A stretch of 64,000 nucleotides of DNA from Pandoraea pneumonica (GTDB lineage Bacteria; Pseudomonadota; Gammaproteobacteria; Burkholderiales; Burkholderiaceae), in the NCBI RefSeq assembly GCF_902459645.1, contig NZ_CABPSK010000001.1, forward strand, positions 744,001 through 808,000. Direction: 5' to 3'. A program made the translations under genes and the position numbers. Under the pieces are notes generated by a model. The model was not told the DNA's origin. It saw only the letters and a list, made by a program, of their open reading frames with translations, and did no database searches. Shown in pieces: positions 1 to 64,000 of this stretch (position 1 is the stretch's first letter; each line of letters opens with the position of its first letter).

Positions 1-597
1 GGCTTGGCGCCGCTGCTCTGGGGCAACGAAGTGCGCCCGTTGTCGTTGGGCATTGTCGACGAACCGATCGCGTCGATCATGGATTCGACCGGGCTGCTGG
101 TCAGCAGCTTCGATCTTGCCGCGGCCGGTATCGCGGCGGTACTCGTTGCACTGCTGGCGTTGTTCTTCAAGGCCACGAGCATCGGCCGGGCATTGCGTGC
201 CGTGGCCGACGACCATCAGGCGGCGCTGTCGCTGGGCATTCCCTTGCAGCGCATCTGGGTGGTGGTTTGGAGCGTGTCGGGTTTTGTCGCGCTCGTCGCG
301 GGCATGCTCTGGGGTTCGCGCAACGGCGTGCAGTTCGCCTTGACGATGACGGCGCTCAAGGCACTGCCGGTGTTGATCCTTGGCGGCTTCACGTCGATTC
401 CGGGCGCGATTGTCGGCGGACTCATCATCGGTGCGGCGGAGAAGCTTGCCGAAATCTATCTGCCGCAGTTGCTGCAAAGCCAGTTCGGAGGCAACTTCGG
501 CGGTATCGAGGGCTGGTTCCCGTATGTCTTTGCGTTGCTGTTCCTGCTCGTTCGCCCTGAGGGGTTGTTCGGCGAGCGCCATATCGACCGTGTCTGA
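1..597 (+). CDS. livH: Branched-chain amino acid-type ABC transporter permease, LivH family (5'-partial)
   Basis: The reading frame is open from the window edge, so the N-terminus lies upstream. The visible 198 residues are the C-terminal part of a LivH-type inner-membrane permease: hydrophobic segments, an EAA-like cytoplasmic loop (RALRAVADDHQAALSLGI) and the glycine-rich LGGFTSIPGAIVGG segment typical of the family. It would form the membrane channel of a HAAT importer with the LivM protein encoded 21 bp downstream. The binding protein, LivF ATPase and a CoA ligase follow, and a LivG gene is expected upstream of the window. The real substrate is unknown; the adjacent CoA ligase suggests an organic or aromatic acid rather than leucine. 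Confidence 0.9.
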   Translation, partial: GLAPLLWGNEVRPLSLGIVDEPIASIMDSTGLLVSSFDLAAAGIAAVLVALLALFFKATSIGRALRAVADDHQAALSLGIPLQRIWVVVWSVSGFVALVAGMLWGSRNGVQFALTMTALKALPVLILGGFTSIPGAIVGGLIIGAAEKLAEIYLPQLLQSQFGGNFGGIEGWFPYVFALLFLLVRPEGLFGERHIDRV

Positions 598-618
598 CAA
601 CTCACCCAGAGGCCAACT

Positions 619-1695
619 ATGTTCTATCGCGAAGCGGGTCAGTTCAAGACATCGTACGTCGCCGACAGTCAGATTTTCCCGATCCGTCAGGACCGCCTGA
701 CGGTTAGTGCAGTGCTGGTGATCGCCTTTGGCGTGCTGCCGTGGATTGCCTCGGAATATTGGCTCACGGCCATTCTCGTGCCGTTCCTCGTGTTCTCGCT
801 TGCCGCGCTCGGCCTTAACATTCTCACGGGCTACGCGGGGCAGTTGTCGCTGGGTACGGCGGCGTTTATGGCGGTGGGGGCCTACGCGTCATATAACTTC
901 CAGCTGCGCATCGAAGGCATGCCGATTCTTGCGTCGTTCGCAATGGGCGGCGTATGCGCGGCGCTCGTGGGCATCGCGTTCGGCCTGCCGTCGCTGCGCA
1001 TCAAGGGCTTCTACCTCGCGGTGGCGACGCTCGCCGCGCAATTTTTCGTGCTGTGGGTGCTGACGAAGTTTCCATGGCTCTCGAACAACAGCTCGTCGGG
1101 CGTGATTACGGCGCAGAAGATTTCGATTCTCGGCGTCGACGTCAACACACCGGTGCGCAAGTACCTGTTCGTGCTCGGCATCGTATGCGTTATGGCGTTG
1201 ATCGCGAAGAACCTCGTGCGCTCGCACATCGGCCGTGCATGGATGGCCGTTCGGGACATGGACGTAGCGGCCGAAGTCATCGGCATTCCGCTCATGCGCG
1301 TGAAGCTGCTGGCGTTCGCGGTGAGTTCGTTTTACTGCGGCGTTGCTGGTGCGCTGTACGCCTATTGCTACCTCGGCTCGGTGGAGCCGGACGGCTTCTC
1401 GCTCGACCTGTCGTTTCGCATCTTGTTCATGATCATCATCGGCGGCGTGGGCAGCATTTTGGGCAGCTTTCTCGGTGCGGCGTTCATCTTGCTGCTGCCG
1501 ATCTTGCTCGACTTCACGCTCCCGCCGATTGCCACGTTCCTCCACCTGCCGTTCACCAACGCGACGGTCTCGCACATCCAGTTGATGCTGTTCGGTGGCC
1601 TCATCATCTTTTTCCTGATTGTCGAGCCGCACGGTCTGGCGCGACTCTGGCAAATCACTAAGGAGAAGCTGCGCATCTGGCCGTTCCCGCACTGA
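619..1695 (+). CDS. livM: Branched-chain amino acid-type ABC transporter permease, LivM family
   Basis: This is a 358-residue polytopic membrane protein of normal family length. It carries the LivM hallmark LNILTGYAGQLSLG near residues 70-85, and the cytoplasmic loop IGRAWMAVRDMDVAAEVIGI that contacts the ATPases. It pairs with the LivH-type permease just upstream. An AGAGG ribosome-binding site precedes the ATG. About 80 bp separate it from the binding-protein gene, which has its own strong ribosome-binding site, but no terminator is visible in between, so it is probably part of one operon. The transported substrate cannot be read from the sequence. Confidence 0.93.
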   Translation: MFYREAGQFKTSYVADSQIFPIRQDRLTVSAVLVIAFGVLPWIASEYWLTAILVPFLVFSLAALGLNILTGYAGQLSLGTAAFMAVGAYASYNFQLRIEGMPILASFAMGGVCAALVGIAFGLPSLRIKGFYLAVATLAAQFFVLWVLTKFPWLSNNSSSGVITAQKISILGVDVNTPVRKYLFVLGIVCVMALIAKNLVRSHIGRAWMAVRDMDVAAEVIGIPLMRVKLLAFAVSSFYCGVAGALYAYCYLGSVEPDGFSLDLSFRILFMIIIGGVGSILGSFLGAAFILLLPILLDFTLPPIATFLHLPFTNATVSHIQLMLFGGLIIFFLIVEPHGLARLWQITKEKLRIWPFPH

Positions 1696-1774
1696 TTTCG
1701 ATGTATTGACGCACCGGCAAACGGGCGTTGGCTGACCACGTATCGCTATCGAGAAGACCACAAGGAGACACAGC

Positions 1775-3103
1775 ATGAACACGAAACAACTGGCGGTATC
1801 GCTAGGCATGAGTCTGGTGCTCGGCATGGGCTCGGCGGGCACCGCGCTCGCCCAGACCAACGATCAGTTCATCGCGCTGGCCGACTATCGGGTGGGCCCG
1901 TACGGGGCCAACGGGCAGTCGTTCTACGGTGGCTTCATCGATTATTTGCAATACGTGAACATGAAATACGGCGGCGTGAACGGTGTGAAGCTGTCGTGGG
2001 AAGAGTGCGAGACCGAATACAACAACGCCAAGGGCGTGGAGTGCTACGAGCGGCTTAAGGGCCGCAACCCGGTCACCAAAGGCACGGCGTATCACACCAT
2101 GGCCACCGGCATTTCGTACGCGCTGATCGACAAGACGGCGACCGATCAGGTCCCGCTCGTGATGATGGGTTACGGGCGCACCGACGCGGTCGATGGCACC
2201 GTCTTCCCGTGGGCCTTCCCGCTGGTGACCACCTATCAGATGCAGGCCTCGGCGATTATCAAGTTCCTCGCCGACAAGAATGGCGGCTCGCTCAACGGCA
2301 AGAAAATCGTGTTCCTGTATCACGACTCGGCCTATGGCAAAGAGCCGATCGTCGCCATGCAGGCAGAGTCGAAGATCAACAAATTCAACCTGATCGAAAT
2401 TCCGGTGGCCCACCCGGGCAACGAACAGGGTGCGCAATGGCTGCGCATTCGCCAGGAAAACCCCGACTATGTCGTGTTCTGGGGCTGGGGCGTGATGAAC
2501 CAGACGGCGCTCAAGGCGGCGCAGAAAGTCGGGTATCCGCGCGAGAAGATCATCGGCAGTTGGTGGGCCGGTTCCGAGGAAGACACGATCCCGGCGGGCC
2601 CGGCGGCCAAGGGCTATATGAGCGCGACGTGGAACGTGGCGGGCAAGGGCGTGCCGCTGATCGCCGATATCGACAAGGTGGTGTACGGCGCGGGCAAGGG
2701 CAATATGCAAGACCCGTCGAAGGTCGGCTCCGTGCTCTATAACCGTGGCGTATCCGCCGCCGTGGCGACCGTCGAAGCGCTCAACACCGCGCAGAACAAG
2801 TTCGGCAAAGGCAAGGTCATGACCCCGGTGCAAGTGCGCTGGGCGTTCGAGAACCTGAATATCGACGGGGCGCGCCTCAAGACGCTTGGCGCGACCGGCC
2901 TGCTGCCGGATATCAAGACGAGCTGCCAGGACCACGAGGGTTCGGGCAAGGTGCGTATCCAGCAGTGGGACGGTGCCAAGTGGGTCATGGTGTCGGATTG
3001 GATCGAAGGCAACCGCCGCCTGATTCACCCGCTGTTCGAAGCCTCGGCCAAGCAGTACGCCAAGGAAAAGGGCATGACGCCAGCCTGTTATCAGCAGATG
3101 TAA
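1775..3103 (+). CDS. Periplasmic substrate-binding protein of HAAT-type ABC transporter
   Basis: This 442-residue protein starts with a classical signal peptide (residues 1-27, ending near ALAQ), so it is exported to the periplasm. The rest is a type I periplasmic-binding fold of the LivK-like, Peripla_BP_6 kind, with segments such as VVFWGWGVMNQTALKAAQKVGYP. At about 415 mature residues it is longer than classical LivK and resembles the binding proteins found beside CoA ligases in Burkholderiales. An AAGGAG ribosome-binding site lies just before the ATG. It should deliver ligand to the LivH/LivM channel encoded upstream. Confidence 0.9.
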   Translation: MNTKQLAVSLGMSLVLGMGSAGTALAQTNDQFIALADYRVGPYGANGQSFYGGFIDYLQYVNMKYGGVNGVKLSWEECETEYNNAKGVECYERLKGRNPVTKGTAYHTMATGISYALIDKTATDQVPLVMMGYGRTDAVDGTVFPWAFPLVTTYQMQASAIIKFLADKNGGSLNGKKIVFLYHDSAYGKEPIVAMQAESKINKFNLIEIPVAHPGNEQGAQWLRIRQENPDYVVFWGWGVMNQTALKAAQKVGYPREKIIGSWWAGSEEDTIPAGPAAKGYMSATWNVAGKGVPLIADIDKVVYGAGKGNMQDPSKVGSVLYNRGVSAAVATVEALNTAQNKFGKGKVMTPVQVRWAFENLNIDGARLKTLGATGLLPDIKTSCQDHEGSGKVRIQQWDGAKWVMVSDWIEGNRRLIHPLFEASAKQYAKEKGMTPACYQQM

Positions 3104-3141
3104 TCGGGTCTCGCTTGCGCGTCGCGATGTGCGGCGCGCAA

Positions 3142-3189
3142 GTGAGCCTGTAAGTCAGCCGATAAGCGAGCCAATAAGCGAGCCGAAAA
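3142..3189 (+). repeat. Four tandem 12-bp repeats upstream of livF
   Basis: The four units are GTGAGCCTGTAA, GTCAGCCGATAA, GCGAGCCAATAA and GCGAGCCGAAAA, directly head to tail. They end 10 bp before the livF ribosome-binding site. If translation began at the upstream ATG (3129) they would encode a degenerate SEPV-SQPI-SEPI-SEPK repeat, but the ABC domain only begins after the downstream ATG, so I treat them as untranslated. Confidence 0.8.
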
Positions 3190-3212
3190 CAACGATTCCG
3201 GAGTCACGCGGC

Positions 3213-4025
3213 ATGGAAGCGAGTTTGCGCGTCAACAATATCGAAGTCATTTACGACCACGTCATCCTGGTGCTCAAGGGTGTGTCGCTGGTCGTGCCTG
3301 ACGGCAAGATCGTGGCACTGCTCGGCGCGAACGGCGCGGGCAAAAGTACGACGCTCAAAGCCATCTCCAACCTGCTTCAGGCAGAGCGCGGCGAGGTGAC
3401 CAAAGGCACCATCGACTATCGCGGCGAACGCGTGGAGAAGCTCACGCCTAACGGGCTGGTCAAGCGCGGCGTCATTCAGGTGATGGAAGGCCGACACTGC
3501 TTCGGGCATTTGACCATTGAAGAGAATTTGCTCACCGGCGCGTATGTGCGTCATGCATCGCGCAGTGCGCAGCAACATGCGCTGGAGCGCATTTACGCGT
3601 ACTTCCCACGCTTGAAAACGCGCCGCAAGTCGCAGGCCGGTTACACGTCGGGCGGCGAGCAACAGATGTGCGCTATCGGGCGGGCCATGATGGCGCAGCC
3701 GTCGATGGTGTTGCTCGACGAGCCATCGATGGGGCTCGCGCCGCAAATCGTGGAAGAGATCTTTGCGATCGTGCGCGATCTGAACGAACGGGAGAACGTT
3801 AGCTTCTTGCTCGCTGAACAGAACACCATGGCGGCCCTTCGCTACGCGGACTATGGCTACATTCTCGAGAACGGGCGTGTGGTGATGGATGGCGACGCGG
3901 CGTCGCTGCGCGATAACGAGGACGTCAAGGAGTTTTATCTGGGTATCGCCAAAGACGGTGCGAGTAGCGAGGGAAGCTTTCGCAACGTGAAGAGCTATCG
4001 GCGGCGCAAGCGCTGGATTGCGTAA
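3213..4025 (+). CDS. livF: Branched-chain amino acid-type ABC transporter ATP-binding protein, LivF family
   Basis: A 270-residue cytoplasmic ATPase with Walker A GANGAGKST (near residue 40), the LivF-type motif YTSGGEQQMCAIGRA in place of a plain LSGGQ, and Walker B MVLLDEPSMGLAP followed by the AEQN H-loop region (the usual histidine is replaced by Q, as in LivF). I chose the ATG at 3213 because CCGGAG lies 9 bp before it and the ABC fold starts there; an in-frame ATG at 3129 would add 28 residues from a tandem DNA repeat. The C-terminal tail (NVKSYRRRKRWIA) is basic. It powers the transporter with the upstream permeases. Confidence 0.93.
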   Translation: MEASLRVNNIEVIYDHVILVLKGVSLVVPDGKIVALLGANGAGKSTTLKAISNLLQAERGEVTKGTIDYRGERVEKLTPNGLVKRGVIQVMEGRHCFGHLTIEENLLTGAYVRHASRSAQQHALERIYAYFPRLKTRRKSQAGYTSGGEQQMCAIGRAMMAQPSMVLLDEPSMGLAPQIVEEIFAIVRDLNERENVSFLLAEQNTMAALRYADYGYILENGRVVMDGDAASLRDNEDVKEFYLGIAKDGASSEGSFRNVKSYRRRKRWIA

Positions 4026-4078
4026 GCCTGTCGCAGAGCGCTCACCCGGCTGTCAACCTATTCAGTCCCTCCGTCTCT

Positions 4079-5317
4079 ATGAACGATTACTTCGACGCGC
4101 TTGAAACCCGTGCCCCGGAAGCTCGCGAGAAGGCACTGCTGGCCGCGTTGCCGGCACACGTATCGCACGCCCGCGCGAACGCCTCGTACTTCACCGAAGT
4201 GCTCGGTGGGTTCGACGCGCGCAGCATCGACTCTCGTGCTGCGCTGGCGGATTTGCCAGTGACGCGTAAATCCGATCTGTCGGCCTATCAACTCCGTGTG
4301 CCACCGCTGGGCGGATTGAACGCGACGCCCGTTGGCGGGCTGGCGCACGTTTATCAATCCCCGGGGCCGATCTACGAGCCGGATGGGCGCGGTAGCGACT
4401 GGTGGCGCTTTGCACGGGCTTTGCACGCGGCGGGATTACGTTCCGGCGATCTCGTCTACAACACGTATTCGTATCACTTCACACCTGCGGGCATGATGAT
4501 TGAGACGGGGGCCGCGCGCTTGGGGTGCTGTGTATTCCCCGCGGGGGTGGGACAAACGACGCAGCAGATCGAAGCGATTTCTCACCTTCAACCGGGTGCG
4601 TACACCGGGACGCCGTCGTTCCTGAAGATTCTGATCGAGAAAGCCGAATCGATAGGGGCCGACATCAGCAGCATCCGGCGTGCGTCGCTCTCGGGTGAGG
4701 CGTTGCCGCCGTCGCTAAGGCAGTGGTTCAACACGCGTGGGATCAGCGCGCGCCAGTTGTATGGCACGGCGGATCTTGGCCTGATTGCGTTTGAGAGCGA
4801 TGCGCAAGCGGGCCTGATCGTCGACGAAAACGTATTGGTGGAAATCGTGGAGCCGGGCGGCACGAAGCCGGTGGCTGAAGGCGAGACGGGCGAAGTGGTC
4901 GTCACGAACTTCAATCCCGACTATCCGTTGATTCGTTTCGCCACGGGGGATTTGTCTGCGGTCGCCGAAGGGATCAGTCCGTGCGGGCGCACTAATATGC
5001 GCCTGAAGGGCTGGCTGGGACGCGCCGACCAGACGGTAAAGGTGCGCGGCATGTTCGTGCACCCCGGGCAGATTGGCGAGATCGGCAAACGGTATCCGGA
5101 GCTGGGGCGCATGCGTCTACGCGTCGAGGGCCGGGTGGGCGACGACCGTATGACGCTGTTGTGCGAGACGGCCGCAACGCCCCCCGAGGGGCTTGCTGCG
5201 CGCTTGCAGGAAACGCTGCGCGACGTGACGCGCTTGCGCGCCGAGATCGACTTCGTGACGACTGGCACGCTGCCCGATGACGGCAAGCTGGTCGAAGACG
5301 CACGCGCGTACGATTGA
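4079..5317 (+). CDS. PaaK-like AMP-forming acyl-CoA ligase
   Basis: This 412-residue protein belongs to the phenylacetate-CoA ligase branch of the ANL superfamily, which activates carboxylic acids as acyl-AMP and then acyl-CoA. Visible marks are QLYGTADLGLIAFES (adenine/acyl site), RFATGDLS (ribose-binding D) and the family-typical end GTLPDDGKLVEDARAYD. It is slightly shorter than PaaK (about 430-440). No strong ribosome-binding site precedes the start. It follows the HAAT importer on the same strand with a 53-bp gap, suggesting that the imported acid is trapped as a CoA thioester. The exact acid is unknown. Confidence 0.85.
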   Translation: MNDYFDALETRAPEAREKALLAALPAHVSHARANASYFTEVLGGFDARSIDSRAALADLPVTRKSDLSAYQLRVPPLGGLNATPVGGLAHVYQSPGPIYEPDGRGSDWWRFARALHAAGLRSGDLVYNTYSYHFTPAGMMIETGAARLGCCVFPAGVGQTTQQIEAISHLQPGAYTGTPSFLKILIEKAESIGADISSIRRASLSGEALPPSLRQWFNTRGISARQLYGTADLGLIAFESDAQAGLIVDENVLVEIVEPGGTKPVAEGETGEVVVTNFNPDYPLIRFATGDLSAVAEGISPCGRTNMRLKGWLGRADQTVKVRGMFVHPGQIGEIGKRYPELGRMRLRVEGRVGDDRMTLLCETAATPPEGLAARLQETLRDVTRLRAEIDFVTTGTLPDDGKLVEDARAYD

Positions 5318-5337
5318 AAGCGATGGAAGCGCCGGTA

Positions 5338-5363
5338 GCGGAGCGCATCGCTGTGCGCTCCGC
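5338..5363. terminator. Bidirectional hairpin terminator between convergent genes
   Basis: A perfect 10-bp inverted repeat, GCGGAGCGCA and TGCGCTCCGC, with a 6-base loop (TCGCTG). It lies in the 48-bp gap between the stop codons of the convergent CoA ligase and MocR genes. There is no strong T-run on either side, so it may be a Rho-assisted or mRNA-stabilising end. Confidence 0.65.
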
Positions 5364-5365
5364 GC

Positions 5366-6706
5366 TCAGATCGGCAGATGTTCGATGATATGGCGCACCT
5401 CGGCCAGCACCGGACCGACACGCGCCAAGGGCATCGAACTCAAGCCCAGCCGCAAGGCGTGTGGCGCGTGCGGTGTCGTGGCATAGGCTTCGGCCTTCGA
5501 CGCCGCAATACCTCGCGCGGCCAACGCCGCGACGACCTGATCCATGCGCAAGCCCTCGGGCAACGGCAGCCAGAGGAATTGCGACGACGGATGGGCCACC
5601 ATTCCCATGCCATCTAAGACCTCGCGCGCGACGGATTGGCGCTGGCGTGCGTCGTCGCGCTGAAATTGTTCCTGTTGCGCGACCGTACCGTTAGCGATCC
5701 ATCGGGTCGCAATCGCCGTCACCAGACTCGGCAGGCTCCAGTAACTACCACGAACCACGCTTTTGACACGGGCGGCATAGTCCTGCGGCACCACGACGTA
5801 GCCGAAACGCAGGCCCGTGGCCACGCTCTTCGACAGGCTCGACACGTAGATCGTGCGCTCGGGGGCGAGCGTGACGATGGGCGGTGCTGCGTCGTCGACG
5901 AGATAGGCGTAGGTGGCGTCTTCGATGATGAGGCAATCGTAACGGCGCGCCAGCTCGGCCAGTTGTCTGCGCTGCGTTGCGCTTAGCACCCAGCCAAGCG
6001 GGTTATGCAGTGTGGGCATCACATAGATGGCGCGGATGACGTTACGGCGGCAAAGCGCGTCTAGCGCGTTCAGGTCGGGGCCGTCGTTGAGGGCGGTAAC
6101 GGGCTTGAGGGCAAGGGACGACAATGCGGCCGCCATCTTGAAGCCGGGGTAGGTGAGGGCATCGACCGCAACGGCGTCATTGGGCTGAAGGCAGGAGCGA
6201 ATCGTGACATCCAACCCTTGTTGCGCGCCACCGACGAGGAAGACTTGGTCGGCCGTTGTTCGCATGCCGCGTGCTTGCCGCAGATGGTCTGCAACGATTT
6301 GCCGCTCATGCAGACGCCCGCCCGGTGGTTGCTGATGCATCAGCGCGCTAACGTCGCCGGACGATGCGAGTTCTCTGAGCGTTGCGCGTAACAGGTCGCT
6401 CTGACCCGCCCACGTCGGATGATTGAATGAGAGATCGACGGATTGCGAACTCAGCCGGGCCTCGTCGTCGGCGTCCCATTCGCGTTGCAATGGGCGATCG
6501 CGCACGAAGGTGCCGCGCCCGACTTCTCCAACGACTAGCCCCATGGCCTGCAATCGCGCGTAGACCTTGCTCGCCGAAGCAATCGCAATGCCGTGCTGGG
6601 CGGCCAACTTGCGATGCGTCGGTAAAGCGGTGCCGGGTGGCAGTACGCCACGGCGGATTTCGCTGGAGAGATGCTCGACCACTGCGGTGACGGGGGATTC
6701 GGCCAT
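5366..6706 (-). CDS. MocR-type PLP-dependent transcriptional regulator (GntR + aminotransferase fold)
   Basis: A 446-residue fusion typical of MocR/PdxR regulators. Residues about 5-75 are a GntR winged helix (LSSEIRRGVLPPGTALPTHRKLAAQHGI, then VGRGTFV). Residues about 100-446 are a fold-type I aminotransferase domain with VYVSSLSKS-like PLP-lysine context (YVSSLSKSVATGLRFGYVV). I took the ATG at 6706 because the winged helix begins there; a longer frame would run through the divergent promoter. It is divergent from the thioesterase at 6795 and probably controls it or itself through the inverted repeat at 6718-6737. The effector is unknown. Confidence 0.9.
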   Translation of the reverse strand: MAESPVTAVVEHLSSEIRRGVLPPGTALPTHRKLAAQHGIAIASASKVYARLQAMGLVVGEVGRGTFVRDRPLQREWDADDEARLSSQSVDLSFNHPTWAGQSDLLRATLRELASSGDVSALMHQQPPGGRLHERQIVADHLRQARGMRTTADQVFLVGGAQQGLDVTIRSCLQPNDAVAVDALTYPGFKMAAALSSLALKPVTALNDGPDLNALDALCRRNVIRAIYVMPTLHNPLGWVLSATQRRQLAELARRYDCLIIEDATYAYLVDDAAPPIVTLAPERTIYVSSLSKSVATGLRFGYVVVPQDYAARVKSVVRGSYWSLPSLVTAIATRWIANGTVAQQEQFQRDDARQRQSVAREVLDGMGMVAHPSSQFLWLPLPEGLRMDQVVAALAARGIAASKAEAYATTPHAPHALRLGLSSMPLARVGPVLAEVRHIIEHLPI

Positions 6707-6707
6707 G

Positions 6708-6737
6708 ATTGTACGTAGGACAATTTCTTGATTGTCC
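6708..6737. promoter_or_regulatory. Probable MocR operator: inverted repeat plus extra half-site
   Basis: The divergent region holds GGACAAT-N6-ATTGTCC (6718-6737), a perfect 7-bp inverted repeat. A further ATTGT half-site at 6708-6712 lies 23 bp ahead of the second one, giving both direct and inverted ATTGT repeats. That arrangement is known for MocR-family operators. It abuts the MocR start codon, which suggests autoregulation. Confidence 0.6.
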
Positions 6738-6794
6738 GATTCTAGGCAGACAGACTGCGCAGAGCAATCTCTGAACGAGGTCCCCCTCTCTGCC

Positions 6795-7289
6795 ATGTCC
6801 GATACCGCGAACGAATCGACCGAATTGCCTGTGTTGAATTTCCTGCGCCGCCAGTTGGCTGGAACGCTGCGCGCGGAAGACAAAACGCATATGCGTTATC
6901 CGACGGCGATCTCCAACCTGTTTGGCTTTCGCATCGTCTCGATCGACGAAGCCACGGCGGTCATCGAGCTGGATGCGAACGCGGAAATTCACGGCAATCA
7001 GCAAGGGACCGTGCACGGCGGCTTGCTGTGCGAGTTAGCCGACGCGGCCATTGGCACCGCACACTCGACGCTGATGCGCGAAGGGGAAACCTTCACGAGC
7101 ATCGATCTCAAGGCGACATTTCTGCGCCCGGTTTGGGTGTCTCGGCTTGAAGCGCATGCGTGGGCGACGCATCGCGGGCGCACGGTTTCGCACTATCTAT
7201 GCGAAATCAAACGTGACGACGGCAAGGTGGTCGCCCGTATCGATAGCGCCGTGATGACGTTGAGAGGCGAGCACGCCACGGGGAGGTGA
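6795..7289 (+). CDS. PaaI-type hotdog-fold acyl-CoA thioesterase
   Basis: A 164-residue hotdog protein. Diagnostic segments are GNQQGTVHGGLLCELADAAIGTAHST (the VHGG active-site helix) and the strand LKATFLRPVWVSRLEAHAWATHRGRTVSHYLCEI. It probably hydrolyses an acyl-CoA, perhaps an aromatic one. The ATG at 6795 has a GAGG 14 bp upstream; a TTG at 6732 would start inside the operator and is less likely. It is divergent from the MocR gene and is followed by a convergent RDD gene, so it is a single-gene unit. Confidence 0.85.
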   Translation: MSDTANESTELPVLNFLRRQLAGTLRAEDKTHMRYPTAISNLFGFRIVSIDEATAVIELDANAEIHGNQQGTVHGGLLCELADAAIGTAHSTLMREGETFTSIDLKATFLRPVWVSRLEAHAWATHRGRTVSHYLCEIKRDDGKVVARIDSAVMTLRGEHATGR

Positions 7290-7304
7290 CGGCAATGCGC
7301 TCGC

Positions 7305-8621
7305 TCACAGCGCGCCGTCGTTCCCTTCGCCGATGGACTTGAGCAACGTCTCGCGCAAGGTGTCAGTCAGGCGGGCGTGCTTGTCGTACGGTTTGTCGAG
7401 CGCGACCATCAGATACCAGAAACGCGGACCGCGCTGCACGATTTCGAATTGCATGCGCAAATCGGCATATCGTCGCGACCTTGCGACGCCGACCCATTTC
7501 GATCCCATACCTGCCCGCACAATCCGGCCCGCGTCCTCAAAGACATATCGGTCGCTGTTCTGCTTCACGAAGTTCTGCGCGTATTGCGCCAGACTGGCCT
7601 TGCTGACTGTGTCGGTGCCAAGAATGATCTGTGCACCGCCGTCTTCGGTTGAGAACAGGGATACCCGGTCGCCGGTGCGATTGTTCGCTTCGGTATAGAT
7701 CCACGCACCGTCGATGCGCACGGCAGTCTGCGTGACCGGGTTGCGCCAGATGAACGAGGCGTCGACGGGGGGCGAGGGTGATGTGGCGGCTGACGCTGGG
7801 GCTTGTGCATCACGGCTCACGGGGCGCGATACAACGGCCTTGGCTCGCTCGTCGGCAGAAACGCGGTGGGCGACTTGGGTTGCGAAGAACCAGAGCCCGA
7901 TGGATGCGACGGCGGCGAGCACACACCGCGCGATTTTCCCGGCTGAGACGGGGCGCCCTAGAACACGGCCATTGATCCAAACGTCATATACGGTAGGTTC
8001 ACCACGTTTGACGCGGACGAACTGCCAAGCTTGCGCGGCGATCCCGAATATGCCAATTCCAAAGCCGGTGGCGAATGAGCCAACGAGCAAGTTGCGCAAA
8101 AAATAACGCACGAAGGACAGCGGTTTCCCACGACCATCGATGACGCGAATGCCGAGCAGGGCCTTGCCGGGCGTATTGCCGAAAACGGCTGCAATGAGTG
8201 CGTCGAGCAGTGGTTGGCTGCCCGTGATGACGATGGGCATGAGCCAAGGGTTGTCGGGAAACGCCGACATCGGCGACGTGCCCATATACAAGGCGAATAT
8301 TAGGCTGTACACGGCGCCCGACAACGTGAACACGAATACGATATCGACGAGACGTGCCAAGTACCGGGGGCCGCCGGTTGCCAGACGCACCGCTTGCCTT
8401 AGTGCGGCCAACTCCGGCACCGCATCCATTCGAATCCAGTCCGACATGCCGCTGCGCCACACCAACGTGTCCGGGGTCACGTCGAGCGCCAGCACATGTG
8501 CGCCAAGTTCATCGGCCGTCACGGGGCCAACACGGCGACCATCGCGCTCGAACCACCATACGGCAGCAGGCCCGGTGGTGCCGCTCAGATTTGTCGCAGT
8601 GACAGTGGTGTCCATCGTCAT
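7305..8621 (-). CDS. GYF_2/RDD-family membrane protein with paralogous C-terminal domain
   Basis: 438 residues in three parts. Residues about 20-75 are a GYF_2 (DUF4339-like) module (VWWFERDGRRVGPVTADELGAH, then WIRMDAVPELAAL). Residues about 80-260 are an RDD transmembrane domain (RYLARLVDIVFVFTLSG, GKALLGIRVIDGRGKPLSFVRYF). After a further membrane segment, residues about 290-438 form a soluble domain starting FIWRNPVTQTAVRIDGAW. This last domain recurs in the gene upstream. Its start overlaps the stop of that gene by 4 bp (ATGA), so they are translationally coupled. RDD proteins have been linked to ion transport; the role here is unknown. Confidence 0.8.
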   Translation of the reverse strand: MTMDTTVTATNLSGTTGPAAVWWFERDGRRVGPVTADELGAHVLALDVTPDTLVWRSGMSDWIRMDAVPELAALRQAVRLATGGPRYLARLVDIVFVFTLSGAVYSLIFALYMGTSPMSAFPDNPWLMPIVITGSQPLLDALIAAVFGNTPGKALLGIRVIDGRGKPLSFVRYFLRNLLVGSFATGFGIGIFGIAAQAWQFVRVKRGEPTVYDVWINGRVLGRPVSAGKIARCVLAAVASIGLWFFATQVAHRVSADERAKAVVSRPVSRDAQAPASAATSPSPPVDASFIWRNPVTQTAVRIDGAWIYTEANNRTGDRVSLFSTEDGGAQIILGTDTVSKASLAQYAQNFVKQNSDRYVFEDAGRIVRAGMGSKWVGVARSRRYADLRMQFEIVQRGPRFWYLMVALDKPYDKHARLTDTLRETLLKSIGEGNDGAL

Positions 8622-9862
8622 GGCTGCGGGCGCCCAAGAATCGTCTGCGCGACGCGATCGCGCAGATCCTTCAATACTGGCGATTCCTTCGAGGCTCCTA
8701 CGCGGTCGATAGCAATCAGGAGCCAGTAGTCATTGTCGTGATGGTAGATGTTCACAATGCGAGGCACTTTGTCGGGGCGGCTGACGGCGTGCGCCGTCCA
8801 CCGCTCCCAGGCCGGTCCAATCGTGTCGAATGTGCCGCCGTCTTCGAACTCGACGTGCGATGCATTGGCGTCCCGATATGCGCGAGCTCTGTCCTGTGTG
8901 GTCGAGTGGGGCATGGTGAAGCGATAGAGCAGCACGCCCATGGAGCCGTTGCCATCTTCGAGGGCGGCAACGGGGGGCAGGCCGTCGGTCGTTGGCGCCA
9001 CCTTCGTCGTGTGGTCGAGCCAGCGGTCCGGCATCTCGACAGAGTGTTTTGTGACGGGATTGACCCATGAGTGCGTAATTGGCCCGATGTCGTCGGAACT
9101 GTACTGCCGCATGCTTTTCCCGATATTGAGCAACAGGCCTACGCCAGCGAGAATGAACGGAATGGCGGCAAGGATCTTGCCGACGGTCGTCAGCCGCGCA
9201 TAGATGCGCACACGCGTACCCCGCTTGACGTCGTACGTCGCAGGTTTGCCGTGACTAATACGCCACAACTGGATGAGCGGCATGATCATGTTGAACATCC
9301 AGGCACCGCAGCCAAAGCCCGTACACCACAAGTACACATTTCGATTGAAGTAATCTCGTGTGGACAACCGCACGCCGTCTCGGTCGACAACTTCTAGTTT
9401 CAACACCTTCTTACCTAGCGTGTTGCCGAACACTGCTCGGATGGTGCCGTCGACGAGCAACGCGCTGAGCACGAGTGCGCAAGACAGCAAGAGGGTGATG
9501 AAGAATGGCGGGGCGACCGTCCAGGAGGCGGGGGATATGCCCGGCAGGGAAGATGCGACGAACGTGGACACCGCAATGACAGTCCATGCCGCTAGGCTTT
9601 GATCGATGAACCGGGCACCGAAACGGCGCATGGCGCCCGCGTCGTCGGTTTGGTCGGTAGCTTCGGGGGCCGCAGGGCGGGGCGGTAAGGGCGGCGGCCC
9701 ACCCGCCAAACGAGGTTCGGCAAAAGCCGGTGTCGCGACCGAGTCGGGCAACGGCGGAGGGCCGCTGCCAAAAACCGGTTCTACGCGGCCATCGCCCGCC
9801 CCGTCGCCTGGCGCCACGTAACGGACGCCGACAAGACTTTTCCACCACCCCGAAAGTGCCAT
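8618..9862 (-). CDS. RDD-family membrane protein with paralogous C-terminal domain
   Basis: 414 residues. A proline-rich N-terminal stretch (residues about 30-70, PPPLP repeats) leads into an RDD domain (MRRFGARFIDQSLAAWTVI, GNTLGKKVLKLEVVDRDG), then a membrane helix near 250. A C-terminal soluble domain begins HSWVNPVTKHSVEMPDRW, matching the W-x-NPVT start of the same domain in the downstream partner. There is no GYF_2 module here. It is the first gene of a two-gene minus-strand operon. The function is not recognisable. Confidence 0.78.
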   Translation of the reverse strand: MALSGWWKSLVGVRYVAPGDGAGDGRVEPVFGSGPPPLPDSVATPAFAEPRLAGGPPPLPPRPAAPEATDQTDDAGAMRRFGARFIDQSLAAWTVIAVSTFVASSLPGISPASWTVAPPFFITLLLSCALVLSALLVDGTIRAVFGNTLGKKVLKLEVVDRDGVRLSTRDYFNRNVYLWCTGFGCGAWMFNMIMPLIQLWRISHGKPATYDVKRGTRVRIYARLTTVGKILAAIPFILAGVGLLLNIGKSMRQYSSDDIGPITHSWVNPVTKHSVEMPDRWLDHTTKVAPTTDGLPPVAALEDGNGSMGVLLYRFTMPHSTTQDRARAYRDANASHVEFEDGGTFDTIGPAWERWTAHAVSRPDKVPRIVNIYHHDNDYWLLIAIDRVGASKESPVLKDLRDRVAQTILGRPQP

Positions 9863-10135
9863 GTGTGCCTCATTTTGGTGGCGTCTATCGCGCCCGCCAA
9901 TGATGTTGTGATCGCAACCGTTATGACCGGCTGTCGACGCTTCGTTTTACTTATGAATTAGGTAACGCGTTTCGAGCGTGTCGATTTTACGGGATGAAAT
10001 GGCACTCACGCCAGCGGGTGATCCGCACCGGTCTTGCATCCGCAGGCATTAAGCACAAACCCTAACCCGCAGGAGCATTGACAGCGCTAATTTGTCGACC
10101 GATGGTATACAGAATACTGAAACGGGTTCCCCACC
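9863..10135. other. Divergent intergenic region between RDD operon and amidase operon
   Basis: 273 bp without a gene. It contains the GntR-type operator at 10105-10117 and a TTGACA hexamer at 10078-10083. The half next to the RDD gene is moderately AT-rich (cgttttacttatgaattag) and is the likely RDD promoter region. I see no small ORF with a ribosome-binding site. Confidence 0.6.
10105..10117. promoter_or_regulatory. GntR-family operator copy 1 (amidase-MFS promoter)
   Basis: GTATACAGAATAC, the first of four copies of the consensus GTRTACAGWNTAC in this cluster. Its centre lies 25 bp before the amidase ATG. The position next to the start and the presence of the GntR gene at the cluster end suggest repression. 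Confidence 0.7.
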
Positions 10136-11641
10136 ATGACAGATTCCTCGGTCGACACTCGCAACGCAGATACGCTCTCGGCATCGGCGGCGGCACAAAC
10201 GCCGTGGCACTACGCCTCGATCACGGCGGCTCAGGCAGCCCTAGCGGGCAATGAGACGACCTCGGCTGTGCTCGTCGCGGCCTGCGAAACCGCGTGGCAC
10301 CGGGAGAATCCGCGCCTGAACGCCGTGGTGCTCAGCGATTTCGACCGGGCGTATACCGTTGCGCGCGCCCGTGACGCGGAGCGCCGCGCCGGGCAAGTGC
10401 GAGGGCCGCTGCACGGCGTGCCTTTCACGATCAAGGAATCGTTCGACGTCGAGGGGTGGCCGACGACCGTTGGCGATCCGGCGTTCAAAGGCAATGTGGC
10501 GGCGCGTCACGCGAGCGTTGTACAGCGCCTCGAAGACGCCGGTGCCATCTTGCTTGGCAAAACGAACGTGCCGATTTGGCTGCGCGATTGGCAGAGCTAC
10601 AACGAGGTGTATGGCACCACGCGTAACCCGCACGACATCACACGTACACCCGGCGGGTCGTCTGGAGGCAGCGCCGCAGCCGTGAGTTCCGGCATGGCGT
10701 TCTTCGACGTCGGCTCGGACATCGGCTCCTCGATCCGCAATCCGGCGCACTACTGCGGCATCTTCTCCCACAAAAGCACGCACGGGCTGGTTCCCCTCGA
10801 CGGGCATGGCCTGCCGGGCGGCGCTACGTTTCCCGATATCAATGTGGCTGGCCCGCTCGCGCGCAGTGCGGGTGACTTGGAATCGGTCCTCACGGCCATC
10901 GCCGGGCCGAGCGCTGATGCCGCGTGTGCCGTGCGTTTCGATCTGCCGAGATGTCAGGCGGGCGATCTGCGCGAGATTCGTTTCGGCGTTTTGTCCAACC
11001 ATCCGGTCGCAGAGGTCGATGCCGAGGTGGAGCAGTGCATCGTAGCGCTCGGCAAAGATCTCGAACGGCGCGGTGCCCGTGTGCAGTGGGACGCCCGCCC
11101 GGCGCTCGATGCGGCCGAATTGCTACGCGTCTACATGCTGTTGTTGCGGGCTGCCACGAGCGGGTATCTCGGTGACGAGGCTTTCGCTGCGTCGGTTTCG
11201 AGCGCTGCGGAGGTCGCCGAAGACGACCTGCAATACGCCTCGCTTCAGCACGTCGGGGCGGTCATGCGCCATCGCGACTGGCTGAAGCTCCAACCCTTGC
11301 GAGAGCGCTTCGCCGCCGCCTGGCGGGCGCTGTTCGAACAAGTCGACGTGCTGCTGTGCCCGGTCGCCGCGACCGCCGCTTTCCCGTTGAACGAGCAGGG
11401 TGCGCCGTGGCAGCGCACGCTCGATGTGAATGGGCGGGCGCAGCCGCTCACCACACAACTTTTCTGGGCCGGACACTCCGGCTTGTGCGGTTTGCCCTCG
11501 ACCGTGGCCCCCGCCGGGCGCACGGCTAGCGGGCTACCCGTGGGCGTGCAGATCGTGGCTCCGCTGTATCACGATTTGCGCGCCATTCACGTAGCCAGAT
11601 TGCTTGAAGCCGCCGGCTACACCTACGTACCACCCCGCTGA
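10136..11641 (+). CDS. Amidase signature family amidohydrolase
   Basis: 501 residues with the complete Ser-cisSer-Lys triad of amidase-signature enzymes: Lys100 in FTIKESFDV, cis-Ser175 in GGSSGGSAAAV, and nucleophile Ser199 in GSDIGSSIRNPA. The usual GGS before the nucleophile is GSS here. It hydrolyses an amide to acid and ammonia in the cytoplasm; the substrate is unknown. It lies 68 bp upstream of an MFS transporter, and operator copy 1 sits just before its start, so it belongs to the GntR regulon that includes the diiron oxidase. No strong ribosome-binding site is visible, and the start is taken from the frame. Confidence 0.88.
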   Translation: MTDSSVDTRNADTLSASAAAQTPWHYASITAAQAALAGNETTSAVLVAACETAWHRENPRLNAVVLSDFDRAYTVARARDAERRAGQVRGPLHGVPFTIKESFDVEGWPTTVGDPAFKGNVAARHASVVQRLEDAGAILLGKTNVPIWLRDWQSYNEVYGTTRNPHDITRTPGGSSGGSAAAVSSGMAFFDVGSDIGSSIRNPAHYCGIFSHKSTHGLVPLDGHGLPGGATFPDINVAGPLARSAGDLESVLTAIAGPSADAACAVRFDLPRCQAGDLREIRFGVLSNHPVAEVDAEVEQCIVALGKDLERRGARVQWDARPALDAAELLRVYMLLLRAATSGYLGDEAFAASVSSAAEVAEDDLQYASLQHVGAVMRHRDWLKLQPLRERFAAAWRALFEQVDVLLCPVAATAAFPLNEQGAPWQRTLDVNGRAQPLTTQLFWAGHSGLCGLPSTVAPAGRTASGLPVGVQIVAPLYHDLRAIHVARLLEAAGYTYVPPR

Positions 11642-11709
11642 AACGCCGACATCAACGCCAACAACTTTACTCACTCACAAAACCCACGACACCTAAGGAG
11701 GACACCGCT

Positions 11710-13038
11710 ATGTCCTGGCTGAACTCACTGTCGAAGAACGAGAAGCGTGCCTTTGCCGGCACGTTCATCGGCCACACGGTCGACGTCTACGACTTCATGA
11801 TCTATTCGTTTCTCATCCCCGTGCTGCTCACGACCTGGAGCATGAGCAAGGCAACGGCAGGCAGCATCGTGACGTACACGTTGATTGCTTCGCTCGTGGG
11901 CGCTATCGGCGCGGGGCTGCTCGCCGACCGTTATGGCCGCGTGCGGATTTTGCGCTGGACCATCGCGTTGTTCGCCCTCGCGTGCTTTGCCTGCGGCCTG
12001 ACAAATTCGCCGACGCAACTCGCCGTATTCCGCATCATTCAGGGGCTGGGTTTCGGGGGCGAATCGTCGTTGTGCATGGTGCTCGTGATGGAAACCATCC
12101 GTAATCCGGCGCATCGCGGCAAGTTCTCGGGCTTCACCGCAAGCAGCTATTCGTTCGGCTGGGCGCTGGCAGCGATTGCATACAGTGTGATCTTCAATTG
12201 GTTGCCGCCTGAGTGGGCATGGCGAGTCTGCTTGTTTATCGGCGTGGCGCCTGCGCTGCTCGTGTTCTGGCTGCGTCGCAATCTTGAAGAACCGGAAGCC
12301 TTCACGCGGACGCTCGCCGAGCGCGGCGCGACGAGCCCGCTCAAGACGCTGCAAGGGGTATTCAGCGGGAAGCTACTGGCGCGCACGTTCTTGTGCAGCT
12401 TGCTCTCGGGCGGCATGCTCGGCGCTTATTACGCCATTGCAACGTGGATGCCGACGTGGCTCAAGACGGAACGCGGCCTCTCGGTGACCGGCACCGGCAT
12501 GTGGCTCGCGATCACCATCGTCGGCTCGATCGTCGGCTACGCCGTCGGCGCATGGTGTACGGACAAACTGGGTCGCCGCCCGACGTACATCCTGTTTGCG
12601 CTCGGCGCGTTCGTCATGAGCATCGCCTATATGCTGATTCCGGCCCCCATGCCCGTCATGATGGTGCTCGGCTTCCTCATGGGCGTGTTGATGCAGGGCA
12701 CTTTCGCGGGCGTCGCCGCCACGATCTCAGAAACCTATCCGCATGAAATTCGCGCCACCGGCTACGGCGTGGCATATAACGCCGGGCGTGTCATCGGCTC
12801 GTTCTTCCCGTTCATGGCCGGCTGGCTTGCCACAGGGCACATGACCCTCACGCTCGCCATTCCCATCGTTGCCGCAGTGGGCTACGGCATGGTCATCGTT
12901 GCTGCATGGCTGCTGCCCGAAACGAACGGCATCGCGCTCGACGCCATTGAACCCGCTCATGCCGGTACGGCAAGCGTTGCATCGTCGTCTGCCATGGCTC
13001 ACGCCGTGCCTGTCTCCGTCCGAAAGGCGGCCGAATAA
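11710..13038 (+). CDS. MFS transporter (aromatic-acid/sialate:H+ symporter-like)
   Basis: 442 residues, about 12 transmembrane helices. The loop 2-3 motif LLADRYGRVRILR and the loop with ETYPHEIRATGYGVAYNAGR place it in the metabolite:H+ symporter group of the major facilitator superfamily. A very strong ribosome-binding site (TAAGGAGG) precedes the ATG. It follows the amidase on the same strand and probably imports the substrate of the pathway. The tail (residues about 415-442) is alanine-rich and not part of the fold. Confidence 0.88.
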   Translation: MSWLNSLSKNEKRAFAGTFIGHTVDVYDFMIYSFLIPVLLTTWSMSKATAGSIVTYTLIASLVGAIGAGLLADRYGRVRILRWTIALFALACFACGLTNSPTQLAVFRIIQGLGFGGESSLCMVLVMETIRNPAHRGKFSGFTASSYSFGWALAAIAYSVIFNWLPPEWAWRVCLFIGVAPALLVFWLRRNLEEPEAFTRTLAERGATSPLKTLQGVFSGKLLARTFLCSLLSGGMLGAYYAIATWMPTWLKTERGLSVTGTGMWLAITIVGSIVGYAVGAWCTDKLGRRPTYILFALGAFVMSIAYMLIPAPMPVMMVLGFLMGVLMQGTFAGVAATISETYPHEIRATGYGVAYNAGRVIGSFFPFMAGWLATGHMTLTLAIPIVAAVGYGMVIVAAWLLPETNGIALDAIEPAHAGTASVASSSAMAHAVPVSVRKAAE

Positions 13039-13104
13039 GCTAACCGTTTTCGCGGGATCGCCCCGCACACCGTAATTCACTGCATTGGCATTTTCGTAAA
13101 ACCT

Positions 13105-13117
13105 GTATACAGTGTAC
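13105..13117. promoter_or_regulatory. GntR-family operator copy 2 (diiron oxidase promoter)
   Basis: GTATACAGTGTAC within the 15-bp near-palindrome TGTATACAGTGTACA (13104-13118). A TTGGCA hexamer at 13085-13090 could be the -35, which would place the operator over the -10 region, as expected for a repressor site. Confidence 0.75.
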
Positions 13118-13187
13118 AAAAATGACAAAACGAAGCCCGGCATCTTTCGATGCGCAGGCTTATCCACTTGAAACCAAGGAGTCTGAA

Positions 13188-13919
13188 ATGGCAGAGCTGA
13201 TGGACCGCGAGACTTTCCGTGCGGCACTCGAAGAAGCAATCAAGGGCAAGAGCGCGAACAAGGCACCGTTCAGCGTGGCGTGGGCCAGCGGCAAGCTGAC
13301 GCGCGAGCACCTTGCCCGCTGGGCGGAGAACCACTACCACTACGTCGGGCCGTTTGCCGATTACCTCGGCTATCTGTACGCCCGCACGCCGGACCACATG
13401 ACGGAGGCGAAGGACTTTTTGCTCGCCAACATGTACGAGGAGGAAATCGGGGGCGATCGCCACACCGACCTGCTGATCCGCTTTGCCGAAGCGTGTGGCA
13501 CGACGCGTGAGCGCGTAGTCGACCCGGACAACATGTCGCCGACCACGCGAGGCCTGCAAAGCTGGTGCTACGCCGTCGCCATGCGCGAAGACCCGGTGGT
13601 CGCAGTCGCGGGGCTGGTCGTCGGGCTGGAATCGCAGGTGCCGTCGATCTATCGCAAACAAACGCCGACGCTGCGCGACACCTACAAGTTCACCGACGAG
13701 GAAGTCGAGTTCTTCGACTTGCACATCGTCTCGGATGAAATTCACGGCGAACGCGGCTACCAAATCGTGCTTGAGAACGCCAACACGCCGGAGCTGCAAC
13801 AACGCTGCCTGAAGATTTGCGAGATCGGTGCGCAAATGCGTTTGCTTTATACGACGGCGCTGTACTACGACTACGTCGAGCAAGAGATTCCGCTGCCCGA
13901 ATTGGGGCTTGCGGCCTAA
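13188..13919 (+). CDS. PqqC/TenA-like heme-oxygenase-like diiron oxidase (HDO)
   Basis: 243 residues, all helical in character. It carries the full metal-ligand pattern of HDO enzymes: Glu85-x6-His92 (EEIGGDRH), Glu148 (GLESQ), and His179-x3-Asp183-x2-His186 (HIVSDEIH). This is the same spacing as in chlamydial CADD, so a dinuclear Fe (or Fe/Mn) site and O2 chemistry are likely; it is not a PQQ synthase by context. I chose the ATG at 13188, which has AAGGAG 6 bp upstream, over 13122, which directly abuts the operator. It heads the operon with aldehyde dehydrogenase, HbpS-like protein and a [2Fe-2S] reductase. HDOs perform N-oxygenation, desaturation or C-C cleavage; which one applies here is open. 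Confidence 0.85.
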   Translation: MAELMDRETFRAALEEAIKGKSANKAPFSVAWASGKLTREHLARWAENHYHYVGPFADYLGYLYARTPDHMTEAKDFLLANMYEEEIGGDRHTDLLIRFAEACGTTRERVVDPDNMSPTTRGLQSWCYAVAMREDPVVAVAGLVVGLESQVPSIYRKQTPTLRDTYKFTDEEVEFFDLHIVSDEIHGERGYQIVLENANTPELQQRCLKICEIGAQMRLLYTTALYYDYVEQEIPLPELGLAA

Positions 13920-13944
13920 GCGATATCGGCAACCCAGCGGCAAC

Positions 13945-13965
13945 CCCGCGCCGATACGGCGCGGG
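13945..13965 (+). terminator. Intra-operon hairpin after the diiron oxidase gene
   Basis: A perfect 8-bp stem, CCCGCGCC and GGCGCGGG, with loop GATAC, followed by TCTTCC. It lies in the 78-bp gap between the HDO and aldehyde dehydrogenase genes. It may attenuate downstream expression or stabilise the HDO mRNA; the T-run is too weak for a complete terminator. Confidence 0.6.
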
Positions 13966-13997
13966 TCTTCCCGCCAATTTGTAGGACTGTTGCATTC

Positions 13998-15452
13998 ATG
14001 ACAACCGTGCCCACGTTTCTGAATTACATCGACGGCGAATGGTGCGCGAGCCGCTCGGGCGCCACCTTCGAGAACGTCAATCCGGCCGATACGCGCGACG
14101 TCGTCGGCCAGTTTCAGGCCTCGGGTGAGGCCGATGCGCAGGCTGCCGTTCGCGCCGCTGCCTCGGCATTTGCCAACTGGAAACGCCTCTCGCCGGGCGC
14201 ACGCGCCAAGATACTGTTGGCCGCGAGCGCCTATCTGGAACAGCACGCCGAGCGTTTCGGCGAAGAACTCACGCGCGAGGAAGGGAAGCAGAAAAACCTC
14301 GCGGTCGACGAATTCATGCGCGCGGCGCAGACGTTGCGTTACTACGCCGTCGAAGCGCAGTCGTACGGCGGCGAGACTTTCCCCAACGACGATGCCGACA
14401 TGGCGGTGTACACGGTGCGCGAGCCGTTGGGCGTCGTGACGGTGATTTCGCCTTGGAATTTCCCCGTCTCGATTCCCGCGCGGAAGATCGCTCCGGCGCT
14501 GATCTGCGGCAACACGGTGGTGTTCAAACCCGCGACGGATGCCCCGCTGAGCGGATTGCGCCTGACGGAAGCATTCGTGCAGGCGGGTATCCCCAAGGGG
14601 GTGCTGAATTTCGTCACAGGGAGCGCTTCTGCCGTCGGGCCGGTACTCGTGGGCGCGCGTGAAGTGAAAGCGATTTCATTCACCGGATCGACCTCGGCGG
14701 GAGAGCAAATCCACCGCGCGGCGTCGATGTCGACGCGCACGCAAATGGAGCTCGGTGGCAAGAACCCGTTGATTGTGCTCGACGAAAAAGACATCGATCG
14801 CGCCGTCGATCTCACGATCAAGGGCGGCTTTTCGCTGACCGGCCAGGCATGCACGGGCACAAGCCGTGTGCTGGTCGCGCGCGGGATTCGCGCGGCGTTC
14901 GTCGAGCGTCTTGCTGCCCGCACGACAGCGCTGAAGATTGGCAACGGTCTGCAACCGGGTATCGATATCGGCCCGCTGGCAACGGCAGGGCAGTTGCGCA
15001 CGGTACTCGACTACATCGAGATCGGCAAAAGCGAAGCCACGCTCGTTTGCGGCGGTCAGCAACTCACGCAAGACGCTTATGCCCACGGCTATTTCGTCAC
15101 GCCGGCCATCTTTGCCGACGTGCCACGGAATGCCCGAATCGCACGCGAAGAGATCTTCGGCCCGGTCATCGCGGTGATCGATGTGGACGGCTACGACGAC
15201 GCCATCGCGGTCGCGAACGACAGCGACTATGGTCTTGCCGCCTCGCTGGTCACTCAGGACGTGCGGCTGATGCACCGGTTCGCCAACGACATCGAAGCGG
15301 GCACCGTCAAGATCAACCGCACCACCACCGGCAATCTCATCAATGCCCCGTTCGGTGGGCTCAAGCAGTCGAGCACGGCGACATTTCGCGAGTCGGGCCG
15401 CGACGGGCTCGAGTTCTATCAACAGATCAAGACGGTTTACCGGGGCGTCTGA
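13998..15452 (+). CDS. NAD(P)-dependent aldehyde dehydrogenase
   Basis: 484 residues, standard ALDH length, with oxyanion Asn154 (SPWNFPVS), general base Glu251 (ELGGKNP) and catalytic Cys285 (GQACTGTSR). It oxidises an aldehyde to the acid. The GQACTGTSR loop and overall look recall the vanillin/ketoglutarate-semialdehyde group, but the substrate is not certain. In context it would consume an aldehyde released by the diiron oxidase encoded 78 bp upstream. The HbpS-like gene follows after 32 bp. Confidence 0.92.
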   Translation: MTTVPTFLNYIDGEWCASRSGATFENVNPADTRDVVGQFQASGEADAQAAVRAAASAFANWKRLSPGARAKILLAASAYLEQHAERFGEELTREEGKQKNLAVDEFMRAAQTLRYYAVEAQSYGGETFPNDDADMAVYTVREPLGVVTVISPWNFPVSIPARKIAPALICGNTVVFKPATDAPLSGLRLTEAFVQAGIPKGVLNFVTGSASAVGPVLVGAREVKAISFTGSTSAGEQIHRAASMSTRTQMELGGKNPLIVLDEKDIDRAVDLTIKGGFSLTGQACTGTSRVLVARGIRAAFVERLAARTTALKIGNGLQPGIDIGPLATAGQLRTVLDYIEIGKSEATLVCGGQQLTQDAYAHGYFVTPAIFADVPRNARIAREEIFGPVIAVIDVDGYDDAIAVANDSDYGLAASLVTQDVRLMHRFANDIEAGTVKINRTTTGNLINAPFGGLKQSSTATFRESGRDGLEFYQQIKTVYRGV

Positions 15453-15484
15453 CGCCCGCCAACTCACGACATCTCTCATCAGCC

Positions 15485-15964
15485 ATGAAGCCATTTTTCA
15501 AACTTGAACTCGCCGAAGCCCGCCACATGATCGCCGCCGCCGTGGCGCGCTCGCAGGCAATCGGCGTCCTTGAATCGATCTGCGTGGTCGACGAAGGCGG
15601 ATTTCCGCTGGCGCTGGAACGCATGGACGGCGGCCGTATCACCGGGCCGCAAATCGCATGGAATAAGGCATTTACCGCGGCCGGGCACAAGCGTTCGACG
15701 CACTTGTTCACCACGCCGCCCAACGGTCCGGCGCTGCCCGGCAACGAGGCGTTCGGTATCCAGTGGAGTTTCGAAGGGAAGTTTGCGGCGTTCGTCGGCG
15801 GCTTCCCGATCGTGGTCGACAAGCAAGTGGTTGGGGGGATTGGCCTGTCTGGCGGCAACGGCGAACAAGACACACAGGCTGGGCTCGCAGGTTTGGCCGC
15901 GTTGCAGGAGTTGCTGCGCGAGAGCGGGCGCGAAGTGCTCGTTCAGGCCGACATCAAGCTTTGA
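15485..15964 (+). CDS. GlcG/HbpS-like heme-binding-family protein
   Basis: 159 residues of the HbpS/GlcG (DUF336) family. Typical segments are ICVVDEGGFPLALERMDG, AWNKAFTAAGHKRST and the glycine-rich VVGGIGLSGGNGEQD. No signal peptide is present, so it is cytoplasmic. Members often sit in oxidative catabolic operons, and some bind heme or cobalamin, but their catalytic role is mostly unclear. It lies between the aldehyde dehydrogenase and the [2Fe-2S] reductase; the reductase starts 13 bp after its stop, so they are clearly co-transcribed. Confidence 0.85.
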   Translation: MKPFFKLELAEARHMIAAAVARSQAIGVLESICVVDEGGFPLALERMDGGRITGPQIAWNKAFTAAGHKRSTHLFTTPPNGPALPGNEAFGIQWSFEGKFAAFVGGFPIVVDKQVVGGIGLSGGNGEQDTQAGLAGLAALQELLRESGREVLVQADIKL

Positions 15965-15977
15965 CCGGAGGTTGCAC

Positions 15978-17024
15978 GTGAGCTATCGAATCACATGGCT
16001 CGAAGCCCAGCGAAGCTTCGACGCCGCGCCCGACGAAACGGTGCTTGAAGCGGCGCGGCGTGCGGGCGTGGCGCTGCCGTCAGAGTGTGAGTTTGGCGGT
16101 TGCGGCACGTGCCGCGTCAAGGTGCAGCAAGGGCATGTACAGTACGACGAGCGTCCGATCGCGCTTTCGCAAGAAGAAGCGGACGCCGGGGAGGCGCTGA
16201 TGTGTCAGGCCCGGGCGTGCACGGACTTGGTCATCAGTACCGAGCGCATGCTGGCTGCCCCTGCGCCGTCACGTCGGCGCAAGGCGCACGTGCTGCACAC
16301 GGAGGCACTAAGCCGGGACGTGACACGGCTCGTGCTGACGTTCCCCGACGGCGAGCCATGGGTCTATCGTCCGGGGCAGTACGTCAACGTGCTGCCGGGC
16401 GACACGGGGCCGCGGAGTTTCTCGATTGCCTCTCGCGTTGATGCCGTAGGCACAGAGCAGACGACGAGCGGGCCAGTCTCGCTCGAACTGCACATCCGGC
16501 GTATCGAAGGGGGCTACTTCACGCAGACGCGCCTTAGTGCGCTGCGCCCCGGCGATGCGCTCGACGTCGAAGCCCCCTTGGGCGGTTTCGGATATCACGA
16601 GGACGACTACCGGCCGATCGTGATGGTCGCCACTGGCACGGGCATCGCACCATTGCGCAGCATGTTGGCCGAAATGCTCGGCAGTGGCGATACGCCGCCG
16701 GTGGATTTGTACTGGGGCGGCCGTACGCAAGAGGCGCTGTATCTGCACGAAGAACTGACCCAACTCGCGCAACAGCACGAAGATTTCCGCTATGTGCCTG
16801 TGTTGTCGCGCCCCGACGCGGCGTGGCAGGGCGCGCGCGGCTATGTGCAGGACGCCGTGCTGGCAGATCATCCCGACCTGTCGGAACACGCGCTGTACCT
16901 TTGCGGTTCGCCGGTCATGATTGGCGATGCGCGCCGGGCTTTCATGGCAAACGGTGCCAGCGTGCGTTACCTGTATGTCGACAGCTTCACGTTTCAACAT
17001 TTGCCGGTCGAAGTCGCAGCATAA
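15978..17024 (+). CDS. [2Fe-2S] ferredoxin / FAD / NAD(P)H oxidoreductase (electron supply for oxygenase)
   Basis: 348 residues starting at a GTG with GGAGG 7 bp upstream. Residues 1-90 are a plant-type ferredoxin domain with cluster ligands Cys37, Cys42, Cys45 and Cys76 (CEFGGCGTC, then LMCQAR). Residues about 100-200 bind FAD (RSFSIAS) and about 210-348 bind NAD(P)H (TGTGIAPLRSM, YLCGSPVMI). The order ferredoxin-FAD-NAD is that of reductases serving ring-hydroxylating and diiron oxygenases. It is the obvious electron donor for the HDO of this operon. Confidence 0.9.
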   Translation: MSYRITWLEAQRSFDAAPDETVLEAARRAGVALPSECEFGGCGTCRVKVQQGHVQYDERPIALSQEEADAGEALMCQARACTDLVISTERMLAAPAPSRRRKAHVLHTEALSRDVTRLVLTFPDGEPWVYRPGQYVNVLPGDTGPRSFSIASRVDAVGTEQTTSGPVSLELHIRRIEGGYFTQTRLSALRPGDALDVEAPLGGFGYHEDDYRPIVMVATGTGIAPLRSMLAEMLGSGDTPPVDLYWGGRTQEALYLHEELTQLAQQHEDFRYVPVLSRPDAAWQGARGYVQDAVLADHPDLSEHALYLCGSPVMIGDARRAFMANGASVRYLYVDSFTFQHLPVEVAA

Positions 17025-17068
17025 GCCCTCGTAGGGAAACGACTCGTTGCTGGGTTGGTAAATTAACG

Positions 17069-17081
17069 GTATACAGTATAC
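17069..17081. promoter_or_regulatory. GntR-family operator copy 3 (ferredoxin promoter)
   Basis: GTATACAGTATAC, the most symmetric copy (GTATAC-A-GTATAC). A TTGCTG hexamer at 17047-17052 lies 17 bp before TATACA (17070-17075), so the operator covers the probable -10. Confidence 0.78.
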
Positions 17082-17110
17082 GTAATAGTGATTCAGTCTC
17101 AGGAGGATGC

Positions 17111-17422
17111 ATGCCAGTCGTCGTGTTCCATCGCAACGGGCAAACGTACCGGGAAGAAGTGAAAGCCAATACCAATCTCGTCGTGCGTGCGGGCATCAAG
17201 CAGTTCCCGTTTCCGCATCTGCGTTACGAGTGCGGCATGGGCAAATGCGCGCGCTGTGCTTGCCGGGTACTGGCCGGGGAGGCGCATTTGCCAGCGCCCA
17301 ACTGGAAAGAGAAGAAGCAATTGGGCGAGCGGCTCGATGCGGGGTACCGGCTGGTCTGCCAACTGTGGATTGAGCACGACATCGAACTGGAACAGGCCGA
17401 CGACCCGCCGGCAGCGCTTTGA
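17111..17422 (+). CDS. Plant-type [2Fe-2S] ferredoxin
   Basis: 103 residues with C-x4-C-x2-C (Cys41, Cys46, Cys49) and the distal Cys83, the ligand set of a plant-type [2Fe-2S] cluster. The spacing KFP-type loop and the acidic tail (ELEQADD) fit an electron-transfer partner. AGGAGG directly precedes the ATG. It has its own operator copy 3 and promoter, separate from the reductase operon. It could link the reductase to the diiron oxidase. Confidence 0.88.
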   Translation: MPVVVFHRNGQTYREEVKANTNLVVRAGIKQFPFPHLRYECGMGKCARCACRVLAGEAHLPAPNWKEKKQLGERLDAGYRLVCQLWIEHDIELEQADDPPAAL

Positions 17423-17461
17423 CGGTTGCGGGCAAGCGCGCATCTGTAACGAGGAAATCGA

Positions 17462-18055
17462 ATGTACATCGTACTGACAAGCCGGCCGGGCGAGTATCGC
17501 AGCGAACCGACCCCGGGGATTACGCCGGTGGAAACGCATGACTATTACTACGGCGCACGCCATGTCGCGGCATTCGTCGTGGCGAAGCTCGATGGTGCGG
17601 CACGGGTGAAGATCATTGAGGACACCCCGCCGCACGGCGAGAATCTGGTGCCGACCAAGTTCTTCGAGAAGTTTTCGACGGCTGCCGAAGCACTGGCATC
17701 GCTCGAAGCGCTGGTCGGACGCGACCACGCGCAGGCCCGGCTTAGCCGTCGCGAGCCGTCGCCGCCAGCCGCAACCACGGTGCAGATCACATTTCTTAGC
17801 AATGGCGGCAAATGCGTCGAGGCACCGCCGAACAGTAATTTGCTGCGTGTGTCGTTGCGCGAAAAGGGCGGTATTCCGTTCAAGTGCGGCGGCGGGCTGT
17901 GCGGCACCTGCCGCTGCCGGGTCGAGACGGGTCGCGAACATACCGATGCGGTCAAGCCGAAGGAGCGGCGCCACCTGAGCGCGGAAGATCTGGAAAACGG
18001 CTACCGAATGGCCTGCCAGACGTTTATTAACGGCGATGTGAGCGTGTCATGGTGA
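17462..18055 (+). CDS. [2Fe-2S] ferredoxin with unrecognised N-terminal domain
   Basis: 197 residues. The C-terminal half (about 105-197) is a ferredoxin domain with ligands Cys142, Cys147, Cys150 and Cys185 (CGGGLCGTC, then MACQTF). The N-terminal 95 residues (MYIVLTSRPGEYRSEPTPGI onward) match no domain I know; they contain a YYYG motif and an alpha-beta pattern. Its stop overlaps the start of the esterase gene by 7 bp, so the two are coupled. It is the third ferredoxin-type module in this cluster. Confidence 0.82.
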   Translation: MYIVLTSRPGEYRSEPTPGITPVETHDYYYGARHVAAFVVAKLDGAARVKIIEDTPPHGENLVPTKFFEKFSTAAEALASLEALVGRDHAQARLSRREPSPPAATTVQITFLSNGGKCVEAPPNSNLLRVSLREKGGIPFKCGGGLCGTCRCRVETGREHTDAVKPKERRHLSAEDLENGYRMACQTFINGDVSVSW

Positions 18056-19014
18056 ACGACGTTCGCAACTATTCAGCCCCGTTTGGTGCATTGCCGCCCG
18101 AGCAACGACGTCAGATGCTCGATCTCGGTCCCCGCTGGAACGACGACATCATTGCGAATCGCAAGGCGGTCATCGACTGCTATTCGCCACTGCTCGCTGC
18201 GGCCCCTAAGAGTCCGCATGTCGAGCGGAATCTGGCGTACGGCAGCCATGCGAGGCAGGTGCTCGATGTCTTCGAACCCGTGAGCGAGACAGCGCGTGTG
18301 CAACCCGACGGCTTACGCGACGCGGTGCTGTTTATCCATGGCGGCGCATTCGTGCGGGGCAGCAAGAGCGTCAACGGTGAGGTCTACGACAATGTCTGCC
18401 ACTGGTTTGCGCGGCAAGGCGTTGTCGCCCTGAACGTGGAGTACCGCCTGGCTGCCGACGCGCAGTGGCCGGGGGGCGCGCAGGATGTGGCGATGGCCCT
18501 CGAATGGGTGCGGGAACACGCCGCCGATTGGCGAATCGACCCGTCGCGCATTTTCGTGATCGGGCATTCGGCGGGCGGCACGCACGCGGCAGGGTGCTTG
18601 TTCGACCCTGCGTTGACACCGTATTCAACACCCGCGCAGGAGGACGTGGCCGGGCTGGTGCTGATCAGCGCGCGGCTATTCGCCGATGTCGATCCGCGCA
18701 ACCCCAACGCGAAGCCGGTGCAGGCCTATTTCGGCACCGACGAATCCCGCTATGCCGAACGATCGCCGCTCACGCACGCTGCGCGCAGCGCGGTGCCGAC
18801 GATGATCGCGATTGCCGAGTACGAGAACCGGTTTCTCGACGACTACGGCGCAGCGTTCTTTCAACGGTTACTGCGTCATCGGGGCGTCGCGCCACGGTTC
18901 GTCCAACTTCGCGGTCACAACCACACGTCGATCGTGGCCCACTTCAATTCGGGAGAGGATTGGCTGGGACGGGAAATTCTGGCGTTTATGGCCTCGGTGC
19001 CGCGCCGCGCCTGA
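18049..19014 (+). CDS. Alpha/beta-hydrolase (HGG-type esterase / arylformamidase-like)
   Basis: 321 residues. It has the HGG oxyanion motif (residues 97-99, FIHGGAFVRGSK), nucleophile Ser174 in GHSAGG, and a late histidine in RGHNHTSIVAHF. This layout is that of the kynurenine-formamidase/esterase (BD-FAE-like) group. It may cleave an ester or N-formyl bond formed in the pathway. It overlaps the preceding ferredoxin gene and ends 100 bp before the GntR gene. Confidence 0.85.
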   Translation: MVNDVRNYSAPFGALPPEQRRQMLDLGPRWNDDIIANRKAVIDCYSPLLAAAPKSPHVERNLAYGSHARQVLDVFEPVSETARVQPDGLRDAVLFIHGGAFVRGSKSVNGEVYDNVCHWFARQGVVALNVEYRLAADAQWPGGAQDVAMALEWVREHAADWRIDPSRIFVIGHSAGGTHAAGCLFDPALTPYSTPAQEDVAGLVLISARLFADVDPRNPNAKPVQAYFGTDESRYAERSPLTHAARSAVPTMIAIAEYENRFLDDYGAAFFQRLLRHRGVAPRFVQLRGHNHTSIVAHFNSGEDWLGREILAFMASVPRRA

Positions 19015-19036
19015 AACCACGGGCATACCCTGCATC

Positions 19037-19049
19037 GTGTACAGTCTAC
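19037..19049. promoter_or_regulatory. GntR-family operator copy 4 (gntR autoregulation)
   Basis: GTGTACAGTCTAC, the most diverged copy, centred 74 bp before the GntR start. It fits autoregulation and identifies that protein as the likely binder of all four sites. Confidence 0.68.
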
Positions 19050-19116
19050 AAAATGCCGTGCGCTGCTAGAATGCGGCGGTACAACGTCGTAACGACAGGT
19101 TTGTGGAGATTGGAAT

Positions 19117-19791
19117 ATGGTGCGGGGAGCCACAGGGGCGAACGGACGCGAGCCGATCATGCATCAGCAGCTTTCGGATCTGGTGATCAGCCGTTTGCGC
19201 GCGTCCATTACATCGGGCGAATACAAACCGGGCGACCGGCTTGTCGAAGGCCGCATTGCCGAGGAGCTCGATGTCTCGCGGGTGCCCGTTCGAGAAGCGC
19301 TTCGCGCGCTCGCCGTCGAAGGCTTGGTTGAAGTGCGGCCGCGTCACGGCGCGGTCGTTGCGTCGTTCGACCCCGCGTCTGCGCGCGAGTTGGTGCAGAT
19401 TCGTGCCACGCTCGAAGGACTGAACGCACGTCTGGCTGCGGAGCGTTGCACCCCCGAGCTGGTGCAACGTATCGAGAAAGTCTTGCAGGAGGGCAACGCG
19501 AAAGTTGCCGCAGGCGAGACCGCCGGTTTGCTCGAACTCAACGCACGTTTTCACGATTTGCTCTACACCGCAGGCGCGAATTCCATGCTCGCTGACCTGA
19601 TGCGATCAATGCGCGATCGCTCGCGCATGCTTTTCGTCAACGCCAACGACGAAGAAGTGCGCATCACGTGGGAAGAGCACGCAGCCATTTTGCGGGCAGT
19701 TCAATCGGGCGATGCCGCGTTCGCCGCGTTGCTGGCAGAGCGCCACGTGACCCGGGCAGCCCAGTACTACCTCGATCACATGGCGCGTTGA
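19117..19791 (+). CDS. GntR-family (FCD subfamily) transcriptional regulator
   Basis: 224 residues. Residues about 10-80 form the GntR winged helix (LRASITSGEYKPGDRLVEGRIAEELDVSRVPVREALRALAVEG split over the helices). Residues about 85-224 form an FCD ligand domain with the metal-histidine pattern FHDLL, WEEHAAIL and ERHVTRA. GGAG 8 bp before the ATG at 19117 supports this start. It is probably the repressor of the surrounding cluster, released by a pathway carboxylate. Confidence 0.9.
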   Translation: MVRGATGANGREPIMHQQLSDLVISRLRASITSGEYKPGDRLVEGRIAEELDVSRVPVREALRALAVEGLVEVRPRHGAVVASFDPASARELVQIRATLEGLNARLAAERCTPELVQRIEKVLQEGNAKVAAGETAGLLELNARFHDLLYTAGANSMLADLMRSMRDRSRMLFVNANDEEVRITWEEHAAILRAVQSGDAAFAALLAERHVTRAAQYYLDHMAR

Positions 19792-19935
19792 GGGGCCGGG
19801 CAACGTCAATGAGAATGAAAAGGTATTTCCGATAATTAAAATAATCTCATTGGCGTTTGGCGGTGGAATTCCTTGCTATCTAAAACTACAGCACCCTAGA
19901 ATCGACCTTGATTTCAAGGCATTGGCGGAGATTTG

Positions 19936-19956
19936 TTAATTAGAAGTCTTAATTAA
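19936..19956. promoter_or_regulatory. AT-rich inverted repeat upstream of the autotransporter
   Basis: TTAATTA-N7-TAATTAA lies in the 214-bp AT-rich gap (19792-20005) before the autotransporter. AT-rich symmetric sequence in a GC-rich genome could bind a regulator or an H-NS-like silencer (BpH3/MvaT-type). No gene is visible in this gap. Confidence 0.4.
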
Positions 19957-20005
19957 TCGTCTCTGTTAATCGCATCTTTTGGCAAGGCGTCAAGGGGGCT
20001 GCGTC

Positions 20006-22909
20006 ATGCTCGTTCGTACACGAGGTATGTCAACCGTCCGGCCGCTCAAGCCGTCCGCTATCGCGCTGGCATGTCTGTTGTGCGTAGGGCTGGCTTCAGG
20101 CCAACTCGAAGCGCAAACGTTGCCTGCGACGGCATTGAGCGTGGGCAATGGTAGGTCACTGACTTACACCGACGGCTCGATGAATGTCTCGACGGCAGTG
20201 CGTGTGTCGTCCACCGGCGGCAACTCGGCATCGCTTACCTTCGCTCCCGCGAGCGCGATGTCGGTTACCAGTCCCACGAATACGGCGATTCAGGTGGGGG
20301 CGTCCGGCGCTGGATCGTTCTCGAGTTTCACCATCAATTCCTCTAGCGGATATGGCGTTGCCATTGCCGGTATCGGCAATTTCTCGTTTGGCGTCGTAGT
20401 GAGCGGCACGAACGGGGGGCAATCGACGGCCGATCTTGGCACCGGTACCACGATCACCACCAGCGGCGGGTCGGGCGGTGCGGGGCTTTGGGCCACCACT
20501 GGCGGCACGATCACGGGCAACGCCGTCACGATCAACACCATGGGACCATCGGCACAGGGGGCAGGGGCGGTTGGCGGCGGCGCCATTTCGCTCACCAACG
20601 CGTCGATCACGACCACGGGGGCAAGCTCGTATGGGCTTTTGAACCGTGCCAGCCACGGCGCCTACGAGGGCACGGCCGCGCTGTCGTATCGAAACGGCAC
20701 CATTACCACCAGCGGCGCGTCGGCGCATGGCGTGGATGCGGAAGGCAACGGCGGCACGGTATTGCATAACACAACGATCTCGACGAGTGGCAACGGTGCC
20801 TACGGGATTCGGCTCGTGGATTCCGACTTCGGCAGCGTGTCGACGGGCAGTCCCGAGGTGACCATTTCGTCCGACGCGGGCGGCACACCGTCGACGGTCA
20901 CGACCTCGGGTGCCAACGCGCATGCTGTCATGCTGGTCAATCTCTTTACGGGCGATACCGCCACGCTAACGGCCTCGGGCACTACGTTTCACGCACAAGG
21001 CAGCGGTGCCTATGGCATGTACCTCACCGGCGTGACGGGCTCCAACGAAATCGTGACGCTCAACGGTTCGACAGTGCGCAGCGACCAGTCGGATGCCATC
21101 CACGTCACAGGCCCGAACGGCACGATTACCCTCACATCGGGTGCATCGCTAATTGCCGGGCCGGGCGCGTCGGCCCTCAATGTCAATGCAGGTGGCACGT
21201 CAGCGGGCAACGTGGCGTTGTCATCGGACGCATCGACGTTGACGGGGACGATTCTCACCGACGCCGTAAGTACCGCGCAGGTGGCATTGCGCAACGGCTC
21301 GGTGTGGAACGTTACCGGCAACTCCAATATGACCACGCTGGAGAACACGGCCAGCATGATCAAAGTGCTGTCGACGGCGGGACAGACGAGCCAGCCCACT
21401 TTGGCGTCGTCATACTCGAGTATCACGACGACAGGCAATTACACCGGCAACAACGGCACGCTGGCGCTTAACACGTACTTAAATGCAGGCGGCGCGTTGT
21501 CGAATCAATTCACCGATCGCCTGTTGATCGGGGGTAACGCTACCGGCACGACGCTAGTCGACGTGCGCGCGGTCGATGCGAGTCCGGGGCCGGTAGCGAC
21601 CTATCAGGCCCATCTGAACCGGGGCTTGCTCGGCGCACCGCCCGCGCATTTGTTCTCGGCGACCGACGGCATTTCGATCATTCAAGTGGCGGGCACGTCC
21701 AGTCAGAACGCCTTCGTGTTGAAGAACGGCTACGTCACGGCGGAGAACTTGCCGTTCCAGTACCACTTGTACGCTTACGGCCCGGGGTCGGAGTATGGCG
21801 CGGCGAGCCCGGGGCAATCGTTGGTAGGCGCGACGGGCACGTTCTGGGATTACCGATTACAGACCGCGTTCGTTGACCCGGGCGGCGAAGTCGAGCCGGA
21901 CCCGGACCCCGTCGATCCCAGTGTTCCGGAACCCATTCCGCCGAATGCCCGGCCGGAAGTCGTGCCGCAGGTCGCCGCGTACTTGAGCGCGCCGATGGCA
22001 CTGCTGTATGCCGGATTAGTCGACATCGACACGCTGCACCGCCGGTTGGGCGAGATTCGGGACGACCGCGACCTTGGCCGCGACAGCGGGGATAGCGAAG
22101 CGTTCGTGCGCGTCTATGGCGGCCATTTCAATTACCGCAGCAACCGAACGTTCCAGCAATACGGTTACAACGCCGATGGCGACTACAGCGCCGTGCAGTT
22201 CGGCGGCAACCTGTTTAAACGACGCAACGAAGACGGTCTGTGGCGCTTCGGCGTGGCGGGCGCTATCGGGTGGTTGCACTTCGAGCCCGATGCCGTCGAC
22301 GGGTATAGCAGTGGCGCAGGCAATACCTATCGGATATCGGGCTATGCGACGTATCAAAGCACACAAGGCTGGTACGTCGACAATGTGCTGTCGTTTGGCT
22401 GGTTCGACGGCCGGGTGAGTACGAATGCGCATGCCACGGCCTCCGACTTGAAAGGCCGCGACGTCGCGTTGTCGGTGGAAGCGGGGTACCCGTTCGGCAT
22501 TGGGGCAGGGTTGCAGCTTGAGCCGCAGGTGCAACTCGTGGGCCAGCATGTCGGCTTCAACAATCAGGTGGATGCAGACGATTTGGCGGTCAACATCGGC
22601 AGCCAGAATCAGTTGCTCGGGCGAGTCGGCATGCGCTTGACCCGCGCCTTCGAAGTCGGCAAAGGGCGGGTGACGCCGTACGTAGCCGTGGATTACTTGC
22701 ACGCGTTCACCGATGGCACGCACGTCAATGTGGGCGGCGTTGACTTCATCAGCGGCAAGCTTGGCGATGCCGTGCGCTTATCCATCGGTGCCAACGCGAC
22801 CATGAGCGAGCGCATGTCGCTCTATGGGCGAGCCTCTTGGTCGAAGGATATTGGCAACGCGGGCATCCGCGGCTGGCTGCTGAATGTGGGCGCGCGGTTC
22901 CTGTTCTGA
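20006..22909 (+). CDS. Type V autotransporter with beta-solenoid passenger
   Basis: 967 residues from the ATG at 20006 (AAGGGGG upstream; a TTG at 19979 would add 9). A signal sequence ends near residue 40 (ASGQLEAQ). Residues about 45-620 are a Thr/Ser/Gly-rich repetitive passenger with recurring TTSG..A.G segments, as in pertactin-like solenoids. A Pro/Asp-rich stretch (VEPDPDPVDPSVPEPIPP) near 635-655 precedes the autochaperone and a C-terminal beta-barrel of about 270 residues ending in the expected aromatic (LLNVGARFLF). It is secreted to the cell surface, probably an adhesin; the ligand is unknown. Confidence 0.9.
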   Translation: MLVRTRGMSTVRPLKPSAIALACLLCVGLASGQLEAQTLPATALSVGNGRSLTYTDGSMNVSTAVRVSSTGGNSASLTFAPASAMSVTSPTNTAIQVGASGAGSFSSFTINSSSGYGVAIAGIGNFSFGVVVSGTNGGQSTADLGTGTTITTSGGSGGAGLWATTGGTITGNAVTINTMGPSAQGAGAVGGGAISLTNASITTTGASSYGLLNRASHGAYEGTAALSYRNGTITTSGASAHGVDAEGNGGTVLHNTTISTSGNGAYGIRLVDSDFGSVSTGSPEVTISSDAGGTPSTVTTSGANAHAVMLVNLFTGDTATLTASGTTFHAQGSGAYGMYLTGVTGSNEIVTLNGSTVRSDQSDAIHVTGPNGTITLTSGASLIAGPGASALNVNAGGTSAGNVALSSDASTLTGTILTDAVSTAQVALRNGSVWNVTGNSNMTTLENTASMIKVLSTAGQTSQPTLASSYSSITTTGNYTGNNGTLALNTYLNAGGALSNQFTDRLLIGGNATGTTLVDVRAVDASPGPVATYQAHLNRGLLGAPPAHLFSATDGISIIQVAGTSSQNAFVLKNGYVTAENLPFQYHLYAYGPGSEYGAASPGQSLVGATGTFWDYRLQTAFVDPGGEVEPDPDPVDPSVPEPIPPNARPEVVPQVAAYLSAPMALLYAGLVDIDTLHRRLGEIRDDRDLGRDSGDSEAFVRVYGGHFNYRSNRTFQQYGYNADGDYSAVQFGGNLFKRRNEDGLWRFGVAGAIGWLHFEPDAVDGYSSGAGNTYRISGYATYQSTQGWYVDNVLSFGWFDGRVSTNAHATASDLKGRDVALSVEAGYPFGIGAGLQLEPQVQLVGQHVGFNNQVDADDLAVNIGSQNQLLGRVGMRLTRAFEVGKGRVTPYVAVDYLHAFTDGTHVNVGGVDFISGKLGDAVRLSIGANATMSERMSLYGRASWSKDIGNAGIRGWLLNVGARFLF

Positions 22910-22922
22910 GCGCCATTTTTTT
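22889..22922 (+). terminator. Rho-independent-like terminator of the autotransporter gene
   Basis: GGCGC at 22889-22893 pairs with GCGCC at 22910-22914, followed by A and seven Ts. The stem overlaps the last codons. It is short, so confidence is moderate. Confidence 0.5.
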
Positions 22923-22989
22923 GTCACCGGCAAAAGCACGGAATCCTCGGTAAGCTTGCACGCCAGAACAACATCAGGAGACAAGAAAG

Positions 22990-23202
22990 ATGACAACCGA
23001 AAAAGTTAAAGGCCCCGCTTCTTACTTCCCGTCGATTGAAAAGACGTATGGCAAGCCGATCAGCCATTGGTTGGCAGTGCTGGACGGAATGAAGGACGTG
23101 AAGCACATGGAGCAGGTCGCGCGCCTGAAGGCTGAGCATGGTCTTGGTCATGGGCATGCGAACGCGCTGGTGGCCTACCAACGCTCGCAAGCGGCGAAGT
23201 AG
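22990..23202 (+). CDS. DUF4287 small protein
   Basis: 70 residues. The sequence SYFPSIEKTYGKPISHWLAVL followed by GLGHGHANALVAY is the DUF4287 signature. Proteins of this family are cytoplasmic, often 70-80 residues or fused to DUF5655, with no assigned function. AGGAGA precedes the ATG. It stands alone between the autotransporter and the RidA gene. Confidence 0.85.
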   Translation: MTTEKVKGPASYFPSIEKTYGKPISHWLAVLDGMKDVKHMEQVARLKAEHGLGHGHANALVAYQRSQAAK

Positions 23203-23252
23203 GCTGATCCATTAAGATAAGCGCGTCAATCAACTTATGACGCGGGGAAGGA

Positions 23253-23732
23253 ATGAGCAGAGACAAGCAGTGGCGGCTGGTTGCCGATCGATTCGGCTTT
23301 CCGGTGGACGACGATATCAAGATCGGCGGGAAATACACACCGGTGCTGATCGACGGCGACACGGCCTACGTTGCCGGGCAGATCCCGAGAATTGGCGAAA
23401 CCGTGCACTTCATCGGCAGCGCCGGCGACATGATTCCACTGGAAGACGCGCGTCAGGCGGCCGGGGTATCGGCCTTACGGGCGCTGACATTGATTCACCG
23501 CGCCTGCGGCAGTCTCGATGCGATCGTCGCCGTCCCGCGCATTAGCGTCTTCGTGCGAAGCGCGCCAGGGTTCACGATGCAAAGCGAAGTGGCCGACGGC
23601 GCCTCCGATGTCCTCTTCGAAGTGCTTGGCGATGCTGGCGTCCACACGCGCACGTCGGTCGGCGTGCTTCAACTACCCAAGGGAGCAGTCGTCGAAGTGG
23701 ACTTTATCTTCAGAATTAAAGGCGTTGCATGA
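23253..23732 (+). CDS. RidA/YjgF/YER057c-family protein
   Basis: 159 residues of the RidA family: YVAGQIPRIGETVHFIGSAGD near the N-terminus and LPKGAVVEVDFIFRIKG at the end. RidA proteins hydrolyse reactive enamines and imines to ketones. The usual catalytic arginine region here is IVAVPRISVFVRSAPGF (Arg in VFVRS). It is longer than RidA itself (about 128) and fits the YjgH/YoaB-like group. GGAAGGA precedes the ATG. Confidence 0.85.
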   Translation: MSRDKQWRLVADRFGFPVDDDIKIGGKYTPVLIDGDTAYVAGQIPRIGETVHFIGSAGDMIPLEDARQAAGVSALRALTLIHRACGSLDAIVAVPRISVFVRSAPGFTMQSEVADGASDVLFEVLGDAGVHTRTSVGVLQLPKGAVVEVDFIFRIKGVA

Positions 23733-23874
23733 CGCCGATATTGCCGGTTCGCCGCCCGAGCAGCGAAATGCCAGAACGCATAACCAAATCCATATCGCTG
23801 CATAGCTAAGTGCGATTAGCACCGCGCGCCATCACGCTCACAATGCAAGCAGAACAATGCAGATGGGGGCGACG

Positions 23875-24630
23875 ATGGATTCGGTGTATCTGGTGGTGGT
23901 GCTCGGCACTGTCGTGGCGGGCTTCATTCAAGGGCTGTCGGGTTTTGCATTCGGGCTCGCCGCGATGTCGTTCTGGGCGTGGGTGCTCGACCCGCGGCTC
24001 GCCGCCACACTGGCTGTGTTCGGCGCGCTGTCGGGGCAAATACTCGCGGCCGTTACAGTGCGGCGTGGCGTCGACCTCAAGCGCTTGCTGCCGTTCGTAT
24101 TAGGCGGCTTGCTCGGCATTCCACTCGGCGTCGCACTGCTGCCGCGACTGGATATGGATTGGTTCAAGGCCATCCTCGGGACGCTGCTGGTGGTGTGGTG
24201 TCCCACGATGTTGTTGGCCCGGAACTTGCCGAAAATCTCGTCCGGTGGCCGCGCAGCCGATGCGCTGGTGGGCATGGCTGGCGGTGTACTCGGTGGTGTC
24301 GGCGGCTTTGCCGGGACGCTCCCGACGCTTTGGTGCACGCTGCGTGGCGTCGACAAAGACGTGCAGCGCGCCGTCATTCAGAACTTCAATTTGTCGATGC
24401 TGCTCGTCACGATGGGCACCTATCTGGCCACCGGCATCGTCACCCGCGAGATGCTGCCGTTCTTCGGTATCGTCGCGATCGCCATGCCCATCCCCACGTT
24501 GCTCGGGGCGAAGCTCTACATCGGTATTAGCGAAGCGCGGTTTCGACAAGTGGTGCTCGGGCTGCTGACCGCATCAGGCGTGACGCTGCTGGTGTCTGCT
24601 TTGCCAAGGTTGTTGGAGCGAGTGCAGTAG
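23875..24630 (+). CDS. TauE/SafE-family membrane permease
   Basis: 251 residues with about eight membrane helices. The family repeat GFIQGLSGFAFGLAAMSFW near the start and GGVLGGVGGFAGTLPTLW in the middle are diagnostic. TauE/SafE proteins export sulfite, sulfoacetate or organic acids. I prefer the ATG at 23875 (GGGGG 8 bp upstream) to 23857. It lies 400 bp upstream of the sulfur island, so a role in releasing sulfite from sulfonate use is conceivable but not shown. Confidence 0.82.
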   Translation: MDSVYLVVVLGTVVAGFIQGLSGFAFGLAAMSFWAWVLDPRLAATLAVFGALSGQILAAVTVRRGVDLKRLLPFVLGGLLGIPLGVALLPRLDMDWFKAILGTLLVVWCPTMLLARNLPKISSGGRAADALVGMAGGVLGGVGGFAGTLPTLWCTLRGVDKDVQRAVIQNFNLSMLLVTMGTYLATGIVTREMLPFFGIVAIAMPIPTLLGAKLYIGISEARFRQVVLGLLTASGVTLLVSALPRLLERVQ

Positions 24631-25036
24631 GGTGGCACTCGCCCCAAGGGCCGAACGTACGCGACGGACCCGCTTAGCAATCGAAACCGGGGCCTCCCGC
24701 ACCTCCCGCACCACCCGCACCTACCGCCGCTCCGTGTCACGTCGGCCCGGGCCGACGGCAAGCACTTCGCCCTGATCCGGTTTTTCTGCGGCGCTCTCGG
24801 GCAGCACGATGCCCGAAGCGGTCTTGGTCTCTTGACTGCATTTGCCCGCACTCCCACTTGCGCGTGATTCTGGCTTTAGAAAATCGAGTGCTAAAGCTAG
24901 ACCGCAAACAGGCATATGCATACCCGTTTTGCTTCGTAGTAACGGCGTGTCCGTGAGGTTTAAATAGCGTTTCGGCGCACGCAACGCCAGACAACAAACG
25001 CTCTCTTCCACACGTCATCTGTTCCCGGAGTTATCC
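24631..25036. other. 406-bp intergenic region upstream of metQ
   Basis: No convincing gene. It contains imperfect CCCGCACC repeats (about 24695-24725), an 18-bp perfect palindrome CGTCGGCCCGGGCCGACG (24740-24757) and the inverted repeat GCTTTAG-N11-CTAAAGC (24873-24897). The first half probably ends the TauE transcript; the second half should hold the metQ promoter. I do not recognise a SAM riboswitch. Confidence 0.5.
24873..24897. promoter_or_regulatory. Inverted repeat, candidate operator of the sulfur importer operon
   Basis: GCTTTAG-N11-CTAAAGC, 140 bp before the metQ start. It is symmetric and in the expected region for an activator such as a LysR-type protein, but it is a single site and has no second copy in the window. 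Confidence 0.35.
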
Positions 25037-25843
25037 ATGAAGTTTTCCAGCCTGTTTCTCGCCCCGCTGGCGGCACTCGTCATGTTCAACGCAAATGCAG
25101 CCGACAAGCTGCGCATCGGTGTCATGGCAGGGGCCTATGGCGACTCGATTGCCGTCGCGGCCAAAGAGGCCAAGCGTCAGGGCATCGACGTCGATGTGGT
25201 CGAGTTCACCGACTGGACGACGCCGAACATCGCGGTAGACGCAGGCGATCTGGACATCAACTACTTCCAGCACCAGCCGTTCCTCGACAACGCGATCCAG
25301 AAGAATGGCTTCAAGCTCGCCAGCGCAGGCACCGGCATTCTGGCCAACGTGGGCCTGTATTCGCTCAAACACAAAACGGTCGCTGAAGTGCCGCAAGGCG
25401 GCAAGGTCGGCATTGCCAACGATCCGGTGAATCAAGGCCGAGGTTTGCTGCTGTTGCAAAAGGTCGGTCTCATCAAGCTCAAGAGCGGCGTCGGCTTTCT
25501 GGGCACCTTGAACGACATTACCGAGAACCCAAAGAAGCTGCGATTCGTCGAGGTGGAAGGGCCGCAACTGGTTCGCATTACGGGCGACGTCGATATCGCA
25601 CAGGGGTATCCGCACTTCATCGTGTCGTCGAAGGCGTTCGATCCGTCGAGCGGCTTGGCTTATTCGGGCATTGAAGACTCGCGTTTCGCCATTCAATTCG
25701 TCGTCAAAGCAAACCGCACGCAAGACCCGGTCGTGCAGAAGTTCATTCGCATCTATCAGAACTCCGACGCGGTAAAGACGACGATTCTCCATTCGTTCAA
25801 CGACGACAAGCGTTTGTACACGCTGGCTTGGGTCAAGCCGTAA
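25037..25843 (+). CDS. metQ: NlpA/MetQ-family periplasmic substrate-binding protein (no lipobox)
   Basis: 268 residues. A signal peptide ends at NANA-ADK (about residue 21); there is no cysteine lipobox, so unlike E. coli MetQ it should be soluble in the periplasm. The body is of the NlpA family (GVMAGAYGDSIAVAAKEAK, DINYFQHQPFLDNAI, GIANDPVNQGRGLLLLQ). The two-gene ATPase/permease set downstream completes the importer. Neighbouring SfnB, LLM and SsuD genes suggest an organosulfur ligand rather than, or besides, methionine. Confidence 0.85.
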   Translation: MKFSSLFLAPLAALVMFNANAADKLRIGVMAGAYGDSIAVAAKEAKRQGIDVDVVEFTDWTTPNIAVDAGDLDINYFQHQPFLDNAIQKNGFKLASAGTGILANVGLYSLKHKTVAEVPQGGKVGIANDPVNQGRGLLLLQKVGLIKLKSGVGFLGTLNDITENPKKLRFVEVEGPQLVRITGDVDIAQGYPHFIVSSKAFDPSSGLAYSGIEDSRFAIQFVVKANRTQDPVVQKFIRIYQNSDAVKTTILHSFNDDKRLYTLAWVKP

Positions 25844-25870
25844 TTTATCGCCGGATCAAGGAGCTTCCCG

Positions 25871-27055
25871 ATGGGAGTCACCGTTTCAGCAAGGCAGCCG
25901 CTGGCGAGTGCTGCCGTTCGGGAAACCGATGACCGAGGGCCACAAACCGTTGCGTCGCATGCGCCTGTGCCATTCAACGAGAAAGGCGCAGTGGCGTTCC
26001 GAAACGTGGCAAAGACCTATGCGTCGGCCGCCGGTCCAGTCGCAGCGCTCGACGGCATCACGCTCGACGTCGCGCCGGGGAGCATCTTCGGCATCATCGG
26101 TCGAAGCGGGGCAGGCAAATCCAGCCTGCTGCGCACGGTCAACCGGCTGGAGCGGCCCACGAGCGGTCAGGTGCTGGTCGACGGTATCGACATCGCCACG
26201 CTCGACGACGCGCAACTGGTGCAGCTTCGCCGCCGCATCGGCATGATCTTCCAGCACTTCAACTTGCTCTCGGCGAAAACCGTCTTCGACAACGTGGCGC
26301 TGCCTTTGCAAGTGGCAGGCGTGCCGAAGGCGCAAATCGAAGCGCGCGTGCGCGAACTGCTGACGCTTGTTGGGCTGCAAGAGAAAGCGGGGACCTATCC
26401 GGGGCGCCTATCGGGCGGGCAGAAACAGCGTGTCGGCATTGCGCGGGCGCTAGCGACTGGGCCGGAGATTCTGTTGTGCGATGAAGCGACATCGGCGCTG
26501 GACCCGGAAACCACGCAGTCCATTCTGCAATTGCTCCGCGACATCAATCGAAAGCTCGGCATCACGGTCATTCTCATCACCCACGAGATGAGTGTGATTC
26601 GCGAGATTGCCGACAAGGTGCTGGTGCTGGAAAAAGGGCGTATCGCCGAATTGGGCGACGTGTGGCAAGTGTTCGGCATGCCGGTGCACCCGGCCACGAA
26701 GGCACTCCTTGCGCCGTTGCAACACGGGCTACCGGACGATCTCCAGCAGTCGTTGCAGACCGAGGCGCCGGTGGGCGATCACGCGCAGATTTTGCAATTT
26801 ACTTATCGCGGCGCGGACGGGCTGGAGCCGGACTTACCCCGCATCTCCCGCGCGTTGCAAGGCGACGTACGGCTCTTGCACGGCGGCGTGGACCGTATTC
26901 AAGGGCACGCGCAGGGCCAATTGGTCATCGCATTGCGCGGTGCCGTTGCCCGGCGCAACACTGCCGAATGGAAAACACTGACGCAAGGGCCCGAAGCCAT
27001 TGCGCATGACATCAAGGTATTGGGATATGTCGCTGACGCTGTCCATCCCCATTGA
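25871..27055 (+). CDS. metN: MetN-type ABC transporter ATP-binding protein with NIL domain
   Basis: 394 residues. An N-terminal extension of about 38 residues precedes the ABC domain: Walker A GRSGAGKSS, signature LSGGQKQRVGIARAL, Walker B ILLCDEATSALDP, then the switch histidine in LITHEM. The C-terminal region (about 300-394) is a NIL domain, which in MetN senses the imported substrate and inhibits uptake. AAGGAG precedes the ATG. Its 3' end overlaps the permease gene by 29 bp. Confidence 0.9.
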   Translation: MGVTVSARQPLASAAVRETDDRGPQTVASHAPVPFNEKGAVAFRNVAKTYASAAGPVAALDGITLDVAPGSIFGIIGRSGAGKSSLLRTVNRLERPTSGQVLVDGIDIATLDDAQLVQLRRRIGMIFQHFNLLSAKTVFDNVALPLQVAGVPKAQIEARVRELLTLVGLQEKAGTYPGRLSGGQKQRVGIARALATGPEILLCDEATSALDPETTQSILQLLRDINRKLGITVILITHEMSVIREIADKVLVLEKGRIAELGDVWQVFGMPVHPATKALLAPLQHGLPDDLQQSLQTEAPVGDHAQILQFTYRGADGLEPDLPRISRALQGDVRLLHGGVDRIQGHAQGQLVIALRGAVARRNTAEWKTLTQGPEAIAHDIKVLGYVADAVHPH

Positions 27056-27689
27056 ACGCTACGGCAACGCGCTGATCGATACGCTGATGATGGTTGGCGT
27101 GTCGGGTGGCATCGCGTTCGTCGCGGGCGTCCCGCTGGCCGTGCTGCTCATCGTTACCGCACCGGGCGGCTTCCTCGCTTGGCCCCGGGTCAACCGGGTG
27201 GTCGGCAGCGTCATCAACGGGTTTCGCGCCACGCCGTTCATCGTCTTGCTGGTGGCGCTGATTCCTTTCACGCGACTCGTGACGGGCACCACTATCGGCG
27301 TGTGGGCTGCCATCGTGCCGTTGGCGGTGAGCGCCACGCCATTCTTCGCCCGCATCGTCGAGGTGTCGCTGCGCGAAGTCGACCCGGGGTTGATCGAAGC
27401 CGCACAGGCAATGGGCTGCAAGAAGTGGGACATCGTTCGCCACGTCTATCTCCCCGAGGCACTGCCCGGCGTGATCGGCGGCTTCACCATCACGCTGGTG
27501 GCATTGATTAGTGCATCCGCCATGGCGGGCGCCGTGGGCGCGGGTGGATTGGGCGATTTGGCGATTCGCTATGGCTACCAGCGCTTCGACACGCAGGTGA
27601 TGTTGATCGTCATTGCCGCGTTGATCGTGCTCGTGAGCGTGGTGCAGGTCATCGGCGACAGATACGCCCATTGGTTGCGCACCCGCTGA
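27027..27689 (+). CDS. metI: MetI-type ABC transporter permease
   Basis: 220 residues, about five membrane helices, with the EAA loop GLIEAAQAMGCKKWDIVRHVYLPEALPGVIGG. I chose the ATG at 27027 (MSLTLSIPIERYGN), which matches MetI N-termini and lies inside the end of metN; an upstream in-frame ATG at 27000 would add nine residues. It forms the channel of the NlpA-type importer. Confidence 0.9.
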   Translation: MSLTLSIPIERYGNALIDTLMMVGVSGGIAFVAGVPLAVLLIVTAPGGFLAWPRVNRVVGSVINGFRATPFIVLLVALIPFTRLVTGTTIGVWAAIVPLAVSATPFFARIVEVSLREVDPGLIEAAQAMGCKKWDIVRHVYLPEALPGVIGGFTITLVALISASAMAGAVGAGGLGDLAIRYGYQRFDTQVMLIVIAALIVLVSVVQVIGDRYAHWLRTR

Positions 27690-27726
27690 GGCAGGCGCAC
27701 CGAATTTCCCGACATTTGATTCCGCT

Positions 27727-28998
27727 ATGACCCAAGCCACAAAGACACTGGATGTTCACGAGCCCCCACGGCCTCGTGTGATCGACCGGCTACCGTTGCC
27801 GCCAAGCGCGCCATACCGTATTTCCAGCGAAGCCGAGGCGCTACAGATCGCGGCGACACTGGCCGAGGATTTCCGCATAAGTGCGGCCGAGCGCGACCGT
27901 AACCGTCTTCTGCCGTGGGACGAAATCGAGCGCTACACCGCGAGCGGGCTATGGGCGATCACCGTGCCTAAGGCCTATGGCGGCTTGGGCGCCTCGTATG
28001 AAACGCTGGCGCAACTGTTCGTGACGGTATGCGCTGCCGATCCGTCGTTGGGCCAGATACCGCAGAACCACTTCGCGGTGCTGCAAAACCTTCGGGACAT
28101 GGGCAGTGAAGCCCAACGGCAGCGCTGGTTTGCCGACGTGCTGGCCGGGCATCGCCTTGGCAACGCTGGACCCGAGCGAAAAGCGAAGGCAGCGCATCTG
28201 TATGCAGCCACGGCGCGCCTGCATCGCGACACCGATGGCGTGTTGCGCGTGAGCGGCACGCGGTTTTATTCGACCGGTTCCGCGTTTGCCCACTGGGTGC
28301 CTTTCCGGGCGCTGGATGAGGAAGGTCGTGCCGTGCAGGTCTGGGCGCGCCGCGATGCACCGGGCGTGACGATCTTCGATGATTGGGACGCCTTCGGCCA
28401 GCGCACCACGGCGAGCGGCGGTGTCGTTTTCGATCGTGTCGTTGTGACCCAAGCCGATGTGGTGCCGGTATGGCAGTTCGAGAAAGTGGCGACGTTATCC
28501 GGCCCGGTATCGCAACTGATTCAGGCGTCGATCGACGCGGGTATCGCCCAAGGGGCGCTACGCGATGCGGTGGCATTTGTGCGCGAGAAGAGCCGTCCGT
28601 GGATCGACTCTGGGGTACCTAGCGCCAGCGCCGACCCTTACATCATTCACGAAATCGGCCAGTTGCAGATCGAGGTGGATGCCGCGCATGCCGTGCTGCT
28701 CGAAGCGGCACGCTATCTGGATGCCTTGGCGCAACATCCGCTCGACGAACACCTCAGCGCTCGCGCCTCGGTCGCCGTGGCCGAAGCCAAGATTCTGACC
28801 ACGGAAGCCGCGCTTCTCGCCAGCGAGCATCTATTTGCGCTAGCCGGGTCCGCCGCGAGCCGCGCAACGCACAACCTCGACCGCCATTGGCGCAATGCCC
28901 GCGTGCACACGCTGCACGATCCAGTGCGCTGGAAATATCACTTGCTCGGCAACTACGTGCTCAACGGTGCGTTGCCAACGCGCCATCAGTGGAACTGA
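27727..28998 (+). CDS. sfnB: SfnB-family acyl-CoA-dehydrogenase-like sulfur acquisition oxidoreductase
   Basis: 423 residues of the acyl-CoA dehydrogenase fold in its DszC/SfnB branch. Visible are ALWAITVPKAYGGLGASYETLAQLF-like helices (split), the FAD-loop GTRFYSTGSAFAHW, and the C-terminal LDRHWRNARVHTLHDPVRWKYHLLGNYVLNG, which is typical of this branch. Such FMNH2-dependent enzymes oxygenate sulfur or take part in dimethylsulfone use. A paralogue follows after 23 bp. The ribosome-binding site is weak. Confidence 0.85.
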   Translation: MTQATKTLDVHEPPRPRVIDRLPLPPSAPYRISSEAEALQIAATLAEDFRISAAERDRNRLLPWDEIERYTASGLWAITVPKAYGGLGASYETLAQLFVTVCAADPSLGQIPQNHFAVLQNLRDMGSEAQRQRWFADVLAGHRLGNAGPERKAKAAHLYAATARLHRDTDGVLRVSGTRFYSTGSAFAHWVPFRALDEEGRAVQVWARRDAPGVTIFDDWDAFGQRTTASGGVVFDRVVVTQADVVPVWQFEKVATLSGPVSQLIQASIDAGIAQGALRDAVAFVREKSRPWIDSGVPSASADPYIIHEIGQLQIEVDAAHAVLLEAARYLDALAQHPLDEHLSARASVAVAEAKILTTEAALLASEHLFALAGSAASRATHNLDRHWRNARVHTLHDPVRWKYHLLGNYVLNGALPTRHQWN

Positions 28999-29021
28999 GC
29001 GGCCGATTTTCAGGAACTGGC

Positions 29022-30314
29022 ATGACGCAAGCTTTGATACAAGCCTTCACGAACGCCTCGACGCAACACGATGCCGCCAGCGGTGGCGGATTCGGCACTC
29101 AACCGACACCTGCCGCCTTGCCACGCGAACCCGCACAGATCATTCGCGATGAAACTCAGGCTTTGGATGTGGCGGGCGAGTTCTCTCGCGACATTGCGCA
29201 AGGTGCCCGCCAGCGCGACCACGACCGCCGCCTGCCATGGCGCGAGGTCGAGCAATTCAGCCAGAGCGGCCTTTGGGGCATTACGGTGCCGAAGGAATAC
29301 GGCGGCGCGGGAGTCTCCACCGGAGTGCTGACGCAAGCCGTTAGCCTGATCGCGGCATCGGACGGCAATTTCGGCCACATCCCGCAAAATCACTATTACT
29401 CGCTGGAAGTCTTGCGCGTGGGCGGCACCTCAGAGCAGAAGGCGTTCTTCTACGACCGGGTGCTGCGTGGTGAACGTCTGGGCAATGCGCTGGCCGAAGT
29501 CGGGCAGCGCGATTTCAAGCGCCGCACGCAGCTATTGCGTGAACCCGATGGCTGGTTCATTCAGGGCGCTAAGTTCTATTGCACCGGTGCGATTTACGCG
29601 CACTGGATTCCCACCCTCGCCGTTGCGCAAGAAGCCTCGGGAGAGCGCGCGTACCTCGTATTCGTGCCGCGCACGGCGCCGGGGCTGACGATTACCGACG
29701 ATTGGGACGGCTTCGGCCAGCGCGTAACCGGCAGCGGCTCAGTGCAATTCGAGCGTGTGCGGGTCGAGCCCGAATGGGTGGTGCCGTTCACCGCCTCGTT
29801 CGAGCGGCCAACGACCATTGGCCCGTTTGCACAGATCATTCACGCGGCACTCGATGCCGGTATCGGACACGGCGCGTTGCAGGCGACATTGCCGTTTATC
29901 CGTGAGCACTCGCGGCCGTGGATCGACGCGGGTGTCTCGAGCGCCTCGCAAGATCCGTTGCTGCTCTCGCAGATCGGCAACGTGCACGTCCGTCTGCGCG
30001 CGGCCGATGCGCTGATCGCACGCGCCGCGCTCGCGGTGGATGCCGCACAGCGCCAGCCCGACGAGGACAGCGTGGCCGCCGCCTCGATTGCCGTTGCACA
30101 GGCCAAAGCGCTTAGCACCAGCGCGAGCCTGCTCGCGAGCAACAAGTTGTTCGAACTGGCAGGGACAGGGGCGACATTGGCGGGCCTCGGGCTCGACCGG
30201 TTCTGGCGCAACGCGCGTACCCATACGTTGCACGATCCGGTGCGCTGGAAGTACCACGCCGTCGGCAACTACGTGCTCAATGGCGTGCGTCCGCCGCGTC
30301 ACGGCGCGCTCTGA
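29022..30314 (+). CDS. SfnB-family acyl-CoA-dehydrogenase-like sulfur acquisition oxidoreductase (second copy)
   Basis: 430 residues, clearly paralogous to the preceding gene: LPWREVEQFSQSGLWGITVP, GAKFYCTGAIYAHW, DDWDGFGQRVTGSGSV, and the end RFWRNARTHTLHDPVRWKYH. The start at 29022 has AGGA 7 bp upstream; a longer frame starting inside the previous gene is not credible. Having two SfnB copies side by side suggests two related substrates or a heteromer. The LLM monooxygenase follows after 18 bp. Confidence 0.85.
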   Translation: MTQALIQAFTNASTQHDAASGGGFGTQPTPAALPREPAQIIRDETQALDVAGEFSRDIAQGARQRDHDRRLPWREVEQFSQSGLWGITVPKEYGGAGVSTGVLTQAVSLIAASDGNFGHIPQNHYYSLEVLRVGGTSEQKAFFYDRVLRGERLGNALAEVGQRDFKRRTQLLREPDGWFIQGAKFYCTGAIYAHWIPTLAVAQEASGERAYLVFVPRTAPGLTITDDWDGFGQRVTGSGSVQFERVRVEPEWVVPFTASFERPTTIGPFAQIIHAALDAGIGHGALQATLPFIREHSRPWIDAGVSSASQDPLLLSQIGNVHVRLRAADALIARAALAVDAAQRQPDEDSVAAASIAVAQAKALSTSASLLASNKLFELAGTGATLAGLGLDRFWRNARTHTLHDPVRWKYHAVGNYVLNGVRPPRHGAL

Positions 30315-30332
30315 GCGCAAGAGGACGACATC

Positions 30333-31709
30333 ATGACGCAAGCCAAGCGGCACATTCACGTCAACGCATTCAACATGAACTGCGTGGGGCACATTCATCA
30401 CGGGTTATGGACGCACCTGCGCGATCGCTCGACGCAATACAACACGCTGGAATACTGGACGCATATCGCGCAAGTGCTGGAGCGCGGCCTGTTCGACGGT
30501 ATCTTCATCGCCGATGTGATCGGCTATTACGACGTCTACCAAGGCAGCACCGACCTGACGCTTCGTGAAGGCATTCAACTGCCTGTGAACAATCCGTGGC
30601 TGATCGTCTCCGCCATGGCGGCCGTGACGAAACACCTCGGTTTCGGTCTGACCGCGTCGGTCAGCGCGCATCACCCTTATACCTTCGCTCGCGACGTCTC
30701 CACGCTCGATCAGCTCACCAACGGCCGCCTTGGCTGGAACATCGTGACGGGCTATGTCGACAGTGGCGCACGGGGGCTCGGACAGGGCGGGCTCGCGGAA
30801 CACGACAGTCGATACGACCGCGCCGAAGACTTTCTCGACCTGTCATACAAGCTTTGGGAGGGCAGTTGGGATGACGGCGCGGTGGTGGCCGACAAAGCGC
30901 GGCGCATTCATACGCTGCCGGAGAAGGTCAGGCCCGTCGTGCACGAAGGGCCGTTCTACCGGGCGAACGCCATCCACATGAGCGCACCGTCGCCGCAGCG
31001 CACACCGGTGTTGTTTCAGGCGGGAACGTCGTCTCGCGGGCTGCGCTTCGCGGGCCAGCACGCCGAGGGCATCTTCATCGGCGCGAATACGCCGGAGGCG
31101 GCGCGGGCCGCGTCGCGCAAGCTGCGCCAAGCGGCGGTGGATGCCGGACGTCGGCCGGACGACATCAAGATCTACGCGGGCATTGCCGTCGTGCCGGGTC
31201 GAACGCAGGCCGAAGCGCGCGAAAAATATGCGGAGTATCTCGTTCACGCCAGCGCGGAAAGCGGGCTGGCCCACTTTGCGGCGAGTACCGGCGTGGACTT
31301 CGCCCGGTATGGACTGGACGACCCGATTGACTTTGGTGCGGGCAACGCCATCCAATCCGCGACCAAAACGGCCCAACAGCAGGGCTGGACCACGCGGCGC
31401 AAGTTGCTGGAGCAGTTTGCCCTGGGCAGCCGCTATCACACGATTGTGGGCGATGCGGCGCAAGTGGCCGACGAGCTTGAACGCTGGGTGGACGTCGGCG
31501 AAATCGACGGCTTCAACCTGACCCGCATCGTGGTGCCCGAAACTTGGGAAGACTTCGCAACCCTTGTGGTCCCTGAACTGCAAAACCGCGGCCGCTATCG
31601 CACCGAATACGCGAGCGGCACTTTCCGCCAGCAATTGTTCGGGCGTGGCGATCGCCTGCCTGCGCAGCACGCAGGCGCGAGATTCCGCCGTGACACAACG
31701 ACAGCGTGA
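30333..31709 (+). CDS. LLM-class flavin-dependent monooxygenase, NtaA/SnaA/DszA family
   Basis: 458 residues of the bacterial-luciferase-like fold. The family segments are HHGLWTHLRDRSTQYNTLEYW, NGRLGWNIVTGYVDSGARGLG and FQAGTSSRGLRFAGQHAEG. It uses FMNH2 supplied by a separate reductase, which is not encoded in this window. NtaA-type enzymes cleave C-N or C-S bonds (nitrilotriacetate, dimethylsulfide, dibenzothiophene sulfone). With SfnB and SsuD beside it, an organosulfur substrate is likely. AGAGGA precedes the ATG. Confidence 0.85.
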   Translation: MTQAKRHIHVNAFNMNCVGHIHHGLWTHLRDRSTQYNTLEYWTHIAQVLERGLFDGIFIADVIGYYDVYQGSTDLTLREGIQLPVNNPWLIVSAMAAVTKHLGFGLTASVSAHHPYTFARDVSTLDQLTNGRLGWNIVTGYVDSGARGLGQGGLAEHDSRYDRAEDFLDLSYKLWEGSWDDGAVVADKARRIHTLPEKVRPVVHEGPFYRANAIHMSAPSPQRTPVLFQAGTSSRGLRFAGQHAEGIFIGANTPEAARAASRKLRQAAVDAGRRPDDIKIYAGIAVVPGRTQAEAREKYAEYLVHASAESGLAHFAASTGVDFARYGLDDPIDFGAGNAIQSATKTAQQQGWTTRRKLLEQFALGSRYHTIVGDAAQVADELERWVDVGEIDGFNLTRIVVPETWEDFATLVVPELQNRGRYRTEYASGTFRQQLFGRGDRLPAQHAGARFRRDTTTA

Positions 31710-31748
31710 CATGGCCGAGACCTACGACAAGCAACGCCGCACTTCATC

Positions 31749-32873
31749 ATGAATCCTGAAATCTTTTGGTTTCTGCCCACGTCGGGCGACACGCGCTATC
31801 TGGGTAAGTCGGATTTCGGCCGGCCAGCGACGAATGCCTATATGCGTCAAATTGCGGAAACGTCGGAGCGGCTAGGCTTCGACGGTCTGCTCATTCCTAC
31901 GGGCAGCTCGTGTCTTGACCCGTGGGTCACGGCGGCGAGTCTGGTGCCGGTCACACAACGCATCAAGTTGCTGGTCGCGTTGCGCACCTCGCTCGGCAAC
32001 CCCACCGCATCGGCTCGGCAAGCGGCAACGTTGGATCAGGCGCTAGGCGCAGGGCGTTTGTTGCTCAATGTCGTGCCCGGGGGCGATGCCACCGAGTTGG
32101 CCGCTGACGGCGTGTTCTACGCCCACGACGAACGCTACGCGGCAGGCGACGAATTTTTGACGATCTGGCGGCGCTTGCTGCAAGGCGAGACAGTCGATTT
32201 CGAAGGGCAGCACCTGAAGGTGGCCGGTGCGCAAAACTTTTTTGAACCTGCGACGCTTCCGCATCCGCCGCTTTATTTTGGTGGATCGTCGGCGGCTGCG
32301 CACGCGCTGGCTGCGAAGCACGTCGACGCTTATCTCAGCTGGGGCGAGCCGCCGGAAGCGGTTGCGGCGAAGATCGCCGACGTGCGCAAGCGCGCCGAAA
32401 AGCACGGACGTACATTGCGCTTCGGCGTTCGGCTGCACGTGATCGTGCGCGAGACAAGCGACGAGGCGTGGGCCGACGCCGACCGCCTCATCAGCCACCT
32501 GAGCGACGATGACATTGCGGCGGCACAACGCAATTACGCCGGGATGGATTCGGTGGGGCAGGCGCGCATGGCCGCTTTGCATGGCGGGCGGCGCGACCAA
32601 CTCGTGGTGGGGCCCAACCTATGGGCGGGCGTGGGGCTAGTGCGCGGCGGGGCGGGCACGGCGCTAGTGGGCAATGCCGAGGAAGTGGCCGCGCGGCTCA
32701 AGGAGTACACCGATATCGGCGTCGACACGTTCGTCCTTTCCGGCTATCCGCATCTGGAGGAAGCCATTCGATTTGCGGAACTGGTCTTCCCGCTGATACC
32801 GGGCAAACAGCCGGTGACGTTGCGCGATCGCACGTTGACCGGTGGGGCCTTTGACGTGCGCGCCAGCCGCTAG
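31749..32873 (+). CDS. ssuD: FMNH2-dependent alkanesulfonate monooxygenase, SsuD type
   Basis: 374 residues, the length of E. coli SsuD (381). Cys55 in TGSSCLDPW and the arginine/histidine pair in [11 protein letters not shown] match functionally important SsuD residues. It desulfonates alkanesulfonates to aldehyde and sulfite. No ssuE reductase or ssuABC transporter is in the window; the MetNIQ-type importer may serve instead. It ends 20 bp before the convergent LysR stop. Confidence 0.9.
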
Positions 32874-32908
32874 ATCACACAGATCGCGCGGATCACGCGG
32901 ATCGCAAG
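32873..32908. repeat. Four degenerate 9-bp tandem repeats at the ssuD/lysR junction
   Basis: GATCACACA, GATCGCGCG, GATCACGCG and GATCGCAAG lie head to tail between ssuD and lysR and run into the last lysR codons. The unit period is exact; sequence identity is partial. They may be a slippage product. Confidence 0.6.
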
Positions 32909-33738
32909 GCCGCGCAAAGCGTTTGAAGCGTCCGCCGGGCTTGTCCATCGCTGAGCCCGGTGTGCATCACAACGTCCCGTATCGGCAGCGCGGGCAGGCC
33001 GAGCCGCTGGCCGACGTCGACCGTTCCGGGCGGCGCCACGCGGTGCGCGAGGGCGGCGACGGCTAGCCCGGCAGATACGGCCGCGCCAATCGTGCCGACC
33101 CCACCACCGACGAACACTTCATGCCACGCGATACCGGCTGCGTCCAGCGTGCTGACGGCCATCGCGCGCACGGCGCACGGCTGCGCTTGTGTAGCGAGTG
33201 GCAGACCACCTGCGGCGCGTGGTGCGAAGTCGGACGCCGCCATCCAGCCGAACGATTGCGCCATCACATGCTCTCCATCGAGACGCCGCGTGTCGTGGCG
33301 CAGGACGATGCACGCATCGATGTCCGTCGCATCGTAACTTTCAAGCAGTTCTCGGGAAGGGGCGACGCGTAGCTCGACAATCACGCCGGGGTCGGCGTCG
33401 TGCATCCGGCGCAGCAACATGGGCAGGTTCGTACCGACAAGATGATGGCTGATGCCGATCACCAGTCGCCGGGTTTGAGTGCTGAACGCTTGCAGTGCGT
33501 TTTCGTGTGCCGCCACGAGCGCCCGCGCCGGGGGCAGGAACGCAAGCCCGCTCGCCGATAACCGCACCTGACGCGGTGTGCGATCGAGCAGCCGATGGCC
33601 CAACATGGCTTCGAGCCGCTTGATCTTCACGCTCACGGCCGATTGCGTGGAGTTCAGCACTTCAGCGGCGCGCGTAAAACTCTTGAGTTCAACGGTCAGC
33701 ACAAACGCGCGAACCGCGTCGATATCGAGCGTATTCAT
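32893..33738 (-). CDS. LysR-family transcriptional regulator
   Basis: 281 residues. The N-terminal helix-turn-helix (MNTLDIDAVRAFVLTVELKS, then AAEVLNSTQSAVSVKIKRLE) is followed by a LysR substrate domain (HHLVGTNLPMLLRRMHDADPGVIVELRV). It is convergent with ssuD and divergent from a small membrane-protein gene at 33837. Its target could be either the sulfur genes or that small gene. A 12-bp palindrome, ATGATCGATCAT, overlaps its own start (33737-33748). Confidence 0.9.
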   Translation of the reverse strand: MNTLDIDAVRAFVLTVELKSFTRAAEVLNSTQSAVSVKIKRLEAMLGHRLLDRTPRQVRLSASGLAFLPPARALVAAHENALQAFSTQTRRLVIGISHHLVGTNLPMLLRRMHDADPGVIVELRVAPSRELLESYDATDIDACIVLRHDTRRLDGEHVMAQSFGWMAASDFAPRAAGGLPLATQAQPCAVRAMAVSTLDAAGIAWHEVFVGGGVGTIGAAVSAGLAVAALAHRVAPPGTVDVGQRLGLPALPIRDVVMHTGLSDGQARRTLQTLCAALRSA

Positions 33739-33836
33739 GATCGATCATTCGATTTTGTCATCATTGAAATATGCTGCCATGTGCTGTTCGAATGGTCGAG
33801 CGCTAATTACGATGGCTCCATTCAAGGAGCTAAGCG

Positions 33837-33971
33837 ATGTCGCAATGTCTGAAGCGCGTGGAATCCAAGCAATCGGGAAGGGAGTTTGTGACGGCCCATA
33901 TCGTCAGTCTCGCGGGCGTCGCGTTCGCCGTTGCGGCGCTGACCACCCTGTTGGTGGCGGTGTTGCGGTAG
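33837..33971 (+). CDS. Small single-span membrane protein, 44 residues
   Basis: The frame starts at an ATG with AAGGAG 7 bp upstream, the best ribosome-binding site in this area, and ends at TAG. Residues 1-17 are polar and basic (MSQCLKRVESKQSGREF); residues about 18-43 form one hydrophobic helix (AHIVSLAGVAFAVAALTTLL) ending in VAVLR. It is below common ORF-length cutoffs. It is divergent from lysR and stops 3 bp before the stop of the convergent AraC-formamidase gene. The function is unknown; a small regulator or subunit is possible. Confidence 0.55.
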   Translation: MSQCLKRVESKQSGREFVTAHIVSLAGVAFAVAALTTLLVAVLR

Positions 33972-33974
33972 GGG

Positions 33975-36350
33975 TCAGGATAAAAACAACCGCTTGCGAA
34001 TGATGGCGTGTACGCCCCAGTTGCCGTTCACGACCTGCGTCACACCGAAATCGACGCCGACCGAAAGGATGGCGTTGGCCTCGTCCTCGGTCAGGCCGTG
34101 AACTTGCATCAGGAACCGGCGCGCCTTGTAGAAGGCGTCGCGTAAGGCGCTATCCAGCGTCGATTTCATGTAGATCTGGCTCTGCGCCTTCTGGCCCAAC
34201 TCGGCGAGATGGTTGGGGGAACTGAAGCCGTGCACGATCCACTCGTTCGCGGTTTCCACCAACGGATAGGTCAGATCGGCGAATGGCGCGTTGGCCGCAA
34301 TGGCGGCCTTCTTGTGCAAGATCAGTTGAATGTTGCCTGTGAGCGAACATTCGATGGCCGTACCGCCCAGTTCGGCATCGCCTTGCGACGCATGCGGGTC
34401 GCCGATCGACAGCAACGCGTTGGGCACCGCCACCTTCAGAAACACGCTGGATCCGCGCGTGACCCGCCAGTTGTCCAGATTGCCCGCGTAACTTGACGGC
34501 GGAATGGAGTCGATCAGCCCGTCTTGCGCAGGGGCCACCGCGAGTACGCCGAAGTGCGGTCGCAGCGGAATCTCAATGTCCTTCAGCGCACGATGATTCT
34601 TGGTGATCTTCGTGTGGTCGACGGGCACGCCGGGGTAGTCGATCGTCGCGTGCACGACGCCGAACGGGTCGCGCTGCGGCGTCCAGCGAAAGCTGTAGAT
34701 CGCGCGTGCCACGCCGTCGTTGCGTTCGCAGTCGATCTCGAAAACGGTGACGACTTCACGCTCGCGCGGTGCCGTGAGCATGTCTTGATAGTGAAAGCCC
34801 CACCATGCCGACGCGTGTGCGCCGAACGCCTTACCCGCATACGCCGGGTTGGCACTGGGGCGCGGCTGCAAGTCGAGAATTCGGACTTCGAGGACGTCGC
34901 CAGGCATGGCGTCTTTCACGGCAATGGGGCCGGTGCAGATGTGGACACCGAAGCCTTCTCCGGCGCCGCGCCCGTAGACCGATGCGTCCATTGGGCCAGC
35001 ACCGCGCCGGTCGACGTTCTTCTGCGTGGCGGTCCAGTGAAATACGCTCTCGGCCCCGGGGTCGCCTTGCACCATGCGCTCCCAGTCGTCGGTAGCGTGC
35101 TGGGTCAGGGTTTCGATCGTCACGGTGTCGCCCGATTCCACCGTCAACACGGGCGTCAAATCATGACTCAGATACCCCCAGTGCACCGACTCGCGGGTCG
35201 CGCGCAGATAGTGGTGCTGTCCCGTGTGATCCGAACCGTCGTTGTGAACATCGCTCGAATCGTGGGCTTCGGCGTGCAACTGGAGTGCCGCACGCCGGGC
35301 GCCGGTGCGCGCCGGGTCTGCCACTGAACCTGCGCTGCGTTGCGACCCGGTCGGCGGAAAGTCGGGATGGCCGCGCGATATCCGCGCTCGGGCGGGCAGG
35401 CTGCGCGCTTGCACGCTGAGTTCGCGATAGGCCTTTGGCGACACCCCGAACCGCTCGCGAAAGGCCTGACTGAAATACGACGGATCGTTGAAACCCCAGC
35501 GATAGCAGATGTCCGACACCGCTAGCTGGTCGTAAGCGGGGTTCGCGAGATCGGCGTGGCAACGCTCCAAGCGGCTATTTCGCAGATAGGTCGAAAAGCT
35601 ATGACCGGAGTCTTCGAACAGTTTTCGCAAATAGCGATCCGAGACATGTTCGTCGCTGGCAATGGCTGAGAGCGACAAATCGGGCTCGGCAAGACGCGCC
35701 TGTATGCGATGGCAGATCCGTGCGAACGCGGTCGAGCGCGATGATGATAGCCCCGACGCGGTATGCGGTTTGGCGCTCGCGAGGGCCGAAGCCAGCAATT
35801 CCAGGAGCACCCCTTCGACCGGTTCAAGCGCCTGCCCATCGGGCTCCGGCATCGCATCGAGCTGATCGGCAAGCGTGCGCAGCAGACCGCCGAACAATCC
35901 GCCGACTGAAGGGTGCAGCTTGCAAGTACCGACGAGCGGCGCACTGGCCAATCGGGGCGCGATCAGCGCGTGCCGAACGTGCAGGGTGACGATGCGAAAC
36001 GGAGTGCGGGCAACGAAATCGACGTTCTCCATGCCCGGAATGCAGACGATCTCACCGGTCGAGAGCGGTTCGTCGATCACGCTGCCAGTGAGTTCGGCTT
36101 GCCCGTCGAGCAACATGATCAGCAGATAGCCACGCTCACCGCCAGCACGTGCGGACACAATCTGCGGCGTTGCAGCAATGACGGAAATTTCGATACCGGC
36201 CGGCGTGCGATGCGAGAGCAACGTGCCGTGCAGCGGTTGCGCTAGCGCAGGCGAGCGGAAGTGCAAGCGGGCGTCGAGCAGCTTGGCTTGCCACGCAGGG
36301 CCTCGCTGGTCATGCGCGTACGACTCGGTAGAAAAATGCGCGCGATCCAA
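33975..36350 (-). CDS. AraC-family regulator fused to acetamidase/formamidase
   Basis: 791 residues in one uninterrupted frame. Residues 1-200 are an AraC ligand-binding (cupin-like) domain, and about 210-310 are the AraC DNA-binding domain with two HTHs (LSLSAIASDEHVSDRYLRKLF; ICYRWGFNDPSYFSQAF). A 70-residue linker follows, then residues about 381-791 form a complete FmdA-type amidohydrolase (VHWGYLSHDLTPVLTVESGD, GNLDNWRV, LSIGDPHASQGDAE). The enzyme half resembles the separate formamidase at 36906. A GTG near residue 343 could allow separate translation of the enzyme, so a fused product is likely but not proven. The gene could be a substrate-sensing enzyme-regulator that controls the adjacent formamidase/XapX operon. 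Confidence 0.85.
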   Translation of the reverse strand: MDRAHFSTESYAHDQRGPAWQAKLLDARLHFRSPALAQPLHGTLLSHRTPAGIEISVIAATPQIVSARAGGERGYLLIMLLDGQAELTGSVIDEPLSTGEIVCIPGMENVDFVARTPFRIVTLHVRHALIAPRLASAPLVGTCKLHPSVGGLFGGLLRTLADQLDAMPEPDGQALEPVEGVLLELLASALASAKPHTASGLSSSRSTAFARICHRIQARLAEPDLSLSAIASDEHVSDRYLRKLFEDSGHSFSTYLRNSRLERCHADLANPAYDQLAVSDICYRWGFNDPSYFSQAFRERFGVSPKAYRELSVQARSLPARARISRGHPDFPPTGSQRSAGSVADPARTGARRAALQLHAEAHDSSDVHNDGSDHTGQHHYLRATRESVHWGYLSHDLTPVLTVESGDTVTIETLTQHATDDWERMVQGDPGAESVFHWTATQKNVDRRGAGPMDASVYGRGAGEGFGVHICTGPIAVKDAMPGDVLEVRILDLQPRPSANPAYAGKAFGAHASAWWGFHYQDMLTAPREREVVTVFEIDCERNDGVARAIYSFRWTPQRDPFGVVHATIDYPGVPVDHTKITKNHRALKDIEIPLRPHFGVLAVAPAQDGLIDSIPPSSYAGNLDNWRVTRGSSVFLKVAVPNALLSIGDPHASQGDAELGGTAIECSLTGNIQLILHKKAAIAANAPFADLTYPLVETANEWIVHGFSSPNHLAELGQKAQSQIYMKSTLDSALRDAFYKARRFLMQVHGLTEDEANAILSVGVDFGVTQVVNGNWGVHAIIRKRLFLS

Positions 36351-36378
36351 GGCCTGCCTCCTGCATAAGTAACGAAAG

Positions 36379-36415
36379 CCCGGGCCAGCGTGCTCAGTAC
36401 GAACACTGGCCCGGG
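36379..36415 (-). terminator. Hairpin terminator of the formamidase-XapX operon
   Basis: CCCGGGCCAG (36379-36388) pairs perfectly with CTGGCCCGGG (36406-36415). On the minus strand the stem is followed by CTTTCGTTACTT. It lies between the last XapX gene and the start of the AraC fusion gene, so it separates the two transcripts. Confidence 0.65.
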
Positions 36416-36451
36416 ACGTGCCGCTAACGGGTTGTCGACGTTCGCGTGTGT

Positions 36452-36643
36452 CTAGCCGATGTGCAACTGGCCCCGCATGGCGGCAACGAGCACGAAACCG
36501 ACGAAAGTGCCAAAGATAGCAAAAATACCACCGAGCACATTGGGCGCGGGAATCGGTGCCCGTACGCTCGTGTAGACGATGCCGGTGACCAGCCCGACAG
36601 CGGCCGCCTGAAGTTCAGTGGCGCCTAGCGTGAGTTCTACCAT
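36452..36643 (-). CDS. XapX-domain small membrane protein
   Basis: 63 residues with two hydrophobic segments and the XapX (DUF1427) signature GLVTGIVYTSVRAPIPAPNVLGG. GAGGAG precedes the ATG. It is the distal gene of the formamidase operon, 10 bp after its paralogue. XapX proteins have no assigned function; two hydrophobic helices with a Pro-Ala-Pro motif suggest a small oligomeric membrane protein. Confidence 0.82.
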   Translation of the reverse strand: MVELTLGATELQAAAVGLVTGIVYTSVRAPIPAPNVLGGIFAIFGTFVGFVLVAAMRGQLHIG

Positions 36644-36653
36644 GACGCACTCC

Positions 36654-36893
36654 TCAGGATGACCGGGCTGGCCGCGCAGGCGGCAGTGCCTCGGCGGGCG
36701 GACGGCCGAACGTGACCGAACGCCGCCACGCCTGCACGATCAGATAGCCGAGGTACGTGAACACGATGGCAAAAATGCCACCGGCGACATTCGGCGCGGG
36801 AATCGGCAGGTTGAGCCACGAGTACAGCGTGCCTGTGACCAGCCCGACAACCAGGGCGACGATTTCGTTGCGCCCGACATAGACGTATTGCAT
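36654..36893 (-). CDS. XapX-domain small membrane protein (paralogue)
   Basis: 79 residues, with GLVTGTLYSWLNLPIPAPNVAGG as the XapX signature, two membrane segments and a polar, proline-rich tail (RPPAEALPPARPARSS) absent from its neighbour. AAGGAG lies 9 bp before the ATG. It sits 12 bp after the formamidase stop, so the three genes form one operon. Confidence 0.82.
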   Translation of the reverse strand: MQYVYVGRNEIVALVVGLVTGTLYSWLNLPIPAPNVAGGIFAIVFTYLGYLIVQAWRRSVTFGRPPAEALPPARPARSS

Positions 36894-36905
36894 GGCGTGG
36901 GCTCC

Positions 36906-37964
36906 TTACGGCTTCGTTAATTTCGAAGCGGCTTCCATCGCGTCGGTCGGCTCCGGCGGGAAGAGGCTGCGCGGCATGGTGCAGTGAATCCCTTGCGTGC
37001 CGTCGACCACTTGGGTGACGCCAAAGTCTGCTGCGACGCTCATCAGCGAGTAGGCGTCGTCGCGCGACAGTCCTTGCTGCTCGGTGAGCAGTTGCACCAT
37101 GTCGCGTGCGGCGTTCTTGCCCGCTTCGTCGAGATCGGGGTGGAAACCGTGGACGATCCAGCAGTCAGGCGTTTCCAGCAGCGGCGACGGGAACTGGAAG
37201 TCCTTACGCAGCACGATCTGAAACAGCACGTTGAGCGATGCTTCGATGGCGGTGCCGCTGATCTCGCCATCGCCTTGCGAAATATGCGGGTCGCCAATCG
37301 AGAACAGCGCACCGTCCACTTGCACCGGGTAGTACATGGTGGCGCCCGCGCCGATACGCCAGTTGTCGATATTGCCGCCGTGCAGCCCCGGCTCGACCGT
37401 GGTCACACGCCCCTTGGCGTCGGGGGCGACCCCAGCGGTGCCCAGATGCGGGCGCACGGGCACGCGTACGCCAGCCAGCGCCGGTTGTTTGCAGCATTCG
37501 CGATGATCGACCACCTTGCCGGGCGTGGTGAGCTTGCCGGGATAGTCGAAGGCAAAGAGAGCGTGTGCCGTGTTCGAGCGGTTATCGAGCTCGTAAATGG
37601 TCACGCGTTCCTTCTTGAAGTCCTCGTAGAGTTGCCCCCAATGCGCGGCCACGTTCGCGCCGTAGCGAAAGCGCGGAATCATCTGGAGGTAGCGCACTTC
37701 TAGCATGTCGCCCGGCTTCGCGTCTTCCACAAAGATCGGGCCGGTCATGATGTGCACGCCGGGGTTGCGGTCCTCATGGGGAATCGTGTCGTAGATGGCG
37801 CGCACGGCGGCGTCCATCATCAGATCGGGGGCGTCGCCCGCGTGGTGCGTGACAGCTTCGGCGCGAATCAGATCGCCGCTTTTCACGGTCAGCGCGGGAC
37901 GCTGGGTGGCGTCGAAGTAGCCCCAGTGCACGGTTTCCGGCCGTGCGGGAAGGTCGTGAAGCAT
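36906..37964 (-). CDS. Acetamidase/formamidase (FmdA family)
   Basis: 352 residues, in the usual range for the family. Key segments: VHWGYFDATQRPALTVKSGD at the start, RPHLGTAGVAPD, GGNIDNWRIGAG and FSIGDPHISQGDGE, whose His and Asp residues sit at the active site. It hydrolyses formamide or a small amide to ammonia. AGGAGA precedes the ATG. It heads an operon with two XapX genes and is paralogous to the enzyme half of the AraC fusion protein downstream. Confidence 0.88.
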   Translation of the reverse strand: MLHDLPARPETVHWGYFDATQRPALTVKSGDLIRAEAVTHHAGDAPDLMMDAAVRAIYDTIPHEDRNPGVHIMTGPIFVEDAKPGDMLEVRYLQMIPRFRYGANVAAHWGQLYEDFKKERVTIYELDNRSNTAHALFAFDYPGKLTTPGKVVDHRECCKQPALAGVRVPVRPHLGTAGVAPDAKGRVTTVEPGLHGGNIDNWRIGAGATMYYPVQVDGALFSIGDPHISQGDGEISGTAIEASLNVLFQIVLRKDFQFPSPLLETPDCWIVHGFHPDLDEAGKNAARDMVQLLTEQQGLSRDDAYSLMSVAADFGVTQVVDGTQGIHCTMPRSLFPPEPTDAMEAASKLTKP

Positions 37965-38091
37965 GCCATGTCTCCTGATATTTCGTTTTAGGGTGAAGTC
38001 ATGGTAGTGCCCGACAAAACCCGACGATTAGGAGCGTTTGACACGTTCTCTGTTGCTGGAAGGAACTAACGTTAACCCCGGTCTATGGGGA

Positions 38092-38123
38092 ATGCCCGGT
38101 GCCGTTGACGGCGCGCCGGGCAT
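38092..38123 (-). terminator. Hairpin after the alpha/beta-hydrolase gene
   Basis: ATGCCCGG (38092-38099) pairs with CCGGGCAT (38116-38123), with an inner GCCG/CGGC stem. It begins 18 bp past the hydrolase stop. There is no T-run. Confidence 0.45.
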
Positions 38124-38140
38124 GACATGGTGGGAAGTGC

Positions 38141-38839
38141 TCAGCGGCTGGCGAGCGTCGCGGCGGCCTCATCGACGAGCGCGGCAACCTCCACGGGCTT
38201 CGATGCCAGCGACGCATGGCTGGCCGGGAGCGTGATGACTTTCTTCGCGTTCAGCCGCGCCGCCATCATCGCCTCGTTTTCCGGGGCAATCATCCGATCG
38301 TCGCTGGAAATTTGATACCACGATGGTTTCACTTTCCATGCGGGGGCAGAGATGGTGTCGCCAAAGGTCGAGGCGAGGGGGGCTTTTTGCGTGACGGCCA
38401 TCACGAGACCTTCCTCTGGCGTCAGGTCCTGACAGAAGCTCTCGTGGAATTTGTCTGGCTTGATCCACAGATAACCGTCGCTGTCCGGTGCCAGATTGGG
38501 AACGGCGACGGGAGGGTGTTGTTCGGTAATGCCGCCGGGGCTCTCTCCTGCGTCGGGCGCAAACGCGGCGATGTAGACGAGTCCTACGACGTTTGGCTGA
38601 TTGCCCGCTTCGGTGATGACCGCACCGCCGTAGGAATGTCCCACCAGCAGAACGGGGCCGCGCTGCTGCGCGATCATCTTGCGCGTACGCTCTGCGTCGT
38701 CGGCAAGCGATGTCAACGGCAACTCGACGGCGTGAATCGACCTATATCCTTTGCGCGTCAGTTCGACGATGACCTTCGCCCAGTGCGCCGCGCCTCCCCA
38801 GAAACCATGAACCAGAATGACTGTCGGTTTATCGCTCAT
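38141..38839 (-). CDS. Alpha/beta-hydrolase (EstC-like esterase)
   Basis: 232 residues. HGFWGG at the N-terminus is the oxyanion loop, Ser69 lies in GHSYGG, and a late His sits in LPASHASLASKP. The compact size and the motif ILVHGFWGGAAHW match the methyl-salicylate-esterase-like group common in Burkholderiales. There is no signal peptide. AGGAG precedes the ATG. It is a single-gene unit and its substrate is unknown. Confidence 0.85.
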   Translation of the reverse strand: MSDKPTVILVHGFWGGAAHWAKVIVELTRKGYRSIHAVELPLTSLADDAERTRKMIAQQRGPVLLVGHSYGGAVITEAGNQPNVVGLVYIAAFAPDAGESPGGITEQHPPVAVPNLAPDSDGYLWIKPDKFHESFCQDLTPEEGLVMAVTQKAPLASTFGDTISAPAWKVKPSWYQISSDDRMIAPENEAMMAARLNAKKVITLPASHASLASKPVEVAALVDEAAATLASR

Positions 38840-39138
38840 GCTCTGCTCCTAGTCGATACCCTTCGTCGGCGCATTTGCGATGCATAGCCTGCCGACGAGA
38901 CGAGGCTATCCGGCGTCCCGGAGTAACGACTATAGGTGACGAATTCGTCGGGCGTGAGACAAGTTATGCCGCTTCGATGACGTGTTTCGATGACTCGTTC
39001 GATGAATGTTAAGCACGCATGACAAATAAGTAATCCGCGCTTCATGTTGTTGTTTGCCGCAGCTTCTTACGATGGTACCCAACAGTTCCACAGGGACTGA
39101 CGTCTTCCCGAGTCATCTCAACTTAAAGGGGTATCACC
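38840..39138. other. 299-bp divergent region upstream of the DUF4148 gene
   Basis: It holds the metal-response box at 39020-39049, a probable -10 (TACGAT, 39068-39073) and a 12-bp palindrome GACGAATTCGTC (38938-38949). No gene is visible. Confidence 0.55.
39020..39049 (+). promoter_or_regulatory. Heavy-metal two-component operator, copy 1
   Basis: TGACAAATAAGTAAT, then CCGCGC, then TTCATGTTG. The same 30-bp arrangement recurs at 40036-40065. The TGACA...GTAAT core is like the CopR/CzcR (cop-box) consensus. A TACGAT -10 candidate starts 48 bp after the box start, as in copy 2. Confidence 0.7.
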
Positions 39139-39477
39139 ATGATGAAACGCGCATTGCTTATCTCCACTTTTGCCACCCTCAGCGCCAGCGCCTTGATGTC
39201 GATGTCTGCACAGGCCACGGCACGCTACGACAACAACATGCCGCCGTTCGAGTCCGCTACCGGGTCGACGGTTGCCCGTGACGACGTCGCCAAGCAATTG
39301 AACGAGGCACATGCCAACGGCGTGCCGGTGCCGACCACGCTCAAGGCGCTTCAGGCGACCCAATCGCCGTCGAAGATGACGCGCGAGCAAGTGCAAAAGG
39401 AGTTGGAAGCGGCTGCCTCGCAGGGCCTGCTTAACCAGCCCGATTCGGTGTATCCGAAGTTGCCGCAGGTGGACTGA
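39139..39477 (+). CDS. DUF4148 secreted protein
   Basis: 112 residues. A signal peptide ends near SAQA (residue 26), so the protein is periplasmic. The remainder has the DUF4148 look: VARDDVAKQLNEAHANGVPV and SKMTREQVQKELEAAASQGLL. This family is common in Burkholderiaceae and has no known function. The metal-type box upstream suggests induction together with the czc genes. It is followed by the next gene after 4 bp. Confidence 0.85.
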   Translation: MMKRALLISTFATLSASALMSMSAQATARYDNNMPPFESATGSTVARDDVAKQLNEAHANGVPVPTTLKALQATQSPSKMTREQVQKELEAAASQGLLNQPDSVYPKLPQVD

Positions 39478-39481
39478 CGAC

Positions 39482-40015
39482 ATGCGTCGGCGTCTCCTGT
39501 CTCTCGCGCCCGCCGTTGGGGCTGCATTCGCAGTCGTGCTGGTCACCGCTGGCACGGCGCAGGCCAACGACTTAGTGCCGTGTCGCTGGTTGGGTAAGCC
39601 ATCGCAATGCGTCTCGGTGCCACTCGAAAGTGTCGACGCCGATGCGCAAGCGAAAGCGTTCTCACCGCCGCCGTCCGATGTCGCCCGGGTGTATCTCGTT
39701 CGCCAGCGAACGACCGACCCTCGCCGCGTGACGCCGGTCGACGTGGGCGCGGCACACGCAGGCGATCTCGCGCCGATGACGTATCTGGTGCTCGATCTGC
39801 CGCCGGGGGAACACCCGTTCACCGGTCAAGCCGATGGACCCTTCGGGCGGCGTCTGCGCCTCGACGGGGGGCAGACTTACTTCGCTGAGTTGCGCCTCAC
39901 GCAATGGCTAAACACCATGTATGGCGCCATCGAACCGATGCCGGAAGCCGATGGACGGCGCGCTGTCGCCGCGTCTCGACTCGCCCGAGCGGGGCACGGG
40001 AGCACGCATCCGTGA
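39482..40015 (+). CDS. Secreted protein of unknown function (DUF2846-like)
   Basis: 177 residues with a signal peptide ending near AQA (residue 27). The body (VARVYLVRQRTTDPRRV, LDLPPGEHPF, YFAELRL) resembles DUF2846 lipoprotein domains but has no lipobox. Two cysteines follow the signal peptide (LVPCRWLGKPSQCVSV) and could form a disulfide or bind metal. It is co-transcribed with the DUF4148 gene under the metal-type box. Confidence 0.7.
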   Translation: MRRRLLSLAPAVGAAFAVVLVTAGTAQANDLVPCRWLGKPSQCVSVPLESVDADAQAKAFSPPPSDVARVYLVRQRTTDPRRVTPVDVGAAHAGDLAPMTYLVLDLPPGEHPFTGQADGPFGRRLRLDGGQTYFAELRLTQWLNTMYGAIEPMPEADGRRAVAASRLARAGHGSTHP

Positions 40016-40035
40016 CAGCGCACCTCATCGGAAGA

Positions 40036-40065
40036 TGACAAAAATGTAATCCCCGTTTCATGTTG
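40036..40065 (+). promoter_or_regulatory. Heavy-metal two-component operator, copy 2 (czcCBA)
   Basis: TGACAAAAATGTAAT, then CCCCGT, then TTCATGTTG: 24 of 30 bases agree with copy 1. A TAGGAT -10 candidate (40084-40089) lies at the same distance as in copy 1. It sits 130 bp before czcC and is the likely CzcR binding site. Confidence 0.75.
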
Positions 40066-40196
40066 CTGATCGCGGCCGGTCCTTAGGATGCCCGCTGACC
40101 GGTGCTTCACGAACGGTTTCCCCTTTCCTTGTCCGGCCGCGCTGGCAGATCGGCCACGATCTCCCCCCAGCCAGCGTGCCGGTCCTCTTTGCGCCC

Positions 40197-41510
40197 ATGA
40201 AGATCACCCTCTATGCAACAGGCGTTGCCATGCTGCTGCTCGGCACCGCCACGGCAAGTGCACAGCCTGCCGTGAGTCCGGCGGATAGTTCATCCGGCCC
40301 CTTGGCGGCGCTCACGCTGGCGCAAGCCATGCGCAGCGCACTCGAGAACAACATCGGGCTGAAGGTGGCGCGACGAGAAATCGACGCGCAGTCGGGGGCG
40401 CTGCTTCAGGCGAGCGCACGTCCGAACCCCGAGCTCTCGGTCCTACAGGAAGATTTCCGCAGTACCACGCGCACGACCACGGCACAACTGACGCAGCCTA
40501 TCGAGCTGGGCGGCCAGCGTAAATGGCGGGTCGAAGCCGGTTCCGCTGCGCAGCGTGCCGCCGAATTGGATGCCCAAGCCAGCGAAGCCGCTGTGCGCAG
40601 CGAGGTCGTCGCCCGCTACTACGAGACGCTGGCGAGCGCCGAGCTCGTCGACCTTGCGACGCAGACGGCCAGCATTGCGCAGGAAACCCACGCCGCCGTG
40701 CAGCGCCGGGTGAAGGCTGGCAAGGTCTCGCCCGTGGACGAAGGCCGCGCCCAGATTGCCGCGAATAACGCCCAGATCGAACTCGCGAGCGCCAATGCCG
40801 CGCGGGACCGCGCACGGGCGCGGCTCGCGCAGGTGCTCAGTGTCGGCGAAGCGCAGTTGCCCGGCACGCTCTCGGGCAGCCTCGACGCGTTGCCGTCACT
40901 GCCGGAATGGTCGCGTCTCGCGGCGGCGCTCGACATCACGCCTGCGGTGCGCTCGGCGAGCGAGGAGATTCAACGCCGCGACGCCCTCGCAAAACTGGAA
41001 AGCGCGCAGCGGATCCCCGACCTGAGTGTCACGTTGGGTTTGAAGCGCGTGACCGATGGCGGGCGCACGGATAACCAAGCGGTGGTTGGGTTGTCGATCC
41101 CATTGCCGATTTTCGACACGCGTCGCGGTGCCACGCTGGAGGCCGTGCAGCGTGCCGATATCGCGCGCGATGCCTATCTTGGCGTTCGCCAGCAACAACA
41201 GGCAACGCTTACGAGCGCGTACGCCGAATTCACCGCAGCACGCGAGGCAACGCGTCGCCTCAGGGACGACATCTTGCCGCAGGCGCAGAGCGCCTACGAC
41301 GCGACGCGCCGCGGCTTTTTGCTAGGCAAGTTCGGCTTCCTCGATGTGCTCGATGCCCAACGCACGCTCGCCCAGGCGCGCTCCCAATACATCACGTCCG
41401 TCGCCAGCGCCTACAGCGCCTACGCCACGGTCGGCCTCGCCGTCGGCGGCAGTGTCGACGGCGTATCGCTGCTATCCCCCGAGCTTCTGACCCAATCGAA
41501 AATTCAGTGA
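40197..41510 (+). CDS. czcC: Outer-membrane channel of metal efflux RND system (CzcC-like)
   Basis: 437 residues from the ATG at 40197, where a signal peptide starts (MKITLYATGVAMLLLGTATA); a GTG at 40176 is possible but adds hydrophilic residues. It belongs to the TolC/OEP family with the two-fold helical repeats (ALTLAQAMRSALENNIGLKVA, GKFGFLDVLDAQRTLAQAR). It connects the inner-membrane pump to the outside. The adaptor gene starts 3 bp after its stop. Confidence 0.88.
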   Translation: MKITLYATGVAMLLLGTATASAQPAVSPADSSSGPLAALTLAQAMRSALENNIGLKVARREIDAQSGALLQASARPNPELSVLQEDFRSTTRTTTAQLTQPIELGGQRKWRVEAGSAAQRAAELDAQASEAAVRSEVVARYYETLASAELVDLATQTASIAQETHAAVQRRVKAGKVSPVDEGRAQIAANNAQIELASANAARDRARARLAQVLSVGEAQLPGTLSGSLDALPSLPEWSRLAAALDITPAVRSASEEIQRRDALAKLESAQRIPDLSVTLGLKRVTDGGRTDNQAVVGLSIPLPIFDTRRGATLEAVQRADIARDAYLGVRQQQQATLTSAYAEFTAAREATRRLRDDILPQAQSAYDATRRGFLLGKFGFLDVLDAQRTLAQARSQYITSVASAYSAYATVGLAVGGSVDGVSLLSPELLTQSKIQ

Positions 41511-41513
41511 GGA

Positions 41514-42794
41514 ATGGTCGTGCAACGAGCAAAAAAGTGGATCGTTCTGGGCGGCGTCGCCGTGCTTTGCCTTGGTGCGGGCGCGAGCGTCATGTTGTCG
41601 GAAGGGCGGCGCGCCAATGCTGCGCCGGAGAAGAAGGTTGCGAAGGCGGAGACCGCCGACGGACACGCCGATCATGACGACGCTGGCGAGGCCGGGAAAG
41701 CTGACGATAAGCACGCACCGGGCGAAGCGGATCATGACGCACACGAAGAGAAAGCTACGGGCGAAGAACGTGTAAGCCTCACCGAGGCCCAGCAAACGGC
41801 CGCGGGAATCGAAATCAAAGTGGCGGGACCGGCACAAATCTCCGAGCAAATGGAATTGCCCGGCGAGGTTCGCTTCAACGAGGACCGGACGGCACACGTT
41901 GTGCCGCGCGTGCCCGGCGTGGTCGAGCGTGTCAACGTGAGCCTCGGGCAGCAGGTCAAACGGGGCGACGTGCTGGCTGTGTTGTCTAGCACGCAGGTGT
42001 CCGAGCAGCGGGCGGAATTGCTCACCGCGCAGGAACGCCGCAGCGGCGCGCTTAAGACGTACGAGCGCGAGAAGATGCTGTGGGAAGAAAAAATTTCGGC
42101 GGAGCAAGACTTCATCGCCGCCCAACAGGCGCTGCGAGAGGCCGACATCGCGCTTCGCAACGCACGACAGAAGCTCAGCGCCGTGGGCGCGGGCGCCGGT
42201 AACAGCGATGGCTTGAACCGCATCGAATTGCGCGCGCCGTTCGACGGGACGGTCGTCGAGAAGCATGCGGCGCTGGGCGAAGCGGTCACCGAGACGGCCA
42301 ACTTGTTCACGCTCTCGGACATGGACACGGTGTGGGCGGAAATTGCCGTCCCGGCGCAGTCGCTGGGTGCGGTACGCGTCGGCACGCCCGTGACGGTGCG
42401 CTCGACAGCGTTCGATTCGCAAGCAAAGGGCACGGTCGCCTACGTCGGCTCGTTGCTGGGCGAACAAACGCGTACCGCTAAAGCACGCGTGTCGCTCGAG
42501 AATCCGGAGCGCATGTGGCGTCCCGGTGTGTTCGTGAACGTCTTCATCGGCACGAGTCAGGTCAACGTCCCCGTGGCCGTCACGGACGCCGCCATCCAGA
42601 CTGTAGAAGGGCGCACGGTCGTGTTTGTGAAACGCGAGCAAGGGTTTGTCGCGACGCCGGTGCAGACCGGCCGCAAGGACGGCGCGTACGTCGAAATCGT
42701 CAGCGGACTGGCACCCGATACCCCCTATGTGGCCGCCAACAGCTTCGTGCTCAAGGCCGAACTCGGCAAGAGCACGGCCGAGCATAGCCACTGA
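41514..42794 (+). CDS. czcB: Periplasmic adaptor of metal efflux RND system (CzcB-like)
   Basis: 426 residues of the membrane-fusion-protein family, with one N-terminal anchor. A histidine- and acid-rich stretch (residues about 45-82, with GHADHDDAGEAGKADDKHAP) suggests metal binding before transfer. The MFP core follows: GVVERVNVSLGQQVKRGDVLAVL, a hairpin, and RIELRAPFDGTVVEKHA. A GTG at 41520 is also possible as start. It links CzcA and CzcC. Confidence 0.88.
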   Translation: MVVQRAKKWIVLGGVAVLCLGAGASVMLSEGRRANAAPEKKVAKAETADGHADHDDAGEAGKADDKHAPGEADHDAHEEKATGEERVSLTEAQQTAAGIEIKVAGPAQISEQMELPGEVRFNEDRTAHVVPRVPGVVERVNVSLGQQVKRGDVLAVLSSTQVSEQRAELLTAQERRSGALKTYEREKMLWEEKISAEQDFIAAQQALREADIALRNARQKLSAVGAGAGNSDGLNRIELRAPFDGTVVEKHAALGEAVTETANLFTLSDMDTVWAEIAVPAQSLGAVRVGTPVTVRSTAFDSQAKGTVAYVGSLLGEQTRTAKARVSLENPERMWRPGVFVNVFIGTSQVNVPVAVTDAAIQTVEGRTVVFVKREQGFVATPVQTGRKDGAYVEIVSGLAPDTPYVAANSFVLKAELGKSTAEHSH

Positions 42795-42811
42795 CCGCGG
42801 GAGCCTCACGC

Positions 42812-45800
42812 ATGTTCGAACGCATTATTCAGTTCTCGATCGCGCACCGCTGGCTGGTGCTGATCGTGACCCTCGCCGTCGCGATTGCCGGTGTCTTTGC
42901 CTATCAACGGCTGCCCATCGACGCGGTGCCTGACATTACCAATGTGCAGGTGCAGATCAACACCAACGTACCGGGATACTCGCCGCTGGAGGCCGAGCAG
43001 CGCGTCACCTATCCGATCGAGACGGCTATGTCCGGCTTGCCGGGGTTGGAGCAAACGCGCTCGATGTCGCGCTATGGGTTGTCGCAAGTCACGGTCATCT
43101 TTAAAGACGGTACGGACATTTACTTCGCCCGCCAACTCGTCGGAGAGCGCATCGCGCAGGCGCGCGAGAAGCTGCCCAGCGGCATCAATCCGGAGATGGG
43201 GCCCATTTCCACCGGGCTAGGGGAAATCTATCTCTGGACGGTCGAAGCGACCCCCGACGCGCGCAAGCCGGACAACACGCCTTACACGACCACGGATCTG
43301 CGTGAAGTGCAGGACTGGATCATCAAGCCGCAACTGCGCAGTGTGCCGGGTGTGACCGAGATCAACACCATCGGAGGCTTCGCCAAGGAATATCAAATTG
43401 CCCCCGACCCTGCGCGTCTGATGGCGTACGGTCTGACGTTTGCCGATGTAGTGCGCGCACTGGATCGAAACAATGCCAACGTGGGTGCCGGGTACATCGA
43501 GCGGCGCGGTGAGCAATATCTGGTTCGCGTGCCCGCGCAAGTGGAGAACGCCGAAGATATCGGCAATGTCGTGCTCAACAATGTCACCGGTGTTCCGGTA
43601 CGGGTGAAGGACGTCGCGGAGGTTTCCATCGGCCGGGAACTACGCACCGGTGCCGCCACCGAAAACGGCCGCGAGGTCGTCCTTGGCACTGTCTTCATGC
43701 TGATCGGAGAAAACAGCCGGACAGTGTCGCGAGCGGTGTCGGAGAAGATGATCGCCATCAACAAGAGCCTGCCGCCCGGTGTTTCGGCCATTCCGGTGTA
43801 CGACCGCACCGTGCTGGTGGAAAAGGCCATTGCGACGGTCAAGAAGAACTTGCTCGAAGGCGCGGCGCTGGTGATCGCCATTCTCTTCTTATTCCTCGGC
43901 AACCTGCGTGCGGCGTTGATCACCGCGCTGGTCATTCCGCTCTCGATGCTCATGACCTTCTCGGGCATGGCGGCCAGCCGGGTCAGTGCGAACCTGATGA
44001 GCTTAGGCGCGCTCGACTTCGGCATCATCGTCGACGGTGCGGTCGTCATCGTGGAGAACTGCGTGTTGCGGTTGGCGCATGCACAGCGTGCCCATGGCCG
44101 TGCACTCACGTTGCAGGAGCGGTTGCACGAGGTGTTTGCCGCTGCCCGCGAGGCTAGACGCCCGCTGTTGTTCGGGCAGGCGATCATCATGGTGGTCTAT
44201 TTGCCGATCTTTGCGCTGACCGGCGTGGAAGGAAAGATGTTTCATCCGATGGCGATGACCGTGGTGATGGCGCTCGGTGCAGCAATGGTGTTGTCCGTCA
44301 CGTTCATTCCTGCCGCGGTGGCAGCGTTCATCGGCAACCGTGTCGACGAGAAAGAAAACCGGATCATGGGGGCCGCACGCCGCCTGTACGAGCCTGCGCT
44401 CGACTGGGCTTTCGGCAATGCCCGCATCGTGTTGGCCGGTGCGGTGATCGCGGTACTCGCGACGTTCGCGCTGGCGTCGCGATTGGGCAGCGAATTCATG
44501 CCCAATCTCAATGAAGGCGATTTGTCGATTCAGGCACTGCGCATTCCGGGCACCAGTCTCACGCAGTCGGTGCAGATGCAGCAGCAACTGGAGAAGGCCC
44601 TGGTCGCGCAACTGCCGGAAGTGGAGCGCGTTTTTGCGCGTACGGGGACTGCCGAGGTGGCCTCCGACCCAATGCCGCCGAACATCTCTGACGGCTACAT
44701 CATGCTCAAGCCGAAAAGAGCTTGGCCGGATCCCAACAAGTCGCGCGAACAGTTGATCGAGGAAGTCACACGTATTGCCCAATCGATTCCTGGCAGCAGC
44801 TATGAATTCTCGCAGCCGATTCAGCTTCGTTTCAACGAGTTGATCTCCGGGGTGCGCAGCGACGTCGCGGTGAAGATTTTTGGCGACGACATGAACGTGC
44901 TCAACGAAGTCGCGGGCCGCATGAGCACGCGATTGCAGGCGATCCCGGGGGCGACGGAGGTGAAGGTCGAGCAAACGTCCGGCTTGCCAATGCTCACGAT
45001 CAACATCGACCGCGCGAAGATCGCCCGTTACGGCATCAACGTCGCGGACGTGCAAGATACCGTCGCCGCAGCGCTCGGCGGGCAAACGGCAGGCACGCTG
45101 TTCCAAGGCGATCGCCGTTTCAGCATCGTGGTGCGCCTGTCGGATTCGGTGCGCGAAAACATCGACGCGATCCGTCGGCTGCCGATTGCGTTGCCAGCGG
45201 CAACTTCGGCCACGGGAGCCACGGGCAGCACGGGAGAGGCGTCGATGCTGCGGGCGGCGTTTATTCCGCTGTCTGAAGTGGCGACGTTGGATCTGAGCCC
45301 GGGCCCGAACCAGATCAGCCGGGAGAATGGCAAACGCCGCATTGTGGTGAGTGCCAATGTGCGGGGCCGCGATCTCGGATCGTTTGTCGAAGCGGCACGC
45401 GCCGAGATCGAACAGGTGGCGTTGCCCGCGGGCTACTGGACGGCGTGGGGCGGCCAGTTCGAGCAACTGCAATCGGCGTCCGACCGCCTGAAGATCGTCG
45501 TGCCCGTGGCGCTGTTACTGGTGTTCGCGTTGTTGTTCGCGATGTTCAATAACGTGCGCGATGGCCTCATTGTGTTCACCGGCATTCCTTTTGCGCTGAG
45601 CGGCGGGCTGGTCGCCTTGTGGCTGCGAGGCATTCCGCTCTCGATCACTGCGGCGGTGGGCTTTATTGCACTCTCGGGCGTGGCAGTGCTCAACGGATTG
45701 GTGCTGATATCCTTCATTCGCAATCTGCGATACGGCGGCAGCCCGCTGGATGTGGCCGTGCGCGAAGGCGCGTTGACCCGTTTGCGGCCGGTGCTGATGA

Positions 45801-46051
45801 CAGCGTTGGTCGCATCGCTCGGCTTTGTGCCGATGGCCATTGCCACCGGCACGGGCGCAGAAGTGCAACGGCCTTTGGCCACGGTCGTCATCGGCGGCAT
45901 TCTGTCTTCTACAATGCTGACGTTGCTGGTATTGCCGGTGCTCTACCGTGCGGTGTGCCGGCGCGAGTCGCAGGGCGGCGTTCCCGGTGGATGGGCTGCC
46001 CGGATCGGACGGAAATTGCGCCGCAAGGCATCGTCACGCAACGCCACTTAG
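42812..46051 (+). CDS. czcA: Heavy-metal RND efflux pump (CzcA, HME1-like)
   Basis: 1079 residues, the usual CzcA length. The signature DFGIIVDGAVVIVEN near residues 400-415 matches the HME1 group that exports Zn, Co and Cd, not the Cu/Ag group. N-terminal IDAVPDITNVQVQINTNV and the 12-helix/two-periplasmic-loop plan are conserved. A low-complexity insert, ATSATGATGSTGEAS, sits near residue 800 in the second loop. It is driven by the proton gradient. The substrate is likely a divalent cation such as Zn. Confidence 0.92.
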   Translation: MFERIIQFSIAHRWLVLIVTLAVAIAGVFAYQRLPIDAVPDITNVQVQINTNVPGYSPLEAEQRVTYPIETAMSGLPGLEQTRSMSRYGLSQVTVIFKDGTDIYFARQLVGERIAQAREKLPSGINPEMGPISTGLGEIYLWTVEATPDARKPDNTPYTTTDLREVQDWIIKPQLRSVPGVTEINTIGGFAKEYQIAPDPARLMAYGLTFADVVRALDRNNANVGAGYIERRGEQYLVRVPAQVENAEDIGNVVLNNVTGVPVRVKDVAEVSIGRELRTGAATENGREVVLGTVFMLIGENSRTVSRAVSEKMIAINKSLPPGVSAIPVYDRTVLVEKAIATVKKNLLEGAALVIAILFLFLGNLRAALITALVIPLSMLMTFSGMAASRVSANLMSLGALDFGIIVDGAVVIVENCVLRLAHAQRAHGRALTLQERLHEVFAAAREARRPLLFGQAIIMVVYLPIFALTGVEGKMFHPMAMTVVMALGAAMVLSVTFIPAAVAAFIGNRVDEKENRIMGAARRLYEPALDWAFGNARIVLAGAVIAVLATFALASRLGSEFMPNLNEGDLSIQALRIPGTSLTQSVQMQQQLEKALVAQLPEVERVFARTGTAEVASDPMPPNISDGYIMLKPKRAWPDPNKSREQLIEEVTRIAQSIPGSSYEFSQPIQLRFNELISGVRSDVAVKIFGDDMNVLNEVAGRMSTRLQAIPGATEVKVEQTSGLPMLTINIDRAKIARYGINVADVQDTVAAALGGQTAGTLFQGDRRFSIVVRLSDSVRENIDAIRRLPIALPAATSATGATGSTGEASMLRAAFIPLSEVATLDLSPGPNQISRENGKRRIVVSANVRGRDLGSFVEAARAEIEQVALPAGYWTAWGGQFEQLQSASDRLKIVVPVALLLVFALLFAMFNNVRDGLIVFTGIPFALSGGLVALWLRGIPLSITAAVGFIALSGVAVLNGLVLISFIRNLRYGGSPLDVAVREGALTRLRPVLMTALVASLGFVPMAIATGTGAEVQRPLATVVIGGILSSTMLTLLVLPVLYRAVCRRESQGGVPGGWAARIGRKLRRKASSRNAT

Positions 46052-46075
46052 GCGCCACTTAGGTTCCAATTAGGC
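46043..46075. repeat. Three 11-bp tandem repeats between czcA and czcR
   Basis: GCCACTTAGGC, GCCACTTAGGT and TCCAATTAGGC follow each other exactly. The czcA stop codon lies in the first unit. The repeats fill the gap before the czcR ribosome-binding site (GGAAAGGA). Confidence 0.7.
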
Positions 46076-46092
46076 ATCGGGAAAGGATCGGC

Positions 46093-46776
46093 ATGCGCAT
46101 TCTTGTCGTCGAGGACGAGCACAAGACAGGGCAGTACTTGAAGAAGGGGCTGACGGAAGCGGGCTATGTCGTCGACCTCGCGGCCGACGGCGTGGACGGC
46201 CTTCATATGGCGACGACGCTCACCTATGACCTCGTCGTGCTCGACGTCATGCTGCCGGGCAAGGACGGCTGGCAAGTGCTTTCCGAACTGCGCGCGCAGC
46301 GCCATACGCCGGTCCTGTTCCTGACCGCCCGGGACGATCTCGACGATCGTATCAAGGGCCTAGATCTCGGCGCGGACGACTACATGACCAAACCGTTCGC
46401 GTTCGCCGAGTTGCTGGCGCGTGTGCGGACCATCTTGCGGCGGGGCCGCACCCGAGAGCCGGATGTTCTGCAAATTGGCGATCTCGAACTGAATTTGCTC
46501 GGTCACAAAGCCATTCGCCAAGGCACGAGCATCGCGCTGACCGCCAAGGAGTTTCTGCTCTTGGCGCTGCTGATGCGACGCCATGGCGAAATTTTGCCCA
46601 GAAGCCTGATCGCCTCGCAGGTGTGGGACGTCAACTTCGATAGCGACACCAATATTGTCGATGTGACGATGCGTCGGCTGCGCGCAAAGATCGACGATCC
46701 CTTCGCGACGAAAATGATCCACACCGTGCGCGGCATGGGCTACGTGCTGGAACTTCGTGAGCCGCGCGAGTCATGA
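46093..46776 (+). CDS. czcR: Heavy-metal response regulator, OmpR/CopR family
   Basis: 227 residues. Receiver domain with acidic pocket VVEDE and phospho-acceptor Asp51 ([12 protein letters not shown]); residues about 130-225 are an OmpR winged helix ([36 protein letters not shown]). It probably binds the two boxes at 39020 and 40036. The kinase gene overlaps its end by 4 bp. Confidence 0.93.
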
Positions 46777-48215
46777 CGAAGACCGTAGAGTCCGCGCAGC
46801 GCGCGCGGTCCATGCGCGCGAGACTGACGTTGTTCATCGCCGGTTGCATGTTCTCGGTGCTGGCGCTCATGGGCTTGTATCTGTATTTCGCGCTCGCCGA
46901 GCAATTGCGGGCGCGCGCCTATCAAGACTTGCTGGGCACGGTCAGCTCGTTGCGCTCGGAGTTACGCGGCATTACGGACAAGTCGGAGATAGGCGCAAAC
47001 CCACGCCGGTGGTACGACGCGACGCACGGCCATCAAAATCTGGACTTCGCCGTACTCGACGCCAACGGGAAGACATTGATTGCGAGCCGTGGCTATCGTG
47101 CCCCGGCGACGGCGCTGACTTACGTCGACAGCAAAAACATTCCGCACGAGCGTCATGTGCAGAAGATCGCCAACCCGGAACTTGGCGTGCGGCTGCGCTA
47201 TGTCGCGGCAGACGATGTGATCGGTCAGGGCGGGGAGCACGTCATGATCGTGGTGCAGCTCGACCCGAGAGATCAGGTCAACGTGCTGGCGAGCTTCGCC
47301 CTCACGGCCTTGCTGGCGTTGATCGTGGGCACGGTGTTGGTGGCGGCGATGGCTTACTGGCTGGTCACGCTAGGGTTGAAACCGTTGCGCACGCTCACGC
47401 AGGCCGCTGAGCAGGTGTCGAGCGAGCGTTTGGGGCAGCCGCTGACCGATGACGACACCCCGGCGGAATTGCGAGACTTGTCGCACGCGTTCAATCGCAT
47501 GCTTGGGCGGCTCAACGAGTCGTTCACACGGCTATCGCAGTTTTCGTCCGATCTGGCGCATGACCTGCGCACGCCGCTATCGAATCTGATGGGCGAATCG
47601 CAGGTGGCGCTCTCGCGCGAACGCACCCCGGCGGAGTACAAAGCGATTCTCGCGTCGAATATCGAAGAGTGCGAGCGTCTGTCGCACATGATCACGTCGA
47701 TGCTGTTTCTCGCACGCGCCGACGCCGCGCATACGAAGCTGCAACGTGAGCCGACGGCGTTGCACGAACTGGCGGCGTCGATTGCTGACGACTTCGCGCC
47801 CATGGCAGAGGAGGGAGGTTTGACGATGACGGTGAGCGGCAATGTCGTCTGCCCCGTCGACCGGGGCTTGGCACGCCGGGCGCTCGCCAATCTGCTGACC
47901 AACGCGATTCGGCATTCCCGGCCGGGGACAATCTTGTCGATACGATGCTCACCGACCCTAGACGGTGCGGAAATTGCCGTGCACAACGTCGGCGACGTGA
48001 TTCCTGAAGTGCATCTGCCGAGAATCTTCGACCGGCTATATCGCGTGGATCCGTCGCGTCACAACGCCGGGACTGCCCGCACGACGGGTACCGGGCTTGG
48101 GCTGGCCATCGTCAAATCGATCATGGATCTGCATGGCGGCTCGGTCACGGCCAGTAGCGATGCCGTCAACGGCACCGAGTTTCGTTTGCACTTCCCCGCG
48201 AAACCCGGAACTTAA
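46773..48215 (+). CDS. czcS: Heavy-metal sensor histidine kinase (CusS/CzcS family)
   Basis: 480 residues: membrane helix about 18-40, periplasmic sensor about 41-172, second helix about 173-197, HAMP, and a kinase core with His263 in [15 protein letters not shown] and the ATP-binding ending [19 protein letters not shown]. The start ATGA overlaps the czcR stop. Its TAA shares the four bases TTAA with the stop codon of the convergent deoR gene. Confidence 0.92.
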
Positions 48216-48979
48216 GCCAATGTCACGTTCGCAACGCGCGCCTGAAGGGCCTGTAACGCTGGCTCATCCGCCGCTTGGCGATTCGTGATGAGCTGGTCGA
48301 TTTTCGCGCTCGGGCAATAGCTGACTCGGCTGCAAAGCCCGACCTTGCTGTAGTCTGCGAGGATAAACGTTTGCGCTGCGTTGTTGACCATCGCACGTGC
48401 GACCTCGGCCTCCTGACGGTCAAAGCTCGACGCGCCGTAGTTGGCATCCACGCCCACGGGCGAGAGCAGCGCGATGTCGGCCCGGTAGCGATGCAGTTCT
48501 GCGATGGTCGTGTCACCGAACGTAGCGGGCAAACTCGCGCCCAGCGCACCGCCAAGCAGATACACCTGATTGCCGCGCCCCTCGTCGCTCGCGCGCTGCA
48601 TATTCAGGGCGACATCGAACGAGTTGGTGATGATGGTCAGTCCTGAGAGTGCGGCGAGTTCCTCCGCGAGGATGGCGGTGGTGCTGCCTGCATCGAGAAA
48701 CAGCGTTTGTCCGCTAGTGACCAGCGAGACGGCACTTTTTGCGATGGCCCGCTTGTATTTGATACGGGTGTTGGCTCGCTCGGCAATCGGCGGCTCGTCC
48801 TGAATGAGGACTGCGCCGCCGTGCACGCGCTTGAGTTCGCCCAGCGCTTCAAGTTCGAGCAAGTCGCGTCGCACGGTCTCGCGAGACACGTCGAGATCCG
48901 CGACGATGCGGTCTGTCGAGACGCGCGTATAGGCCGAGAGGAGCGCCCGGATGCGCGAAAATCGTTCTTCCTGCCACAT
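48212..48979 (-). CDS. DeoR-family transcriptional regulator
   Basis: 255 residues. The DeoR helix-turn-helix (RVSTDRIVADLDVSRETVRRDLLELEALGEL KRVHGGA region) is followed by a DeoRC sensor domain with the DAGSTT and TNS motifs that bind a phosphorylated metabolite (LFLDAGSTTAILAEE, IITNSFDVA). It is the last gene of the ABC importer operon, 5 bp after the permease stop. It probably controls the importer and the divergent phosphatase/ligase operon. Confidence 0.9.
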   Translation of the reverse strand: MWQEERFSRIRALLSAYTRVSTDRIVADLDVSRETVRRDLLELEALGELKRVHGGAVLIQDEPPIAERANTRIKYKRAIAKSAVSLVTSGQTLFLDAGSTTAILAEELAALSGLTIITNSFDVALNMQRASDEGRGNQVYLLGGALGASLPATFGDTTIAELHRYRADIALLSPVGVDANYGASSFDRQEAEVARAMVNNAAQTFILADYSKVGLCSRVSYCPSAKIDQLITNRQAADEPALQALQARVANVTLA

Positions 48980-48984
48980 GATGT

Positions 48985-50678
48985 CTATCCCTTCACACCA
49001 AGCCTCGGGCTCAGTTTTCCGAGCGCGATGCGCATGATCAGCAATGCGCCGGCCACCACAGCGATGATAATCGTCGAGAAGGCGGCAGCCTGCGACACGA
49101 AGCCCGATTCGTCAAGTCTCATGACCGACACCGATGCCACATTCAATGTCGGCGTGACGAGGAAGATCACCGCCGAGAGCGTGACCATCGAGCGCATGAA
49201 CAGAAAGAAAAAGACCGATAGCACCGTGGGCACCATGAACGGCAGAACGGCGTCGCGCAACACCTGACCGATATGGCCGCCAAGGCAACTGGTCACTTCT
49301 TCAAGCGCTGGCGGCACCGCGCGCATGCCGGTCACCATCGTGAGAAAACCCTGCGTGTGATAGTGATAAAAGTTGCACAACGCGATGAGCACGGCGCTGC
49401 CATAGAACCAATAAAGCGGCGTGCCCGGGACGTTGAACGCAAAAATATACGACAGACCAATGACAAGCCCCGGCACCCCGACGGGCAACACGGCGAGCAG
49501 ATAAACGGCCTTTGACAACCCGCCCGGCAGCCGCTTGGTGCCGAACGCGAGCGAGAACAACAAGACCACGCCAATCACGGCGGACACCACCGACAGTTGC
49601 AACGACGTCCACAGCGGCGTGTAGCCATCGGCGAGCGTGATGTTGTAGTTCGCCAGCGTGAGCGTCATCCGATATGGCCAGAGTTTGACGAAGCTGGCAA
49701 AGATGACGGTGCCGACCAGCCCGACGATCAGCAATGCCACCAGCCATGCGAAGGCGCCGAAAGCGCCGTCACGCAACTTTGACGGCATGGGCTTAACGGG
49801 GATCAAACCCTCCGAGACGCTGCCGAACTGACGCTGCGCCGCCACGCGTTCGATATAGATTGAAACGAGCGAAGGCAGCAGCAACAGGATGCCGACGACC
49901 GAGCCCATGCCAAAGTCCATCTGTCCCGATACCTGACTGTAAATCTCGGTGGCAAGCACCCGGTAATCGCCACCGATGACCGCGGCATTACCGAAGTCGG
50001 TCAGCGTCACGATGAACACGACGAATGCCGCGCTGAGTACGCCGAATTTGCAGTTAGGCAAGGTGATGTCGAAGAATTGACGCCACCCCGAAGCCCCCAT
50101 GACTTCAGCGGCATCGTAGTAGCGGGCGTCGGCATTTCTGAGCGACGCCTGCAAGATCATCACGGCTTGCGGCAGCGCATAGAAGACGTCCGAAATCAGC
50201 AGCCCCCAGAACCCGTAGATATTGATGTCCCAGCCGGTCCATTTGTGCACGAGTCCGTTGCGCCCGAGCACAAACAGCAGGCCAAGGCCCTGTACGAGCG
50301 ATGGCGCGAGCAGCGGCAACGTGAGCGCACCGCGAATCGCGCGGGTACCACGCATGCTTGTGCGCTCCAAAGCAAACGCGACGAGAAAGCCACCGACCAC
50401 GCAGACGGCTGTGGTCGCAACACTGACGGCAAGACTGTTGAGCGTCGCCGTGACGATGCCGGGCGTACTGGACAGAGCGGCGTAATTACCTAGCCCAAAC
50501 GAGCCGTCTTTGAGAATCAGGCTGTGCCATGCAATTGTCAGCAGCGGATAAACGAAGAACAGCATCAGGCCGAGGAGCGGCACCAGCACCGACACGGTGA
50601 CGAGCCATTGCTCGGCGCTTCGGCGGCTGGAGCGCATTAACTCGGGCGTGGGGCGGGGCAGACTGGCGGGCGTGGCAC

Positions 50679-50682
<4 letters not shown>
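48985..50682 (-). CDS. Fused double ABC transporter permease (PhnU2/AfuB-like)
   Basis: 565 residues containing two homologous permease halves of about six helices each; the EAA loops are YYDAAEVMGASGWRQFFDITLP in the first half and ALEEVTSCLGGHIGQVLRDAVLP in the second. I set the start at 50682 (MSATPASLPRPTPEL), overlapping the stop of the ATPase gene by 4 bp. This fused layout is that of ferric/phosphonate-type importers. It works with the ATPase and binding protein upstream. Confidence 0.88.
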
Positions 50683-51686
<1,004 letters not shown>

Positions 51687-51730
51687 GTCGGCGTCTCCTG
51701 GTCCACGGCAATACCACAGCAATTGGGCTT

Positions 51731-51773
51731 GGCGGCTTCCGGCGCATCGTTGACGTGTTCGCCGGAAGCCGCC
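51731..51773 (-). terminator. Attenuating hairpin between binding-protein and ATPase genes
   Basis: A perfect 14-bp stem, GGCGGCTTCCGGCG and CGCCGGAAGCCGCC, with a 15-base loop. Such hairpins after the first gene of ABC importer operons protect the binding-protein mRNA and lower downstream expression. No T-run follows on the minus strand. Confidence 0.7.
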
Positions 51774-51794
51774 CGGTAGGCGACGAAGCAGCGT

Positions 51795-52814
51795 TTAGCG
51801 CTTCATCGACGCCTGCCATGCTTTGATCGTGCTGTCACGATCCTCCGCCGCTTGCGGGAAGTTGACCGGATACAACACCTTGGTCACATCCTTTGGCAAC
51901 CCGGCGGCGACCGATGCCTCGGACGGCGTCACGCCCGGCACCGTCACAATCTCCTTATATTTCTTGTATAGCGACGTGACCCCGCTCGAGATCGTCCAGT
52001 CGAGAAACCGCTTGGCATCGGCCTTGTTCTTCGAGGTTTTCATGAGCCCCGAGGCTTCGAGTTCGTATCCGTCCCAGTCAGTCGGGATCACCATCTTGAC
52101 CGGATACCCAGCCTCGATCGACTGCATTGCCGGGAACGCGAACGACGCCCCAATGGCGTACTCACCGGTGCGCGCCATCTTGCAAGGTTTCGAACCCGAG
52201 TCGGTGTATTGGGCGATGTTCGTGTTCAGTTGCTTGAGGAATGCCCAGCCCTTGTCTTTGCCTTGCCCTTGCAGGATGGCTGCAATCTGAAGGTAGCCAG
52301 TGCCCGAGGCCGCAGGGTTCGGCATCACGATTTCACCCTTGTAGATGGGCTTGGTGAGATCGGTCCACGACGTTGGCATCGGCAGGTTCTTGGCTTTGAG
52401 CCGCTCGGTGTTCACGCAGAACGCAGCCATGTAGCCAGTCGCGGCAAACCACTTGCCGTTGGCATCTCGATACTGCGCCGGCAGCGTGTCGACGCCTTTG
52501 GGCGAGTAGGGTTCGAGCAGCCCTTCAATGCGCTTGTCGAGCATGTTGCTCACCGCAAATCCCCAGATCACGTCGTTACGCGGATTGCTGGACTCGGCGA
52601 GCAGGCGGGCACCGAGATCACCCGTCGACAAACGCAGAACGTGCACCGTGACATCGGGCATGGCCTGCTTGGCCGCGGCCAGATACGTCGCGATCTCGTC
52701 GTCCTCGAGCGCCGTATAGACGGTGATTTCCCCTGCATGCACTTGGGCACTGGCCAGTACACCGAGGGTGAGGGCAAAAGAAGCAGAAACGGCAAGTTGC
52801 TTGAAACGTCGCAT
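51795..52814 (-). CDS. Periplasmic substrate-binding protein, PhnS2 (2-aminoethylphosphonate-type) family
   Basis: 339 residues with a signal peptide ending near QVHA (residue 27). The start of the mature part (GEITVYTALEDDEIATYLAA) and the segment NIAQYTDSGSKPCKMARTGE resemble the family named putative 2-aminoethylphosphonate-binding protein PhnS2; related proteins (AfuA) bind sugar phosphates. A phosphorylated amino compound is therefore a reasonable ligand. CCGGAG precedes the ATG at 52814; the longer frame runs into the promoter region. Confidence 0.87.
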   Translation of the reverse strand: MRRFKQLAVSASFALTLGVLASAQVHAGEITVYTALEDDEIATYLAAAKQAMPDVTVHVLRLSTGDLGARLLAESSNPRNDVIWGFAVSNMLDKRIEGLLEPYSPKGVDTLPAQYRDANGKWFAATGYMAAFCVNTERLKAKNLPMPTSWTDLTKPIYKGEIVMPNPAASGTGYLQIAAILQGQGKDKGWAFLKQLNTNIAQYTDSGSKPCKMARTGEYAIGASFAFPAMQSIEAGYPVKMVIPTDWDGYELEASGLMKTSKNKADAKRFLDWTISSGVTSLYKKYKEIVTVPGVTPSEASVAAGLPKDVTKVLYPVNFPQAAEDRDSTIKAWQASMKR

Positions 52815-53086
52815 GGCGAACTCCGGTTGATGTTTTCGCAATCGACGGGGCGGCGCAGGGTGCAAGATTGCCGTGTTCGCCGGGGGCCCGTGTCCCATTA
52901 GTCGACAACTTATTTTTGTTATTTTGTGCATATTTGCAAATTTGTGTATCTGTGTCTAGACTAAAAAAAACATTTTTCGCGTGTCATCAAAGCGACTCGA
53001 AACGACGCTAACGACACGCGCATCAGCCGGTTCTGCCACACTGTCGACGCGTCTTTGCACGCGTCGAATCACATGGGAGTTTGCGA
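52815..53086. promoter_or_regulatory. AT-rich divergent promoter region with possible DeoR operator
   Basis: 272 bp between the importer and phosphatase operons. An AT-rich stretch (about 52905-52976) contains a 10-bp palindrome ATTTGCAAAT (52932-52941) flanked by TTTGTG at 52924 and 52941, 17 bp apart. These are candidate DeoR sites controlling both directions. No gene is visible. Confidence 0.5.
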
Positions 53087-53896
53087 ATGCCGAATACCCC
53101 GGGCGTCGTCTTCGAACCCTCTTTGCAAGCCCTGTCAGACTTTGCTGAGTTGTTGGCCGACGAAGTTCGGCCGCTGTCGCTGGGGTGGTTTCGACGCCGT
53201 CTCGACATCGACGTGAAGGCCGATGAAAGCCCGGTCACGATTGCCGACCGGAATGTGGAGCAGGCGTTGCGCCGGCGCATCGCCGAGCAGTTTCCCGAGC
53301 ACGGCATTCTGGGCGAGGAATTCGGTGCGGCACACGCGGATGCGGAATTCGTGTGGTCGATCGATCCGATCGATGGAACACGCAGCTTTATCTCCGGTTT
53401 CCCGCTGTGGGGGACGCTGCTGGCCGTCACTCACCGCGGCACCCCTGTGGTTGGCGTGATCGACATGCCTGTGCAGGCAGAACGCTGGGTCGGGCGGCTC
53501 CGTCAGGGCGCTTGGCTCAATGGCAGCGCCTGTCGAACCAGCGACGTCACGCGGCTCTCCGATGCCACCGTCTACGCCACGTCTCCCGATATTTTTCAGG
53601 GTGCAGAAGCCGATGCCTTCGCCCGGCTTTCGCATGCCGTGAAGACGCGGCGCTTCGGCGGCGATTGCTACTGCTATGCGTTGCTCGCGAGCGGGCATAT
53701 CGATCTGGTCATGGAAGCCAGTCTGCAACCGTACGACTACCTTGCGCTGGCACCGGTGATTGAAGCGGCAGGCGGCGTGATTACCGACTGGGACGGCCGT
53801 GCGCTCACGCTTAACTCGCGTGGTCGAGTGCTGGCCGCTGCCAACGCCGAATTGCATCGCGCAGCGCTGGCGGTGATCGGACACGTGGCGCCATAG
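53087..53896 (+). CDS. Inositol-monophosphatase-family phosphatase (HisN/SuhB-like)
   Basis: 269 residues. The metal-site motifs of the family are present: GEEFG (near 70), SIDPIDGTRSF (near 90), and PYDYLALAPVIEAAGG near the C-terminus. It is Mg-dependent and removes phosphate from small alcohol phosphates; histidinol phosphate is the closest match by motif. GGGAG lies 7 bp before the ATG at 53087. Here it heads a gamma-glutamyl-type operon and may dephosphorylate the imported compound. Confidence 0.88.
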   Translation: MPNTPGVVFEPSLQALSDFAELLADEVRPLSLGWFRRRLDIDVKADESPVTIADRNVEQALRRRIAEQFPEHGILGEEFGAAHADAEFVWSIDPIDGTRSFISGFPLWGTLLAVTHRGTPVVGVIDMPVQAERWVGRLRQGAWLNGSACRTSDVTRLSDATVYATSPDIFQGAEADAFARLSHAVKTRRFGGDCYCYALLASGHIDLVMEASLQPYDYLALAPVIEAAGGVITDWDGRALTLNSRGRVLAAANAELHRAALAVIGHVAP

Positions 53897-53983
53897 CGCT
53901 TCGCGCCAGCGGCGCAACAGTTTTTGCAAGCGGGTGCGCTGCGGCAGCGCACGGGTTCACAACAACGTCTAGTGAGTAGAACG

Positions 53984-55369
53984 ATGCAAGAACGCGCGGT
54001 GAAAACGGTGGCAGATGCGGTAGCGCTGGTCGAGGCAAGTGCGCTCACGCATATCAAAGTGGGGCTGTCCGATATCGATGGTGTCATGCGCGGGAAGTAT
54101 CTGCGCCGCGACAAATTTCTGTCGGCGCTTAAATCGGGCTTTGCCTTTTGTAACGTCGTGCTGGGATGGGATCTCGACGATCACCTGTACGACAACGTGC
54201 AATACACCGGCTGGCATACGGCCTATCCGGATGCCCAAGTGCGCATCATTCCTGAAAGCTGCCGCCGATTGCCGCTGGAGTTGGGCCCGGAGGGCGAGCC
54301 GATGCTTTTCTTCCTTGCGGAATTCGATGGCCCTGCCGCCGAGGTCTGTCCGCGCCGGCTGTTTCATCGGGTGCTCGCACGGGCCGATAAACTCGGTTTT
54401 GACGCCTATGCCGCGCTCGAATATGAGTTCTTCATGTTCACCGAGACCCCGCAATCGGTGCGCGAGAAGGGCTACCGCAATCTCCAGAACTGGACACCCG
54501 GCAACTTTGGTTACTCGGTGCTGCGCAGCACCGTGGCATCGGAGTTCTATCGGCAGTTGAACGAGATGTGCGAAGCGATGGACATGCCTATCGAAGGACT
54601 GCACACGGAAACCGGACCGGGGGTGCTGGAGGCCGCACTGGCCGTAGATGTCGCCGCCAACGCGGCGGACAAAGGCTTCCTCTTCAAGACCTTCACGAAG
54701 GCGCTCGCCCAGCGCAATGGCCTGATGGCGACGTTCATGGCGAAGTGGTCGCACGATCACCCGGGGCAAAGCGGGCACATTCATTTGTCGCTGCGTAATA
54801 AGGCCACCCAACGCTCGGCGTTCTACGACGAGAGCCAGCCGTTCGGCATGAGCAAGACGCAAGCGAGTTTCATGGCAGGTGTACAACGCTACTTACCCGA
54901 GTTCATGGCGATGTATGCACAGACGGTCAATAGCTACTCGCGGCTGGTGCCGGGGTACTGGGCACCGCTCGACGCGACGTGGGGCATGGAGAATCGCACG
55001 ACGGCGCTGCGGCTCATTCCTGGCAGCGAAAAATCGCAGCGCGTCGAAGTGCGCATCGGCTCGGCCGATGCCAACCCATACATCGCACTGGCCGCTGCAC
55101 TTGGGTCGGGGCTATATGGCATCGAAACCGGGCTGGAACCCGAGCCGATGGTGCAGGGCAACGCCTATGCGCAGCAGTTCTCGCCGCACCTGAAGTTGCC
55201 GAACACGCTCTGGGACGCCGCGCAACGCCTGCGCAGCTCGACGGCTGCCACCACGCTTTTCGGTGCCCCGTTCGTCGAACACTTTGCCGCCACGCGAGAG
55301 TGGGAAGAGCGCGAATTCCGCCGCCACGTCACCGACTGGGAATTGTCACGATACTTCGAAATCATCTGA
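53984..55369 (+). CDS. Glutamine-synthetase-family ligase (gamma-glutamyl-amine synthetase-like)
   Basis: 461 residues. Conserved elements: ISDIDGVMRGKY-like N-terminus (VGLSDIDGVMRGKYLRRDKF), EYEFFMF and ETGPGVLEAAL metal ligands, GQSGHIHLSL, NRTTALR and the ADANPYIALAAAL end region. The DIDGVMRGK start is a mark of GS-like enzymes that glutamylate amines (PuuA, GlnA3/4, IpuC) rather than true GlnA. Start at 53984. It sits between the phosphatase and an aldehyde dehydrogenase. Confidence 0.88.
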   Translation: MQERAVKTVADAVALVEASALTHIKVGLSDIDGVMRGKYLRRDKFLSALKSGFAFCNVVLGWDLDDHLYDNVQYTGWHTAYPDAQVRIIPESCRRLPLELGPEGEPMLFFLAEFDGPAAEVCPRRLFHRVLARADKLGFDAYAALEYEFFMFTETPQSVREKGYRNLQNWTPGNFGYSVLRSTVASEFYRQLNEMCEAMDMPIEGLHTETGPGVLEAALAVDVAANAADKGFLFKTFTKALAQRNGLMATFMAKWSHDHPGQSGHIHLSLRNKATQRSAFYDESQPFGMSKTQASFMAGVQRYLPEFMAMYAQTVNSYSRLVPGYWAPLDATWGMENRTTALRLIPGSEKSQRVEVRIGSADANPYIALAAALGSGLYGIETGLEPEPMVQGNAYAQQFSPHLKLPNTLWDAAQRLRSSTAATTLFGAPFVEHFAATREWEEREFRRHVTDWELSRYFEII

Positions 55370-55438
55370 TCCGCGACGGGGCAACCCTTCCCGACCGTCC
55401 GAACGCATCGAACTCACTGAACCATCCATCAGGCGCTC

Positions 55439-56827
55439 ATGAAACAGGAACTCATCACCATCAGCCCCATCGACGGCCGCGAGGTCGTGCGCCGTCCCTA
55501 CGTCGACGAAACCACGCTCGCCGCCATGCTCGAGCGAGCGCAAGCGGCGCAGCCCGCGTGGCGCGCCCGCCCATTGAACGAGCGCAAGGCACTCGTCAGC
55601 GCAGCGGTTGAGCGATTTGTCGCCATGCGCGACGAAGTGGCTCACGCCATCACCCTTCAAATGGGGCGGCCGCTGCGATACACACCGGGCGAGGTGGACG
55701 GCTTCGCCGCGCGGGCGCGGCACATGATCGACATCGCGGACACGGCCCTCGCGCCCGTGGCCGTCGCGCCCCAAGCCGGATTCACGCGCTACATCAAACG
55801 CGAACCGATTGGCGTCGTGCTCACCATTGCGCCGTGGAATTACCCGTTGCTAACCGCCGTGAACAGCATCGTGCCAGCGCTGGTGGCGGGCAACGTGGTG
55901 ATACTCAAGCACTCGGAACAAACGCCGTTGTGCGCCGAAAGGATGCACCGCGCATTCGTCGAGGCAGGGCTTCCCGCCGATGTATTCCAGTTCGTTCACG
56001 CCAATCACGAGATGACGCAGCGGCTCATCGCGGCGCCAGAAATTGGTTACGTCTCGTTCACGGGCTCAGTCAATGGGGGCCGCATGGTGGAGCGCACGGC
56101 AGCCGGGCGTTTCATTGGCGTGGGGTTGGAGTTGGGTGGGAACGACCCGGCGTACGTGCGCGCCGACGCGAAGCTCGATCACGCCGTCGAGACGCTCGTG
56201 GACGGCGCGTTCTTCAACTCGGGGCAGTCGTGTTGCGGCATTCAACGCATTTACGTGGCCGACTCGATCTACGACACGTTTGTCGAGCACGCCGTCGCAT
56301 TGACGCAGCAATATGTGCTCGGCGACCCGATGCTGCCGGAGACGACCCTCGGCCCACTGGTGCGTGTATCGGCTGCGGACGGCGTGCGCGCGATTTTGGC
56401 CGATGCCGCTGAGCGAGGGGCGCGGAATTTGATCGACGCGAAACGCTTCGCCGCCGATCGCGATGGCACCGCTTATTTGGCACCGGCGCTACTGGTCGAC
56501 GTCGATCACAGCATGACGCTGATGAACGACGAATGCTTCGGTCCGGCCGTCGGCATCATGCGGGTGAAGGACGACGACGACGCGATCCAATGGATGAACG
56601 ACAGTCCGTACGGACTGACGGCCGCCGTATTTACGCGCGACGAAGACGCTGCGGTGCGCATTGGCGAGCGCGTATCCACCGGCACGTTCTTCATGAACCG
56701 ATGCGATTACCTCGATCCTGCGCTGGCATGGACTGGCGTGAAGAACACCGGGCGTGGCGCGTCGTTGTCCGTGATCGGCTACGAGCATCTGACACAGCCC
56801 AAGTCGTTCCACCTGCGCTCCCTCTAA
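55439..56827 (+). CDS. NAD(P)-dependent aldehyde dehydrogenase
   Basis: 462 residues, with Asn134 (APWNYPLL), Glu231 (ELGGNDP) and Cys265 in SGQSCCGIQR, the last followed by a second cysteine. The length and the FFNSGQSCC loop fit the succinate-semialdehyde/betaine aldehyde-type group. It may oxidise a gamma-glutamyl-aminoaldehyde made by the alcohol dehydrogenase encoded next. The 69-bp gap to the ligase and 56 bp to the next gene contain no terminator. Confidence 0.9.
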   Translation: MKQELITISPIDGREVVRRPYVDETTLAAMLERAQAAQPAWRARPLNERKALVSAAVERFVAMRDEVAHAITLQMGRPLRYTPGEVDGFAARARHMIDIADTALAPVAVAPQAGFTRYIKREPIGVVLTIAPWNYPLLTAVNSIVPALVAGNVVILKHSEQTPLCAERMHRAFVEAGLPADVFQFVHANHEMTQRLIAAPEIGYVSFTGSVNGGRMVERTAAGRFIGVGLELGGNDPAYVRADAKLDHAVETLVDGAFFNSGQSCCGIQRIYVADSIYDTFVEHAVALTQQYVLGDPMLPETTLGPLVRVSAADGVRAILADAAERGARNLIDAKRFAADRDGTAYLAPALLVDVDHSMTLMNDECFGPAVGIMRVKDDDDAIQWMNDSPYGLTAAVFTRDEDAAVRIGERVSTGTFFMNRCDYLDPALAWTGVKNTGRGASLSVIGYEHLTQPKSFHLRSL

Positions 56828-56883
56828 TGCCGCTTTAATGCTGCCTCTGCATTCACCTCTGAACGATTGCCAAGGAAGACACG

Positions 56884-58047
56884 ATGAAGCCTGCTGCCGT
56901 GAATTGGAACTACCCGACTGCCGTGAAGGTCGGCGTTGGACGCGTGCGAGAGTTGCCCGATTGGTGCAAGAGCTTGGGCATGAAGCGGCCGTTGCTCGTC
57001 ACCGACCCGGGGTTGGCCGCGATGCCGATGCTCACGCAGGCCCGCGCAGCGTGTGAGTCTGCCGGTCTGGCGTGTGGTCTGTTTCACGACATAAAAGGCA
57101 ACCCGACCGGCACCAATGTCGACACCGGCGTGCGCGCATTCCGCGACGGGCAACACGATGGCGTGATTGCGTTCGGCGGCGGATCGGCGCTCGACGCTGC
57201 CAAGGCGATTGCGCTGATGGCCGGCCAGACGCGGCCGCTATGGGACTTCGAAGACGTTGGCGACAACTATCTGCGAGTCGATGTGGCTGGCATGGCACCG
57301 GTGGTTGCAGTGCCGACGACCGCTGGCACCGGTTCGGAAGTGGGACGAGCGTCGGTCATCACTGACGAGGCAGCACACGTGAAGCGCATCATCTTTCACG
57401 CCCGCATGTTGCCGAGCGTGGTGATTCTCGATGCCGAACTGACCACCGGACTTCCCGCCAAGCTCACCGCAGCGACGGGCATGGACGCGCTCTCCCACAA
57501 TCTGGAAGCCTATAGCTCACCGTTCTATCACCCGATGGCATCGGGCATCGCATTGGAGGGGATGCGGCTGATCAAGGACTATTTGCCGCGCGCAGTGAAA
57601 GACGGGACGGACCTCGAGGCGCGACAGCAGATGCTCGTCGCATCGAGCATGGGGGCCACAGCGTTTCAGCGCGGGCTGGGTGCCATGCACGCGTTGGCGC
57701 ATCCGTTGGGCGCTTTGTACGATGCCCACCACGGCATGCTGAATGCGATTTTGATGCCCTACGTGCTGCGCGCCAACGAGACGGCGATCAGCGAGCGAAT
57801 TGCCGCATTGGCCCGCTATCTCGATCTTCCGTCTGCGAGCTTTGAGGGTTTTCTTGACTGGGTGCTCGCCCTGCGAGATTCGATTGGCATACCGCATACG
57901 CTCGCTGAGATCGGCATCAATGCGCACGAGGCACAGCGCATTGGCGAGATGGCGGTGGCCGATGGGTCCGCTGGCACGAACCCCATCGCGTTCGACGCAC
58001 CGGCCTACGCACGCTTGTTCACGTCGGCTGTACGCGGCGGCTTGTAA
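56884..58047 (+). CDS. Iron-containing alcohol dehydrogenase
   Basis: 387 residues. NAD-binding GGGSALDAAKAIAL, then PTTAGTGSEVGRASVI, and the metal-ligand segments GMDALSHNLEAYSSP and HALAHPLGALYDAHHGMLNA. It is a group III Fe-type dehydrogenase that oxidises a primary alcohol, or reduces an aldehyde, using NAD. It fits as the step before the adjacent aldehyde dehydrogenase. The M81 gene starts 9 bp after its stop. Confidence 0.92.
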   Translation: MKPAAVNWNYPTAVKVGVGRVRELPDWCKSLGMKRPLLVTDPGLAAMPMLTQARAACESAGLACGLFHDIKGNPTGTNVDTGVRAFRDGQHDGVIAFGGGSALDAAKAIALMAGQTRPLWDFEDVGDNYLRVDVAGMAPVVAVPTTAGTGSEVGRASVITDEAAHVKRIIFHARMLPSVVILDAELTTGLPAKLTAATGMDALSHNLEAYSSPFYHPMASGIALEGMRLIKDYLPRAVKDGTDLEARQQMLVASSMGATAFQRGLGAMHALAHPLGALYDAHHGMLNAILMPYVLRANETAISERIAALARYLDLPSASFEGFLDWVLALRDSIGIPHTLAEIGINAHEAQRIGEMAVADGSAGTNPIAFDAPAYARLFTSAVRGGL

Positions 58048-58056
58048 GGGCGAGCA

Positions 58057-59514
58057 ATGGCGCGTATCGGCATTGGTGGTTTTCTGCACGAGACCAACAC
58101 GTTTTCAACGCAACGCACGCGCTTGGCAGACTTTATCGCTGCCGACGCGTGGCCGGGGTTGTTGTCGGGCGATGAGATGTTCGATGCCTGTGCGGGGGTG
58201 AATTTGGCGTTGTCAGGCTTTGTCGACGCCAGCGCCGCACATACGCGGGTACCACTCGTTTGGTGCTCGGCAAACCCGAGTGGCCCAGTCACGGAAGATG
58301 CGTTCGAAGCGGTGGCGCTCATGCTGGCGCTCGCGATTCGGGATGCCGGACCGCTCGACGCGCTATTTCTCGACTTGCACGGTGCGATGGTCTGCGAGCA
58401 TCTCGACGATGGCGAAGGGGAGTTACTCAAGCGGCTGCGCGCACAAGTCGGGCCCGGCGTGCCCATTGTGGCTGCGCTCGATTTTCACGCGAACATCAGC
58501 GACGCGATGGTGTGTCACGCCGATGTGTTGGTGCCGTACCGCACCTATCCGCATGTGGATATGGCGGATACCGGGCGGCGTGCCGCACAAATTATGGAGC
58601 GTCTGCTCGCTGGGGAAAAGCCCTCGAAGGCGTGGCGGCGCCTGCCATTCCTTATTCCGATGCAATGGCAAAGCACGCTGATGGCGCCTGCGGCGTCATT
58701 GATGGCGCGCACGATCGACGCGAGCGATGCGCCGGGGATAACGTTGGCCGCCTTCGCGCCGGGATTTCCGCTTGCCGACGTGCCCGATTCAGCGCCAAGT
58801 GTGTTGGTTTATGCGCAGGCACCCGAGGCGGCAGAGCAATTAGCGGATGATCTCGCCAGCGCCGTCGCACAGTCCGCCGACGCGTTCAACGGCACGCTCT
58901 ACTCACCCGTGGACGCCGTTGCAACGGCCTGCCGTCATGCGGGGGCTGGCGTCGTGATTCTGGCGGACACGCAAGATAACCCCGGTGGCGGAGCCAATGG
59001 CGACACCACGGATTTGCTTCATACGTTGGTGGCGGCGAATGCACAGGCGGTATTGGCCGGCGTTGTTTGCGACCCCGTCTTTGCCGCCGCTGCGCACGCG
59101 GCGGGCGTTGGCGCGACGTTGCGTGCCGGATTAGGCGGCGCCAGTGGCATCGGTGCCGGGCCGTTGGTCAGCGAGTTCGACGTGATCGCATTGGGCGACG
59201 GTCAATTCACCGGTACCGGCCCGTTCTATCTGGGCTGTCGAATGGATTTGGGGCCGATGGCGCGTGTGCGCGTGCACGGTGTTGAAATTGTCGTGTCGAG
59301 CCGCAAGCAGCAGGCGGCCGATCAGGCGATGTTCCGGCATGTTGGGGCGAACCCGTCGGACTACCGGATACTGGCGCTCAAGAGTTCGGTCCATTTTCGT
59401 GCCGACTTCACCGAACTGGCGGATCAGATCCTGATGGTCGCGGCACCCGGCGTCAACGTTGCCGACTTGCGGCAACTGGATTATCGGCATCTTCGCATCG
59501 AGATGCCCAAGTAG
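58057..59514 (+). CDS. M81-family metallopeptidase (MlrC-like amide hydrolase)
   Basis: 485 residues. M81/MlrC motifs: HETNTFS near the start, FLDLHGAMV, ALDFHANIS, PYRTYPHVDMADTGRRA and DTQDNPGGGANGDTTDLL, which together hold the zinc ligands. MlrC cleaves peptide bonds in linear microcystin fragments, but most family members sit in small-molecule operons. As the last gene here it is a good candidate for removing the gamma-glutamyl group at the end of the pathway. It is convergent with the tetR gene. Confidence 0.88.
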   Translation: MARIGIGGFLHETNTFSTQRTRLADFIAADAWPGLLSGDEMFDACAGVNLALSGFVDASAAHTRVPLVWCSANPSGPVTEDAFEAVALMLALAIRDAGPLDALFLDLHGAMVCEHLDDGEGELLKRLRAQVGPGVPIVAALDFHANISDAMVCHADVLVPYRTYPHVDMADTGRRAAQIMERLLAGEKPSKAWRRLPFLIPMQWQSTLMAPAASLMARTIDASDAPGITLAAFAPGFPLADVPDSAPSVLVYAQAPEAAEQLADDLASAVAQSADAFNGTLYSPVDAVATACRHAGAGVVILADTQDNPGGGANGDTTDLLHTLVAANAQAVLAGVVCDPVFAAAAHAAGVGATLRAGLGGASGIGAGPLVSEFDVIALGDGQFTGTGPFYLGCRMDLGPMARVRVHGVEIVVSSRKQQAADQAMFRHVGANPSDYRILALKSSVHFRADFTELADQILMVAAPGVNVADLRQLDYRHLRIEMPK

Positions 59515-59539
59515 CGCAACGAGGCACTAGCCGTGCGCG

Positions 59540-60226
59540 TTATTCCTTTCCGACATGCCGTTCGAGCAAGTCGATATCGTCGCGAAGCCGTTTGAGAATG
59601 CCCGCAGCATTCGGCGAGTGCAATTCCCGTCCGGCATCCTGACCGACGGCGCGAAGCGCCATGTCGGCTATCTGCTCGGCAATTTCATCCACCTTGCGCG
59701 TCCCGGTCGGCGTGAACCACCACGCCGTCCAGTTACACATGCCGATGATCGAAAACGCGGCGATCTTGGCGTCCATTACTCGAAAGTCGCCGCGCTCGAT
59801 CCCTAGCTCGATGGCGTGCCGAAACTGTTCCAGCACGGCGCGACGCGATTGCTCGGCCAGCGCGCGCTGCTCGGGCGGCAAATTGTCCTCATTGCGCTCG
59901 ACCACGCGAAACGCCAGCGGGTGCGTCAGGATCAGGTGCGCATGCCGCAGCACCAGATGCCGCAGCATGGCCGCAGGTTCCCGTGTGTCGCTCGGCAAAG
60001 CCTCCGAGGCCAGTTGTCCGGCTGCGCGCGTGACCACCGTGGTCAGCACTTCGAGAATCGCTTCCTTGCTCTTGAAGTAGTAATAGAGCGCCGGGCGGCT
60101 CACGCCCACCACGTCGGCAATGTCATTGAAGCTGGTGCCGTCGAACCCGCGCTCGATGAACAGCCGGGTGGCCACTTCCAGAATGTTCTCGCGCAACGTG
60201 TCGCTTTTCGTTTGTGCCTTCGTCAT
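59540..60226 (-). CDS. TetR-family transcriptional regulator
   Basis: 228 residues. Helix-turn-helix NILEVATRLFIERGFDGTSFNDIADVVGVSRPALYYYFKSK at the N-terminus (residues about 14-55), followed by a ligand domain of the acyl-CoA-sensing TetR_C type. GGAGG lies 8 bp before the ATG at 60226. It is divergent from the hydrolase/VOC/AMP-ligase operon and probably represses it through the two sites at 60329 and 60360. Confidence 0.88.
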   Translation of the reverse strand: MTKAQTKSDTLRENILEVATRLFIERGFDGTSFNDIADVVGVSRPALYYYFKSKEAILEVLTTVVTRAAGQLASEALPSDTREPAAMLRHLVLRHAHLILTHPLAFRVVERNEDNLPPEQRALAEQSRRAVLEQFRHAIELGIERGDFRVMDAKIAAFSIIGMCNWTAWWFTPTGTRKVDEIAEQIADMALRAVGQDAGRELHSPNAAGILKRLRDDIDLLERHVGKE

Positions 60227-60248
60227 GGCCGTTCCTCCGGTCGTCTTT

Positions 60249-60262
60249 TGACGCAAGCGTCA
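60249..60262. promoter_or_regulatory. Palindrome in the tetR leader
   Basis: TGACGC-AA-GCGTCA, a perfect 14-bp palindrome, 23 bp upstream of the tetR start; near-symmetric CTTT and AAAG flank it. It could be an operator in tetR's own promoter, different in sequence from the two TTTAC sites. Confidence 0.5.
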
Positions 60263-60328
60263 GAAAGCCCCAACGATAACGAAAATTCACCGGCACGCAA
60301 AGGCAATAGTGACGCTCACCGACGCGAT

Positions 60329-60375
60329 TTTACACATTCGTCAAATTTTCATCGAAATGTTTACTAATTCGTAAA
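60329..60375. promoter_or_regulatory. Pair of TetR-type operators
   Basis: TTTACACATTCGTCAA (60329-60344) and TTTACTAATTCGTAAA (60360-60375). Each is TTTAC-N6-GTAAA-like (the first with one mismatch), with matching ATTCGT cores. The 31-bp spacing puts them on the same DNA face, three turns apart. The second ends 36 bp before the hydrolase ATG. Confidence 0.65.
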
Positions 60376-60411
60376 AAAATGAACTAGGATGTTGAAAAAG
60401 GAGGTGACGAC

Positions 60412-61725
60412 ATGCATCAACAGCATCAGCCAGCGCCGGGTCATACCGGGCGCGAGAGCCCGACGGCGGGGTTCCTGAATACCGACTGGAATCCGCGCGA
60501 CCTGCCGCCGAACACGACAACACGCAACGTCGTGTTGCGCACGGCCGATGGTGCGGCGACGAGCGGCTCGCTTTACGTGCCCGACGGCTCGCCCGATACG
60601 GTGGTGTGCATCATGCATCCGCGCGAATTCATGGCGTGCCACTACCTGATTCCGGACATCGCCGGCGCGGGGTATGCCGCGTGGACGCAGGCACCGCGCT
60701 CCGTCGGCAACGACATGCGTCTGGAGCACGAATTCGCGCTCTACGACGTGGCGGCTGCGATCAAGCATCTGCGCGACATCGGATTCAAACGCGTGGTGCT
60801 CGTTGGGAATTCGGGCGGCAGCGGGTTGTATGCGCTCTACGTGCAGCAATCGAATCTCGCGCCTGAATCGCGTATCGCCCGCACGCCCGGCGGACGGCCG
60901 ACGAAGCTGGCCTCGCTCGACATGCCGCCCATCGACGGCATGGTTTTCGTGGCGCCTCACCCGGGGCAAGGCGCGTTGCTGCAAACCTGTATCGACCCGT
61001 CGGTGACGAACGAACACGACGCCCTGTCGGTCGACCCGGCCTTGGACCCGTTCGATCCTGCCAACGGCTTCGCGCTGCCACAGCGCCGCACGGCAGACAC
61101 GTCGCCCGCTGCATCCACCGCCTATCACGCCGATTTCGTCGCCCGCTATCGCGCCGCTCAAACGGCACGCGTTGCCCGTATCGATGCCATGGCGCGCGAT
61201 CTGATTGCGGCGCGCCAAGGGGCTCGCGAGCGAATGAAACACGAGGGCGCAGCACATGACGCGCGTCTGCGTCGCATGGCAGCGCACACACCGTTGATGA
61301 CGATTTGGCGCACTGACGCCGATCTGCGGTGCTTTGATCTGACACTCGACCCGTCGGATCGCAAATTCGGCTCGTTGTGGGGCAGCGACCCTTTTGCGTC
61401 GAACTATGGGGCAGTGGGGTTTGCGCGCGTGTGCTCGCCTGAGGCTTGGCTCTCGACATGGTCGGGGTTGTCGTCGAACGCGTTGCTCTCGAAGACCGCC
61501 GCCGCGATCGAACAGCCCACCTTGCTCATCGAATACACCGGCGATCAGGCGTGTTTCCCCAGCGTGATCGCAGACATCTATCAGCGCGTCGGTGCCACGC
61601 ACAAGACCCATCGGCGCGTGCGCGGCGACCACCACGGGCGCGCGCTGGCCGAAGGCGAGGAGGCCGGGCGCTATATCGCTGGCCGCCTGCTTCAAGACTG
61701 GCTGCGCGAACACTTCGCCCAATGA
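60412..61725 (+). CDS. Alpha/beta-hydrolase-fold protein
   Basis: 437 residues. The nucleophile elbow is GNSGGS (Ser134) rather than the common GHSxG; MHPREFMACH and the late RVRGDHHGRALAEGE region (histidine) complete a likely triad. There is a long cap insertion between about 200 and 370. No signal peptide. It is the first gene of the TetR-controlled operon and may hydrolyse an aryl ester or thioester. The start has AGGAGG upstream. Confidence 0.78.
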   Translation: MHQQHQPAPGHTGRESPTAGFLNTDWNPRDLPPNTTTRNVVLRTADGAATSGSLYVPDGSPDTVVCIMHPREFMACHYLIPDIAGAGYAAWTQAPRSVGNDMRLEHEFALYDVAAAIKHLRDIGFKRVVLVGNSGGSGLYALYVQQSNLAPESRIARTPGGRPTKLASLDMPPIDGMVFVAPHPGQGALLQTCIDPSVTNEHDALSVDPALDPFDPANGFALPQRRTADTSPAASTAYHADFVARYRAAQTARVARIDAMARDLIAARQGARERMKHEGAAHDARLRRMAAHTPLMTIWRTDADLRCFDLTLDPSDRKFGSLWGSDPFASNYGAVGFARVCSPEAWLSTWSGLSSNALLSKTAAAIEQPTLLIEYTGDQACFPSVIADIYQRVGATHKTHRRVRGDHHGRALAEGEEAGRYIAGRLLQDWLREHFAQ

Positions 61726-61768
61726 CGATTCTCTTTTCTCCGAACCCTAAAGTCTCGGGAGACCCGAC

Positions 61769-62683
61769 ATGAAGTTGAACGACATTCCCGCCCCGGATCT
61801 AGCCCTGCGTTTGCATGGCGTCGATCACACGGCACGGCCCACGTGGCGCCTGCGCGAGACGGTCGAGTTTTATCGCGACATTCTGGGCTTGCCGCTCATC
61901 CACACGATCTCAGCCCGTGGCTGGGGCCCGGCAACGCACCCCGACTTCCTGCATTTCTTCTTCGACAGCGGCAACGGCAGCACGATCGCGTTCTTCTACT
62001 ACCTTGGTAGCGAGGAGCCTGAAGCCCTATCGACCCGCCCGGGCCGCGCGCCGCTGCCTGACGATCATGTGTTCGACGCCACCCACACGGCGTGGCTCGT
62101 CGACACGCAGGAGGACCTGCTGCGCTGGAAAACCCGGTTGCAAGCGCGCGGCGTGGAGGTATCGGCCGAAACAGCGCATGAAGTGATCGAGTCGATCTAT
62201 TTCCGCGACCCGAATGGCTACTTCATCGAGATTACGCGGAAGTTGCGAGCGCTGGATTCGACCGATGCCCGCGACGCGGCAGCGACGCTGGAGGCGGCCA
62301 TGGCCATCGAGGATGCGGCGCGCGCTGGCGGTGAGCCTTTCAAGTGCATCGACCGCGTGTGGCAACGCAAAGCCGCCCAAGCCAATAAGGCTGCGGCGAC
62401 ACTGACGGCAAACGCAGCAGCCGAGCCGACGAAGGCGCTACACATCTATGTGCTGAATGTGCCTGAGTTCTCGTCGTTGATCGATGCCGCGCGAGCGATG
62501 CCCGCGTGCCAATTGGCCGTCACCGGCGACTACACGGTCATTTCCAGCGAAACACCGGTGGCTTTCGAGCGCCGGGCGCTGGGACTCAAACCGGCGGTTT
62601 GGTATGGCTTGTTCACCGGCGGACTCGATGGCCGGATCGAAAGCTTCGAGCGCGATGTCGTGCGAATTGCCCCGCACGCCTAA
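61769..62683 (+). CDS. VOC-superfamily (glyoxalase/extradiol-dioxygenase-like) protein with C-terminal extension
   Basis: 304 residues. The N-terminal 160 residues form a VOC domain: His20 in LHGVDHTARP, LRETVEFYRDILGLPLIH, and YFRDPNGYFIEITRK with the expected metal-binding Glu. Residues about 210-304 are an extra domain I do not recognise (LHIYVLNVPEFSSLIDAA, AFERRALGLKPAVWYGLF). It could be a dioxygenase or isomerase acting on the substrate of the adjacent ligase. GGAGA precedes the ATG. Confidence 0.8.
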   Translation: MKLNDIPAPDLALRLHGVDHTARPTWRLRETVEFYRDILGLPLIHTISARGWGPATHPDFLHFFFDSGNGSTIAFFYYLGSEEPEALSTRPGRAPLPDDHVFDATHTAWLVDTQEDLLRWKTRLQARGVEVSAETAHEVIESIYFRDPNGYFIEITRKLRALDSTDARDAAATLEAAMAIEDAARAGGEPFKCIDRVWQRKAAQANKAAATLTANAAAEPTKALHIYVLNVPEFSSLIDAARAMPACQLAVTGDYTVISSETPVAFERRALGLKPAVWYGLFTGGLDGRIESFERDVVRIAPHA

Positions 62684-62711
62684 GTCGCGCCGACAAAAAG
62701 CAGGAGACACC

Positions 62712-64000
62712 ATGAGCGGTATTTTTCATCGAATCGACGGGGTGACGTACTGTCCGCCCGATCTGGCGCAGCGCTACTTTGCTTCGAACGCTTGGGTCGA
62801 CACGACCTTGGGCGATGCCTTGCGCGCGACGGCTCGCCGGGTGCCCGATCGTCCGGCGTATCTGAGCGACGAGGCGTCGTTGACCTTCGCCCAGCTCGAC
62901 GAGCGCAGCGAACGGTTGGGCGCAGCGTTGCTGACACTGGGCCTTCGGCCCGGCGACAGGGCAATCTTCCAGATGGGGACGACGGTCGACACCGTTGTCG
63001 CGCTGATGGGGGCGTACAAGGCTGGTGTCGTGCCGGTGTGTGCCGTGCCCCAATACCGGGAAGTCGAGATTGGCCAGCTCGCGGCGCAATCGGAGGCGCG
63101 CGGCTACTTTGTGCAAGCCGATTTCTCGTCGTTCGATCTGGTCGCCTTCGCGCGGCAGATGATGGCGCGCTATCCCTCGATCGAGCATCTGCTCGTGGCA
63201 CGAACTGGCGAGGCCGGTAACGCGCAGGGCGGCCATGACATCGACGCACTCATCGACGCCATGTCGCTGGAGCGTGCCCGCGAGTTGTTGGCAAGCATCC
63301 GCATCGGCAGCGAAGACGTGTTGAGCTTCCAACTCTCGGGCGGCACGACGGGGGTGCCGAAGATCATTCCGCGCTTTCATGCCGAATACGTCGGTCACTC
63401 GCTGGCTTGGATGCGACATATCGGCATGACGGAGCACAGCCGCATGATCTGGTCGCTGCCGTTGCTGCATAACGCCGGGCAGCTTTATGTGCTGGCCTCG
63501 ACCGTTGCGACTGGCATGACGACCGTCCTGATGCCGCGCGTCGACATTGCCCGGATGCTCACGCTCATCGAGATGCACGGCGTGACGCACGGCTTGTCGA
63601 TCGGCCCCGTGGCGCCGCAGATGATCGCGTACAAGGACGTGGCGCGTCACGACCTGTCGTCGCTGCAACTGTTCGGCACCATGAGCCGTGCCGACTCGTT
63701 GGAAGACCACCTCGGCGTGCCGTGCTTCAACCTTTACGGCACGACGGAAGGACTGCTGATGGGCGCCGGGGCGCATTTGCCGCCGACGGTGCGGCATCAC
63801 ACGCAGGGTCTGTCTGGCTGTGCGGACGACGAGATCGTCGTGCTGTTTCCCGGCACCGACATGCCGGTCGACGAGGGAACGCCCGGCGAGTTGTGTTTCC
63901 GGGGACCGTCGAGTCTGCGCGGATACTACAAGGCACCCGAGGCGACGGCCCAGACGCTCACCGCCGATGGCTTTGTTCGCACCGGCGACATGGTGACGCG
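62712..64000 (+). CDS. Aryl-AMP ligase (2,3-dihydroxybenzoate/salicylate-AMP ligase-like), 3'-partial
   Basis: The frame is open from the ATG (AGGAG 5 bp upstream) to the window edge, 429 codons. It belongs to the ANL family in its EntE/DhbE branch: the P-loop LSGGTTGVPKIIPR near residue 210, LYGTTEGLL (A5), and GFVRTGDMVTR at the edge (A7). The N-terminus IDGVTYCPPDLAQRYF resembles aryl-AMP ligases. No siderophore genes are near, so a catabolic use (salicylate or a similar aryl acid to CoA) is more likely. The CoA- or carrier-dependence lies beyond the window. Confidence 0.85.
   Translation, partial: MSGIFHRIDGVTYCPPDLAQRYFASNAWVDTTLGDALRATARRVPDRPAYLSDEASLTFAQLDERSERLGAALLTLGLRPGDRAIFQMGTTVDTVVALMGAYKAGVVPVCAVPQYREVEIGQLAAQSEARGYFVQADFSSFDLVAFARQMMARYPSIEHLLVARTGEAGNAQGGHDIDALIDAMSLERARELLASIRIGSEDVLSFQLSGGTTGVPKIIPRFHAEYVGHSLAWMRHIGMTEHSRMIWSLPLLHNAGQLYVLASTVATGMTTVLMPRVDIARMLTLIEMHGVTHGLSIGPVAPQMIAYKDVARHDLSSLQLFGTMSRADSLEDHLGVPCFNLYGTTEGLLMGAGAHLPPTVRHHTQGLSGCADDEIVVLFPGTDMPVDEGTPGELCFRGPSSLRGYYKAPEATAQTLTADGFVRTGDMVT

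Follow-up and report, generated by a model that had tools for sequence, protein, structure and literature searches.

The question raised by the locus described here is what a heme-oxygenase-like dimetal oxidase (HDO), a member of a family known mostly from antibiotic and vitamin synthesis, does among genes of hydrolases, a transporter, an aldehyde dehydrogenase (ALDH), a reductase and ferredoxins. The analysed stretch of 64,000 nucleotides (hereafter, the window) comes from Pandoraea pneumonica, a soil-type bacterium. The best explanation of our results, to which we assign a probability of roughly 0.5, is a catabolic regulon controlled by a GntR-type regulator and built around a multicomponent HDO oxygenase. 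The catabolic context proposed in an earlier note on this DNA holds insofar as the set of hydrolase, transporter and ALDH genes is typical of catabolism, while catabolism itself is what we infer from the gene content and from the distribution of accessory genes.

The gene unit and its regulation

The unit (10136-19791) encodes ten proteins, all on the + strand. Its first gene encodes an amidase-signature hydrolase (10136..11641), which exceeds the NCBIfam NF004816 cut-off and whose solved relatives include the urethanases UMG-SP and ClbL. The second encodes an MFS transporter (11710..13038), for which the best NCBIfam model is that of the aromatic-acid/H+ symport family, with a score under its cut-off. 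The genes of the HDO (13188..13919), of the ALDH (13998..15452; the nearest models are of ketoglutarate-semialdehyde dehydrogenase, with scores under their cut-offs), of an HbpS-like/DUF336 protein (15485..15964) and of a [2Fe-2S]-FAD-NAD(P) reductase with the Fer2, FAD_binding_6 and NAD_binding_1 domains (15978..17024, GTG start) are followed by that of [2Fe-2S] ferredoxin 1 (Fd1, 17111..17422). Next is a fusion gene, the N-terminal domain of which, assigned by us as FdB (17462..17761), has no Fe-S motif and belongs to no known family, and is followed by [2Fe-2S] ferredoxin 2 (Fd2, 17780..18055), which in Pandoraea is fused behind FdB. An alpha/beta hydrolase (esterase) with the motifs HGGA and GHSAG (18049..19014) and a GntR/FCD transcriptional regulator, the presumed controller of the unit (19117..19791), complete the set. 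Thus, as the earlier note had it, the HDO lies amid its own electron-transfer genes, with a reductase and two ferredoxins that comprise three [2Fe-2S] modules.

Operator-like palindromes, given here without strand, precede four genes of the unit, and the sequence GTATACNGTATAC is a candidate target of the GntR protein. These sites are located in front of the amidase gene (GTATACAGAATAC, 10105..10117, 1 mismatch), the HDO gene (GTATACAGTGTAC, 13105-13117, 1 mismatch), the Fd1 gene (GTATACAGTATAC, 17069..17081, perfect) and the GntR gene (GTGTACAGTCTAC, 19037..19049), the last being the only one of the four with 2 mismatches. The site upstream of the HDO gene overlaps a predicted sigma-70-like promoter (13085-13113, + strand), the two together spanning 13085..13117; promoter-like matches as such are weak evidence (6 found vs. 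2.5 expected). The window contains 5 operator-like sites at up to 2 mismatches, as compared to 0.25 expected, and 4 of the 5 are in the HDO unit. Genome-wide, three of the four sites at up to 1 mismatch are within the unit, and the 79 relative loci described below contain 298 matches, as compared to 19 in one set of shuffles. The fourth genomic site (C1:2043766) adjoins another GntR-like gene, in a neighbourhood that by eye resembles an NAD-formate dehydrogenase/oxalate locus; considered as a member of the regulon, it is read instead as presumably the neighbouring regulator's own site. That the HDO unit is a dedicated and co-regulated one appears to us almost certain.

Conservation of the gene set

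A search for the conserved neighbourhood, proposed in the earlier note, revealed a set that is kept across genera and, as indicated by the operator-like sites, is apparently co-regulated. It occurs, with varying gene order, in Pandoraea, Paraburkholderia, Cupriavidus, Achromobacter, Bordetella, Azospirillum and one Rhizobiales genome; Cupriavidus metallidurans CH34 and Paraburkholderia xenovorans LB400 are among its carriers. The neighbourhoods covered were those of 79 loci, 2 plasmid records and 11 further genome stretches. The 79 loci were picked by HDO similarity from the best 80 of 492 matches, and as their HDOs are all at least 85% identical, the counts that follow are biased to close relatives; additionally, loci L113 and L114 duplicate those of L052 and L058 (100%) and are not independent of them. 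The most constant members are the HDO (missed by the gene caller in locus L083), the HbpS-like protein (77/79), the ALDH (76/79), the reductase (74/79), the two ferredoxins (ferredoxin in 72/79) and FdB, which is encoded by a separate gene in 64 of the 79 loci and as a part of a fusion in 11 more; the GntR regulator is present in 73. The amidase and the MFS transporter, listed as members in the earlier note, are indeed present in the window but, occurring in 39 and 40 of the 79 loci, respectively, vs. 72-77 for the constant genes, they are not core members of the set. The loci represent 31 distinct gene orders, some of them accounted for by contig ends. Ferredoxin and FdB genes adjoin each other in the order ferredoxin-FdB in 60 cases and FdB-ferredoxin in 58. 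Besides the FdB-Fd2 fusion of the window, a fusion of Fd2 with an esterase related to the alpha/beta hydrolase of the window is encoded in locus L115.

Among the ten window genes compared, that of the HDO is the most conserved (median identity 89.1%), while conservation is lowest for the reductase (51.5%), so that a generic electron source is possible. In three HDO-bearing genomes (G900, G905 and G139) neither the cluster-type ALDH (E 1e-120) nor a close relative of the reductase (best 33-40%) was found, the 89% completeness of G900 having a bearing on its absences. FdB is absent from G905, and in the 19.5-kb stretch of G139, whose HDO is 44% identical, only the HbpS-like and GntR genes accompany that of the HDO. 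These gaps indicate that neither the ALDH nor FdB, nor even the linked ferredoxins, are strictly indispensable.

The HDO and its candidate partner protein FdB

The predicted fold of the HDO is of the seven-helix heme-oxygenase type and not that of ferritin-like four-helix hydroxylases. Its core helices contain three histidine and three carboxylate ligands (E85, H92, E148, H179, D183, and H186), all conserved without exception across the 34 aligned proteins, the HDO of the window counted in. The retention of the whole ligand set by this PqqC-like protein, claimed in the earlier note, was thereby confirmed, and the dimetal site, at which the protein would assemble its metal centre and activate O2, is predicted to be intact. 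The score of the protein against the PqqC equivalog model TIGR02111 is 49.9 bits vs. a cut-off of 240. By sequence, its closest solved relatives are p-aminobenzoate (pABA) synthases (E 2e-17 to 3e-16), and by fold the closest solved structure is CADD. The use of more distant HDO relatives (about 27-37% identity) was confined to the ligand alignment and to the alignment underlying structure prediction; the neighbourhoods of three distant relatives (L117-L119) differ from the HDO unit.

The characterised HDOs, about a dozen, are presented mainly as biosynthetic in the available part of a 2026 review, according to which HDOs studied so far need no protein-based effector (PMC13108848). In terms of electron supply, a precedent is the mangotoxin acetylenase MboA with its dedicated reductase MboB, possibly the first such HDO pair, as far as the accessible part of its description goes (PMC13185094). 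The HDO of the window likewise has a linked NAD(P)H-flavin-[2Fe-2S] reductase. However, MboA/MboB act with one reductase only in the biosynthesis of a peptide-alkyne, whereas the window's unit has no such setting and combines a reductase, two separate ferredoxins and FdB with a hydrolase/ALDH regulon. We consider it likely that the HDO is a ferredoxin-driven multicomponent enzyme, in which electrons of NAD(P)H would pass from the reductase through the ferredoxins to the diiron site. Such a supply would permit many turnovers of the HDO.

FdB, which in other genera is a stand-alone protein of about 100 aa, has no match in Pfam or among PDB sequences and no clear fold match. It was detected, with one match each, in 6 of 300 order-level genomes, all of them among the 7 that carry the HDO; the two surveys list the same genome handles and were taken as one draw of 300. 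Up to 16 candidates per genome were scored for FdB, and its profile rows include two of the six positive genomes (G000 and G958, the latter identical to L052). Five of the six copies adjoin the HDO gene in the stretches read, and the sixth is that of the window itself. In ferritin-like diiron monooxygenases, coupling or effector functions are performed by MmoB-type proteins. FdB might couple or gate the HDO in the same manner, and we see a nearly even chance that it is an effector protein. As in soluble methane monooxygenase (sMMO) and toluene monooxygenase, a diiron catalyst, ferredoxin/reductase components and a candidate cofactor-free coupling protein are encoded together, but the catalyst of the window is heme-oxygenase-like and theirs is ferritin-like, and no similarity of FdB to known effectors was found, either in sequence or in fold. 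Tentatively, the unit may encode the first multicomponent oxygenase based on an HDO, in which a diiron hydroxylase of the heme-oxygenase fold receives electrons from a dedicated reductase and a pair of ferredoxins and is gated by small effectors of a new family; convergent with ferritin-like methane and toluene monooxygenases, it would serve growth rather than natural-product formation. If so, the HDO field would gain a multi-turnover system and a second mode of diiron O2 gating amenable to testing, and the growth phenotype would offer a way to an HDO substrate. A search of the literature for this gene set and for catabolic HDOs, with most subscription journals outside its range, yielded no description among the papers listed (15 of 451 in one case), in agreement with the view of the earlier note that the system is undescribed.

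Substrate and chemistry

Extra genes of the cluster vary by genus and include those of TauE, TerC, ornithine-cyclodeaminase family proteins, gamma-glutamyltransferase, a 510-aa transporter-like protein without a Pfam match and, by eye, Bug-type receptors. In locus L093 gamma-glutamyltransferase is accompanied by DUF1028 and apparent peptide ABC transporter genes. Imino/amino-acid dehydrogenases (members of the ornithine-cyclodeaminase family and, at a single locus, an aspartate dehydrogenase) are added to the cluster in other genera and some Pandoraea, and they suggest that an intermediate resembles an amino acid. The P. pneumonica genome contains no match to the 510-aa protein, and for the cyclodeaminase-like protein only a 36% relative, so that neither can be assumed here. 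The unit probably breaks down a nitrogen-containing compound, which the accessory genes probably narrow only to an amine or amino-acid-like substrate delivered as an amide, ester or peptide. For N-heterocycles, suggested as substrates in the earlier note, the present data provide no support.

Less firmly than the electron transfer, we propose that the MFS transporter and the amidase could import the compound and then release an amine or amino-acid-like substrate, a role taken elsewhere by an esterase, gamma-glutamyltransferase or another transporter. The HDO would cleave this substrate with O2, and the reactive aldehyde might be bound by the DUF336 protein before its oxidation by the ALDH. A precedent for aldehyde release by an HDO is the formation of formaldehyde by BesC, as outlined in the available part of the review (PMC13108848), although this 4-chlorolysine-cleaving enzyme is biosynthetic and matches the HDO of the window in structure less well than CADD does. 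In the accessible part of another report, the DUF336 protein EfgA binds formaldehyde, and some other DUF336 proteins function in aldehyde-generating pathways (PMC8153426). The EfgA ligand-site residues K57, S114, and D121 are matched by K61, S122, and D129 of the HbpS-like protein. According to a figure legend of the same report, this site is largely conserved in DUF336 homologs (PMC8153426), and hence it neither points to formaldehyde in particular nor predicts the ligand. Although of the same Pfam family as EfgA, the HbpS-like protein scores higher against OrfY and NahX (72.9 and 59.9 vs. 52.8 bits for EfgA, as pairwise scores without a tree). DUF336 proteins gain here a further defined enzymatic setting. 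Aldehyde-releasing cleavage of an amine- or amino-acid-type compound is a possibility to which we give somewhat less than even odds.

The same multicomponent HDO could, instead, N-oxygenate an amine, as SznF and HrmI do, or desaturate its substrate in the manner of MboA, with the aldehyde arising later by oxime or imine hydrolysis. We consider this unlikely, as no N-oxygenase is among the closest solved relatives by sequence and fold, and as direct release of an aldehyde would explain the presence of the ALDH and the DUF336 protein no less well. A sulfonate or sulfinate amino acid, oxidatively cleaved at the C-S bond to an aldehyde and sulfite, with sulfite exported by a TauE-type protein, would account for the ALDH and for the TauE/SafE-type gene clustered in 43 of the 79 loci from the best 80 of 492 matches (three proteins Pfam-checked), and an aspartate-dehydrogenase-like enzyme might take cysteate-like compounds. 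Such a substrate is improbable: the unit of the window has no TauE gene, nine relative loci have TerC in the cluster, and many anion exporters bear TauE-family names.

A biosynthetic or single-turnover HDO that by chance resides in a catabolic neighbourhood would be in line with the solved relatives, since CADD and NePabS are self-sacrificing pABA synthases. In CADD, Tyr27 and Lys152 are sacrificed, the latter as the amino donor, according to the available part of the relevant report (PMC11965152). However, these residues align with S29 and Q158 of the HDO of the window, the score of the latter against TIGR04305 is 96.5 vs. a cut-off of 200, the ferredoxins and the reductase encoded beside it speak for repeated turnover, and biosynthetic genes are absent from its catabolic-type unit, all of which makes this reading highly improbable. 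Equally improbable is the degradation of heme or another tetrapyrrole, or iron handling, by the heme-oxygenase fold, the HbpS-like protein and the reductase, for which speak the Pfam names of the HDO and its DUF336 partner (Haem_oxygenas_2 and HbpS-like) and the use of a reductase also by heme oxygenases. A DUF336 protein of Achromobacter, possibly a different one from the HbpS-like protein of the unit, is known as an antigen, as mentioned in the accessible part of its report (PMC12108089).

The HDO unit and its conservation

The 5.85 Mb genome containing the window encodes on its + strand, at window positions 10136-19791, an amidase, an MFS transporter, a heme-oxygenase-like dimetal oxidase (HDO), an aldehyde dehydrogenase (ALDH), an HbpS-like DUF336 protein, a [2Fe-2S]-FAD-NAD reductase, ferredoxin 1, a fusion of FdB (a small protein without an Fe-S motif) with ferredoxin 2, an alpha/beta hydrolase and a GntR/FCD regulator, in this order. 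This reading confirms the observation of the earlier note, whose box at 13188-19014 spans the HDO through the esterase, that ferredoxin, reductase, ALDH, HbpS and hydrolase genes surround the HDO. Judged by its sequence, the unit is likely a catabolic HDO unit. The further claim of an undescribed system holds within the open-access literature searched, where no account of it was found, and only within that scope. Upstream of the unit (7305-9862), two adjoining minus-strand genes encode related membrane proteins, RDD-type-like by eye, while a large repeat-rich protein, autotransporter-like by eye, is encoded immediately 3' of it (19979-22909).

Among the best 80 of 492 HDO matches in the genome collection, the closest named relatives are from Pandoraea (97-98% identity). 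These 80 matches gave 79 loci, the gene content of which was determined by gene calling and protein clustering. The HDO, being the query, was called in 78 loci and found by tblastn in all 79. The neighbourhood proved conserved, as the earlier note had proposed to check: HbpS accompanies the HDO in 77 loci, ALDH in 76, reductase in 74, GntR in 73 and ferredoxin in 72, and FdB is a separate gene in 64 and fused in 11. The variable partners are a transporter-like protein of 510 aa (61 loci), a TauE-type protein (43), an ornithine-cyclodeaminase-family enzyme (42), MFS (40), amidase (39) and esterase (21), and the genes are arranged in 31 different orders, some of which result from contig ends. 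The HDO is best conserved, at a median 89.1% identity to its window counterpart, followed by HbpS (82.9%), ferredoxin 1 (77.9%), ALDH (68.1%), GntR (54.5%) and reductase (51.5%). The cluster is accessory; HDO matches occur in 17 of the 32 genomes searched within the genus and in 7 of 300 within the order (E 1e-60), and in 5 of 398 within the phylum (E 1e-20), the own genome being included in each tally.

The conserved protein of about 510 aa resembles a membrane transporter, and its three copies scanned (L021:6152-7690, L012:14059-15711 and L082:8217-9758) had no Pfam match even with the threshold relaxed to E 5. In Cupriavidus basilensis (L048) more than one HDO copy is present, one adjoining ALDH and one adjoining ferredoxins; in Paraburkholderia tropica one locus (L053) carries an HDO match at each end of its contig, and another (L054) starts with a further one.

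The full chain is typical and not universal, since genomes G900 (89% complete), G905 and G139 keep HDO and HbpS and have no cluster-type ALDH at E 1e-120 and only 33-40% relatives of the reductase, G139 (HDO identity 44%) has neither ferredoxins nor FdB within the stretch read, and loci L082 and L083 have no reductase of the cluster's family within the stretch covered. In G139, the most distant clustered relative, the gene immediately upstream of the HDO runs in the opposite direction and encodes a Rieske-domain protein (L092:8429-9262).

FdB and the ferredoxin chain

FdB together with the ferredoxin chain is the strongest new element of the unit, and was missed by the earlier note. In Pandoraea, FdB makes up the N-terminal ~100 residues of the protein encoded by the second ferredoxin gene; outside this genus it is a free gene, mostly located between both ferredoxins. 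In G900, a genome of the same order, ferredoxin 2 and the alpha/beta hydrolase (esterase) form a single fused gene (L115:7115-8443), and the two fusions thus tie FdB, ferredoxin 2 and esterase together. Neither Cys nor His predominates in any column of the FdB alignment (the top fraction, 8/26, is that of a His column), no Pfam family was matched at or above its cut-off, and PDB sequences gave no significant match. The predicted structure is confident (pLDDT 92.2), and this model has no clear match to known folds. A profile search, with at most 16 candidates scored per genome, found FdB in 6 of 300 order genomes, with one match each and all within the 7 HDO carriers; the profile rows come partly from two of these six genomes (G000 and G958). 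G905 has HDO, HbpS and both ferredoxins, and FdB is absent from it.

The component list (catalyst, reductase, ferredoxins and candidate effector) is like that of multicomponent diiron monooxygenases, whereas the fold here is different. According to PMC13108848, none of the HDOs examined to date needs an effector protein, and MboA/MboB, the mangotoxin acetylenase pair, is perhaps the first HDO with a dedicated redox partner, as stated in PMC13185094.

Proposed product and intermediate

The DUF336 protein of the unit keeps K61, S122 and D129, the counterparts of the formaldehyde-site residues in EfgA, and this site is largely conserved throughout the DUF336 family (PMC8153426). Because these residues are kept and an ALDH is present, the sequences favour an aldehyde product, and we infer an aldehyde step in the scheme. 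An ornithine-cyclodeaminase-family enzyme joins the cluster in other genera and some Pandoraea (that of L021 scores 397 bits to PDB 3hdj), and an aspartate-dehydrogenase-like enzyme does so in one locus, which favours a putative amino-acid-like intermediate. The hydrolase type differs between loci, and the substrate would be released by this variable enzyme, be it amidase, esterase or gamma-glutamyltransferase.

Operator-like sites

With up to 2 mismatches, GTATACNGTATAC occurs 5 times in the window vs. 0.25 expected, a number reached in none of 100 shuffles; four of these sites stand before the amidase, HDO, ferredoxin 1 and GntR genes, and that of the HDO overlaps a predicted promoter. The whole genome holds 4 sites with up to 1 mismatch, 3 of them in the unit, and the 79 relative loci contain 298 motif matches, compared with 19 when their sequences were mononucleotide-shuffled once. 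We infer that the GntR regulator of the cluster binds this motif. A near match elsewhere in the same genome (L124:7767; C1:2043766) lies between another GntR-like gene and a NAD-formate dehydrogenase-like operon, and also near oxalyl-CoA-decarboxylase-like and MFS-like genes, all named by eye.
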